From: Sinohyriopsis cumingii
Lineage: Eukaryota; Mollusca; Bivalvia; Unionida; Unionidae
Direction: 5' to 3'
Length of the DNA stretch: 64,000 nucleotides
Assembly (NCBI GenBank): GCA_028554795.2
Contig: CM068841.1
Coordinates: 28,575,721-28,639,720 of the forward strand
Position 1 is the stretch's first letter, and each line of letters begins with the position of its first letter. Of this stretch, positions 1 to 64,000 are shown piece by piece. The translations under genes were made by a program, and so were the position numbers. The notes under the pieces were generated by a model. That model had not been told where the DNA came from. It worked only from the letters and a program-made list of their open reading frames with translations, and did no database searches.

Positions 1-858
1 AAATCAAGTGCCATGGTGCAGTGTTCGAGACAAAAAAATTTCCACTGTCTCAACTGTACATACATGGGATGTAATGATGTAGGTACAATGGCATCAGTCA
101 ATTACAAACGAAGAGAAAACTAATGAGTTTTTTATTCTTCATGGATCATGTTAAGCTAACATCAATGCTTCACAATAGTACCATTTAGGTTTGGATACAA
201 AAATAAAATACCCTCATATTTTTGTACCACTAATATCTTAAAACAAGTATCATATGATCAACAAGGTGCAATCTATGCTGTGGCTTACAGTGTATGTGAA
301 CACAGATATTTATGAACATTCACTAAATTCAATGTCGTTGTTCTAAAATTTAATACGAATATAGTCTAACCAAACTCTATTAACCCTGGTTTTTGAATGC
401 TCTGCACCTTAAATGTAATCAAAAATCTTCCAGACACAAATCAGACAGCATGAACTTTTACAATGATGGCCAGCCACTAAACTGGGTCTAAAAAAAGAGG
501 ATATCGAGTGTATCATAATAAATGACACAGCTGAACAAATCTTTGTCAACACAATCATGCAGCTTTCATCATGAAATCACAACATGCCACATTCAATCCA
601 GTTTGTACTGGATCAGATTTAGTTTAACCACATCCAAAAATATATATGTGCTTTGATTTTCACTATGCATTTCATGGGGTGTGTAAACTTCCAAAGAAAT
701 ATGGCTGCGTAATGATCTAAATAAAGTGAATTATTGCCATTTAAATGTACCTGTAATCGAATTTTATAAAATGACTCCCATTACCATTAGTTTGCACTGA
801 CAGCCTACATGATCTGTATGATTCATATTATAGCATGGACACATTCAAGTCTTAATCC
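1..858. other. AT-rich sequence, nothing recognised
   Basis: No convincing exon, RNA gene or repeat family was recognised. It should lie within or beyond the 3' part of SCAP. Short unrecognised WD exons cannot be fully excluded by eye. Confidence 0.4.
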
Positions 859-1090
859 CCCCGAGTGGCCGAGTGGTCTAAAGCACTCTCCATTACGGAT
901 CACTGCCATCTCACCTCTGTCTGCATGGGTTCGAGTAACGTGGGTATGTCAGAAAGCTTGCCAGTAGCTTTCATGGGTTAGTGGTTCTTTCCTGGGTTTT
1001 CCTGGGTTCTTCCTTCACCATTAATACTGGCTGCCATGTATAGCTTATCGTGTGTTGAAAAATGGCATTAAACCCTACAACAACAACAAC
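859..1090 (+). mobile_element. tRNA-derived SINE, family 1, copy 1
   Basis: The head has Pol III boxes (A box GTGGCCGAGTGGTCTAAAGC, B box GGGTTCGAGT), followed by a body shared with the other copies and a tail of AAACCCTAC then ACA repeats. It is flanked by a perfect 12-bp target-site duplication, AAGTCTTAATCC, at 847-858 and 1091-1102, so the insertion is intact and fairly young. Confidence 0.93.
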
Positions 1091-1102
1091 AAGTCTTAAT
1101 CC

Positions 1103-2119
1103 AATGTGGGAAATTTCAACCATTTCAAGCTGTCATGCATGTTGAATTGTACAGATTTGCAGGATATGCTGCCAAGGATATTTTGGTTTGGGTTTTTTAC
1201 AGGTAATTTGATGGATGTTGTTTGTTATTTTTATATTCAGACTGCAAAAAGTCCAGCATAACAGACTTTATCAAATCCAAACTTAATATTTTTATGTAAG
1301 TGAGAAGCATACTGTTATTTACTCAACATTATTTATAATCTTACAAAACTATGAAAGAACTGGGACCACAATAAAAGGGAGGAACTCTGATTCAATCCTT
1401 TTTTTTGCATTATCCTCCTCTTCTGAATCTAGAGAATCATAACCTCACATATGAAGGATGCCATCTTATATTTATTCTGGAACTTACATTTGAATTCATT
1501 TAGTCTGTAACAATGCAATGATCTGGTTCATCACCCTAAGCATGAATCAAATGTGTCCTAAGCACAATATTTTGGAATGGTCCATTAAGAAGTAAAGAAC
1601 AGGATTCATTTCAAAATGTTAATGTTCATCTAACAGTACAAATAAATGCATTTTTCATGAAATGAACTGTAGATTAAATCAGGTATATCCATATTGTTCT
1701 ATCTGAACAGAGAAGTAACATTACAGTATTTCAAATGTAGCATTATCTGAAACTTGACTTTTCAGAACTTGTCCAATACAACAGTACTCATGCATTTGAA
1801 AAAGTGAACAATTATTTCGTCATAGAGCTAGAAAAGTATGGATGTATCTATTACATAATCCTGCTATCCTGTTACATACATGTAGCTTCATTCTGCTTTC
1901 TTTTAACCCACAGCTGATTGCAAGGCTAAAGTAGGGGTACTAATATTAGTCCTAGTAACAGTTGTGACTTTTATAGGTGTCTTAAAGGTAGACCTATCCC
2001 CATATCAAACACCTCTAAATTATTCCACAATGATAATTTATACAATATTTGAACTTTGAACTTATGAAGAAAAGTGCGACTGTTTGCATTTGGATATCCA
2101 CATGTATTTGCTTATAGAG
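1103..2119. other. AT-rich sequence, nothing recognised
   Basis: No coding potential or repeat was recognised. Confidence 0.4.
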
Positions 2120-2725
2120 AAAAGTGTAACGCTGTGTTAAACTTTTATGTTTTTGTGTTCTAATAATGAATTCTAAGGTATATTGTATATGTATGTATAT
2201 GTAATTTAATTATTTGTCTGTTAGTTAAATTTTTTTATTCAATTACATGCTATTGAAATGCAATATTGTTTACTGGATTTGATATTGTCCAGAATAGAGT
2301 TCAGTTCTGACTGATTTTTATTTTTTTTCATTTTCGACATAAACAACTAATAAATGATACATAAGTGTTCTGATAATTTTTGGACAAAGATATTCCCTGG
2401 AAATTATACAGAATTCAAAAACTGGAATAATATTTTATGTGATCCAACAAGAGACAGTTGACATATCAGTACAACACTATTATAGACATCATCTCCTTCC
2501 ATCTTGGATTCCATCAGGATTTGAACTCTGATTCACTTAGAACTTTTTACTGACCGGTCTTTTTTAATTCTTGGATTATTTTTGGACTTAATTCACAATA
2601 CCATAAGTTCCTTTTTCTTTTTTTCACTTAGTTTTTTTTATGGAAATAAATTATTTGTTAAATTTTACAAAGCTTGTTATTTTCACTCTTTTCTGTTACC
2701 TTTTTAAGAGCGTAGTCTCATAACA
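2120..2725 (+). mobile_element. Solo LTR fossil, related to the Gmr1-type LTRs
   Basis: A stretch that resembles the LTRs at 6.0 and 11.4 kb: a TTGGACAAAGA block, a CTTCCATCTTGGATTCCATC block, a GGATTATTTTTGGA block, the polyadenylation-type TGGAAATAAATTATTTGTTA, and an end at CACTCTTTTCTGTTACC ... TAACA. There is no internal region beside it. The left border is uncertain. The copy is old and divergent. Confidence 0.6.
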
Positions 2726-4385
2726 ATACCTTGATGCTAATACTTTCATAAGCGCCTTTGGTCTATGAAAATGGGTGAAATGTTTACCAGTAATTGATAT
2801 ATCCGTGTACTGATACTTTTTCCACGTATATACCAATATTGATACAAGTGGTGCAGAATCAATACAAAAAGAATCTTACACTATACAATTTACTTTAATC
2901 TTCAGCAGTCATGAATATCATATATACTTGCTATAAACTTGTTTGCATTAAAGCCGACCCCAGAGCCAGTTTCAGGGTTTTAATGATTAACTGGTCTGTA
3001 TTGCTGTCAGAAAACAAAAGACAAATCCACCATTTATAAACAAAGGCTACGCTGAAACATCCAGCTTTCTATTATGTGGAAATTATGATTTTGTTCAACC
3101 AAAACACAAAAGTAAAATAGATTGATGATGATCTTATATGATCTATATTCAGAATTTTAGCGTTTATTATTACCATTCTTTCATGAGCATCTCAGCTTGT
3201 AGCATCGCTTCTATCATTGAAAAAGAGTAACTCATGAGCTTGTGATGAACGTAAATAAAACAGCTATTACCAACTAGGTGAAGTGTTATCTGAAGAAAGG
3301 GATATGGTCGAAAAAATTAATAAAGCAAAGTCTGCATCTAATCTGTTTGCAAATAAACATGGATTAAAGTGATGCTAGGCACGATTTGCACTGTCTAAGT
3401 ACTGTAGATTATAGTACAGCCTGGTCTTCAGGGTAAACTCGAACCAGCCTGTGAGTTATGAAGTCGTTATTTACCTTTATATATATATATATATATATAT
3501 GCAATCTTTCCTGTCTGATTAAAATAAAAATATTGATAACACCTGCTTGCCTTTTACAAATTAACACAAGGTGCCTAACTCACGTGGTTTGAAATCTAAT
3601 TATTGTATCCCATTATTATTTTCAGCCACTAACAACATCTATCACCATACTGGAAACATTTCACATCTGTCCATCCTCTATGACTTAAATACTTTACTGA
3701 AAATTTAATAACCAAATTTATGCACAGATTCTCAGTGGCTTCATATTTTGTTTACTTTGATTGAATCTGAAACTGAAGGCTACACTTCTTTTGTGTCAGA
3801 TGCTGAAATATGCTACATTTAATTCAATTTGTTGTTACTGTTTATTCAAATCCAAGGCAAAACAATGGCCAGCAATAAAATCAAACTGTTGTGAATTCAC
3901 TGCATGACACACCAGAATCATTGCATCAAATTTCTATCAAATACAGATACATAGTAACAGATAAGCTTTGCGATAAAAGAAAAAAATATTAGCACAGAAC
4001 TGGCAAGGGTCAAATTTCAAACCACATGAATTATAGTTGCATTGTTACTTTCTTGAAGTGAAGTGGATGTTTCCTTTTTTTACTGACATCAGTCATTTTG
4101 TATCATCAGTAAGTAAAATGTGATGGATTTGTTCTTAGTCATCTCACTCAGAATTGTTCATGATGCAGTTTTCCTTGCATAGAGAAATTGCACCATTCTT
4201 ACTGTTTTGAAGACAACACCATCATGCCATCCAAATTTAAGTGATGACATAAAATATATATTTTTTAAGAATTCATACAGTGTAAAACAAAGGACTTGGT
4301 GACTAAAAGTATATGATCAAATGGAGCATATTGAAAGAGCCTGAAAGGCTGAATTAAAATCACAGACAACTAACATGTAGTCTCT
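2726..4385. other. AT-rich sequence with a short TA run
   Basis: Contains a (TA)n run near 3477-3500. No gene was recognised. Confidence 0.4.
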
Positions 4386-4640
4386 TCGTTTTGTTCTTTT
4401 CTTGTCCAGGATGAGAATGGCATATAAACATATGGTAAGTCTATGTCTGTAATCTACATACTGGAAATACAACCGATGGGTCAACACATATAAAACAACT
4501 CCACCCCACTAATGACAGATATTCAAAAAATAAAAAGACCTATAGGTGTATCAATAATGTATCATAGTGTAGTGTGTGTGTGTCACAAATAATATCAATA
4601 TATGGAACAGGTGATACACACCTGTTTCACCCCAAACCTC
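4385..4640. repeat. Dispersed ~250-bp repeat, copy 1
   Basis: Matches 49305-49550 in the same orientation. Shared blocks are TTGTCCAGGATGAGAATGGC / TTGTCATCAATGAGAACAGC, ATGTCTGTAATCTACA, GGAAATACAACC, and the terminal TGATACACACCTGTTTCACC / TGTGTATCATTTCACC. It is divergent and the family was not recognised. Confidence 0.6.
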
Positions 4641-5419
4641 ACCAGTAGAATTAAAATGCACATGCACAAATCTACAAACATAATCAATGACAAAAAAATT
4701 TAAAAGTATAGCAAATACTGATGGTCTGGAGGGTAAAATAATATTACATTTAACAGGATCAAAGCAATGATCATAACTTGTGAGATATTTTGAATGAAGT
4801 TCTTATTTCATATCAACAGTAAATGTAATCTGAACTGTAAACGTTTTAATTACTTTCTTCTCTTCACATCTTACATAATTTATTGGAAACAATTTCAAAA
4901 ATATTTTTGGAGAAAATATCTGAACATTATTTTTTATGAGCCTTTCCTACTAAAAACACGAGTTTAAGTACTATACAGAAGCTGCAAAGGGAGGTAATAA
5001 CTATTTTAAATAAATAATTTTCTCTTAGAATAAAAATGAGTTATGTCCCTTACAATGGTTCGACAAGCATTGCAATGCCTCCAGAGGTAAATTTAGAAAG
5101 TATCTATTATTAACCACAAAAACTATTCTTTGTAGCTGACAATTAGGCAGCATGCCATGCACTTTAGCATGATTTAAATTCAACAAAGTGAAATGCCATC
5201 CTTCAAAGTTTATAATGAATGAGTAGCAAACTCCTTACATAAGATACACAGTACAAGACATGTTCTAGTGCTAGCATGCTTTGTTGAATCTGAAATAGAC
5301 GAAGTCCTTCAGTTTGATATCCTGTAATCATAAACTTCAACCCAAATCATTTAGTGTTTTATATATGTGAGAAAAGACAACTTTGACTGTTAAGCACAAG
5401 ACCCCACAACTAGTTATTC

Positions 5420-6004
5420 ATCTTGTAGCTAATGGTAGTAACAGTTACATATATTGACAAGTAATGTAACATGTGAACCAAGATTCATAGAGATATCTTA
5501 AATTATGTAGGAGTTATCCTATTGAAACAAAAGCATGAATGATGAATGGATGAACAATGGATGAAAGTTACAAATATTTAAAATGAGTACTTGTCAGAAG
5601 CAAATGACATCTCCACCACTAGTCTAATATGTACCAGACCATACCAAGTTTCAAAGAGATATCTTTACCATTTTTTGGGTTATGCTCAGAAATGAATGTG
5701 TGAGCAATGGATGGATGAGCTGATGAATAAAAACAAAACTGAAAATGAAGGTTTGTGAAATACAAAAGATATATATATACACTAATATCCTGATGTTATA
5801 TCAAATTTCAGAGGAATATTTTTAATGGTGTTGGAGTTTTCTCCATGAAATAGTGCAGATAATGGATGAATGGATGGACATATGGACAAAAACATTAAAA
5901 ATATTTAAATCTGAATTGCAAAGCAAAAGTAATAAGTATATGAAATTTCATATCTTAAATGTGTTATGTACATCTGATTTAATTTATATTTGATTTAATT
6001 TAAT
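5420..6004. repeat. Decayed ~160-bp tandem repeat, left part
   Basis: Imperfect units share ACCAAGTTTCAAAGAGATAT, GGAGTTATGCTC-like and GAATGATGGATGGATGA-like blocks; unit starts near 5477, 5644 and 5800 are about 157-167 bp apart. The same unit resumes at 12.4-13.3 kb, so the LTR retrotransposon appears to have landed inside this array. Confidence 0.65.
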
Positions 6005-6770
6005 TGTTTCTAAACTTTAAAAAAATATATTTTTAATTTTATTACATGTCAAAATAATGTAGTTTTGTTTAGTAGGAACTCAATATTTTTTCAGAAAATA
6101 GTTTTACCATGACTCTTCTGTTGTAAACACCTAAAGCTGATCTAGTTCCTGACCTTGATTTACAAATCAGTTAGAGAAGTAAACAACTTTTTATTTTTTG
6201 TATTCTTGAAGTAAAATTATTGGTTTTTATCAAGTTTATACTGGGGCTATGCAATATTTTTATATGTAAACAGCCTCATTTCGCAATTCTAGGCTTTCCG
6301 ACATTACGCATTAGTTTTAATAGTATTGCTTAGAGATCTCTCAGGAGTAGGGCTTAAAAACATTGGGATGTAAAGGTGTTCTTTTGTTTCATCAGCTTGG
6401 AGTTATTTTAATTTTTATTCAAAATATTTGAATTCAAAAGGATTAATTCTTTTTCCTGGAAATATATGAGTTCTCATACAGAATTCTTGGACAAGGACAT
6501 TTCATTAACTTTTACTGGGAAATTTAAACACCAGATTATTGTTTGTGAATAACACAGAACTGTAGACAAAACAGCACAATAATAGCTACCGTATATGTTA
6601 TCGCCTTCGATCTTGGATTCTTCATCAGGGCTCGAATAATTCATTAAACATTTCATTATTAGGACTTCTAAGTATTTTTCCAGGGAAATAAATTATTTGT
6701 TACATTTTTCAAAGCTTATTGTTTTCACTCTTTCTTTTGTTATTGTTTATTTGAGCCTAAACACATAACA
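6005..6770 (+). repeat. 5' LTR of the Gmr1-type fossil
   Basis: Aligns along its length with the 3' LTR, sharing for example AACACCTAAAGCTGATCTAG, CCTGGAAATATAT and AATAAATTATTTGTTAC (polyadenylation-type). The outer border is approximate. Confidence 0.85.
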
Positions 6771-6879
6771 TAAGAAATTGGGTTGCTCATCCTTGAATTT
6801 TTTAATTTTGGCTAAAATATTTCAGAAAACTTTGAATTCCTCTAGTTGTTGAAATCTTTAGTGAAGAAATTGGCAAGCT

Positions 6880-8250
6880 TTTTCTAAAATGTCATCAAGA
6901 GTAGAAACCTTTCTTTCAAGTCCTACCCAGGACCAATTAGACCTTTTCAAAAAAGATGAATTAATTAGACTTGCCAGAAAATATGATCTTTCTGAGGAGA
7001 GGCTTCCTTAATGAAGCAAGAAATAACAAATATTGTGGTCCAGTGTATAAAAGAATGTTTTGGATAAAAGTGCTTTGGTTTTGATCAGTAAGTCTGTATC
7101 AGACTCTGACATAAAAGTAAAGAAATTAGAATTACAATACAAGATGGAATTGGAATTGAGGAAGCTGAAGCTTCAGAATGATAAAGAAGAAAAACATGAA
7201 ATTTGAAGAAAGAAAGAAAGAAAGAAAGAAAGACAAATGCAGTTACAAGAAAAACAAATGCAGTTACAATATGAGAAACAGGAAAGAAAGAGACACGAAA
7301 GAGAGAAAGAAAAATAAATGCATTTACAAGCCAAAGAAAGCGAGAAAGAAAGACAAATGCAGTGACAAGAAAACCAAATGCAATCACAATTAGATAAGAA
7401 AGAAAGAGAGAGAGATGCAAATGCAAAGAGAGAAGGAAGAGAGGGAATATCAATTTAAAATAAAAGAAATGGAGCTGGCAAGTGAAAAGCATATTCCCAC
7501 TTCAAATACAAATTAAAGTTTTGAGGTTGCAAAGAGTATTAGGTTAGTGCCCCCTTTCAGAGAAAGAGACGTAGACAAATATTTTGCTCATTTTAAGAAA
7601 TTTTTTATGGCCAAGGAAGCATTGGACTCAATGATGACAATGTGTACTTACTGGTAAGACTAGTGATATTTACAATTCACTGTCAGTTTTCAAAGTGGTG
7701 ACTATGATATGGTTAAAAATTGCATCTCAAAGGGGTTATGAGCTAGTCCCTGAATCTTATTAGCAAAATTCAGAAACTATAAAAAGGAAGCTGGACAAAA
7801 CTCCGGTCGAATTTGCAAAGTTATTTGATAGATGGTGCTTAGCCAAGAAAGTTGATCAAGATTATGAAAGTCTCATACAACTTGTATTACTTGAAGAACT
7901 GTGTCCATATCTTATCTTGACAAGCATCAGATCGAAACCTTGGAAAATGCTGCTCATGCTACTGATGAGTATTCTTTAACTCATAAAGTTCTTTTTGTAA
8001 ATAAGACTTCCACTCAACAGTCTTTTGGTAGAAAAGTATTTCAGCCTAATACAAGCCCTTCTAAATCTCAAACTAGTACAACTTCCAAAAGTCAAGTTTC
8101 AGATAAGCTTGACTTAAGATCCTCGTCTCTACATGTACATATTGTAAGAAGAAAGGACACATTATTTCTGATTGCTACAAATTGAAAAATAGGCATCAGA
8201 ATCAAGACAGACTTATTCTAAATGCTCTTATTTCTAAGAGGTAAAGGTCA
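6880..8250 (+). mobile_element. gag-like part of the Gmr1-type fossil
   Basis: The region reads as a typical Gypsy capsid precursor: a short N-terminal segment, a long Lys/Glu/Gln-rich coiled-coil stretch encoded by purine-rich GAAAGAAAGA repeats, a capsid-like middle, and a C-terminal CCHC-type zinc-knuckle signature. It is broken in several places. Confidence 0.7.
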
Positions 8251-8339
8251 AGGTCATGTATTGAAAGCAATACATTTGTTGGGTCTAATAAACCTATCTG
8301 ATTTTATTATCGAGAAATGTGAACCATTCATATCAAACG

Positions 8340-8690
8340 GTTTTATATCACTCTTGAGTGATTCGGACAATCCTATCCCTATTAAAATTTTGAGGGACAC
8401 AGGAGCTTCTGAGTCTTTTATTGTCAGGTATTTTGCCTTTCTCTGAGAAGTCTTCTTCTAGTGAGAGTGTTCTTATTCAGGGAGTAGATTGCGCTTTTCT
8501 TAATGTTTCTCTCCAATGTGTAAAGTTGTCATCAGACTTAGTCTCAGGACCCATGACAGTTGGCCCAGTGTCTATTTTACCCAATGAGGGCATTCATTTA
8601 TTACTAGGCAATGACTTAGCTGGAGACAAGGTTGTGGTTAATCCACTTGTAACTGACAAGCCTTGCTTGGATCAGAAATTTGATCCAATT
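8340..8690 (+). mobile_element. Aspartic protease part of the Gmr1-type fossil
   Basis: Contains the retroelement protease signature DTGAS and a downstream hydrophobic LLLGNDLAG segment usual for the end of the protease domain. It follows gag and precedes integrase. Degraded. Confidence 0.7.
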
Positions 8691-8929
8691 GAAAAAGAAT
8701 TCCCTAATTTATTCCCAGCTTGTGCAGTTACCAGAGCTATGGCAAAGTATTCTCTCGAGAATGATGCTGATAAGGAAAGTATTCCTTTAGTTGACACATG
8801 TATTGGTCCGGCTTTTGATGAGGTCACTTTCACTCTTTGTTTGGATCAATCAGAAGGTATTGATCACAGTGATCCTCTTTTAATGACTCATTCTCTTTAT
8901 TTTAATCAGGGTGACAAACGACAATCACT

Positions 8930-9660
8930 TGTCGTCGAACAGGAAAAAGATCCTCAGATCTCGTGTCTGTTTCAAAGAGCCATTAGTGAAACTGAAGCCA
9001 TTGAAGTTCCTGTCTGTTCTTTCATTAAAAATGGAATTCTTATGAGAAAATGGAGACATCCTGAGGTACCTACTTGTGATGAGTGGTCAGTGAACTATCA
9101 AACTGTAGTTCCAAAACCTTACAGGCAAGAAATACTTAGTCTGGCCCATGAAACTCCTTTGGCTGGTCATTTAGGGATTAATAAGACTTATCACAAGATC
9201 TTGACTAACTTCTATTGGCCAAAAATCAAAAGTGATGTTGGTAAATACTGTAGATGTTGTCATACTTGTAAAATGGTAGGAAAACCCAATCAGAAGATAG
9301 CTAAGGCTCATCTGCAACCTACTGTTGCCTTTGACAAACCATTTAATAGAGTTATGGTAGATTGTATTAGTCCCTTACCTAAGACCAAGTCAGGTAACCA
9401 ATACCTTTTGACCATTATGTGTGCATCAACAAGGTTTCCTGAGGCAATTCCTTTGAGGAATATGAAAACTTTAATAAAGATTTTTACTCACTTTGGCCTT
9501 CCCAAAACTGTCCAGTTGGATCAAGGGTCAAATTTTAGGTCTGGAACTTTCCGGCCTATATTGCTTGAATTAGCATTTCAGCAATTCAAGTCAAAAGTAA
9601 AATTATGGTTTGACAGAACTTCAATGGAGAGAACTTTTGAGTCTGGTAATAGAGTTCTGT
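8930..9660 (+). mobile_element. Integrase part of the Gmr1-type fossil
   Basis: Shows the HHCC zinc-binding head (GHLGINKTYHKIL through CRCCHTCK) and the start of the catalytic core (VMVDCISPLPKTKSG, then LDQGSNFRSG), both typical of Gypsy integrases. It lies upstream of reverse transcriptase, the key evidence for the Gmr1-type order. Degraded. Confidence 0.85.
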
Positions 9661-9779
9661 CTCTCTTGCTCATTCTTCAAATTTTTCTTCAGTTTAGATA
9701 ATACGGTCCTTACAAAGTTAAAAAGAAAATGAACAAGTTAAATTATAATATTAGTGCTCCTGGGATCTAAATAAATTGC

Positions 9780-11320
9780 AGGAGTACCAGTATACTGAAA
9801 GAGATAGCCAGGTTAAACATGCAATTAATTTACCTATAGTTGTACCTGTCCCACTCAGTAAAGATTTAAGTGAAGGAATATCATCAGATTGTACTGATAT
9901 TGGACTGACAAATCTTTGGAATTCAGAAATTATGAAAGATCTGGACCAGAAACTCTCACATATGCAAGATCAAGAAAGAAATCAACTTAAACATTTATTA
10001 TTTGAATATGAGCTTTTATTTCCAGATGTTCCTACAAGAACAAACAAAATTTTCTATGATGCTGAAATTGTAAATTCCAAACTTGTGAAACAACACCTGT
10101 ACAGGATGAGCCCTCTAAAACAGGAATACTTGAAAAAAGAAATTCAGTATTTGCTGGAGAATGATTTTATAGAGCCCAGAAAAAGTGACTGGAGTTCACC
10201 ATGCATACTTGTTCCAAAACCAGATAAAATTTTCTGTGTACTGATTATAGGAAGGTGAATAGAGTGACAAAAACAGATTCATTCCCATTATCAAGAATCA
10301 ATGACTATTGATAAGATCAGAAATGCCAAGTATGTCACCAAATTTGACCTTCTGAAAGGATTTTGGCAAATTCCACTAATGGAAAGAGCAAAGGAAATTT
10401 CAGCATTCATGACTCCAGATGGCCTTTATCAATACAGAATGCCGTTTGGGACGAAAGGGTTGCCAAGTCCTTTTCAATGTCTCATGAATATGATTACCTC
10501 TGGTCTAGACAATTGTGATGCTTACACTGATGATGTCATCATCTACAACAACACCTGGAAAGAACGTTTAGCAACAATTCGGAAATTCTTTGACAGACTC
10601 ACAGATGCAAGTTTGACAATTCATTTATCCAAATGTGAGTTCTGCCGTGCTAGTGTAACTTTTCTAGGACATATAGTGGGACACAGACAAGTTAAACCTA
10701 TAGATGCTAAGGTCAAGGCTATCTCTGAATTCCCTGTGCCTGTAAATAAAAAGCAACTGATGCAATTTTCAAGTATGGCTGGATACTATCAGAAATTTTG
10801 TTCCAATTGTTCTATAATTGCTGAACCCCTGACAAATTTATTGAGTAAGGAAAACAAGTTTCTTTGGAGAAGGCTTTTGACAAGTTAAAAGCCATACTTA
10901 AAAGTATGCCAGTTGTTACAGCTCCAAATTTCAGCCAATCATTTAAACTGTCTGTTGATGCAAGTGATGTTGGGGTTGGAGAAGATTTGATTCAAGAAGA
11001 TGAAAATGGTATTGATCATCCAGTGTGCTATTTTTCTAAGAAATTAAATAAGCACCAAAGGAATTATTCAACAATTGAGGAGGAATGTTTGGCTTTGATA
11101 TTAGCATTACAACTTTTTTGAAGTTTACATTAATTCAGCTCCTTCTTCAATTATTGTGTTTAGTGACCACAACCCTTTACTTTCATCGGCAAGATGAAAA
11201 TTAAAAATCAAAGACTACTAAGTTTGTTGTTACAGGAATATGATATTGACATCAGGCTCATCAAGGGAAAAGATAATAGCAGATGCACTTTCCCTGTGTA
11301 TAACAATGTATAATTTCATG
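9780..11320 (+). mobile_element. Reverse transcriptase and RNase H part of the Gmr1-type fossil
   Basis: Typical Gypsy RT signatures are seen in order: WSSPCILVPKPD, KFDLLKGFWQIPL, the polymerase box region around AYTDDVIIYN, and VTFLGHIVG. RNase H signatures SVDASDVG and HPVCYFSKKLNKHQRNYSTI follow. The closing IKGKDN-type sequence is followed directly by the polypurine tract, with no second integrase. Degraded. Confidence 0.88.
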
Positions 11321-11437
11321 TACACTGTTTATAATTTATAAGGGCTTTTATGAGGGTTCTTTTTAACCTCACATATAATTAATCTATTGTAAAGAGGAAG
11401 CTTTATCATATAAATCTTTCTTTTTCTTGGGGGGAAG

Positions 11438-12290
11438 TGTTATTTTTTAAAATTTATTTTTAATTTCATTACAAATCAAAATAATGAAGTTTTGTTTACT
11501 AGGAACTCAATATGTTTTTCAGAAATTAGTTTGACCTTGACCCTTTAGTTGTAAACACCTAAAGCTGATCTAGTTCCCGACCTTGATTTAGCATTAGTTT
11601 GAGAAGTAAACAACCTTTTATTTTTTTTTATTCTCAGAGTGCAATGATTTTTTTTCTCAATGACATATTGGGTCTACGTGATTTTTTTATGTGCAAACAG
11701 CCTTCATTTTGCAATTCTGGATATTCGGACATTGTGCATTAGTTAATTTTAATAGTGATGCTTACAGAAAGAGATCTCAGGAGTCGCGCTTAAAAACACA
11801 TGATGTAAAGGTGTTCTTTTGTTGTGTCAGTTTGGAGTTATTTTAATTTTTATTCAAAATATTTGGATTCAAAAGGATTAATTCTTTTTCCTGGAAATAT
11901 ATAAGTGCTCATAAAGAATTCTTGGACAGAGACCTTTCATTAAATTTTATTTGGAAATTCAAACACCAGATTATTGTTTGTGAATAACACAGAACTGTAA
12001 ACACAGCAGCACAATAATACCTACCGTATACGTTATCGTCTTCCATCTTGGATTCTTCATCGGGACTCAAATTTGAATTCATTAGAACATTTCATTATTA
12101 GGAGTTCTAAAATTGAATTCATGGATTATTTTTCTGATTATTTCTGGATTAGATTCTTAAAACCGTAAGTTCTCATTTTTTCATTTTTAGAGTATTTTTC
12201 CTGGGAAATAAATTATTTGTTACATTTTTCAAAGCTTGTTGTTTTTACTCTTTCTTTTGATACTGTTTATTCAAGCCTAAACACATACCA
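11438..12290 (+). repeat. 3' LTR of the Gmr1-type fossil
   Basis: Begins TGTTATTTTTT right after the GGGGGGAAG polypurine tract and aligns with the 5' LTR to ACACATACCA. It includes GGGAAATAAATTATTTG near the end. Confidence 0.85.
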
Positions 12291-12543
12291 TAGGAAATGG
12301 TAATGGAGTTTTTCCTAAAAAACCAAAGTGTAGGAAAAGAAAATTTGAATGGATACACAGATACATGAATATCATCATTAAAAATCTCAAAACTAAAGAA
12401 TCTTGATTGCCTAAATCTATACCACATGTTTAATATATGTACATGTACCAAGTTTCACAGCGATATCCTGAATAGTTTTGGAGTTATGCTCTATAAACAA
12501 AAGTGTGAATGATGGATGAAAAAATGAACAATAAAACAGATAA
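12291..12543. repeat. Decayed ~160-bp tandem repeat, resumed after the LTR element
   Basis: Contains ATGTACCAAGTTTCACAGCG, GGAGTTATGCTCTA and GTGTGAATGATGGATGAA, matching the units at 5.4-6.0 kb. Confidence 0.6.
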
Positions 12544-12554
12544 AAACAAAAAAT

Positions 12555-12810
12555 GTTGTTGTTGTTGTTCTAGGGTTTAACGCCATTTTTCAGCACAAGA
12601 TAGGCTATACATGGCGGCGGCCAGTATAACTGGTGGAGGAAGAACCCTGGAAAACCCAGGAAGAACCACCGACCCACGAGAAGCTACTGGCAGGCTTTCC
12701 CATGTACCCACGCTAGCCGAGCCTTGGACTCGAACCCACGCAGACAGAGGTGAGATGGCAGTGATCCAGAACGGTGAGCGCTTTAGACCACTCGGCCACT
12801 TGGGGCCCCC
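12555..12810 (-). mobile_element. tRNA-derived SINE, family 1, copy 2
   Basis: Reverse-oriented copy. The TTG-repeat tail and GGGTTTAACGCCATTTTTCA are on the left; the tRNA-like head (B box GGGTTCGAGT, A box GTGGCCGAGTGGTCTAAAGC, read on the minus strand) is on the right. The flanking 11-bp perfect duplication AAACAAAAAAT is at 12544-12554 and 12811-12821. Confidence 0.93.
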
Positions 12811-12902
12811 AAACAAAAAATACTGAAAAGAAAGAATTGTAAACAGCAAAAAGAAAAGCACATTTGGACCAATAGTTAAATATATGTACCAAGTAACAAA
12901 GG

Positions 12903-13154
12903 GGCCCCAGATGGCCAAACGGTTGATGGTGTTTGTCTTTACCAATCACTGCCATTCCATCTCTGTCCATGTTGGTTCAAGTCTCAAGCTCAGCTAAAAT
13001 GGGTATGTGAGAAAGCTTACCAATGGCTTACCATAGGTCCGTGGTTTTTACCAGGTTTTCCTAGGTTCTTCCTCCACCAGTTACACTGGCCACCAAGTAA
13101 AGATTATTATGTGCTGGAAAATGGTATTAATTACACAAAAATCAAACCAAAACA
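12903..13154 (+). mobile_element. tRNA-derived SINE, family 1, copy 3
   Basis: Forward copy, more divergent: degraded A and B boxes, the GTGAGAAAGCTTACCA body block, and a decayed tail. Flanks AGTAACAAAGG (12892-12902) and AGCATCAAAGG (13155-13165) are a probable imperfect target-site duplication. It lies less than 100 bp from copy 2 in the opposite orientation. Confidence 0.85.
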
Positions 13155-13459
13155 AGCATCAAAGGGGTATCTAATTCACTAGTCAATACATGTATCACAC
13201 TTTACAGGGGTTCTTGAATGATTTTTTAACCAAAGGCACATCCAGACCACTAGTCTAATACATGTACCAAACTTCATAGGAGTATAATGAATGATTTCAA
13301 ATTATCCAGTATTTCCCTTTATGCACATTTGTGCATCAGAGATGCACGCTGGAGAAAACAGATGCACATGTTTTGTTGCCATGCGTTTTTTTGACACAAA
13401 GGATTCGAATAATGTGATCAGGATTTATTTAATATCCAATGCTTTGGATGAGGGATGGC

Positions 13460-13605
13460 ATCGTGTATACTTCGAGCATAGGCATAGACTGGTTCCCTGC
13501 ATTGTTTGCTCTCTGCACTGCACACCTCTATTCATAAAGTGGAGTGCAATGCAGGGAGCACACAAAAAAAGGAACCAGACTAGCATAGTCAATGTTATGA
13601 TGGAG
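13460..13605. repeat. Imperfect hairpin, arms ~60 bp
   Basis: The left arm from about 13466 (GCATAGACTGGTTCC ... GCTCTCTGCACTGCACACC) is matched in reverse complement by the right arm to about 13600 (GGAGTGCAATGCAGGGAGC ... GGAACCAGACTAGCATAG). The loop is short, TCTATTCATAAAG. It could be a small MITE or a structured RNA; no identity is claimed. Confidence 0.6.
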
Positions 13606-14540
13606 TAGCTTCCCATAATCTTGTGAGCTCTCACGCGATTTCCATCGAGCTCAGTAGGATGTCGTCTAGATGTTTAACTTCAATTCTTGTTGCACTAGAA
13701 AGTGATCTCCAGATTAAAATGGCATACACTTAGAATCATTAGCAGAGAAAGTGAAAGATGCAAAACACAAAAGAGTAACCATGGTTCTAACTTTAATGAA
13801 AAATGGAGGAAATAATTCCTTTGATTGGAATAAGGCACATCCATTAAGATTACTAGCGTGACTTCTGATCATGTGATTGCGAAGACTGCAAAAATGAATA
13901 ATCCTTTCATGACAGGGTTTCAGAATTTAAAAAAATCTGGAGAACACATTATAACCCAAGAAATTCTTTTACAACAAAGAATCAGTAAACTTGCAGAGAC
14001 AAATGCATTATTTGGATTACAAAGTCAGGGGGTCATTGCAGATTTTGTTGATTTTTAACTTTGCAGCAATAAAAGAAAGATCTTAAAGTTCAAGTGTAAT
14101 TTATTAGAAAGAAGATGAATCATTAGCCTCCTTGATTTTTGGATAATTATGTTCTAGGACGAAGTACAATGAAACCAAAGATAGTACATATTTTATGACA
14201 GTAAATTAACTGCCATTTGGTCTTTTTTGTACTGACTTATATGTAATATGTTGGTCTATAAAATTGCTTCACAAAGATTTTAAGGAGACTATTAAAAGCA
14301 TGATTTTAAACTAAAAGAAAAATGAAATAATAAAATTATTCTCTGAATGGACAATACATTTGTTTGTTAATTGTGTATGTTAGTTTATTTGTCTGTTTAA
14401 AGAGAGAGAGAGAGACCCCATACCCCCAGTTCTGACACCAAGGTGTGTTTTTCACCCCAATTTTACACCCTTTGGGGATACACTGCAGATTTATACTCTA
14501 AGAATTAAAATATGATGCCCATATGGACATAACCTATTAA
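13606..14540. other. Unassigned stretch with one short open frame
   Basis: A plus-strand open frame at 13858-14058 (66 codons) has a plausible amphipathic composition (QQRISKLAETNALFGLQ) but no recognised domain or splice context; a remnant of a mobile element is as likely as a gene. A (GA)n tract lies near 14400. Confidence 0.3.
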
Positions 14541-14543
14541 CAT

Positions 14544-14695
14544 ATCCCATGCCAACCCATTAATATATCCCATGCCAACCCATTAACATATCCCATGCCA
14601 ACCCATTAATATATCCCATGCCAACCCATTAACATATCCCATGCCAACCCATTAACATAGCCCATGCCAACCCATTAATATATCCCATGCCAACC
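14544..14695. repeat. 23-bp minisatellite, ~7 copies
   Basis: Unit CCCATGCCAACCCATTAATATAT, alternating with a CATAT variant. Units are nearly identical, so the array is young or homogenised. Confidence 0.9.
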
Positions 14696-14844
14696 CTTTG
14701 GATAATAAGAACTTTCACATTTGAGCAATATCCATGGATTGCTGTTTTGAGTTATCAATGTTCCAAGTTTCTCTATTTTTCTGAGGCCATGTTTGCTTGT
14801 CTTTCCTAACACTATCCTGTGTTATATAATATTGCAACATCACT

Positions 14845-15540
14845 AAGGCCAGTCAACAGGTAGAATTACTAGCAATAAGTACAATCACTAAGGCCGGGCA
14901 ACATCTGGCATCTGATCTATTGACCACTGGTACAATCACTAAGGCCAGGAAACATCTGGTATCTGAACTATTGACCAATGGTACAATCATTAAGGCCAGT
15001 CAGCATCTGGCACCTGAGCTATTGACCTTTGGTACAATCACTAAGGCCAGGAAACATCTGGTATCTGAACTATTGACCAATGGTACAATCATTAAGGCCA
15101 TCAGCATCTGGCACCTGAGCTACTGACCATTGGTACAATCACTAAGGCCAGGAAACATCTGGTATCTGAGCTACTGACCATTGGTACAATCACTAAGGCC
15201 AGGAAACATCTGGTATCTGAACTATTGACCAATGGTACAATCATTAAGGCCAGTCAGCATCTGGCACCTGAGCTATTGACCACTGGTACAATCATTAAGG
15301 CCAGGAAACATCTGGTATCTGAGCTACTGACCATTGGTACAATCACTAAGGCCAGGAAACATCTGGTATCTGAGCTATTGACCATTGGTACAATCACTAA
15401 GGCCTCACTAGAGCTTGTGATTGAGCTCATGGACATAGGTAAAAGTCACTAAAACCAGGCAACAGCTAGCAGTTCAACCAATGACCATGGGTTTAATCAC
15501 TACGACCAGACAACAGCTAGTGGCTGAACTATTGGTAAAA
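14845..15540. repeat. 51-bp minisatellite, ~13 copies
   Basis: The unit contains TACAATCACTAAGGCCAGGA, AACATCTGGTATCTGA and CTATTGACCAATGG. Because 51 is a multiple of three, the array stays open in frame (17-residue repeat TNGTIIKASQHLAPELL) without being a gene. It lies just downstream of SCAP exon H. The last units decay toward 15540. Confidence 0.9.
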
Positions 15541-15674
15541 AACTATGAAAGTGCCAAGTAGGACTGACTAATATGGTAGAACTTAATAATACAAGTAAAC
15601 AGTGATAAAGATAGTAAAACAGACTGCAACAACATTTGGTCAAGGGAATGAAACTTAAATGTTATCTACATTAC

Positions 15675-16141
15675 CAGCACTCCAACTCCTTGACCGGTAA
15701 TCCATCATTACTTGTTGGTGACTTTCTAATGCAACAGCCTCTACCATGAAGCGATGGTGTTCCTCATATACTCCAGAAAATCTGCCACTGAAATCATACC
15801 CTCCATTTGTTGTTCCAGGAGACGGGACATGTGAGGAATTAGAAAATGTCTGTGGTCCAGTATTGGAATTTTTACTTGAATTTATACTTTGATGTATGTT
15901 ATCCATGTTCCTGGCTAGTGAAGAGAAATCAGTATCAATTGTTGATCTGAGATCAGGTTCGAATTCAAATCTATTACTCTTAGATGTCATTCTGTGTCGT
16001 GGTTGTGGATTTTTGTCATGACAACTGAAAAGATCACCTGAATCTGGGTCAATATCCTGATGTCTGTTTCCACAGAAATCAAAGTCACTCTCTTCTGAAG
16101 ATCTATTCCTCACCGAGTTTCTGATAAGTGATGGCATGACA
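15675..16141 (-). CDS. SCAP: SCAP exon H: low-complexity insert of the WD domain
   Basis: A 467-nt exon starting with one base completing a glycine codon, then [18 protein letters not shown]. It is mostly Ser/Asp/Asn-rich, with two anchors shared with human [15 protein letters not shown] (human DLTCLIDTNFS) and [14 protein letters not shown] (human GYDFSCLVQRVYQEE). It ends SRSWSA plus one base at a GTAATG donor, just before the expected SIWSLEL blade. The acceptor is TATTTCAG. The donor is a weaker match than the others, so the 3' end is the least certain border. No following WD exon was recognised in 1-15674. Confidence 0.9.
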
Positions 16142-19100
16142 CTGAAATACATTTAAAAAGAAAACTGAATACATGTATATCATCTGGTAATAAATATTTA
16201 TTATTATGTTCAGTCTAAAACTGACTATTGGTCTATGTATTATTGTGGGATTCTGACTACATCACTACAATTTGGGGTCAAAGAGACGTAGCAACAAGAT
16301 TTTAATAATGTCAACCTTGGCAACCAAGTCTGACATATGTCACGAAATCAGACTAATTCCATACATATTACGCTCTGAATGGGCAAAGTCATAAATCAAA
16401 CAATAAATGCCTGTCCCAATTATAGTACAAGTCACATAGCTCATGTAGGAGGTCTAAGTCACTTTCTGCAGTACATGTGTCATTTTGGAAAATTTTATTA
16501 AACATATCTTTAAATGACATTTATTCCCTTTATTTCGCACAATGTCCATCCAAATTCAACTGAAGATTATTGTATCAATTCCTTGAAAAATGCTTAATGG
16601 CAAGTTCAGTGATAACATACTTCGACATACTTAGGCATAATCAAGCAAGAAGGGTGATCTCATTTAAACCCATTTTGTCATGTGCTATGACGTAAGACGG
16701 AACGCGCCAGTGGTAGGGAAAAAGATGTACTACAAAACATAAACAGAGATGTGACAATGCTGTCATTTATAAACAAAGCTGGGAAAATACTCACAGGAAA
16801 TAATTTGCACACAAGTCCAATAAATTGGAGGCAATTATGTAATTTCACATATTTCTTCTCTATGGCATGTCATATAATTTATTCTAATTTGTACAAAATA
16901 CCTATGTTTCCCGTACAAGTATGTGCTTTCATACACATACATGTAAAAGACTAGAAAGATGGCTGTCAATTCAGATTTATTTTAGTTAAATTTTACTTCA
17001 TGCTAAATTATCATTTTGAAGAAATGTCATATGAACATGCTAAGAATAAAACTTATTGTATGTTACTTCTATATCCCATTCATAGTTGAATATCCATACA
17101 GGAGATGACTGAAGATGCATGCAACTTCTTGTTCACACAATCGTATACTTGATTCCCCCTGCACTAGTAACAGTTCAATCCAATATTGATTTTCTTGACC
17201 CAGTGTAATGCTGAACTTCCATTGTACAAGTCCATAGCAATAAAAAATTTCATCTAGAATTTTTATAACAATTAATGTGTAGATCACTCAAAAATCATAA
17301 CTGAATAAACTTTGTTTTTACTATATAATGATTAAATTATAAAAATAAAATTATTTGCTAAACTTATATCAGTAAATGAGCTTACATGACATGTGACTTG
17401 TACTATAATATGTCTCATCAAATTTAATTCCTTCTTTCGTTATTACATATTTTTGTGACACCACAGTGTGTTACTATGAATTTATTTCCTTTCATTAATA
17501 TGTGATATTACAAAATATCATCTTTTCTTTGGCAATTAAATGTGAATATTGGAAGAGGTTCTGTTTTTTCCATGGAACAATGACACACAACGCAAACATG
17601 TATATGAGCCAGAATCAACCTTGATTGGAACTAAGCAGGCTGGACTGCACAAGTTTTGTCACTACAATAAAAGCCTAAATTCACGTGTTTAAAGTAAGGA
17701 CATGAGCTATGGGGAGTAATGTATCAGCAGGCTGTATGCAGCCTGTGGGCCATATTTTGTGTAACCCTGACATAGAAGAATTATATTTATTCGGTCTTTA
17801 AATTCATAGCTCTTAGGAATCACAAAATTCATGACTACTGGTGTCTCATGACTATTCGTATGCCTTAAATATTGGTATTACATAAATACTAGTATCCCAT
17901 GAATACTGATACTCCATGATATCAGTATCTCATCATTATTTGTATCCCATAAAATTATCCCATCAATAATAGTATCTCATAAGTATTAGTATCTCATTAA
18001 TATTTCTATCTCAAAATTATTGATATCCCATGAATATTGGTATTCAATGAATATTAGTATCTTATGAATACAGTTATCCCCCCCTCAAAGTGAGTAAATT
18101 AACAGTAATAAGACTTGCCATATTAGATGTAGGATATTTCTGTTTATATCTCCTATTAAACACTGCATCAAATTCATACTCTTAAGTCATAAATTACCCA
18201 TCAGCAAACAGATGACCACACCACCATTGTTTCCAAGCTTCTATACCCACCACAACATTAACTTTCAGTGACTAAGGAAAGCTTTATGCCCGATTCTAGT
18301 AGTTTTAACAATCAATATAAGGCAGATCTTTTGCACCAATATTTTCATATTTAAGTTGAAAAAGGTATTTATTAAAAATTCCCTTTTCAAACCCATTATA
18401 AGTTCTGATTAACATCTTCTAAAATATAAATAAACTTGTAGATGTAGTGTGTGTAGATCAAATTGAATGGCAGTTTATTCCTAAATATCTGAAGGCAAAT
18501 TAAAATGGTAACTTATGCATGTAAAATAATTGTTTCATATATTAATTGACAAGAAACCTTTGTTGACTGGCCTGAGCAAGACTTATCAATACCAATAATA
18601 CAGCAACAAAACATTGCTAATGAATATTTTTTTTTAAATATACACTGCTCATTCATTTCAGCATGCCTTAAGAACACATGTACACTACTCTTATTTTAGC
18701 ATGCATACAGTCATAAGTCACAAATCCACCTATAACTGTAAAGCAGGTGTGGTTCCTTTTTTTTATTTCTTTCTCACAAAAAAAGCAGCATCTATGGTCA
18801 CATTTGTTTAACATTTAAAAAAGATAAATGAAAGCTGAAAAGGTTCTTAGTGCATATTTATTTAGAATCAACTTCATGAAATCACTAATTTTATTAAGTT
18901 ATGTAAGATTTTCTTCAACAAATATATTTTCCCAATAAATACCACAATACTTTATATGATAAAATATCAATAAATGAAAATGCTGGGAAATGCCTACAGC
19001 GGCAATGCTGTAAGAAATAAATATATATTAAAATTTCAGGTAAAATTTGTGTTTTAATTTTTTTTTAAATTCAGTTTTACTCAAATAATTATAAATGTCC

Positions 19101-22100
19101 TCTTCCATTCAACCATGAAATATTCAGCTGACTGTCATGGTGGTCCGAATGAGTGCTTTCTTGAGATCATAATTCCCATTAAAGCATGAATGAATACTTT
19201 TTCCAGTGACAAGATTATATAGTCTTCTACTTGGCTTCATGTCACATTTTCTAAACAAACAAACCTATTACCTAATGGAAAATAACCTTCTAGAAACATT
19301 TTTATTTTCACAAAATAAAATGCTAGCTATAATTAGAAAGCCTGTTGTTAAAATTCTAATACATAACCTGGGCTATGTCAGGTAGGGGAATTCCAATAAC
19401 CTATACCCAGACCCAAGTAAACATGTTTACTTCTAAATGATCCTGATATTAAACCCATACACAGAGAGAATATTTCAGCTATGTATTAGCAGTTTACATA
19501 ATAAAAACAATAAATAAAACAACTAACAAATAATGCAGATTAAATATGCATAACACTGTATTCTTAATTAAGTAATAAATGAATGATAACCTTTATCTTG
19601 ATAACTTGTGAGTGATGGGGCCCTTTAACAGTGACCATGGTGTAAGTGAGGGTGCAATATAGCAAGAGTGACTAAAACTATGGTTGACAATTGAGTGGAA
19701 AAGGGGGATGCTGTGCTAGCAGCTTTTGTTTGTACATGAAAAATGAAATCTCCATTGTCCTATACAACTCACTGTCTACTGATTTATATATTTTTTATGG
19801 ATATTAGATCTGAAATAGTTAAAATCAATAAATTGATCTGCATAATTAGAAACTTTTGATGTGTTTATTTGCTTCAGCTTATCCTATTTACCCAATGACA
19901 TCCCCATGCTTAATGATAAGCCACCACCAACCCATCAGCCTACTCCCATTTTTGCAAATTTCTGCAAATATCTACTAAAGACCTTCAATCTGACTAAGCT
20001 CTAACTTGCTCCAAGCAACAAGATCATGTATTCAGCATGATAGAGAACAAGATTATAATCAGACTGAATAGGTCTATTACAATTTTAAAATATGTATCTG
20101 GATGGCCCCCTGGGAAAATACTGTAAATGTATGACTGTGACTCACCCAACTCTATTTATACACTTGAGGCATTCTCCAGTAGCAGAGTCCCAGATTCGTA
20201 GCTGACCACCAAGACAACAGCTCACAATCATGTTCCCATATACAGCAATACACTCTACATCCTGTAACATAAACATAAGGAATTACATGGCACTACTGAA
20301 AAAAGTAGAAAAAATGTTTACTGCAGCAATTTAACAGTTTTTTTAAATTGAAATATTTCAAAACTGTATCCGATGAAGTATTTCCTTTGTTGCAGTTCTT
20401 ATCATTTTAAATATTGCCAGGCCTTCTCATCCAATCAAATTTAAATATTGCCAGGCCTTCTCATCCAATCAAATTTAAATATTGCCAGGCCTTCTCATCC
20501 AATCAAATTTAAATATATATCTGATTTATTTTGCCATAGATCAGGCCCTCTGCTAAGCTGTTATACATTTTGTCGGTAGATCCAGTAAGTCAGGAATGTA
20601 TCTGAGCTATCTTGATAAAAATGTACTTGAAATCCATATTTGAAAGGACATGTGATCGGCTGAATGGACATAATGACATACTAGTGTTGAACAAAAGTTA
20701 CTGTCTTATGTTGGTGTAGGCCTGCATGCAAGTTTTTTGTGGTCACCCACACGCGACCTAAAAGAGAGTACCCAGAAATCTGCCATGATTCAGTGTCATG
20801 TACATGTAGTTGTTATTCAATAACTACTGGATACTTTCATTGCACAAGCAATTAATGGGAATACAACATAAGCAATTAACAATGTATACCAAATAACCTC
20901 AACACTTTAACATACATACCTGAGCTAGCTTCTAGTAATCATGGAAGTAAATTAGTTTTAAAGTAGTACAGTATGTCTAATGACATGAGGTAACATTTAA
21001 TTGGTTTGTCACTAGCTGTGCAAAGCAAATGGAGACAATAATTCATTGTACTGTCCTGAATGCTAGAAGACAGCCTAGACACAAACTCATGCTTGTCTTT
21101 TATGTACTTATCAGTTTAAATATTTTATTTCAAACCAATCAGAATAAATGCACATCTTTTGGATACAAGATACCCATGAAGTGATTGATGTTCGACTAAA
21201 TAACAAAGATTTCCAGGAAATCATGATGAGTCCGTTTCTTCCTTCATTTTATTCTTATTAAAGTCTGAGTATTGAAACCATCTCTGATTGCTGTCCAGAG
21301 ACTCCAACATACCAAATTTTATTAAGAGAACAAGATATCTTTAAATGCAATGCAAAATTCTTTGTCAATAAGTTTGACTTGAACCTGATATCAAGCAGAG
21401 TAGATCGATGAACTTGTCTCAATGTCAAAATATACTACAAGTTAAAATTTGTTAAGTCTATAAGTACCATTTGTGGGGAATAAAATGGAGTTCTTGAAAT
21501 GATATCCTTCAGGGTATTCTTCTAATATATCAACAAAATGGATTTGATAAAAAAAAACATCATTCATTCTTTTTTGCGTTATGACAACAACAGCTAAAAA
21601 TCTCAAGACCATGGACTATAAAATTATTGTCAGTGTGCAAGTTACCAACTTGTTCACTGGAATGTAAAAAAAATTGTTTGGTCAAAATTCACTAGCACAT
21701 GTACAAGTCACTGTGTTCATAAGCTCAATGAAGGGAAAAATGCAAGTAATGACCTATAAATTTTCCTGAAAGTCAATTAGGTTTGATTTTAAAACTTCAC
21801 AAAAATGTGGATATGTTAAAGGTTAATTAAACACCATTTTCATTTGGACCTAGCTCCACACTTGTACAGTGTTATAGTGGACAAAAATCCTACTGATATG
21901 ACCATCTGTTCAGAAGTAGCCATGTAAAAATTTTCAGGAGGGCCACCAAGGCAGCTATTTTGAAGGTTAGAACATTTCTGCAAAGTCACATTAACATCAT
22001 TTTCATTCAGAACCAGCTACAAAAAGTGAAAAATGTTTTAGTGTAATCCCAATGTCAACATGGCCATACCTTGAAGAGAAGCGCTATGTCAACATGGCCA

Positions 22101-25100
22101 TACCTTGAAGAGAAGTGGCATGTCAACATGGCCATACCTTGAAGAGAAGCGCTATGTCAACATGGCCATACCTTGAAGAGAAGCGCTATGTCAACATGGC
22201 CATACCTTGAAAAAAATGGTATGTCAACATGGCCATACCCTGAAGAGAAGCGATATGTCATGTCAACATGGCCATACCTTGAAGAGAAGCAGTATGTCAA
22301 CATGGCCATACCTTGCAGAGAAGCGCTATGTCAACATGGCCATACCTTGAAAAAAATGGTATGTCAACATGGCCATACCCTGAAGAGAAGCGATATGTCA
22401 TGTCAACATGGCCATACCTTGAAGAGAAGCAGTATGTCAACATGGCCATACCTTGCAGAGAAGCGCTATGTCAACATGGCCATACCTTGAAAAAAATGGT
22501 ATGTCAACATGGCCATACCCTGAAGAGAAGCGGCATGTCAACATGGCCATTCCTTGAAGAGAAGTGGTATGTCAACATGGCCATACCTTGAAGAGAAGCG
22601 GTATGTCAACATGGTCATACCATGAAGAGAAGCGATATGTCAACATGGCCATACCATGAAGAGAAGCGATATGTCAACATGGCCATACCTTGAAGAGAAG
22701 TGGTATGTCAACATGGCCATACCTTGAAGAGAAGTGGTATGTCAACATGGCCATTCCTTGAAGAGAAGTGGTATGTCAACATGGCCATACCTTGAAGAGA
22801 AGCGGTATGTCAACATGGCCATACCATGAAGAGAAGCGATATGTCAACATGGCTATACCATGAAGAGAAGCGGTATGTCAACATGGCCATACCTTGAAGA
22901 GAAGCGGTATGTCAACATGGCCATACCTTGAAGAGAAGCAGTATGTCAACATGGCCATACCTTGAAGAGAAGCAGTATGTCAACATGGCCATACCTTGAA
23001 GAGAAGCGGTATGACAACATGGCCATACCTTGAAGAGAAGCAGTATGTCAACATGGCCATACCTTGAAGAGAAGCGGTATGTCAACATACCATGTCAACA
23101 TGGCCATACCTTGAAAAGAAGCAGTATGTCAACACGGCCATACCTTGAAGAGAAGTAGCATGTCAACATGGCAATACCTTGACGAGAAGCGGTATGTCAA
23201 CATGGCCATACCTTGAAGAGAAGCAGTATGTCAAGATGGCCATACCTTGAAGAGAAGCAGTATGTCAACATGGCCATACCTTGAAGAGAAGTGGTATGTC
23301 AACATGGCCATACCTTGAAGAGAATCGGTATGTCAACATGGCCATACCTTGAAGAGAAGTGGTATGTCAACATGGCCATACCATGAAGAGAAGCGATATG
23401 TCAACAAGGCCATACCATGAAGAGAAGCGGTATGTCAACATGGCCATACCTTGAAGAGAAGCAGTATGTCAACATGGCCATACCCTGAAGAGAAGCGGCA
23501 TGTCAACATGGCCATACCTTGAAGAGAAGCAGTATGTCAACATGGCCATACCTTGCAGAGAAGCGCTATGTCAACATGGCCATACCTTGAAGAGAAGTGG
23601 TATGTCAACATGGCCATTCCTTGAAGAGAAGTGGTATGTCAACATGGCCATACCTTGGAGAGAAGCAGTATGTCAACATGGCCATACCATGAAGAGAAGC
23701 GATATGTCAACATGGCCATACCATGAAGAGAAGCGGTATGTCAACATGGCCATACCTTGAAGAGAAGCAGTATGTCAACATGGCCATACCTTGAAGAGAA
23801 GCGGTATGCCAACATGGCCATACCATGAAGAGAAGCAGTATGTCAACATGGCCATACCTTGAAGAGAAGCAGTATGTCAACATGGCCATACCTTGAAGAG
23901 AAGCGGTATGTCAACATGGCCATATCTTGAAGAGAAGCAGTATGTCAACATGGCCATACCTTGAAGAGAAGCGGTATGTCAACATGGCCATACCATGAAG
24001 AGAAGCAGTATGTCAACATGGCCATACCTTGAAGAGAAGCAGTATGTCAACATGGCCACACCTTGAAAAGAAGCAGTATGTCAACATGGCCATACCTTGA
24101 AGAGAAGTAGCATGTCAACATGGCCATACCTTGACGAGAAGCGGTATGTCAACATGGCCATACCTTGAAGAGAAGCAGTATGTCAAGATGGTCATACCTT
24201 GAAGAGAAGCAGTATGTCAACATGGCCATACCTTGAAGAGAAGTGGTATGTCAACATGGCCATACCTTGAAGAGAATCGGTATGTCAACATGGCCATACC
24301 TTGAAAAGAAGTGGTATGTCAACATGGCCATACCATGAAGAGAAGCGATATGTCAACAAGGCCATACCATGAAGAGAAGCGGTATGTCAACATGGCCATA
24401 CCTTGAAGAGAAGCAGTATGTCAACATGGCCATACCCTAAAGAGAAGCGGCATGTCAACATGGCCATACCTTGAAGAGAAGCAGTATGTCAACATGGCCA
24501 TACCTTGCAGAGAAGCGCTATGTCAACATGGCCATACCTTGAAGAGAAGTGGTATGTCAACATGGCCATTCCTTGAAGAGAAGTGGTATGTCAACATGGC
24601 CATACCTTGGAGAGAAGCAGTATGTCAACATGGCCATACCATGAAGAGAAGCGATATGTCAACATGGCCATACCATGAAGAGAAGCGGTATGTCAACATG
24701 GCCATACCTTGAAGAGAAGCAGTATGTCAACATGGCCATACCTTGAAGAGAAGCGGTATGCCAACATGGCCATACCATGAAGAGAAGCAGTATGTCAACA
24801 TGGCCATACCTTGAAGAGAAGCAGTATGTCAACATGGCCATACCTTGAAGAGAAGCGGTATGTCAACATGGCCATATCTTGAAGAGAAGCAGTATGTCAA
24901 CATGGCCATACCTTGAAGAGAAGCGGTATGTCAACATGGCCATACCATGAAGAGAAGCAGTATGTCAACATGGCCATACCTTGAAGAGAAGCAGTATGTC
25001 AACATGGCCACACCTTGAAAAGAAGCAGTATGTCAACATGGCCATACCTTGAAGAGAAGTAGCATGTCAACATGGCCATACCTTGATGAGAAGCGGTATG

Positions 25101-28100
25101 TCAACATGGCCATACCTTGAAGAGAAGCAGTATGTCAAGATGGCCATACCTTGAAGAGAAGCAGTATGTCAACATGGCCATACCATGAAGAGAAGCGATA
25201 TGTCAAGATGGCCATACCATGAAGAGAAGCGGTATGTCAACATGGCCATACCTTGAAGAGAAGTGGTATGTCAACATGGCCATACCATGAAGAGAAACAG
25301 TATGTCAACATGGCCATACCTTGAAGAGAAACAGTATGTCAACATGGCCATACCTTGAAGAGAAGCAGTATGTCAACATGGCCATACCTTGAAGAGAAGT
25401 AGTATGTCAACATGGCCATACCTTGAAGAGAAGCGGTATGTCAACATGGCCATACCTTGAAGAGAGGCAGTATGTCAACATGGCCATACCTTGAAGAGAA
25501 GCGGTATGTCAACATGGCCATACCATGAAGAGAAGCAGCATGTCAACATGGCCATACCTTGAAGAGAAGTGGTATGTCAACATGGCCATATCGTGAAGAG
25601 AAGCAGTATGTCAACATGGCCATAGCTTGAAGAGAAGCAGTATGTCAACATGGCCATAGCTTGAAGAGAAGCAGTAATAACAAAACTGTTTAGATGGCCA
25701 CAACAGCCATCATGTCTGCAGTTGGCATCATCTTTACTTAACTCCAGATTAAATTAGGATGGTTTTCTAAACTCCTTCACAAAAGAGCAGATATGTTAGT
25801 GGTCAGATGTACAGAGATCCAATTCAATACTGCAAGACACATTTTAGTGAAATGAAAGATGCCTACCATGATGGCTATACTATAGCTCTAATTGGTGCCA
25901 TTTTCATTCAGAACCAATTATTTATCATAAGAAGTCTTTTAATGAAAGCCCAGTGTAGTTTGACTTTTCGTTCAGAAGAAGTAGCAACAAGATTTTAATG
26001 ATGTCCACCTTGGCAACCATGTTACTGATCCGATCAGCACCATCTTTATTAATGATCAACTACATGGCTTAAGAAGTAAAAACAAACAACAGTGTTTTAG
26101 TGACTATTCACTCAGGAATATCAGCAATGGCAGGATTTTCATGATGGCCTCTGTAACTGCTTGCTGGATGTCCCAGGGGAACCATTTTCAGCTAGGTCCA
26201 ACTAGACATGAGAAGGAATGAGTATGTAAATTTGCATGGCAATCCTCTTAGTAGTTCAGGAGAAGTAGTGATAACAAATGGATGATGGACGCTAGATGGG
26301 AGGTGAAAGGTCATCACATAACCTCCTCTGATCTAGAACTGAATATTTAGCAGGGATATTTGAATTTTCTGAATATAGGGGAGATTCATCAAAAAATATA
26401 TGCAGGACTTGAACATATAATGCATTATTTTGTGCATTTTATTGATTTTTCAGCACAATGTTTTTTTAGAATAAAAGGGTAAATTCCCCAGCAGTGCATC
26501 CTGAAACAAACTCTGGCAGACTTCCATAGAATTATTCTGTATTTACCATATAATAGCTCATACAATTCAAACACTTTTTCTCCTAAATAATGTTGTTCAC
26601 AGAATGATAATACATTTAAAGACAAGTAATGTAATTTAAAATCCAGTTTTATCAGTGCCATCAATCAGATGCATTGTGAATTTTGCAGTACACACTATTA
26701 TGGTAGAACATTCATCACACTGAATATAATATTTATTATTTGATGTTGCTGGTTTAAGCTGTCATAAAAAATAAAAAAAATAATGGAAAAAATGCTTATC
26801 ATTTTTAAAAATTCCTATTTTCAGACATACAAGATGTCTGAATGAAGGCAGGAAAAATTAACTGTTTCCCCCCTCAAATTTTAAAATGTTCCAACTTTTG
26901 AAAATTTTACTGTAGAAAGGTTTGTGAATGCAAGGAGCAACTAGATCTATATAACTGGCTATCTGGAAAGGATATTCTATCTTCTATGTAAAAATATTTG
27001 GCTGGATGGTCTTTCATCACATTAGATAATACATTTGTTATGAAATTTTGAACATACTAATTTCCAAATATGAAACTATGTATGTTGGTAATTAACTCAC
27101 CTGTACATGGCCTTTCAGAACAAGTGGTACGGACTCTTTAATCTGTTTGATGTAGTTGTTCACTTTACTCCTGCGTTTCGGTTTATTCCAGGAAGCCCTC
27201 CATTTATCATACCTTCTTGAGCACATGCATCGATACAGCATCAGCATGAAATATGTGATACAAATAACACTAAGCACACCAAGTATTAGTGTAATTACAA
27301 ATTCCTTCTGAGACTTGGGATAAAAGTGCTGCAATTTCTTAGGGTCATAAAGGTCATGCAGTTGTTGCTGCAAGTCATTCTCTGTTTCCACAGTAATGTC
27401 CTCAGCAGCCTCCACTTTAACTGATGAAACTGGCACCTTTATCCTTGTCATGCTATCATCCATAGAACTATCAAGTGTTCCTGATGACTGCTGTAGATTT
27501 ATAGCTTCATCAGGAGGGATAACAACTGACAAGTGAATTGACGGCAGCATAGTTATATAACTGTAAGAAAAACAATTTCCATTTCATCTGTTTTTTCCAT
27601 TAGCTGTTTTTAGTTTGGCATTTGGCATTTGGTACAGTTACTTGAGCTCTCCATGTCAATGAGATCTATATTAAAATGCATCAACTTGATTTCTATCAAT
27701 AGGACTCGTATGTGGCCATGAGAGACAGTTTTTGCAAGTCATACAAATCTAATATAATGGCTTTATATACATTCCAACAATGAATACCTTTCTTACAAGC
27801 AATACATCTGGAAGAGCCTTTATTCATTCTTTGATTTTGTTCTTGCATTAAAGTACATTTCTCTGGACTGAATTTTTTTTTAATCATTACTAGGATAGGG
27901 CAAAATGTTAGGAAAATAGGGAGATGGGGTATAGAGTGGACAAAATTACAAGTAAATTAAAACAGATATTTTACATAAACATCTGAGTCAAATAATGTAA
28001 CAACAAAAGAAATACACCAATATACCTAACTTATTTGATGCTCATCATGCAACATATAAAAAGTGCTCAAATGCTCCATGTTTTTTTCCATGGTGGACAG

Positions 28101-31100
28101 ATTTTCTCCAGATCATGGAGACAAACAAGTCACCACAATGATAGAAGTCATGGTAAACTGAAGTGAAGGCAAGATTTACATGTGATGTCACAGATTGAAA
28201 CATAACTGCATAACATAAATAATCATTTGATTGACATATAAAAAAAACCAACCAAAATAAGATCTTTAAGCTACTCACTGAAAAGAAGAACAACACAAGA
28301 GAAAATACTGCATTCAGAATATCAAAGCATTCTTTGGCCTGAAAAAAAATTGGGGAGTAAAGATGTCAGTTAAAAAAAGGCTAAGCCAACTTCATTCTTT
28401 CTGTATATCTGAAATGAATGTACTGTGGTGAGTTGTTTGTCTTAACTGTACCTGATATATTCTCTGACTTATGGTTGTGGGTTTTTTGGAGGGGGTAGGA
28501 TATTTGCTGCATTAAATTAATGATAGCACAGTATGCTTTGAAGAAGCAGGTAGGTTCACTGTAAAAACTTTATTTTTTTTGTTTATTTTATTTAAGTAAA
28601 AGCACTGACTGAAAAGCCAATTAGAAGCATGGTTTGAATAGGTAGTCCATAAAGATATACAGGTAAGTATGAACATGTATTGGGGCCCCAAGTGGCCGAG
28701 TGGTCTAAAGCGCTCTCCGCTACGGATCACTGCCATCTCACCTCTGTCTGCGTGGGTTCAAGTCTCAGATTCGGCTAATGTGGGTATGTGAGAAAGCTTG
28801 CCAGTAGCTTCTTGTGGGTTGGTGGTTCTTTCTGGGGTTTTCCCGGGTTCTTCCTCCACCATTAATACTGGCCTCCATTTATAGCCTATCGTGTGCTGAA
28901 AAATGGTATTAAACCCTACAACAACAACAACAACAACATGAACATGCATTCCACATATACAGGTGGCGCTATACAGTTTCGCATTTTGCATAGAGTTAGG
29001 ATTTTAAAGAAAAAGAATGTCCCCGGGTTTCCTCACTGGTTATACTGGCTATTTAAAAAAGACCCTGTATATCTTAGGTATAATGCAAAGAACCTTTAAT
29101 TCCCTTTATTTTGGTGTTTGATTGATGGGTGTACTATGGGTTATAGAGTATACAGCTTGGCCTTACTTCAAATGTGCACCTTTCAAAAAAGTGCTAGCTC
29201 TACTTGGTCATTTTCACTTCCTGAACTTCAGAGGTCAATTGTATAAAAAAGAGCTGATAACTTTTTTTACATTTTATATATTTGGTATTTCATTCATTGC
29301 ACTTTCAGAAGCTGGTATTGTCTAGTCTGGCAAAATTCATTTTCCCTATTTTAATAGCTGCTATGTATAGTGTACTTTAGACTAATTCAGACTGATTTTT
29401 TAACACAAGGGAGCAGTCATTTTAGTTAGCAGTGTGCTTAAATCATGTAAAATTTCCAAAAGTACAATATCCAAAAGAAATATCATCCACATTACATTAA
29501 TGTAGCATAGAGGTATGCAAACATTCTCTCCACTGTGCATGTTTTAAATGCAAACTACTTCACCTTACATACGTCACTCTCTCAAAAGTACATATTATCT
29601 GGTGAGCGCCACCACAGCTATAAATGTAGGCATAAATATTTATTCCATATATACAGCTATACAGGTAGGTGTGAACATGTAGCACACATATACAGCTATA
29701 CAGGTAAGTATGAACAGGTTTCCATGTATAAAGTGACACACGATATAGTCTGTACATGTAAGTATGAACTAGAAGTATACAGTTATAAAGATCAGTATGA
29801 ACAGGTAGTCCATGTATACAGCTATGGCTATACAGTAAAGTATGAACTAATTTATTTATAAATGGGACCTTCTGAATTTTAAACAAAGGAGTTTGTTATA
29901 TGAAGGTAGTCACAATAGCACTTTTAAATGTATATAGTTTTACTCACCGCCCATAAATACTAATATTGTAGTAGTCAAAGAGCACAGGCCAATGCTTGTA
30001 TGAAAGCCTCTTCCACAGTTGCAAATCTGTGTGCTCCAGAGCACTGGCTGGTTCAACATCATCCATGTCTCGATAGAAGTAGCGCTGAAAATCCTCTGAA
30101 AATCTTCCATTGTGTTGCAGAGATTCCTCCATGACCTGATGATGGTGAAACTGATCTTGTGGAGGTATTTCACCACTAGCTGTTGAGTCATTTGATGCAT
30201 ACATGGTAGAGTTGGTAAAGTGGTCAACAAGACCAGTCTTATAAATAATAAGGGATATCCAAACAACTGTGCAAACCTGTAGGAAAAAAATAATGAAAGT
30301 TTAGGATCTGACAAGAAATACATCAAATACCATGTATTTGTTTTGCATTTATTCAAAGCATACTGCACTATCATTAATTTCATGCAACTAAATTGTCATT
30401 TTTAAAAAAAAAACAATAAACATTTTCATGGTTTTTGAGGTTTTGCCTTTCAAAGTTTGCATATTTGTAGGTATTTAATTTTGTTGACAAACCTCAACAA
30501 AGACCCTAAATAAAAAACACAAAAGAAGAAAACTATGCTAACAACAAATGGTGGTCACTTCAATGGTTTAAAACAATACTACTACCTGTATCAGCACAAA
30601 TCAAACACATGTCAGTATCAAGCATTTACACTTAACATCAAATGGAGCTGACAGTCCATAACACTACAGCAGAAGTCATACTGGTCATGTATGCATTCAA
30701 CACCAATTATTTCAATAATGGGTGTCATTTTTTTAAATCTGATTTTACATACCTTTAAATAGCAGTTATTTACTTTTTTTGGATCCTCTTACATCAATAT
30801 TCCTTTAGAATGTCATTATTTACATGCTGTGTCAAGTATTTCATTTTTGGGCTGGAAATTTTATTCAAATTATTAAATTCAAGTGATTATTTTCTCTGGA
30901 GATACAAAAGTACTCTGTGATAAAAATTTTGGACAGAGACATTCACTAGAATTTATAATGAATTCAAACCTGGAATTATGTTACTGTGATTCAACAAAAG
31001 ACTGTTGACACATCAAAATTCTACAAGCTACCACATACACATCATTGCCATCAGTTTTTGGATTTATTCTGGTATCGTACTGAATTTTATTCAGTACTTT

Positions 31101-34100
31101 AAATTATTATAACTTGTGTCTGTAATTCTTTGATTATTTTGTTATTTGATTCACAATACTGTAAGTTCTTTTTTCTCATTTTCACTTTGTATTCTAGGGA
31201 AATAAATTATTTGGTTTTTTTTACAAAGCTTGTTGCCTTTCACTCTTCTCTGTTACTTATTTTAACAGCATAGACTTGTAACACTAACTACATTGGAAAA
31301 CAATGGAGTCACTCCTTTGTTTAAGCCTACCCTACATATGATACCAACTTCAACCACTAGACTTTACAATAAAATAAATACAAAGATTAAAACTACTTTT
31401 CGAAAATTGGCATGCTAAATAGGTCATGTGACTATTAGGTGAAGGGAAAACATCACTGGTGTATTAGTGAACCTTATAACTTAATGAATGAAGCTGATTC
31501 ATGTTGAATGAATAACAGCACCTCATAGGACAAAAGCATGAAAGAATGAGAACTTTGTGTGATTTCTGAGTCAGAGAACATTATTTTGACTAGATCTGAA
31601 AAATATTCTGATACCATAAACATGAGATTATGTTCAGCTATAATACTGCAGACTGAGTCTTGGCATGTATATCTTTATCCAAATCTGATGCAGATTCTGT
31701 GAACATGGATTTCAGTGATGGCATATTTGGTGTTGCATTTAAGATGCTTCATATGCTGCATGGATCAAAATGTCATTCTTGCTACTTTTGAAAATTTAAA
31801 ATCACCTTTACAGAATGCATATTAATATCCTTTGAACTTAATTCCAACCATGGAAATTCTTTTTTTCATCCATCATTGAATTTCTTGTGATAATTTAATT
31901 GCTCAGATGTTTGTGTGTTAGTATTGGGAGATAACATACACTAAGACATCTGGACACACTTTAAGCACTGAAGCCAAACTAACCCTGTTTTATGCTGATT
32001 AAGCTCTTTAGTAATCCACCATAATTTATCTCCTTGATCCTTTCTGAATTATTATTGATCATACATTGTATAATCCATGTCGAAAAATTTCAAACACTGA
32101 TGCCAACTGACCCTGCCAACATAATCATATGACCACTAATTGTTTTATATTGCTTTAAATTTGCAACTAAATCATCCCTGCCCTACTTAAGCTAGTTCAG
32201 TCACATGATCACAGGCAATATTACCAAAAAGATACAACAATGAAAGTAAGCTGCAAAAACAAATGGGAAAAATTGTTTATTAATAATTTTACATGCACGG
32301 GAGATTTCAGAGAACGATGGGAGGGATGGGGACACCCCTCATCTCAGGAGGAAAACACTCCCATCTGGAAAGTTCACATGTATTTGAATACCTTATACTT
32401 TTTCTCATTTCTCTCTATCCTCACTTATGTAACAATATATCAATTTAAGGCATAAATGAAACATTTTTTTTTCTAACAAAATGATTACTCAGAAATACTT
32501 ACCTAATCATAAAAAATCTCAGTAGAACTACTACTACCTTGCAAATCCAGCCCTCACCACTAAAACATTTTAGCTAACAAGCTGAAAGTTACCTGCTCAT
32601 AAAGGCAAAGGAGTGACCATGATTGTTGAATTGGCAACAAACCAAGTGAATACTTCATTTAGTACTGGAGTGAAGTGCACATACTCTGCACATCAAACTG
32701 CAGTAAGGCTGGGAGGATGTATGTGTATTATGATTTGGTATGTATTGTTCAAGAAACATACACTCACAAGAATATCTCATGTACATTTAATTTTATCTAT
32801 AAAAAAACTATGACCAAATAAAATGACATGAAGCACCCATGTAGAACTGGCTTTTAATATGCCCCATCCACTTTTTGCATCCATTTATAAAACATTTAAA
32901 TTGACAATATATATATTTAAATAATACCTGAACTATAAACTAAAACATTTCTTTATTGCATCTTCTTTTATAAAAATTATTTCACTGTGCAAACCTACCA
33001 TTATTATTCTCTGAAATACTCTTGTGCTTGCCCAAAAGTAAAGCAGACGCAAACGTCTGGGAATTTCTAACAGTCGAGGATTCTGAAAGAACATGTCTGC
33101 ATGTTGTATCCGAGGTGACTGAGTAGGTCTTGCTGATGTCATCAGACCCATTCCTAATGAGAGATTTAGCCTTGAGGCAGTGGTGGAGTTACCTCCCCTT
33201 CTGTCTTCTGACTGGCCAGAAGAAGCCATGAAGTGTGTTTTGATTGGACAATGAATGAGAGGCTCTATTGGGTCAAATGTTGTGGTTTGAACAGCATTCT
33301 GGATATTTTTTCTATGCAAGTCTGAAAGCTGAAAGGATAAAATAAATAATCAAAATATGACAAAAAAGTATCTATTATATCATATATCATAAATAAAGGT
33401 CTAAGGACCATCATAATTGTAGTGGGGATATGTAACCTGAACAAGCTTCTGATTATTCCTATTCTGAACTTTGTACATTTCCTCTTAATACTGAAGAGTG
33501 AATAGGCAATGTTGGACCTGCTTGAGAAAGAAGAGATTTACAGCAAGAAAGTTATATTTGTCACAAAAATGTCTTACTTTGTGCTATAATTAAGGAACTT
33601 TTGTGCAGTTTGGTCAAATTTACTTAAAATCTTTGCTCTCTCACAGAAGTATATCTAAATTTAAAAAAAGCTATTCTGTCTTGGGAGAAAACGACCCATG
33701 TGATTATGATGAAAGCACATTCTGATCAAAATGGTGATCTGAATCAGTTTTATTGCTCCTTGTCAATATTTTAAAAGCAATGAATTTTAAACAATGAGCA
33801 ATACACATGGAATAATTCGCTGAACACTCTAAGCTAGTATTATATCAGATACTATAATGTCATATTCTTGAGAAATGCAGTAATTCATGAGATATTTTGT
33901 GTATATTTCCTGATATAGTTGTATCTGCTACAAAACATAACCCACTGTAATATATTTATTACCACATAATTGTATAAAGAACTCACATTCTCATTCAAAT
34001 AAATATTACCATTTTTAAGGATATCAAAGAACATGCATTTATGATAATCTCAAAGATAATCTCAGATATGACTGAAACAAGTCTGCATCCATTGCTATAT

Positions 34101-37100
34101 ATCAAGCTGTTCAATTATATTTGTCCACAAGAGAATATTCAAACAAAAAACTCTAAATTAAAATCTCTATAGACTTCTCATACTTACCAATAACAGATTG
34201 TGGATTTAGGCCTTGATGGTATATCAAATTCAGAATAATGCATTATGGATTTAGGCACTGACTGTATATTTTAAAAAATGGTGCAAAATTTTGTAGCAAT
34301 AATTTCGTAGTACATTCTGTCATGGTCAGCATGACACATAACCTTTAAATCTGACATATGTGCTTAACTCACAATAAATTGCTGACTGCAAGGGATGGGA
34401 TCTCTCAAGTTTGGGGCATGAACTGAATTTTAATTAGAGTATGTTCTGTAACGGTCTGCCAGATATGTCAGTGTAAGGTCAACAGTGGAATATGACAGAG
34501 TTGAGACAAAACCAGATAAAAAGAAATTAGAAAATTCTTGGTCCATTTGAAATAGGTGCCATAAAATGATATTATCCAAGATAATTATTAATAAAGGTGG
34601 TCTAGAGATGATTATTATGACTTCAATGGGAGTGATACAATTTATGGTGCTTAGAGAAAGTAATCCTGGTTGGCTAAATGAGGGGGGAGGTTTCAAGACA
34701 GAATTCAAGTTTATGAGCTGAGCCAGAATTTAGCTCAGAGAATTAGTAAAAAGAACTCTTCTTATTAGATTGTCCAAGAGATAAGTGTTGAAAAGTGAAG
34801 AAAAATGGAAAAGAAAGAGATTAAGCTGCATAGTATCGGTGAGTTTTGGATAATGTACAAAGTTAATCTTAATTGATACAGTATGTTCACTAATGTAAGT
34901 TTGCAATTATTTGTTGAATTTATCATTTTAAATTTATACTTCACTTTTCCTTGAGTTCAAGAAATGCATTTTGTCTCAAATGTTATATGATTCATCTATT
35001 ATATAAATGAGTTCAGATTTAGTGGTTTTGTATGTAATAGAGATCATGTAGTGTAAAGACTTCATGCATTTCTTCTGATACAAATTGTGAGAAGTAAATT
35101 ACCTGTCTTAAATTATTTGTATCATGTATGCTAAGAATAGATTTTTTATATGTCTTGAAAATGTATGTCAATGAATCACTAATTAACAAAGTAACATATA
35201 TCAAGGAGTGAAGTCCATTAATTCATTAGTGTAATTAATTAAGTAGTGAATTCTTTTCAACTAAGAAACAATGGTGTCAGCGTTAGGAACATGTGTTGAC
35301 AGGTATAATCAAGACAGTAATATATATATATACAGTCTACTTAGACTAAGAGGTCATCGTTCTCAGTTAAGAATGTGTGAAGCAGCTAGAAAAGACGTTA
35401 ATTTTTAGTAATAGGGTTTGGAGTGTGTATTAGGTTGTGAACTGATATGTTGAATTACAGTATAATATCTGAGATATAACTTTACTGACAGTGAAAAAGA
35501 GCACAGTCTACAACCAAGATGGTTGATGACCTGAACAGCCTAGAAAGAGAGAGATAGAAGGAAAAAAATACAACAATGCTGACCTATCACCAACAGCAAT
35601 TTGTAAAAGACCATAAGCAACCAGACGATGCTAACATGATGGCTAGTTGAGTTCAATTAGTCACCCAATTATATGATGAAATTTGTTTTATCAGCATAAC
35701 AGAAGAGCTCATTGAATTTCCCATAAATTTTGTAACTCTATTTCTAAGAGGAAGTGAATCATTCAAATGTCATGTTCAATTTCATTTTGTTTATGTCATT
35801 GATTTTACTGATATATTTAACATACAGGGGCTCCTGATGTTTTATTCCATATCTCTGCTCAGATCTCTGTTATGCCATCCATTAATTTCATATTTTATTT
35901 TGTTGTTTGGTCAGTCTGGGCAATAATAATGTGGTCGATCATCTCCTAGATAATGATAACCAAAGAACCAATAGGAGTGATAATCATGCATCAACACTGC
36001 ACCTTCTACGGATTTATGACTTGATGGTATCATATCAAATTTAGAAGTAAGCAATATGCATTTAGTCCTTGATAGTATACCAAATTCAGAACAAAGCATT
36101 TAGGTATTGATGGCATGATATTAAATTTAAAATTAATGCATTATGGATTATGGCCTTGATGGTATTATATAAAATTCAGAAGAAAGAATTTAGTCCTCGA
36201 TGGTATAACATAAAATTCTGAATAAAACTTTACAGACTTTGGCCTTTTAACCATCACAAGACTTTGGTTTTCAATCCCAGACATGATAGATGACGTTTCC
36301 TGGTTCCATTTCACTAAGCAGCTCAAAGTTGTCTCCCTCATAATGAGAATGTTTTTATCTTTCATACTATTTATTTCATAACAGTGATTTCTTTCACCAA
36401 AGATACATCACTCACAACATCCCAAAATCCAGTCAAAATCAAGCTAGTTTTACCATTGAGAAGAAATTGAAGATTTCCTAACACCTGAGAAACTTCTCAA
36501 CTCTTCTTCAAGAATAAAAAATTCAGTACAGTTTAATAACCTAGTTATTTTTCACCCCTCTGTTGTCTCCATCTCTTATCAAAAACACAATATTGTCAAA
36601 AAGAGCATAAACATAATAATGTTAATGTCAGTTTGAGGATGCATTGAGAAATTCCATAAAACCAGCTAGTCCTCACACAAAGCAATGACATCAGCTAAAG
36701 CTGTCACTATTAAAATGGAGAAAGTACTAAGAAGTCTCAAAAAAGAACTGTTGTTTATGTTAAGACTCAGCAACACGAGTTTTCAGATCTTCTGAGCAAA
36801 ATTTCAAGATTTTCTTAATGGTTTTAAAAAGACAGGAGTTCTTCACCGGCACTGTAGTGTGAATATATAACAAAATGACAGATGTCACTTAGCCATGAAC
36901 CAGATTATTTCACTAGTTATGAAAGTAGTGTGAATATATAACAAAATGACATATGCCACTTAGCCATGAACCAGATTATTTCAATAATTATGAAACCTTT
37001 CTAAGGCCATGATCAGTCAAGCTTTGGGAAAATCGTACTTGTTATGAAACCTTTCTAAGGCTGTGATTATATAAAGTTTATTTACTAAGTGTGAGCAAAT

Positions 37101-40100
37101 TCCTATACAATATTTAGTCTCCAGAGTGGTAATAAGATCAGCCAATCAGATAACTCATATATATATACCAATCCTGTGCATAATCAAACTCATCTATTAT
37201 GTATTTATGGCCATAAAGTAACAGAAAGGAACAAAACCAACAAGTTTCATAAAACTTAACAAATAATTTAATTATCAAAGTTATAAAATGATTACAAAAG
37301 AGAAACTTACAGTATTATGAACTGAATCCAAAATAATCCTAAAAGGTTCTATTCAAGTCCAAATGAATATAATGTTTGGAATGTAGTGAAACAACAATCC
37401 AAAATATAAATGAATCCAAAATAGGAATGAATTGATTGCTCAGTTTTCTCTTTATATTACACCTCCAAGAGTCTATTACGACTATATGTTGCAATATATT
37501 CCATGTAACAGACCTTACTACTCCATCTGTTATTTCACAATACCTATTCATGTGACCTAATCCATCCAATGGGAAATAACTTAATTCTTCTAAGAACCCA
37601 CATGATCCCACCACTCAATGAGAAATTACCTCAAACTTGTCAACAGGTTTTATTATCAGAAACCTGACATCTATTTACAGATCCTATGCAATCATCATGC
37701 ATTCTTAATATCTTAGAACAGAATCTATGCTCTGTCCAACTATACAATATCTTCTTTATAGATATGTAATCACTACAATCTACAGTCATGAAAAAAAATT
37801 ACACAGATACAGTCATGTACAAAGAGTTATAACAAATATACAGAACACATCCAACACCCTGATGATAACAAGATTGTTTAATAAATCTGCTCATAAATAG
37901 TTCCACTAGAATACTGACGGGTTCTGCCAATCAGATAAAATATTACTAATTAATATGAGTGGCTTCTCTCAATTGAAACTGGTCTGGGATCTTGATGATA
38001 TAAGCACATATTCCAAGTTTGATCAAACACACCATAAATGTGGCATCCAGTGTGTATATGCTCAACCAACCAGATGCTAAATCACCTCATTACTTCGCAT
38101 GGATCATAATCAAAATCATCAAAGATCTTGAAAATATTCCAAGTATGATCAAAATCAGATTAGAAATTTGGTCAGTTTCAGTGCATTAATTTTACTTAAT
38201 TCATTAATAATCATTTACATATGTAATTGTTTCTTTCACATTATAAAATGCATCACTATGATAATTTTATGAGATCTAAATCATTAAGTCCGTCAATTAG
38301 ATGCCTGATCACCTCACTAATATGTATCTCACCTGTTATCAATATATTGTATATATATTTATATTCTAAACTGATTAACATAAGGCCAAAACTATGACCT
38401 CCTGAGTGGTATCAAATTCAACCAATCAGATACAAATTCATATCATTATTATACATGGACATGCTTATTACTAAACCCATCTGAGATCTTGATGACACAA
38501 GCCTACATTGAAAGTTTGATCCAAGTCAAAGCAGATAAAAGGCATTCAGAGTGGTAAAAGATTTAGCCAATCAGATATAAATCACTTCATTAATATGTGT
38601 AAACTCATTCAAGATTCTGACAATATAAGCCCATAATACAAGTATGGTTAAAATTTTTAAAAAAAAGTATGGCATCCAAATTCGTAATAAAATCTGCAAA
38701 TAAGCTGAAAGATCATTTTATTGATATGCACGGATCTCACTCATTGTCAGACTCATTGACGATCTTGATAAAATAAGATAACGTTTGTGACACAAGTTTG
38801 ATCAAAACTGGACCCAAACTATGGCCTCTAAAGTGGTATCAGGCAGGATAAATGATGGACATAGGCCCATCTCACCCGAATTATTGACTTAACAGCAAGC
38901 CGATCTAAAAGAATGCAGAAAATTTCTTTTTTACTTTAAGATGTTTCAATCTTTTATTACTAACATTTTATTATTAAACAGTTTTCATATTGGTTCCATT
39001 ATAGGTCCTTGGTCTCCCGTATTGGCCCAGGTCTGTTTACATTAGCTAGAGAGAATACAAGACATTGGCTAAAATGACTTATCAAGAACCTATAACAAGG
39101 CCAATGCAAATACACTCATTTATGATATTTGTTAAAAATCTATTATCTTTTCCTATATTGTGTGAATACCATAAAATGTGCTCATCCTATTTCCTGAAAA
39201 TATTGAATTAAGATGTTTTATAAACTGTTAGTGAATAGTGGAAAGAAGTGTTTAATGGTGTATACATGGATATGTATGTCAAATATTATAATAAGTTTGT
39301 AAATGGAACAAGTCATGAAATGGCAACATCCAGTTAATGAATTTTTCTCAACTGCATCTGTACTGAGTAATCCAAACATTGTATGACTTGTGCATGCTTG
39401 ATAATGGAGTCTTTATTACAGTGTTTTATACAGAGTTAATACCTGGCAGGGTGATGTTTATTACAGGCCTTATACATGGTTAAATACTTGGCATGGCATT
39501 TTTATTACAAGGTCTTATATAAGGGTAACAAATGCCAAGGCAGTCTTTATTACAGGCCTTATACAGGCTTATTACTTGGAAAGGCAGTTTTTGTTACAAG
39601 GTCTTATATAAGGATAATAAATGCAAAGGCAATCTTTGTTACAAGGTCTTATATAAGGTTAATAAATGCCAAGGCAATCTTTGTTACAAGGTCTTATATA
39701 AGATTAATAAATGCCAAGGCAATCTTTATTACTCTTTAAATGTGCCATTTAATTTCCTTCTTAACACTGCATGGCACAATTATTTGTTTTAAATGTATAT
39801 GTATACTTCTATGTGTGATATATATGTTCTTTTATGTTTACAATGTTTTTACTTTATAATTATATTTTAATTTAGAGGTATGGACTTTGTAGTCTGAAAT
39901 AAAAAATTCTTATTCTTATTACAATGTCTTATATAAAGGTAATAAATGTCAAAGCAATCTTTGTTACAAGGTCTTATATAAGGTTAATAGATGCAAAGGC
40001 AATCTTTGTTACATGGTCTTATATAAGGCTAATAAATGCCAAGGTAATTTTTGTTACAAGGTCTTATGAAAGGGTAATAAATGTCAAGGCAATCTTTGTT

Positions 40101-43100
40101 ACATGGTCTTATATAAGGTTAATAAATGCCAAGGCAATCTTTGTTACATAGTCTTATATAAGGCTAATAAATGCCAAGGTAATCTTTGTTACAAGGTCTT
40201 ATAAAAGGGTAATAAATGTCAAGGCAATCTTTGTTACATGGTCTTATATAAGGTTAATAAATGCCAAGGCAATCTTTGTTACATGGTCTTATATAAGGCT
40301 AATAAATGCCAAGGTAATCTTTATTACAAGGTCTTATATATGGGTAATAAATGCCAAGGCAATCTTTGTTACAAAATCTTAAATAGGGTTCATACTTTCT
40401 GTTTAAGAATCATATCAGCCATTTATATAACCCAATTTCATGCCCTGTACAGAGCCTGTTTTGTTATAATATGGTAAAAGCAGTTTTCAGTTAGTTAATT
40501 CATAAATTCATTAATGAACGTTTGCATACATAATTGTTTCTTTTCATATTTTAAAATGCAGCATTATACTTCTTTTATAAGATCTAAATCATTAGGTATT
40601 GTTAAAAAAGTATAGTACTCTGCAACGTTAATTTAACATCCCTAATTAATTAATTCCCTAATTAATTAATTCTCTGTTAAATGTGTTTTATTTATTGTCA
40701 GAAGGTACAAAAAAGGCTGGTAGAAAATTCGTCCAAAATGAGTAGTAACCGGGAGTGGAGACACAAAACTATTAAGGGAGTAAACTCTAATATTTTTAAG
40801 GGAAGCAACTCTTTAAAAGACAATATGCTGGAAAATTAAATAATTTCTTTAAAGGGTTTTTTAATGTAACAACAAACAATAACTTACTAAGTATAAGAAT
40901 CTATAACGTATTAAATATCATCGATTTAAAGCAAAAAATTTGTGAATATTCAAACAGTACAAAATAATTTTATATCCTTTTTGATATTTAAAGTATTTCA
41001 GCCAATATTGAATCAAACAAAATAATTATATAAGCATTACATTTCCAACATTCGTCCTTCTTCTTCGAAAAAGAATTTATAAAATTCTTCTTCTTCTTCT
41101 AAATCTTTGTGGCCTTGTCTAAAGACGAGGTGATCACATAAATCTCAAGCTATGTTCTACAGTTCATAATTTGGATTCTATACTTCAGCTAACATTGCCA
41201 ACATACATAGCTTGATCATTTTACAAAGTGGTTATAATACGTAATATGAATCACTCACGGGCATCACTGATGCCATCAGATTGTTTCAAATAAAAGGTGC
41301 ATACCTACCCAATTGCATGGTTATCAATTTTTTTTTTTTAGAAGTTAAAACACAACGGGATCACACTCTTCTGGCACGCTAATTTTTTATATTCTATTTG
41401 CATTCTTCGAGACAAAAATACTATAACTTAAAAGCACCTTTCCACAGACAAAATTAAATGAGATAGCAATAAACAACTCGGATCTAAAGTGACTGATGTG
41501 AGCTTAATGTTCAAAAAAGCATTAATGTAAAGGGGAAAAAATCATTGCCTCAGACTACCCCTATTAACTGTTCTGACACAAGACCATGTCTACCATACTA
41601 TAAAAGAGACAAGTCCTATGTCACAAGGGGTCATGGGGGTAATCTGAGGTACTTTTGTCACTCTATGATTTTTTCCCCCCTTCAGATCATAGCTTTTTTT
41701 AAACATTATAGCTCGAGTCGAGCACATGTAACTCGGATCTGAAATGTTGAATGCCAGTCATATATTCATCGGTCATCAGCTTAATAAATTTTTAAAAAAT
41801 CTTCATTGAAAAAAATGAACAAAAATAATGTGTAGTGTTATGTATGTTCAATGTGCATGTTATTAGGTTTTTTTTATTATTCATTATATGATATGGATAA
41901 TTGTATTTTGGAGTCTAGAACATTGGAAATTCCCCATGAATTGCTAGGTCTACCTGTTTTTTACCACATTTTATAGTTTTAGTAACTGACCTTCTAATTA
42001 TAACTAATATTTTATGTTGTAAATGTTTGGAACCTTCCATTAGGATTTTTTAAAACTGAAAATGCGAATTGAGACCTTGGGTCAAGTAGGGAAGTGTGTG
42101 TGTGTGTGATTTGGATTTTTAACGTAGCTTTCACAATTTTCCAGTCATATCGCATTGATGCCGGTAGTGTGGCAGTTTTATAGTGATATCTATTAAGCAG
42201 GCATGCCACAGATATGCAGCATGATGTCCCACCCAGTCACATTATACTGATACCAGGCCGACCAGTCCTAACACTAACCTCTTAATGCTGAGCGTCTAGC
42301 GAGGCAGCTGTTAGTACAATTTTCATAACTCTTTGGTATGACTTAACCCGGGTTCGAACCCGCGACCTCCCGCATTCAAGGCGGCCGCTCTAACCACTAG
42401 GCCATTGGAGCAGTCTGGTCAAGTAGAGAACTATATAATCTTGTTTTTCTAGAAATTATTCATCCGTGCTATAAGATCTAAGCAGAATTAATTGTATTAG
42501 TGTTGTGTCTAGTGTTTCATTTGGTTGGAATTTATTCAAATTATTTTATTCAAGTTATTCTTCTGTGAAAACACAATGCGCTAAAAATAACATTATTTGG
42601 AAACAGAGACGTGGATTTGTAGTAAATTTCAAATAAGGATATATTCTTGGATTGTATTATTATGATTCAACAAAAGATTGTTGGCACATCACTATGACAC
42701 AGGCCACCACAGGCACATCAACACATCCAGCATTGGATTTATTTTGAAATATCACTAAAGTTTATTCAGAACTTTAAATGCTACGAATTGTGTTAGAAAT
42801 TCGAGGATAATTTAGGATTTAATTTGCAATACCATGTTTTTCATTTTATATTCAAGGGAAATATATTATTTCTTGAATTTTACAAAACTTGTTGGTTTCC
42901 ATTTTTTATTACTTAGTTTAAGACCATACAGTTGTAATAGTAGCTATAACTTCTAAAATCATAATATATTTCAAAATTAAAATGGATTACGCTGTACTAA
43001 ATCTCATATTTTTTTAGCATTATCTCAGAATTTATAGATTACAGCATTTCTATGGGAAAATATGATTTTTTTTCGGATGGAAATACTGCAAGACCTTGAG

Positions 43101-46100
43101 AGTACAATATATCCATCCGACAAAACGAGTTGATATTTTCCCCATACAAATGCAGTCACTTTTTTATTATATGCTCATTTTCTTATTCTACCTGAGGCTT
43201 AATTATATAAACAAAAATACAGTACAAGAAACAACGTAACTGAATTTATGTCGTATTCCAAACAAAACATACAAGCGCAGACTCATCAGTCCACTACAAA
43301 AGTTTTATTAACGCGCACATAACTCCGATCAGAAAAATTGGAACTTAGTCGCGCAATAGACATAAGTAGTATAGTGGGACACCCTAGGGACTAGGGGACT
43401 TCCATGTTAAAAAGGGTATATCCACTCTGGGAACTATAAAATTTAACATAGGAGAAAATATATCCACTCTGGGGACTATGTAATTTAACATGGGAGAAAA
43501 AAAATATCCATTCTAGGGACAAGGGGAATTTAACATGGGAATAGAGTGTGGGTCTATCTAGGGACAAGGGGAAATGGAACAGGGTCGGGACCCTATTTTA
43601 ATATGGTCCAGACCTGATGGGTCTATGAGTAGTGAATAGGGATACCCTAGGGACAATGGGACTTGCCATTAAAAACACCCTTGGGTCAATCTGGGGACAA
43701 TGTAAATTTAACATTGCTGGGTCACTCTAGGGACAATGAGAATTTAACATGGGGAATAGATCGTGGGACTGTCTAGGGACAGTGGGAAATTTAACATGGG
43801 GAATAGATCGTGGGACTGTCTAGGGACAATGGGAAATTTAACATTACGGAAACCCCTGGGGGGATATAGCCTCAAGGGAATTAACATATGGAAATTAAAC
43901 ATGGTGGGTCTGTATAGCGTCAAGGGAATTTAACATGGTGGGACTGTCTAGGGACAATGATAGTTGAGGGTCAAACACAACAGAGACATACATACACTAG
44001 TACAAGCGTGAGATTTATATATAAAGCATTACCAAGACCTGAAATCTTGCTGGGGTGTTCAAAAATTTGCATAATTATAATGATGCTATAAATAGCTATA
44101 ATCAAGGAAATGCTCAACGACAAAATGGATGTGACTAAAAGTAACGCTAAAATGACGAAATTGTCCCAGAATTTAAAGGAAAATAAACATATCCCCGAAA
44201 ATTAAGTTACAATGGTTTAGACTAAAATGGATAAAATTAGTAACTACTTACAATATCAATTTGTGTGACGATCGTGGATAAACACCCATGTATCTATTTA
44301 TAGCTCCATATTGTACTCGAAACTAGGGGATAAATGGCAACAGTGTTGCAAGTGGCTGACCTGAATACACGCTACTGTAGGTAGGTAGGTAGAATGTATT
44401 TGACAGGGATAAAGGGAGTTTTATAGGGACAATCAGAGACCAATACACACACATACACACACACACACGCACGCACACAACAGAGGGAAGAAGAAAAAAC
44501 AAACCCAAAATATACTATTCACACAGGGAACAGGAAAAAAACCAACAAATATACTATCCAGACGTTCTTACACTAACACACACACATAACTTTCGAAAGA
44601 AAACAGCGTTTTGGTCTACTTAGAATTGAAATTTAGATTCACATTGTGAATGAATGCGCATTGCAATAACTTTTCCATTTAGTCTCAAATGGTTAGAGTT
44701 TGGTATTTTTGTTGATTCTGCGACGTTTCGTGATAATGACTGGATTTATCTGTGTCCATTCTATATTAAGTACATTCGATTTCAGCAGCGAGAGAGCAGC
44801 TCGTTGACATCTGCAAGTGTGTTTCTGTACTGTCATTGAATGTTTGAAATCATAATGTGGGGAAAATATGAAGTCTTTCAATTGCAACTATCAAAAAGAT
44901 GCTATGGAACATGATGTTTATTTTATTTTGAGTGTATTAGGGAACGTGTAATTGCACTTGGAATATAGTCGAAATTACAGTACAAGTTTGAAAAGTGTAA
45001 TCAAGCTTGAGAACCCATGACATGGCTCATGTAATTCGGATTTGCAGAATTAAGAAAGTACATTTTGAGGAAATTCAGGATGTAAAACTGTAAGTATATT
45101 TTTGGTCATTTTTTTTACCAGCTAAAGAAGACAGTTTATGCCTTGTCACTTGCATGTTATTTGTAGAGACCCAGACCTGTCTTTCGTCTATCTCTAGCCT
45201 AAATCCGAAAGATTGTATCAAATAAGTTAACACAGAATGTAGCAAATCAGCTGGTATGTTGTTGTTGTTGTTGTAGGGTTTAACGCCATTTTTCAGCATA
45301 CGATAGGTCATACATAGCGGCCAGTATTAATGGTGGAGGAAGAACCCGGGAAATCCCCAGAAAGAAACACCGACCCTCATGAAGTTACTGGCAAGCTTTC
45401 TCACATACCCACATTAGCCGAATCCGAGACTCGAACCCACGCAGACAGAGGAGAGATGGCAGTGATCCGTAACAGACAGCGCTTTAGACCTACCGTATGC
45501 AAGATATTTTAGTCTTCACCAGACATGAATAATTATTATTAGTTTGCCTGATTATTCATTAAAATTAGAATTCCTCTGAAACAGCATCTGCAAAAACAGG
45601 CACTCGTTTTTATTAGTAAAAACGATAAAGACTGTTGAGAATACTCGCTCTCCGTCTAAAAATTAGCACAAAGTGACATGGTAACTTCGTAATTTGCATT
45701 CTATGCTAAGCATCTTAATCCAGCAGGATGTTCATCATATACTATAATTCCAAACGTATTCCACGTGTATAATAAAGTACTTAACTCATGATTTTATAAC
45801 CACTATTACGCAAATTCACTATGTTGATCTACTTTGCTCGATTTGAAAGTTACACTACCGGTGTGTTGCACTGTCAAATGTTACATTTAATTTTCATTGG
45901 TTATTACTTAATCCGGTCCTGGTTAAACAATAAAAATAAATCAGAACTTAATGTAGCTTATTTCCCGCGCAACAAACAGGAAGTAATGGCAAAGCCATAA
46001 ATAAACTTCGCACCAAAGTTGTTAATTGATATGCAAAGTAGTTAAACAGAGATACTGTCAGGGTTAGTCCGAGTTTCCTCTGACCCTTGCCACCCCATTT

Positions 46101-49100
46101 TTTTGATATTTGGACATTTATGTTGGGTGTAGGGTCAGAGCGCATTCCCTATCGAAAAGTTGGAATTCTCCCACATCATTTGGTGTCGGCATGGGGTAGC
46201 CGCTTTCTAGCCGGCCCAGCAAACTTGAACGACCTTTCATCGAGATATACCTGCATGAAATCGTTAGGAATATGATTTATTTTCTCAGAAATTGCGATCA
46301 TAGCACTGGTCATGTCTTTAATCCGCTGATACACGAGATAAAAGTACATCGTTGCTAACATTTTACCTGGATCTGGCCATTTGTATTCCTAGTCACGTGA
46401 CTACACAACTCTCGCAGCCTACATCTGAATGATATTAGAGGTCATTCAGTCACGTGATATCAACAACTTACCATTTCTAGTATTGTTGTAGGAAAACAAA
46501 TCGAACATATAAATAAAAGTCATGTAATTTTTATAGAAAAATGAAAAAACATAAACTTCTCAAAATATTTATTGTGAAAACAGCGACGGAAATCTGTAAA
46601 TGTTGCAGAAATGTGAAGAAAACCAGATTCACTACGAAGAGCACGTGTCAATGTGGTAGTCACGTGACACCAACAAAAAAAGCATCGCTGACACGTGTTC
46701 GGTACTTCTTGAAAATGGTTTTCTCCACCCTGCTGCGATACCGACAGGTTTCTGTTCGTTGTTCTCAGAATAAATATGTTGAGAATTAAGTGTGCATTAT
46801 ATTTATTGACAAACATTTAGTGATTTGAGAATTAAGTGTGCATTATATTTATTGACAAACATTAAGTGACTTCTATATAATATGTCCAAATTCTACGTAC
46901 AACAACTTTTGAAATTTATTGTCAATATCACGTGACTAGATGACCTCTGATGTCACTGAGATGTAGGTTCCGAGATTTGTATAGTCATGTGACTCGGAAT
47001 GCAAATGACGAGATCCAGGTCAAATTTCTGCAACGACGAACTTTCGTCTCGTTTGTCAGTGGATTAAAGACATGACGAATGCTATGCTCATGATTTTTGA
47101 GAAAATAAATCATATTCCTATTGATTTCATGCAGGTGTATCTCGATGAAAAGTCGTTCAAGTGTGCTGGGTCGGCTAGAAAGCGGCTACCCCATGCCGAC
47201 ACCAAATGATGTCGGAGAATTCCAACCTTTCGATAGGGAATGCGCTCTGACCCTACACCCCAACATAAATGTCCAAATATCAAAAATGGGGTGGCATGGG
47301 TCAGAGGAAACTCGGACTATGTCAGGGTGTGCGATTACATGAATTGTGCAAAATTTGTACGAATTCGCATACATGGAGAACAGTGATGCACGAGAAATCC
47401 CGAAAATGTGTTGAAAGCCATGCATATGAATATGTGCTCGGCGAAGTATACAAATTTTATTTAACCGTTCTTGTCGCGACATGAGTTTTTAGGGTAGGCA
47501 ACTTTCCACATCTGGATTCTTCAAACAAGTCACGAATGGTTGTTAAACTTAATTTTATCAACATATGGTGCCCAGGAATAACCATTATTATGGCGTAGTT
47601 TGAACTTTCCATGAAGGCAGTTTAACAAATGAGTGTTTAAAATACGGGCTACCCGGAAAACCCAAAATGTCTGATTCCTGGTGTGGTTCATTACTATTTT
47701 GTTCGGTAAACACTGGCTGATGCCAGCGATGATGACAATATTTTTTTAAAGTTATTAAGTATGTCAGATTACTGGGGCTGGGAAATTGTTAACACATTAA
47801 CTCCTGGAGGTTTTTGTCGTTTACCTTAACTTCCAGGTGATTTTCCAAATACTTAATGCCTAGTTGTGTTAGAAACATCGTTTTTCATTGGCTATCTGGC
47901 TCGCGCATGAGCAGAAGGGTAAAAGCTGGAGTTCTTTTCTTTTTTAAACCACTCTTTATTCCAAATGCCCATCTTATCCTACTTTTTGCAAAGGTTCATC
48001 TGTCTGTTTGCCATTTATACCGGTCTGCCTTAGATCTAGACCAAAAAGTCTAAAATCCGGACACAAAATCGAATTCTGACCACGGGCGAATTTTGCGTGG
48101 AAAAAAAATCAGGTCCAAAAAATGAGGTTTTTCCCTCTGTATTTTGTAGTGCAATCAGAACTTCCAGATTATTTGGTATCACTGTAGAGCTACATCTGTC
48201 TACCTTTCTATAATACCACCCACTTTAGTGTATCATACATGGCCTTGACGCTACAAATCTCGGCAGTAGGCCACTACCTCCTGCCATGTAAACTCGTCAC
48301 CAGGGTTTAATTTGTTAATGGAGATACCAGTGAGTGATTTTGAGCCTGGAAATGGTGTTAAATACGAGTCAGATGTACAAGTTCAATTGACAAAAATAGA
48401 CGGCATGACGGTCATTTTTCCTTTCGGCGGTATTTCAAAATTAAACGTAGAAAGGGCAGACTACCGAGCCTAATTATAATACAGTTAATTTAAAAGTATA
48501 ATGCAATTTTCTTCTTTATTTTCATTCAATTTAGCTCAGCTGATCATATGCTACAAAATCATATATCCATATTAGGGGTAAGATACACTGAATAAATAAG
48601 TGGTAAAAAATGAAATTAAGCAATAAATATATTTATTTGAACACTCTAAAAGAAGACCTTGGCTTTGAATGACTAAAAACTCTAATATATCATTATGAAC
48701 AGATAAGAAATCTGGCACAGTAGTCAGTAAACCACCGAGTCTACAAAGTTTACGTTAGTGAAAACTCCTATTTTGGACCAGATGTATCAAAAATTTTAAT
48801 ATATGTGAGCTGTGGAAAAACTGTACATAACAACCATAAAGATCAATTTCCCAACATATTCAAGCTGCAACGCTAGCTATGTATATTACCCGTTCAGAAG
48901 GAGCATAGAACAATATTCATACACAGATAAGGAATAGAATTTCCTCAGAAATAATTAACATATTAATATTTATACAACTATACATGACACCTTTCAAAGA
49001 TGTTGATTTCAGTAGAGCTCTACGAATGTGGAGCTGGAAGAAAGAGAGATATTGAAGTATTGGGTAAATGCTGATCTATGGTCGTTTCTTCCTCTCCCTC

Positions 49101-52100
49101 CTTTTCTTCCACTCCCCCTATACTTTTTTTGACAAAGGGAGAGGTCTGCCTCAAGATAAAATCCTGTCAATATCTTTCCTTGAATTGTACATGGGGAACA
49201 AATTTGGAATTTCTCTTTTCATGCAGATATATTTAACCAGCGAATGAAGATGGCCTAAAATGTGTAATAAAACTCACTGTCAACCAACAGGTAGAATGTT
49301 CGAAAGTATATTTTGTTATCTTGTCATCAATGAGAACAGCATATAAATATATGAAAACTATATGTCTATCTGTAATCTGCACACAGGAAATACAACCAGG
49401 AATGTCAGCATACATAAAAAGTCTCCACTTAACCTCCAAAGAAAAAAAGACCATCAAGTTCATATGTGTATTGATATATATCATATCCCAGGCTGTGTAT
49501 CGTGAATGATATATATACAAGGCAGATGTGTATCATTTCACCCCTACTAATAGGTCTAAGTTTGCCTGCATGTCGCATGGTTATGACAGAACTTTTCACA
49601 TCAGATTATGGTTAGAGCAAAAGTGTATATTTGCTTAATGAAAGGTAGAACATTTTTGGTCAAGAAATATTATTATTATTACTATTATTATTATTATTTA
49701 ATTAGTTATGAACATATGACAAATATGTTTCAATGGTGTAAATGGAAACAACAAAACAAATACAGAAATAACCGTTTTTGTGTTCAAATACAACTCTGAT
49801 CAAAAAGCTCATATAATCAAAACACTCATATAAATACAAGGAAAAGTGCAAAAAAATCTTAAATTTAATAACTGAAGATTTTACTAAAATATACAATCCT
49901 GGAATAATTAATAAGGTGAAAAGTTCTGAGTTTATCTAACCTTGTATTTTAGTGCTGTCACTTTTTTTTACATGTACTTAAACATTGTTTTGTTTTTATT
50001 GATATGGTCCAATCAATCATAAATGGAAGTTTATGACAGAAACTCTTTTGCAAATGTGTACATGCCTTTGATCTCACAGTGTAAAGAAAAATCTCACAGA
50101 CGTTTGGATCATCCAAGTCTAACAACCTGAGTTGAATTACGCACAGATTAATACATTACTTATTATAACATTCTCCTGATCTAAGTCAGTCTATAGCCTT
50201 ATAGTGCTGATGTGCCATAAAACTACAATTAATCATTTAATCTGTCAGTTACTTCCTCGTGAATCCTACATGTACTGTCAAAAGAAAACCTAGCCGAACA
50301 AATATCTTGCCATATATATTGATATCAACGACTTTGTTTCAAATATATATATATATATTAATTCTTTTACCACAATAACGTCTTCTAAGGATAAAATATG
50401 TTTCTATAAATTTAAGTGACAAATTCAGACAAAGTTTTCCATTATGAATCAATGTGTAAGTCTAACTAAATAAACAATGGGTTGATCATATTTTTTTCTT
50501 AATTTGTGTCACTCCTTGGTAAGAAGGAACCTTTAAAAATTTTATATTTTATTTCTAATAAATCTAATATTTATATCAAATATTTAATATTCATTTTCAG
50601 ATTAATAATTGGAATATTTAAATCCATGAATTCAATCACATCATCTCCATCATAATCATCATCATTTTACATGAGACATTGATGATGACAATGACGATAA
50701 TGAAAATATGAATGGTTTTTGTTATCATTAATTGATAATGCTAAATGTTATTAAACTGAATACTAAATTATGAAACACTTAATCAAATTTCATGAGTTAT
50801 GTAAATAAAATGATAGATGGTCAAGATATAGTGTGACCTTGTTATAACTCAGTAGTTGGGGTCCATGGAACCTGGCCATATTATAGACTGAACCATGTTA
50901 TAACCAACCAAGTCAGTTAGCTGAAGAAAATGATGCATTTACCTTAAATATGGTGGGGGGTAATAAACGTAGTGCAAAAATAAGTGCTTTTGATTAAATG
51001 AAGACAAACTAGTCTGAAAACCACTTGTAAATTGAAAACTTATATTTGTGTAGTACAATCCATAATCAGTTAAGTACTGTACTTGTATGTAATAAACCCA
51101 TGAATTCGAGTACAGATCACATGTTATAAACTTCGTGTATCACTCACATCCTGTTAAGAAGCAAATAACGCATATTTACAAAAAATATGGTAGACCTCAT
51201 TTGATCTATATCCCAATCATCACTTGATAATTCACTACAATTGTTGCAAGCATCACCTGGCTATAGCTATTTACATGCTACATTAAACTGGTCTAGAATT
51301 TGGTCAGCTGGATACAGTATCATCTTGCTGACCAGGGCTACCAGGGGATAAGACTACTGATAGGGAAATTTAAATCTGAACAATTAAAAATTTCAACAGA
51401 CATCTTTGCAAGAAACCCCATCTTTAATTTAACCTAATGGTCATATATCTATGGTTTCAAAAGATTGGAAATTTAATTTGCATTTGTCCAGCCACTGGTG
51501 TGACCATAAGCATAATTATTTTCCTGCAAAAATGAAACTTTCATGGCACAACAAATGTGTTCCAGTCACATTGGAAAAGGCAACAATCTATCAGATTCCA
51601 CTGCTTTTATTAACATTTGGTGCTTACTTCATTTGATGAAAGGTTATTTGTTTTTATTGAAGATTAATGTTGGCTTTCTTTGATGAAGGGTGTATGTGTT
51701 ATTGAAGTTACCGCTAAAGGAACAGCTTTGGAGGACCAAATATATGCTTGTTTCTTACTGTAGCAACAACATCAAATAACTGTAGAACATTGATTGAGAC
51801 CGATTTTTTTTCTCATATGTTTAGTATTTATACAGAACAATCGGTGCTTAAAATGTGATTAGTTTTCTTTGAAGTTTCAGCAAAACTATTTTTTTCTGGG
51901 TACATTTTAAGAACAAAAGGAACCAGCCATTGTTTGGTTGATTGTAGTAGTTACTTTTCCTGCCTTTACAGTTGGTCAATAGTCCTGGTAGCATAAGTAA
52001 ACCAACAAGTAGATCTGTTTTCATTTTGGTTTTGAGGGGTTGGGGTGACATCTCTGGTGGCGGAGTGATGCTGCCTTCCATGCATGCATCAGATTTTCAA

Positions 52101-53154
52101 TAAAAAAAGACCAACAGACGTTGCATACACAGGTGTTCTGTACTTTTCTGACAGGGATTACTATGGAAAATATTAGTGTTCTGAAGGATTTAATTTTACG
52201 AGTGAAAAGAATAGGAATATTACTTACCATCCACATACAGAGGTCAGTCAAAATAAATACATTAATTGCTAGCGAGCTGCTGATAAGCTGACACTATTTC
52301 GCCCGAAAAATCTATTATGAGATAATGCCTTGTCTGGTTGATCTCCACTACCAGAAATGTTTTTAAAAAAAATAAAATGCAGAGATCTCACAGTATACAG
52401 TACTCAGGCCTGATGTCAGGATAAGCAGATTATGATACATCAATGCACTGTTATGATCATTTGTCAATATGATTAAAGAATTTGTTTATCTACCAATTGA
52501 TAGATTCCATCCATTTTATATCAAGTTTGAGGCTTCCTTTTATAATGCCTCTGAATTTCTTCACTCCAGACCCAAGGTTGTCTATACATGTTTAAACAGT
52601 AAATAATGTTGGGAGAAAAAATCACCAGATGGTATATTTTGTCACCAGAAAGGAATATAAATCACAATTTGCGATGCTGGCAAAGCCCAGAGTGATCCCT
52701 GAATAAACCTTTAATGCATTAATTTTTGTACTTATAAGATGAAAAAACACTTTTTTCGAGTACAAAAAATATGTCTATATGAAATTGCATGATCGTCTTA
52801 TATTAAAATTTATACATGATCTCTTCCTCAAAAATAATAATAATCTTTTCACACATTACTTGCCATATTTCGTGTGTAAGAGAAGTACATGTATATGAAA
52901 TTTTAGGAGCCACACCATAGTAGTGTTATATCCTAATTTGTGTTATAATGGAATATGCTCTAGTGGGATCACACTGTATTATGGGGTGGGGTAGAGGTTT
53001 ACAGACATCAAAATGTTTAAAAATCATTTCTTAAGTAACTTTGATATTTGTGCTATTCCAAGTTAATATAAAAGTGTTTTCCAATCAATGTTTCCAGTTT
53101 TAAGCCAAAATATAAAGAAACTGTGTTTTCAGAACTATTATTTAACCATAATGC

Positions 53155-53186
<32 letters not shown>

Positions 53187-56100
53187 CAAACAAACAAGCC
53201 AATAAGAATTTTTGAAAAAATACTAGAAGATAAGGCCACTGAATTGTTTGAATAACAAAACAGATTTGTGTAAAAGGTATTTCTACTTAAATAGTTTATA
53301 TTATTCATTAATGAAACAGTATTTGAAAATGAATATATGAATCTGTGAGAACATCACAAAAATCATATGACAATATTAATCAGTACAAGATAAAAAAATC
53401 TTTAATTTTTAAAAATACAAACAATTCATTTATTTTAAAATATTTTCTTAAACAAATTGGAACCTTTAACATAAAACATCACGATATTTTTCTAAAGATC
53501 ATGAGAATATATTAAATATATAAATCCTGTTTGAATTATGATTGAAATTCTTCTGTAAATGCCATCATCTATAATACTAATGCAGCATAGTTTAAAAAAA
53601 GAAAAAAATGGAGTCAAATTTTAACATATTAATTATAGCAAAAATAATCTGTAGTCTGAGTATTTATATCAAAATAATTTATTTCTAATTACTTAAAAAA
53701 ATTATGAAATAAATGCAGTATCTGTATTTCAAAATTACACTGTGGTACTATTGTTGCAAATAATATGGACCGGATTTTCCTGTGGTTTCATCTGATCATT
53801 AATTGACTGACGAAGGTCATATCATGTCAAATTTAACATTGTAAGAAATCAATATTCAACCAAACCTTTGTCTAGCAGCCAGATCATATAATATTATATA
53901 TTTCACTGTCAAACTTAACATCTGTAATAAATCAATATTCAGCCAACCTTTTGTCTAGCAGCCAGGTCATATAATGTTATATTTCACTGTCAAATTTGAC
54001 CTCTGTAATAAATCAATATTCAACCGATGATGGTCGTATCATGTCAGACATGTTATTTAACAGCCAGGCCACATAATGTTATATTTCACTGTCCAATTTA
54101 ACATCTGTAATAGATCAATATTTAACCAACCATGTGTTTAACAGTCACTTTGGTCAGCATTCAAAAATGGTCTTGAGCCGCATGTGGTCTTTACAAATAT
54201 ATATGTGTTGAGTTATCTATCAATAGGATCAGGATCGGTTCTGTGAGTTTAACGCCATTTTTCAGTACATGATAGGCTATATAGGGCAACTAGTCTATTT
54301 AGGAAAAGTCCAGGATAGCCCTGGGAAGAACCATCGAGCCACGAGAAGTTACTGCAAGCTTTCTCACATACCCACTGACCTACATGGGCTGAGGTGAGAT
54401 GCCAGTGATCTGTGAAGACTAGTGCCTCAGACCACTTTGCTTCCTAAAGCTCCCTGTTAAAAGGACAAATGTTACATGGTCTTGATGCATAGGTGGTCCT
54501 TACATTCAGGCAGTCAATAAAGTGGTCCCCCTCAGATACGGTCACCCCTTCTGCACTGGAAAAGTGGCCACATAAGATCGGAGGCATTTCCAGACTATAA
54601 TTATGAGATGTTTATGTATATGTGTGTGTATATAGTAAGAAAAGTATATATAACATATAGCAGTTAATATCTTTATTTAAAATTAACATAAATTATTCAA
54701 ATGTTCTTCTCGTCTTATAAACAGACTTATTTCAATGTAACATAAATTAATAGTTCTTATTCTTAGGTGTGAAATGTAAGTTGAGTATTGTTTGCATGCA
54801 CCTTGCAAAACCATTCAAAACCATTATTTAAATCTTGGTACATACAATGTTTTGTATTTAAAATAATTCTCTTTCCATTTACTCCATTTTCCCACCGCTA
54901 GAGAACATTCTCTTTACTTGTTATAATGCTGTTTATTTGAGTGTTCCCAACATAAAAATGTATCGTCAAGTGAACTGTCACCATTGTCAAGTTTAATAAC
55001 TTTTACTTTTCCTTCTGGACTATTATTTCTCTGTTTAGGTGGAGACATGTTAAAGTTTTGCAACAATTTATTAGTATGGGGCTAACTGTCGAGTATTGCA
55101 ATTTAATCATGCAGACGAAACTTTTGAAGAGTAAATAAAATTCCATGTTTATAAAGGACGTGATACATGTACTGTCATGTGATTTTAGGTCTTTGTCTGG
55201 CACTCTGTTTTGTTCAAGGTTAATTTCTCTGTCTGTGTGTGTGTGTTTATTAATACAAAATCTACATTTAGTCTAAGCTGCCCATTTTATGATCTTGACA
55301 ATTATATCCAGTTGTAATCATACAAGATGGAAAGAAAAGAAAAAAAAACCATGTGTGAAGCCCAAAACATTGCTGACCCCATTTCCTCTAAACTGCAGCA
55401 TTAAAAACCTTAGTGGTACATGTACTTTAGACAGCACTTCTTTGAGTAATGAAAACCTGAGATCTGGAAACAGACATTGGGATAGATAATCGGATTACTT
55501 ACCTTAACGTATGAATCAAATATTGGTTCTGGACACATTAATAATAAAATGTGACCACTTGTGAGGGGTAAATTTTACATTCTTGTACTAATATACTCTC
55601 TGCTGGTCACATTAGAGGGGTGGCCTTTCTTGAGGAGCACTTTTAAATGCAAACTCGTTGGTGCTAAGGGATGCTGGCCGTAAAAAGTTTGTGGCGACCG
55701 GTTAGGGGGGCTATTCATGAGGGTTACCACTGTATTGCAAGTTTAACTGAATGTCATAAAAAAAAGACTATATATTTATCTTGTTCAGTATTTAGATTTT
55801 TTAAAAGGATGTTCCTTGAGAGAAATTGCAGTTATTGTTCATATCAAGTGATAAACACTGAAATTACTTATCCATTCATTTGTGACAGTCTTGGCAAAAA
55901 TGGCAGAAAATTCTGTAAGTATGAAATATTTATTTTAAAGCGTCCCTACCTCCATTCTTCTGATATCCACAGACAGGACTGTCACAAAGAAAACCATCTG
56001 CAGGAAGAAGTCAGAAAGCAGACCAACAAGAGCAAAGAGGGCAAACTCCTGTTGAGAGAAAAAGATGACAAAAATAATGCATTAAAAGGGTACATCTAAT

Positions 56101-59100
56101 ATGTGGTTATTGTAAAATGATGAGGTAGAAGGTACAACATAATAATTTTCATGAATCCTACATACACCATCTTTGCCTAGGTTTTTTTCTGAATGTTTTT
56201 TCACAATGATGTCACTTTTTTATAACACATATATGTAATAAAAATGTACCTTGATCAGGGTATAAATACTATGACTCTGATATATGAAATAATGAGTAAA
56301 ATAAAACTGAAAATTTCATTTAGTGTTTTATATCCAACAATCAAATCCTGTAGAAAATCTTACTAAAAAACAAATTACTTTTCCACAAATCTATATAATA
56401 ATTACAACACACTGTCACTGCAACTTTACTTAATATTTACCTTCAATTACATCATTGCAAGTATCATTCATGTACGATTACATAACGTTGCGTTTGTGTG
56501 TCGCATTTGAAACTTAGGCTCTATATTTAAAACACAAACGATGCAAGAGAAGAATCAATTCATCATGTCCTGAGCTGCAGAGAGAAAGTAAAAGATACAG
56601 AAAAAAGGGATGTTAAAAAAGAGAATGAATGATTTACCTGGATTTCAGGAACAAATGTGAAGAATCCAAAAATGATTATTAGAAGTTCTGTCCCTAAATT
56701 CTTTGTGATTGACCAACCCTCTCTGCTTAACCCTGTAATAGAAAAGGCCATCAATACTGAGTGCTATAACTGCCACCCAGTGTACTCGCCTGTTGATAAT
56801 AATCGAGGTAACAAGATGAGCCATCGGTACCAATTTACCGTACTTCATGTAAAACAAATGTTTATACCTCATATAAAACAAATGATTATACTTCATATAA
56901 AAAAAATGTTTCCATGTTCAGACAGAATATTATATCTGATGACATCATAAGCAAGCAAGACACAGAATAACGTGTACAGTTTGAGAGTCTTGTTATGTGG
57001 CTAACTGGTTACTGCACATGTGCACGTGACACAACACTGACCTGCCAAGAAGTTATTGCTCAGTCTGATTTGTAGGGCAGGAGAAGATGGTGCATTAATT
57101 TAAATTAATTACTTTTTAAAATTGAAAATGGGTAAAACATTGAAAGTGTGCACATATGCTAAGTGCCTGGATGAAAATAGGGCTCAATGCAATCTGTGTG
57201 AAATAGCATCTGCTAAAAGTGGTAACATGAGCACTGTACAAAACTATATTGTTGGTACTCATCACACAGATATGAACAATACTAGTAGCAAGAGCAACCG
57301 CACACTAAACATTGCATTGTTTTGTTTTTTTGTTTCGCAGTTTCTTCAACCATTTTTTAAAAATATTTTATTTACATCATGTTTTGAAACAGGTAATTAT
57401 TAGATGCTCATCTTTCTCGCTGTTAACTTTGCATTGTCAGAATCACTCAATATTTTACAATACTGAACTCGCATGCAACTTCATATTGCACTCATTAAGG
57501 AACTACTTTCTACTGTAAACAAACATGGGATGCAGAGATGCAACTTTTGATTTGTAAACAAGTCATGTACACTTGCGTAGTAGGCACTTTATATTTTGGT
57601 TGATTAAATTTGTTTCTGAATGAAGGGAAGCATATGTTTTATGGACTGCCACATACCAGCTGATTTGGCACATTCCATGTTAACTTTTTTGATACAATGT
57701 TTCGGATTTAGGCTAGTTATACAGTAGGTGCCAGAAAGGGTTCATACAAATAACATGCAAGTGACAAGGCATAAACTGTCTTCTTTAGCTGGTAATAAGT
57801 ATGGCAAAAAATATACTTACAGTTTTATATCCTGAATTTCCTCAAAATGTACTTTCTTAGTTCTGCAAATCCGAATTACATGAGCCATGTCATAGGTTCT
57901 CAATCTTGATTACACATTTCGAAATTGTATGGTAAGTCCAATTACATCCTCCTTACAGTACTCAAAATGGAATAAGCATTAAATTCCATAGCGTCTTTTT
58001 GATATTGCAATTGAAAGACTTCATATTTTTCCCATATTATGATTTCAAACATTCAATGACAGAAACAGAAACACATTTGCAGATGTCAACAAACTGCCCC
58101 CTCACTTCTTCAATCCGATGTATTTCATGTGGAATTATCACATACATCCAGTACATAATCACGAAATTTTGTAGAATCAACAAAAATACCAAAATCTATT
58201 CTTTCCAGATCAAATGGAAAAGCTGTTGCAATGCACATTCATTCACAATATGACTCCAAATTTCAATTTTAACTAGACACACCATTTTCTTTCAAAAGTT
58301 ATGTCTAGCGCATGACTAAGTTATCTGGGCAGAGTTATGTGCGCAGTAATAATGTTGTTGTTTGTAATGATGAATCTGCATTTGTGTATTTAGTTTGGAA
58401 CATGGTTACTTTGTTTCTTGTAGTGTAAATTTGTTATTATAATTAAGCATTAGGTAAAAAAAGAAAATGAGCATAAAATAAAAAGGTTAATGCATTTGTA
58501 TGGGAAAATATGAACTCGTTTTATCGGATGTATATACTGTACTCCAAGGTCGTGCAGTGTTCCATCTGAAAAACTTGTTCATATTTTCCCATAAAAATGC
58601 AGTAACCTATAAATACTAAATGAGCACTTCTTTTATTTATGCTTCAACCACTGAAAAATATGCATGCTATTCATACCATCATGAACTTACAACAAAGCAG
58701 TTCATGTTTGTATATATTCAATACAATTTCCCTTTGATTGGGTACCTGGGTAACCAATTTTAGAATCAATGGTACCAGGTAAACATTACTAAAATTCTGA
58801 CAGCCATACGTAGTGCATGATTGACTATCCCTCTTCGCTTAACTCTGTAATAGAAAAGGCCATCAATATCAAGTGTGAGTATTGAACACACAATTTAAAG
58901 CTATTCTGATGTCTAATATAAGTCCATTTCTCACTTTAGTCTTTTTGTACACAGTTGGAGTAAAGAATTCAGTGGAGGGAGTGAATCAGAAAACACTTTT
59001 ACTTCATTAAAAAGGGGTGGTGGGGGTATGCATAACTGTATTCCTTTATTTAAAAAATTCTGTTCAGCACAATTAAAATTTGATGGATTGCTGAATCTTC

Positions 59101-59386
59101 TAAAAATGTTCCTACTCATGCCCCAAACCCACCACATTCCAGCCCCACTTAACTTCTGGAAAAGCCTTAATGTTCATTTGAATATTCACCCATATTTGTT
59201 CTGAGATTAAAGCAACTTCGCTATTTCTTTGCCTAAAATGTAGAGGAAATCTATAAACTGACCATTCCCAGGGGTCAGGCTAGACTTGAATTTTTAGGAA
59301 GAAGTGGCTTCTTTTGGGCAGGACAGGGACAAGTAAGAGCTCAAAAGAAGTAAGAGCTAAACATGATAAGTGGAAGTAAAGCAAGA

Positions 59387-59468
<82 letters not shown>

Positions 59469-62369
59469 TATAAAATAAACAACACCAACACATAGAATGT
59501 GTGACCGGTTTCGCTTTAATGCTTCATCAGACTGAATTCAAAACCTATTTTTTTAAATAGAAATTACCCTATTGACATCATTAATACTGCTTTCCAAAAG
59601 GTATCCTCTCTTACACAGCTTGAATCTTTACAATATAAAATCAAAAATAGAAATGAAGATATCATTCCTTTTGTTATTGAATATAATCCAAGTTTGCCTA
59701 ATATAGGTAAGATTATCAATAAATATTGGGATTTATTAAACTTATCATATAAAGCAAGTGTTAAATCGCTACACGAAAGCAAACCCAAACTTGCTTATAA
59801 AAGGACTAAAAATCTTAAAGATTTCCTAACTAATTCCAAATTAGAAAAACCATCATATAAAATAGGATCATCAACTAAATGTAATAGACCTAGATGTTCA
59901 CGCTGTTCATTTATTAATGAAAATACTTCTTTCAATAGTAATAATACGAAAGAAACTTTTAATATGCGTTGTGACATTAATTGTGCAACATCAAATGTTA
60001 TTTATTTGATAACGTGCAAAAAATGTGGCATCCAATATGTTGGACAAACCAGTCAACAAATATCTAAACGTATGAACCAACATAGATCAGATATAAAAAA
60101 TTATATCGATCAATCATTTTCATCTCATGTTGCCGCACATTTTAACAAAAATTCCCATACATTGCAAGATTTCTCCTTCCAACCTATTGTTAAAGCTGAT
60201 TCTGAAATGGAACGTCTACTAAAGGAAACCTATTGGATTCACTGTCTTAATACGGTATATCCAAATGGTCTAAATTCAAAACACTATATGACATTTAGTA
60301 ATTTTTTATTATTATTTTTTTTTTTTTTTCTGAATTATGTCCCCTTTTACAATTAGATATGAATATTTCATATTATTTTACTTTGCAGAAAATCTTGATT
60401 GATAAAAGTATAATCTAATAACATAAAAATAAGTTTACTAATTCTTTAAAAATGAAATTAAATTTGTAATTAATTACTAATATAATATGATTAATTATTT
60501 ATAAAATACTTGATAGTAACCGTAATGCACACCATATTTTTATTATATTTTTATTAAATAAATTGAGTTCTGATAACCACTGTAACAGCTATAAAGATTA
60601 TACTAGTATATGTGTTGTTTACATTTATCTTTGTAATTTTTTTTTTTTTTTTTTTGTAATTTATTTTCTTTTCATCTAATAAGCGTGTATTATACATAAT
60701 ACTAATATTACTAAAACTGTTTATCTCTATTTGTTAATAAATTGTATATATATATATGATATGTGTGATCTCTTATTTGAATTATGCCCTCTATTTCCCA
60801 GTATTCATATCTGCATATAACACTGGATTCAAGCAACACTAAATTTTCAAGTAGAAAATTTCCTTAGTTATTTTGGCCATATCACTTTAAAAGAGAATAA
60901 TACAAACTTCATTGTAACGAATTTTAACTGAGTAACCAGATTACAATATTGTAAAAATCCTTGATCAACTACCCTTAATCAAGATTTTTTTACTTTCTAA
61001 AGCATTTGAAACAATCGCTGTACCATGAACACGAGGGCAAATGCACGTGTGTCTTCAGATCATTCTGTTCGTCCTAATTTCTTTGTTGTGGATAAAACAT
61101 TACCATAACTGTTCATATATAACACACTAAAATGCATAACAGACATGGCTCCATTATAGTCGGCATATGAACTAAACCCTTCTTTCCAACTGAATCTACA
61201 CAGGCCTTAGAAGGAAGGTTTTGTAATATAACCACTCACTTTATATAGCTTCATTACAAAACTAAATTGATATGATTGCATATTTATGGTTTTATTATGT
61301 GTCTACATACTTGTAGCATTTGTAAGCATTGGTTAAATAGTATCTGCTTTGCTGCCTTTTTCGGTATGTTCACAAATATGAGTCAAGTCGTGAATTCCAC
61401 AAGATAACATTGTCCCATATGTTTCTGACCAACATAATTGCATTTTAAAGCTAAATCTTCAATAACACAATACCTAGGCTTTGTTTTTCACGAATTGTAT
61501 ATTTTTCTGAATATATTTTCCCAATGGTTTACAAAAACAGACAATCTAATAAACTGGTACTTCCCAGACAGAGCGATTTACTTACAGTTACAAACTAATT
61601 TTATGACAAAATTGTATACAAGAGGCAGTTCAAACAACCAGATCACCACTTCTGTTCTTAAAGCACAAATTCCTATTTACATGCTATTGTTAAAGTTTTG
61701 AAACACAAGTGTATATATTTTTTCATCAAAGGATAACATGTAGAAATCAGGCAGTGCTAGCTTCTAACTTGCTCGGGAAAGTGTTAATAGTCAATCAGGT
61801 ATCAAAACACATGCCTGTGAATGTGCAAGAGTTTCTTTGTCAGTGTAACTGATATCAACACTAGTTTCTTGATGGCTTGATGAATACATTTCACTACAAC
61901 ACAACACTAGAACTAACTTGCTATGGCAAGGGACCATCTAAAAAACTAGTCAGTCAATGTACTTCTAAAAAAATCTCAGGGCAAAGTTGTTTTTACTTTC
62001 CTAACAGAAGAAGGTAAAGGTTACATTTTTTAGTCACCCACTTTGCTTGGTAGTGTGACCCCTGCATTCCATTTAAAACATTGGAGGCAGTATTTGTCTC
62101 AGTTTGAAAAGATTATTGAGAATAAGAAATGCAACAGATGGAATTTTTTTTAGCTAAAGCATATAGATAATTCCACATATCTCTCTTTTCTAGTAATATC
62201 CTATCTTTTAAAAGGTTAATATTTAAACTTCAGAATAAGAATAAAATACAGCTTACCATGAGCTATTCTCTCTCTGACATCTAGATGAAGTGGGGTGGAT
62301 ACAACAGACTTTGTTAGAATCAAAATATTCTCAAGGCCAATCAAAACAACCAGGTATGGAAATATTTCC
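15675..62369 (-). CDS. SCAP: SCAP, SREBP cleavage-activating protein (partial, 8 exons, both ends outside window)
   Basis: SCAP is a polytopic ER membrane protein that binds SREBP through its cytosolic WD domain and carries it in COPII vesicles to the Golgi when sterol is low; sterol holds it on INSIG through the sterol-sensing domain. Eight minus-strand exons join in frame: 62369-62257, 56732-56638, 56048-55950, 33328-32999, 30276-29948, 27560-27101, 20261-20146 and 16141-15675. All have AG acceptors and GT donors. Peptides recall vertebrate SCAP in order: TM4-TM6 of the sterol-sensing domain, MELSDL (MELADL in human), TM7, lumenal loop with YNIS, TM8, VPLVLKGH, the first WD blade, and the GYDFS-containing insert. 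The order rules out the other sterol-sensing proteins (HMGCR, NPC1, Patched). The 5' exons (TM1, loop 1, TM2-3) and promoter lie beyond the right edge; the last WD blades and stop were not found. The gene spans over 46 kb here for about 669 codons. Confidence 0.95.
16142..20145 (-). other. SCAP: SCAP intron G-H
   Basis: A 4.0-kb intron. It holds a fragment near 16270-16320 (GTAGCAACAAGATTTTAAT) that recurs at 25985, and the 17-bp array at 17846-18075. Nothing else was recognised. Confidence 0.75.
17846..18075. repeat. 17-bp AT-rich minisatellite, degenerate
   Basis: Consecutive 17-mers such as AGTATCTCATAAGTATT, AGTATCTCATTAATATT, GATATCCCATGAATATT and GGTATTCAATGAATATT. Confidence 0.8.
20146..20261 (-). 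CDS. SCAP: SCAP exon G: first WD blade
   Basis: A 116-nt exon reading [19 protein letters not shown] then [19 protein letters not shown], matching human DIECLASDGMLLVSCCLAG and HVCVWDAQTGDCLTRIPR. It is the last strand group of a WD40 blade (xRIWD). The cytosolic propeller binds the C-terminal domain of SREBP. Acceptor ATGTTACAG, donor GG|GTGAGT, leaving two bases for the next exon. Confidence 0.95.
20408..20513. repeat. 35-bp tandem triplication
   Basis: Three near-identical units of TAAATATTGCCAGGCCTTCT followed by CATCCAATCAAATTT. Confidence 0.92.
22051..25675. repeat. 34-bp minisatellite, ~107 copies, with 952-bp higher-order repeat
   Basis: The unit is TATGTCAACATGGCCATACC followed by TTGAAGAGAAGCGG, with variants at a few fixed places (CAGT/CGGT/TGGT/CGAT, CCTTG/CCATG). 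From about 23100 the pattern of variants repeats at exactly 952 bp (28 units): for example CCTTGAAAAG at 23109, 24061 and 25013. Two full higher-order copies and part of a third are present. Near 22.2-22.5 kb a ~140-bp period is repeated about three times. The unit lacks stops in most frames, so long open frames occur, but it is not a multiple of three and sits inside a SCAP intron. Confidence 0.97.
27101..27560 (-). CDS. SCAP: SCAP exon F: end of lumenal loop 7, TM8, linker to WD domain
   Basis: A 460-nt exon. It begins [17 protein letters not shown] (human RYISLLPVIPVTL), runs through an acidic lumenal stretch, and then has a strongly hydrophobic span ([18 protein letters not shown]) equivalent to TM8. 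A basic Cys/Arg-rich cytosolic stretch follows ([12 protein letters not shown]), and the exon ends [12 protein letters not shown], like human EIVPLVLRGH, where the WD propeller starts. Acceptor TTCTTACAG, donor CAG|GTGAGT, phase 0 at the 3' end. Confidence 0.95.
28682..28937 (+). mobile_element. tRNA-derived SINE, family 1, copy 4
   Basis: The best-preserved copy: GGGGCCCCAAGTGGCCGAGT head, GGGTTCAAGTCTCAG B-box region, GTGAGAAAGCTTGCCAGTAG body, ATTAAACCCTAC then ACA repeats. The target-site duplication is ATGAACATGTATT (28669-28681) and ATGAACATGCATT (28938-28950). It is inserted in a copy of the ACAGGTAAGTATGAACATG repeat also seen at 29.6-29.8 kb. Confidence 0.95.
29630..29845. repeat. 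Degenerate tandem repeat, ~35-55 bp units
   Basis: Units contain ATACAGCTATACAGGTAAGT and ATGAACAGG with variable spacing; a related single unit flanks the SINE at 28.64 kb. Unit length is irregular. Confidence 0.7.
29948..30276 (-). CDS. SCAP: SCAP exon E: TM7 and ER lumenal loop 7
   Basis: A 329-nt exon starting [15 protein letters not shown], equivalent to human AGTVVWIGILVYTD in TM7. About 80 polar residues rich in Gln, Ser and acidic residues follow. The exon then ends [19 protein letters not shown] plus IYG, equivalent to human [20 protein letters not shown]. The YNIS sequon corresponds to a known N-glycosylated position of human SCAP, and the tyrosine before it is in the stretch known to contact lumenal loop 1. 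It ends with two bases (CG) of an arginine codon completed by the next exon. Acceptor TTCCTACAG, donor GTGAGT. Confidence 0.95.
30277..32998 (-). other. SCAP: SCAP intron D-E
   Basis: A 2.7-kb intron containing a solo LTR at 30828-31283. No other feature was recognised. Confidence 0.8.
30828..31283 (+). mobile_element. Solo LTR fossil, related to Gmr1-type LTRs
   Basis: Starts TGTGTCAAGTATTTCAT and ends CACTCTTCTCTGTTACTT ... TTGTAACA, with GGGAAATAAATTATTTGG near the end. Closest in the window to the copy at 42.5 kb; more distantly similar to the LTRs at 6.0 and 11.4 kb. No internal region is present. Confidence 0.7.
32999..33328 (-). CDS. SCAP: SCAP exon D: cytosolic loop 6 and entry to TM7
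   Basis: A 330-nt, 110-codon, phase-0 exon. It opens LSDLHRKN, completing the COPII sorting motif as MELSDL instead of human MELADL. A Ser/Thr/Gly-rich middle with no clear counterpart follows, then [15 protein letters not shown], matching human VVYFLARTRLAQRLIM just before TM7. The acceptor is TATCCTTTCAG and the donor ATG|GTAGGT. Loop 6 is the cytosolic loop that exposes the sorting signal in low sterol. Confidence 0.95.
36000..36235. repeat. Degenerate ~50-bp tandem repeat
   Basis: Variants of GGATTTATGACTTGATGGTA followed by TCAAATTTAGAA-type sequence recur about every 50 bp; two related units are at 34200-34270. Confidence 0.7.
36855..36998. repeat. 71-bp tandem duplication
   Basis: Two nearly identical units of GTAGTGTGAATATATAACAA ... 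CTTAGCCATGAACCAGATTA ... TTATGAAA. Confidence 0.9.
37080..38870. repeat. Decayed ~150-190-bp tandem repeat
   Basis: Recurrent blocks TCTGAGATCTTGATGA, CCAAGTTTGATCAAA, GGCATCCAGAGTGGTA-like, and CCAATCAGATAC ... CACCTCATTA recur at irregular 150-190-bp spacing. Strongly diverged; family not recognised. Confidence 0.65.
39420..40385. repeat. 45-bp minisatellite, interrupted
   Basis: Unit TTACAAGGTCTTATATAAGG followed by TTAATAAATGCCAAGGCAATCTTTG, about 7 copies before and 10 after an insertion at 39733-39922. The unit is a multiple of three, giving 15-residue repeat frames ([15 protein letters not shown]) that are not taken as genes. Confidence 0.93.
39733..39922 (+). mobile_element. Short non-LTR-type insertion in the 45-bp array
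   Basis: About 190 bp of sequence foreign to the array, ending GTAGTCTGAAATAAAAAATT then TCTTATTCTTATT, like the 3' tail of a LINE or LINE-dependent SINE. TTATTAC stands at both borders (39726-39732 and 39916-39922), as expected for a target-site duplication. Family not identified. Confidence 0.6.
41470..41765. repeat. Imperfect inverted repeat, MITE-like
   Basis: The left arm (AAAAAAGC ... GGGGAAAAAATCATTGCCTC then AGACTACCCC) is matched in reverse complement by the right arm (GGGGGTAATCTGAGG ... ATGATTTTTTCCCCCC ... GCTTTTTTT). AACTCGGATCT stands outside both arms at about 41475 and 41731. Confidence 0.6.
42093..42416 (-). mobile_element. tRNA-derived SINE, family 2
   Basis: On the minus strand the head reads TGGCCTAGTGGTTAGAGCGG (A box) and GGTTCGAACCCGGG (B box), followed by a body with TGCTAGACGC-type sequence and a (CA)n-like tail. 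It is unrelated in body and tail to family 1. Flanks GGTCAAGTAGGGA (42080-42092) and GGTCAAGTAGAGA (42417-42429) are a 13-bp target-site duplication with one mismatch. Confidence 0.9.
42501..42939 (+). mobile_element. Solo LTR fossil, sister of the copy at 30.8 kb
   Basis: Starts TGTTGTGTCTAGTGTTTCAT and ends near GTTGTAATA, with GGGAAATATATTATTTCTTG near the end. Block order matches 30828-31283. No internal region. Confidence 0.65.
43022..45258 (+). repeat. ~1-kb hairpin-bearing repeat, copy 1, split by a 1.2-kb insertion
   Basis: Homologous in inverted orientation to 57645-58625. It starts with an imperfect hairpin (GCATTTCTATGGGAAAATAT ... CGGATGGA ... TCCATCCG ... ATATTTTCCCCATACAAATG, 43038-43152), continues through CGCACATAACTC to 43368, is interrupted, and resumes at about 44583 (ACTTTCGAAAGAAAA). 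It runs on to AATCAGCTGGTATG at 45258, where a SINE is inserted. No coding signature was recognised. Confidence 0.75.
43369..44582. repeat. 1.2-kb insertion with a ~47-bp degenerate minisatellite
   Basis: Absent from the other copy of the host repeat. Its left half (43376-43970) is a tandem array of GTCTAGGGACAATGGGAAAT with TTTAACATGGGGAATAGATC, period 47 bp where best kept. Its right half has a TAGG run and a CA-rich stretch. ACATAA lies at both borders (about 43363-43368 and 44584-44589) and may be a short target-site duplication. Confidence 0.65.
45259..45490 (-). mobile_element. tRNA-derived SINE, family 1, copy 5 (5'-truncated)
   Basis: Reverse copy with a TTG-repeat tail, GGGTTTAACGCCATTTTTCA and a B box (read on the minus strand GGGTTCGAGTCTCGG). 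It ends inside the A box (GCGCTTTAGACC), so the 5' end is missing. It sits exactly at the 3' limit of the ~1-kb repeat copy. Confidence 0.9.
46064..46464. repeat. Left arm of a ~400-bp inverted repeat
   Basis: Pairs with 46921-47320 from AGTCCGAGTTTCCTCTGACC at its outer end to GTCACGTGATAT at its inner end, with scattered mismatches. Read outward (minus strand) it has a 61-codon frame from 46361 to 46176 containing [17 protein letters not shown] and ending KRLPHADTK. No domain was recognised. Confidence 0.92.
46394..46934. promoter_or_regulatory. Cluster of six CACGTG E-boxes
   Basis: CACGTG occurs at 46394, 46451, 46642, 46661, 46692 and 46929. Two of these (46392-46401 and 46659-46668) are the full palindrome GTCACGTGAC, the consensus bound by MiT/TFE and related bHLH-zip factors. 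I counted about five CACGTG in the rest of the window. That it acts as an enhancer or promoter is inference. Confidence 0.5.
46465..46920. other. Loop of the inverted repeat
   Basis: About 455 bp between the arms. It has open frames on both strands over 46520-46816 (the plus-strand one contains [12 protein letters not shown] and CQCGSH), neither assigned to a family. A ~50-bp tandem duplication (TTGAGAATTAAGTGTGCATT ... TTGACAAACATT) lies at about 46779-46872. Confidence 0.6.
46921..47320. repeat. Right arm of the ~400-bp inverted repeat
   Basis: Reverse complement of the left arm. Read on the plus strand it carries the parallel frame ([17 protein letters not shown] ... KRLPHADTK then stop) at about 47000-47209, so both arms keep the same peptide and stop, facing outward. 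Confidence 0.92.
48318..48473 (+). CDS. Small open frame, 51 codons, unrecognised
   Basis: ATG to TAA, reading [19 protein letters not shown] and ending NVERADYRA, with a mixed polar/hydrophobic composition unlike the AT-rich junk frames nearby. It lies in a relatively GC-richer stretch (about 47.9-48.5 kb) on the strand opposite SCAP. No domain, promoter or splice site could be tied to it. It may be an exon, a small gene or a transposon scrap. Confidence 0.25.
   Translation: MEIPVSDFEPGNGVKYESDVQVQLTKIDGMTVIFPFGGISKLNVERADYRA
49305..49550. repeat. Dispersed ~250-bp repeat, copy 2
   Basis: Matches 4385-4640 block by block (ATATGTCTATCTGTAATCTG, GGAAATACAACC, TGTGTATCATTTCACCCC). Family unknown. 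Confidence 0.6.
53795..54145. repeat. ~83-100-bp tandem repeat, ~4 copies
   Basis: Units contain TTTCACTGTCAAACTTAACA, TCTGTAATAAATCAATATTC, and GTCTAGCAGCCAGGTCATAT followed by AATGTTATA. Confidence 0.85.
54245..54455 (-). mobile_element. tRNA-derived SINE, family 1, copy 6 (old)
   Basis: Degraded reverse copy: GTTTAACGCCATTTTTCAGT, GATAGGCTATA, GAAGAACCATCGAGCCACGA and GAGGTGAGATGCCAGTGATC are recognisable. The tail and the A box are decayed. Confidence 0.8.
55950..56048 (-). CDS. SCAP: SCAP exon C: sterol-sensing domain TM6 and start of COPII motif
   Basis: A 99-nt, 33-codon, phase-0 exon. It reads [18 protein letters not shown] followed by [15 protein letters not shown]. The aspartates equivalent to human D428 (SDFF) and D443 (DIRRM), both known to matter for INSIG/sterol control, are present. 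The exon stops after ME, so the Sec24-binding hexapeptide is split across a 22.6-kb intron and completed by LSDL in the next exon. Donor GTAGGG, acceptor CTCTCAACAG. Confidence 0.95.
56049..56637 (-). other. SCAP: SCAP intron B-C
   Basis: A 589-bp intron, AT-rich, with no recognised feature. Confidence 0.85.
56638..56732 (-). CDS. SCAP: SCAP exon B: sterol-sensing domain, start of TM5
   Basis: This 95-nt exon completes a glycine codon and reads [18 protein letters not shown] then [13 protein letters not shown], matching human [32 protein letters not shown]-type sequence in the fifth span. The acceptor is CTATTACAG and the donor CAG|GTAAAT, ending in phase 0. The first ~25 bases of the exon plus its acceptor recur 2.1 kb upstream in the intron at 58813-58880, an apparent partial duplication (see findings). 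Confidence 0.95.
57128..57403 (+). pseudogene. BED-type zinc-finger fragment, hAT/ZBED-like
   Basis: The frame starts ATG at 57128 ([20 protein letters not shown]) and continues [19 protein letters not shown] then [10 protein letters not shown]. The Cys-x2-Cys, Gly-Asn-x-Ser and His-His placement resembles a BED finger (CxxC ... GNTSNLxxHL ... H), the DNA-binding head of hAT transposases and ZBED proteins. It stops after 91 codons, the last part being low-quality, and no transposase core follows. It is a likely dead scrap of a hAT transposon on the strand opposite SCAP; other zinc fingers remain possible. Confidence 0.5.
57645..58625 (-). repeat. ~1-kb hairpin-bearing repeat, copy 2 (uninterrupted)
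   Basis: Reverse-complement homologue of 43022-45258, lacking the 1.2-kb insertion and the SINE. The hairpin is at 58490-58610 (GCATTTGTATGGGAAAATAT ... ATATTTTCCCATAAAAATGC). Both ends fade into unrelated sequence at about 57645 and 58625. Nature unknown; no terminal repeats or coding region were recognised. Confidence 0.75.
58813..58880 (-). pseudogene. SCAP: Partial duplicate of the SCAP exon B acceptor and exon start
   Basis: Read on the minus strand, ATTGATGGCCTTTTCTATTA then CAG and about 25 exon-like bases (TTAAGCGAAGAGGGATAGTC) match the intron end and start of exon B at 56757-56710. Homology stops after GTCAATCA. The polypyrimidine tract and AG are kept, so it is a decoy acceptor 2.1 kb upstream of the real one. 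Confidence 0.75.
59391..59464. repeat. (AT)n microsatellite, ~74 bp
   Basis: An uninterrupted AT run directly preceding the hammerhead/Penelope fragment. Confidence 0.97.
59491..59536 (-). ncRNA. Hammerhead ribozyme motif of Penelope type
   Basis: On the minus strand: CUGAUGA (core), A, GC-AUUAAA-GC (stem-loop II), GAAA (core), then ACCGGU with C as the cleavage base (GUC). Stem III is only the self-complementary ACCGGU without a loop, as in minimal hammerheads known from Penelope-like elements, which may need a dimer. Stem I can form two inner pairs (GU/AC) and four outer pairs (GAAU/AUUC) around an internal loop. It lies between the AT run and the Penelope coding fragment. Cleavage activity is inference. 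Confidence 0.65.
59520..60356 (+). mobile_element. Penelope-like element fragment: RT end plus GIY-YIG endonuclease
   Basis: An open frame from about 59520 to the stop at 60354-60356. It enters inside the RT C-terminus ([31 protein letters not shown]). A Cys-rich linker follows (CNRPRCSRC), then the GIY-YIG endonuclease in its Penelope form ([17 protein letters not shown]), RMNQHRSDI, and the conserved glutamate region [15 protein letters not shown] ending VYPNGLNSK. These domains cut DNA and prime reverse transcription in Penelope-like retroelements. The element is 5'-truncated, with most of RT missing, and begins right beside the hammerhead motif, the usual look of a truncated copy joined to its pseudo-LTR. 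The remaining frame has no stop, so it is fairly young. It lies in a SCAP intron, opposite strand. Confidence 0.9.
62257..62369 (-). CDS. SCAP: SCAP exon A: sterol-sensing domain, TM4
   Basis: The 113-nt exon starts with one base finishing the previous codon, then reads [18 protein letters not shown] and continues [19 protein letters not shown] before one leftover base. This matches human SCAP around [19 protein letters not shown], the fourth membrane span of the sterol-sensing domain. The acceptor is TTTACTTCAG and the donor GTAAG. It is the most upstream SCAP exon recognised in the window. The preceding exons, which would carry TM1-TM3 and the sterol-resistance residues known at human Y298 and L315, are not seen between here and the right edge. 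Confidence 0.95.
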
Positions 62370-64000
62370 CTGAAGTAAATCAAAGAAAAATTATTTTAAA
62401 TCATATAATTTGGAATTCCATTGTTCATAACAATATTTTTTTCAACTTTCTCTGTTTCTAAATACCTACTTGACATTTTCACAAGTTAAACTGAATCTGA
62501 TTCAACAAATTCTCTGCAATTTTATGCTCTAGAAAAAAACTGATTGACAGCATTCAACAAAACACATAATTCTTTGTTAAAGCACAAGCAGATATGTAAG
62601 TAGCTAAGTAATTAAATTTACGTACTTGGACAAATGTTTACTGAATTTAACTTTTTTCAAATCATGATCTTGCAAAAATGTGGCATACAATATACTGGAC
62701 AAACCAGTCAACAAATATCTAAATGTATGAACCAGCATAGATCATTAAAAAAATTATTTATTATTCATCAATCATTTTCATCTCATGTTGCTGCCCATTT
62801 TAACAACAGTTCCCACACTTTGCAAAATTTCTCTTTTCAACCTATTGTTATAGCTGATTCTGAGATGGAATGTCTGCTAAAGGACACCTACTGAATTCAC
62901 CATCTTAATATGGTATATCTAAATGATCTAAATTCCAAAACTCTATACAACATTCATTAATCCCTTCTTTTTTCTTTAATTATGTCCCCTGTTTACAATT
63001 AGTTAAGAATATTTTTATATTACTGTATATAATCGTGTATAAACCTGTTTGCGTATAAGCCAACCCCCAAACTGAACAGGTATAAACACCTAAAAAAAGT
63101 GCATGACCCACATATTAGCCGACATACAACTCCAAGACATCTCAAGATGCACAAGGTAAATTCTAAATGCATTTATTTAGGCAAACTTAGATTTTAAAAA
63201 ATTACATGTATACTTATCTCAAGGTTGGCATTAATGATTATTAAAAAGAAATGGTAAAAACTTGTTTGAAAAGTAATTAATTTAATTATCTGTTTTCTTA
63301 TTCTTTCTGCCTAATTTAGATTTGTGTATAATTTGATCAAACGATGACACAAATTTAGCATTCACGAGTTGCTGTAACACTACCTATCTCTTTTGACTCA
63401 ATTATTGTTTGTTTATGCATTATTGCATTGGACATTTGATATCAGTGCACTGGTAATTATGTTTTTACTTTGCTTTGAAATTGTAAATAGCTAACTCAAT
63501 AAAACGTAATCCCAGTATGACAACACAACGAATAAACAATACGGTTTGATGCTAATACCATAAAAGCTGAGTTGTAGTTTGCTTTGATGTACGCGACCTT
63601 ACACCATACCTGTCAACTTTCATGCCGGGAGGAAAAAGAACTCCAGATTGTTTGGGTCGCTTCACACCTATCTTCCGATTTCATTATATCTTCCGATTTT
63701 TGCAGAGAACTCCTGATTATTACATTATGTCTTCAATTTTCATTTCTTCTAAACAAGAAAAATCCTATATGTTCTGTTCTATCACCTGCTTATTATTGTT
63801 GTGACAAAATAATTACTTTACTATAAAGAATTTGCTTCTTTACTAAATAGAATGTTAAGTTTAAACATTATTCATGTAAATTAATGATTTCTTTTACCTC
63901 TATAATAATAAAAAAAATAAAAAAAGAAACCAGAACAAAAAAGTAAATCACAACAATAAAATTGTCCACAATTAATTTCAATCCCAAGATTGATCACTTC
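62370..64000. other. Sequence upstream of SCAP exon A
   Basis: Presumably an intron of SCAP. It contains one Penelope-like fragment and, near 63030-63130, a stretch like a widespread invertebrate repeat (CGTATAAGCCAACCCCCAAA). No SCAP exon for TM2-TM3 was recognised. Confidence 0.5.
62665..62965 (+). mobile_element. Penelope-like element fragment, GIY-YIG end, copy 2
   Basis: Close relative of the fragment at 59.5-60.4 kb: [43 protein letters not shown]. The conserved tryptophan codon after DTY is a TGA stop (62892-62894), and the frame then reads IHHLNMVYLNDLNSK. It begins abruptly inside the endonuclease domain, so it is a 5'-truncated, dead copy, more decayed than the first. Confidence 0.85.

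Follow-up and report, generated by a model that had tools for sequence, protein, structure and literature searches.

An E-box-rich inverted repeat in a SCAP intron of Sinohyriopsis cumingii as a probable copy of a non-coding foldback transposon family

Introduction

A cluster of CACGTG E-boxes within a large inverted repeat, placed in an intron of a gene of the sterol-sensing pathway, raises the question of whether such a cluster is a regulatory unit or the inherited sequence of something else. The repeat lies in a 64,000-nucleotide stretch of the Sinohyriopsis cumingii genome, hereafter the window, on contig C18 of the host assembly that was searched (2.9 Gb, 1138 contigs). An initial annotation had offered three readings of it, namely, a bidirectional regulatory unit, a foldback transposon, and a duplicated small gene pair, and these are weighed below against the structure of the repeat, its copies in the host genome, and the fate of its E-boxes and reading frames among those copies.

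Results

A self-complementarity search of the window confirmed that the inverted repeat, annotated with ~400-bp arms and a loop of about 455 bp, is real; it occupies positions 46065 to 47319 (1255 bp), and its loop measures about 452 bp. The left arm (46065 to 46466, plus strand) starts with the terminal repeat TAGTCCGAGTTTCCTCTGACCC, which forms the outermost 22 bases on both sides, reading inward, and the right arm (46919 to 47319) is inverted, on the minus strand; the ends of the element are written as TAGTCCGAG...CTCGGACTA. The arm core (46125 to 46466 and 46919 to 47260) is 342 nt long and 87% complementary, and the outer blocks are 97% (46065 to 46102 and 47282 to 47319) and 100% (46100 to 46127 and 47259 to 47286) complementary. 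A consensus of 1210 bp was built from 34 aligned copies shorter than 1300 bp, the longer copies L017, L024, L035, and L074 being dropped, and 431 of 478 paired positions in its outer 480 bp are complementary. The long inverted arms thus make up most of the element, as in foldback, or long terminal inverted repeat (TIR), elements. The loop (46467 to 46918) is weakly self-complementary, contains internal inverted pairs, and matches the opposite strand of other copies at 65 to 72%. A 46-bp direct duplication within it (46779 to 46870) is a single unit in the consensus, and this doubling accounts for the greater length of the window copy. A small subterminal dyad, GCCGACACCATTTGGTGTCGGC in the consensus, is present at 46169 to 46190, where it is imperfect in the window copy, and again in the right arm at 47195 to 47216. 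Internal tandem repeats in the TIRs are a trait of classic FB elements; Tandem Repeats Finder listed none in these TIRs, only the 46-bp two-copy repeat of the loop, and the element is therefore a palindrome-type foldback rather than a classic FB element. The sequence TGTCAGGGT borders the element on both sides (46056 to 46064 and 47320 to 47328) as a direct repeat of 9 bp whose two units agree at every position, and this target-site duplication (TSD) was absent from the initial annotation.

Exact copies of the 22-bp end number 730 in the host genome, 362 in forward and 368 in reverse orientation, against 0 occurrences of the reversed control. A left-arm query gave 41 matches from 40 scored places of 4131 first-look candidates, comprising the window itself at 100%, 39 matches over all or nearly all of the query at 92 to 96%, and one partial match at 89%; for a loop query, 40 of 1359 candidates were scored, and the arm and loop match counts are both lower bounds. 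The check for multicopy status that had been proposed for the unit was thus answered positively, and the traits of a MITE (many copies, fixed ends, a TSD of fixed length, and no transposase found) are all present.

A total of 38 two-ended elements were parsed from 47 loci, a sample biased to close copies in that 37 of the loci were the window copy or were chosen by similarity and 10 came from exact-end pairs. The other nine loci yielded no element, because an end was mutated or missing, the sequence was a duplicate, or the locus contained two half elements. The TSD was identical at 9 of 9 positions in 25 of the 38 elements and at 7 or more in 34; the four elements below 7 of 9 (L069, L073, L074, and L077) count against the transposon reading. 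Two of the elements counted, L017 and L024, have one common TSD and look like a single insertion that was later duplicated. Among 31 TSDs compared there was no strong consensus, the most uneven position being the third, with T in 15. One element, L014 (TSD 7/9), was inserted within a high-copy repeat resembling a tRNA-related SINE, and its flanks, joined without the insert, aligned at 91 to 96% to all 40 places scored from 3133 first-look candidates. Pairs of copies reach 99.75% identity, and the finding that some copies are more than 99% alike implies recent activity. A pair of half-elements with different flanks, separated by about 8.4 kb, show 99.7% identity over 661 bp, and short derivatives of about 107 to 169 bp, made only of ends, also exist. 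Separately, one 1914-bp tandem array includes part of the element.

We therefore consider, with a probability of about 0.9, that positions 46065 to 47319 are one member of a foldback (long-TIR) DNA transposon family, non-coding and present in high copy number, that moves by cut-and-paste with a 9-bp target duplication. The initial annotation was right in its transposon reading, the unit being multicopy with 9-bp TSDs. The family is well defined and of a known kind; its copy here would have been inserted by cut-and-paste, duplicating 9 bp of the target.

Target-site duplications of 8 to 10 bp together with TIRs longer than 100 bp are given as typical of Mutator-like elements (MULEs) in one report (PMC5225508), and this family has both, as seen in the identical 9-bp TSDs of 25 of 38 elements and in its long arms. 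From TSD length and TIR length, we infer that the family is, somewhat more probably than not, mobilized in trans by a Mutator-like transposase. At least 132 MULE matches were found in the host genome (150 of 474 candidates scored), and MULEs are reported from bivalves (PMC10294476); a source of transposase is thus plausible, and none of the matches was linked to these ends. At 10 MULE loci (L037 to L044 with 1.5 kb of flank on each side, L096, and L097, with L045 extending L037), these TIRs did not surround the MULE gene, eight of the 10 loci being covered with just 1.5 kb per side. Short TIR copies near MULE genes (L045 and L097) were rejected as a sign of linkage, since the L097 copy has its own 9-bp TSD and sits inside another inverted repeat. 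Inspection by eye of 100 of the 730 exact-end places revealed no pairs 2 to 20 kb apart, and a TIR search of viral_contigs and genome_contigs gave no match. Of twenty solo ends examined on contig C1, the six in which similarity stopped inside were each extended by 6 kb; no second end within 6 substitutions appeared in these 6-kb extensions. These searches revealed no autonomous element that carries this TIR. At one locus, L047, another piece of the family, 122 bp long, lies about 3 kb inside. Of the six extended ends, two (L050/L089 and L051/L090) lie upstream of Maverick/Polinton-like sequence with DNA_pol_B_2; this sequence was rejected as the parent by argument, not proof, since the part common to the two loci starts some 1.4 and 2.6 kb inside, and its minisatellite occurs also in three MULE loci (L039, L041, and L045).

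The window contains 11 CACGTG sites, against 2.92 expected from dinucleotide shuffles of the whole window, and the annotated cluster was confirmed, with six sites within 541 bp (46394 to 46934), two of them in the 10-bp palindrome GTCACGTGAC (46392 to 46401 and 46659 to 46668), and five sites elsewhere in the window. The six sites are at 46394 to 46399, inside the first palindrome, where the 34-copy consensus reads CACATG; at 46451 to 46456 and 46929 to 46934, which are mirror partners; at 46642 to 46647 and 46692 to 46697, which are near-mirror partners; and at 46661 to 46666, near the center and inside the second palindrome. The mirror position of the first site (46986 to 46991) holds CATGTG, one CpG transition from CACGTG, as does the consensus. 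Five CACGTG sites are present in the consensus, at 387 and 819 (an exact mirror pair), 578 and 625 (a near mirror), and 597 (near the center), and their number is doubled by the palindromic symmetry of the family. The E-boxes are thus a feature of the family, and all six sites of the window copy are also found in its closest relative, L009, which argues against a working regulatory unit, recognized by bHLH-zip factors of the USF, MITF, or TFEB kind, that the transposon would have brought to host genes such as SCAP.

Retention of the sites gave mixed indications about such a unit. Each consensus E-box is kept in 27 to 31 of 33 to 34 copies (79 to 91%), a little above the means across the 34 copies for 53 hexamers with a central CpG (71%) and for all hexamers (78%), but the five rank only 4th, 13th, 22nd, 26th, and 32nd among the 53. 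Genome-wide, GTCACGTGAC occurs 3178 times versus 2291 for its reversed form, a point in favor of the unit, although these counts cover all genomic occurrences and not the family alone. A genome-wide search with the context of the near-central E-box, in which any hexamer was allowed, gave 169 matches, and CACGTG was present in 38 of 84 matches listed (100 places taken in contig order and not randomly sampled, less 16 from one tandem array), whereas a control context around TGCGAT had 142 matches and kept its hexamer in 74 of the 100 listed, also in contig order, with 3 of the 26 nonconsensus cases representing one segmentally duplicated copy on C4. The near-central E-box is therefore lost more often than a neighboring CpG hexamer, in a comparison of one E-box with one control whose contexts may sample copies of unlike age, older subfamilies perhaps never having had CACGTG. 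There was no sign of special E-box preservation, and many copies lack CACGTG at the one E-box tested, which is the outcome by which the initial annotation itself would recognize an ordinary foldback element. The family-wide occurrence of the sites and this loss leave the bidirectional regulatory unit unsupported, and we regard a working bHLH-zip unit as highly improbable.

The mirror placement of the consensus sites (387/819, 578/625, and near-central 597) would also suit sites bound by the transposase or by a host cofactor, retained only in the active lineage and lost after insertion, and a precedent exists in Galileo, a long-TIR element for which one study reports several transposase sites within the TIRs (PMC3688188). 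Against this, the derivatives of 107 to 169 bp consist only of ends and have no E-box, yet they have TSDs: L053 and L097 have a 9-bp TSD (the same one, so perhaps a single event) and L045 has a TSD matching at 7 of 9 positions. The E-boxes would thus be dispensable for mobility, provided that the short forms are not postinsertion deletions, and the binding-site explanation appears unlikely. Under the foldback-transposon reading, the E-boxes would simply have belonged to the family palindrome and after insertion would drift like the remaining sequence.

Both arms, as the initial annotation stated, carry an outward-facing frame ending in KRLPHADTK followed by TGA (46176 to 46388 on the minus strand in the left arm and 47009 to 47209 on the plus strand in the right arm, stops included), which raised the possibility of a pair of small duplicated genes facing outward. 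The frames were assessed by open reading frame, Pfam, and codon comparisons and, for the right arm, by a copy scan, and no coding constraint was found in either. The frame is open over the 59 codons tested in 29 of 34 right-arm and 30 of 34 left-arm copies, and the ratio of replacement to synonymous changes (N/S) across copies, in which changes shared by descent are counted repeatedly, is 2.06 for the right arm, below the 3.0 expected; this value alone leans to constraint. The left-arm ratio of 5.75 leans against it, and between the two window arms 25 of 198 positions of the 66-codon frame differ, spread as 7, 11, and 7 over the codon positions, with 3 synonymous and 17 replacement codons, so that the proposed comparison of synonymous and nonsynonymous arm differences revealed no purifying selection on the shared frame. 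Furthermore, the shared TGA is not family-wide, the consensus codon being TGG, through which the frame continues. Pfam gave no match above the cutoff (the single listed match had an E value of 0.17), Rfam gave nothing at the gathering threshold in the window, and no open frame longer than 138 amino acids was present in the family copies (150 scored of 6647 candidates). The coding reading was therefore dropped; as the copies are those of a transposon, a small gene pair is almost certainly the wrong explanation.

Two sites of the window copy (105/1106 and 112/1099 in consensus numbering) bear changes shared by both arms, and that at 112/1099 produced the TGA in both frames. Across the family, 8 private changes (those seen in one copy only) were complementary in both arms of the copy, compared with 1.12 for arms taken from different copies, and none of 2000 permutations of left and right arms among copies reached 8. 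The corresponding values were 15 versus 2.42 for changes in up to two copies, 22 versus 3.85 for changes in up to three, and 64 versus 23.58 for all changes; rare substitutions are thus shared six to seven times more commonly within a copy than between arms of different copies. These results, drawn from few events in copies that are not independent, with 2 of the 8 private cases at CpG, suggest sequence transfer from arm to arm within copies.

Translated matches to SCAP were found on the minus strand at 62368 to 62255, 56733 to 56638, 56051 to 55929, 33076 to 32993, 30285 to 29926, 27283 to 27104, and 20267 to 20145; the query was an approximate sequence of the human protein, and N-terminal exons were unmatched. 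In addition, a SCAP beta-propeller profile matched below the cutoff at 15655 to 16152. The element lies in the 22.9-kb gap between the exon matches at 55929 to 56051 and 32993 to 33076, the largest gap between SCAP matches found in the window, in agreement with its annotated position in the largest SCAP intron. In the SCAP sense, RNA of the element is predicted to form a long hairpin (-741.7 kcal/mol).

Discussion

mPing of rice, a MITE, is a member of another superfamily. Like the present family, mPing is a case of a MITE taking putative cis-elements near genes, but in the case described CACGTG is in the host promoter and not in mPing (PMC3782648). Parallels are also offered by three foldback systems. 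Tm1, a Mutator/Foldback family of root-knot nematodes, likewise has 9-bp TSDs without a clear consensus, long TIRs, and noncoding MITE-like members; unlike here, its TIRs consist largely of 13- to 15-bp tandem repeats, and one of its members is known to carry a Phantom-like transposase (PMC3169594). Muta1, a MULE of Aedes aegypti classed as a type 2 foldback element, resembles the family in its 8- to 9-bp TSD, long TIR, and many nonautonomous derivatives and differs in having a 145-bp TIR with subterminal tandem repeats and in encoding a transposase (PMC5225508). Tetris of Drosophila virilis is also a nonautonomous foldback element and a source of satellite arrays, comparable to the one 1914-bp array seen here, but tandem repeats of about 220 bp lie within its TIRs (PMC4079207).

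A more elaborate scenario, which we consider quite improbable, would join several of the above observations. Exchange between the arms, by hairpin-templated repair or gene conversion, would keep the palindrome; mirrored sites of the GTCACGTGAC type would recruit bHLH-zip factors in the active lineage; and bursts of transposition would scatter E-box clusters over the genome, in the present case into a sterol-sensing pathway gene. Should the sharing of changes between arms persist among more copies, the family would provide a natural data set on how the arms of foldback elements stay alike.

In the SCAP pre-mRNA, this copy is predicted to form a long hairpin and is most likely spliced out with its intron and devoid of a regulatory role. 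The repeat in the SCAP intron is thus most likely an ordinary mobile element and not a regulatory switch, and a striking cluster of transcription factor sites in a gene of the lipid pathway would be inherited transposon sequence, a finding that guards against a false regulatory claim.

Satellite and short derivatives of the foldback family

In the host genome assembly, a tandem array with a unit of ~1914 bp occupies G000:C2:18390791-18419526, part of which is spanned by locus L095, and at least 16 units were counted among the matches listed. Each unit contains ~860 bp of the foldback element, and the array is a foldback-derived satellite. A much shorter, 107-bp derivative of the family was found at positions 4308-4414 of L097, a MULE locus, and in locus L053, with the target site duplication ATAGTACAT common to both copies. 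The L097 copy sits inside another inverted-repeat element, whose ends are near CCACAGGGGCTCGTATCGTT.

Two insertions also had identical targets: the 9-bp sequence TGTCAGGGT was present both at 46056-46064 of the window and at L020, another copy, with insertion sites that differed in their further flanks. The chance of this identity was roughly estimated at ~0.3% among the 38 target site duplications.

Other repeats and mobile elements

Maverick/Polinton-like sequence was present in two loci extended inward from solo ends of the family (L089, 513-5999; L090, 1742-5999). These parts were 90% alike across 4.3 kb and included a match to type B DNA polymerase as well as a frame with a CCHC zinc knuckle. 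Both begin with a minisatellite of the TCTAGGGACAATGGGAAATTTAACATGG type, which was likewise found in the MULE loci L039, L041, and L045 and, with a unit of ~36-47 bp, at 43417-43940 of the window. The window further contained an array of ~106 copies of a 34-bp unit (22052-25676), fragments of a retroelement (8394-10888) in which both a reverse transcriptase domain and an integrase zinc-binding domain were recognized, and an open frame with a GIY-YIG domain (59520-60353), which may belong to a Penelope-like element.

Among the matches listed, MULE domains recurred every ~12.4 kb on C12 (68.60-68.76 Mb and 77.59-77.67 Mb), C478, and C153, a spacing that looks like tandem amplification of a MULE-bearing unit.
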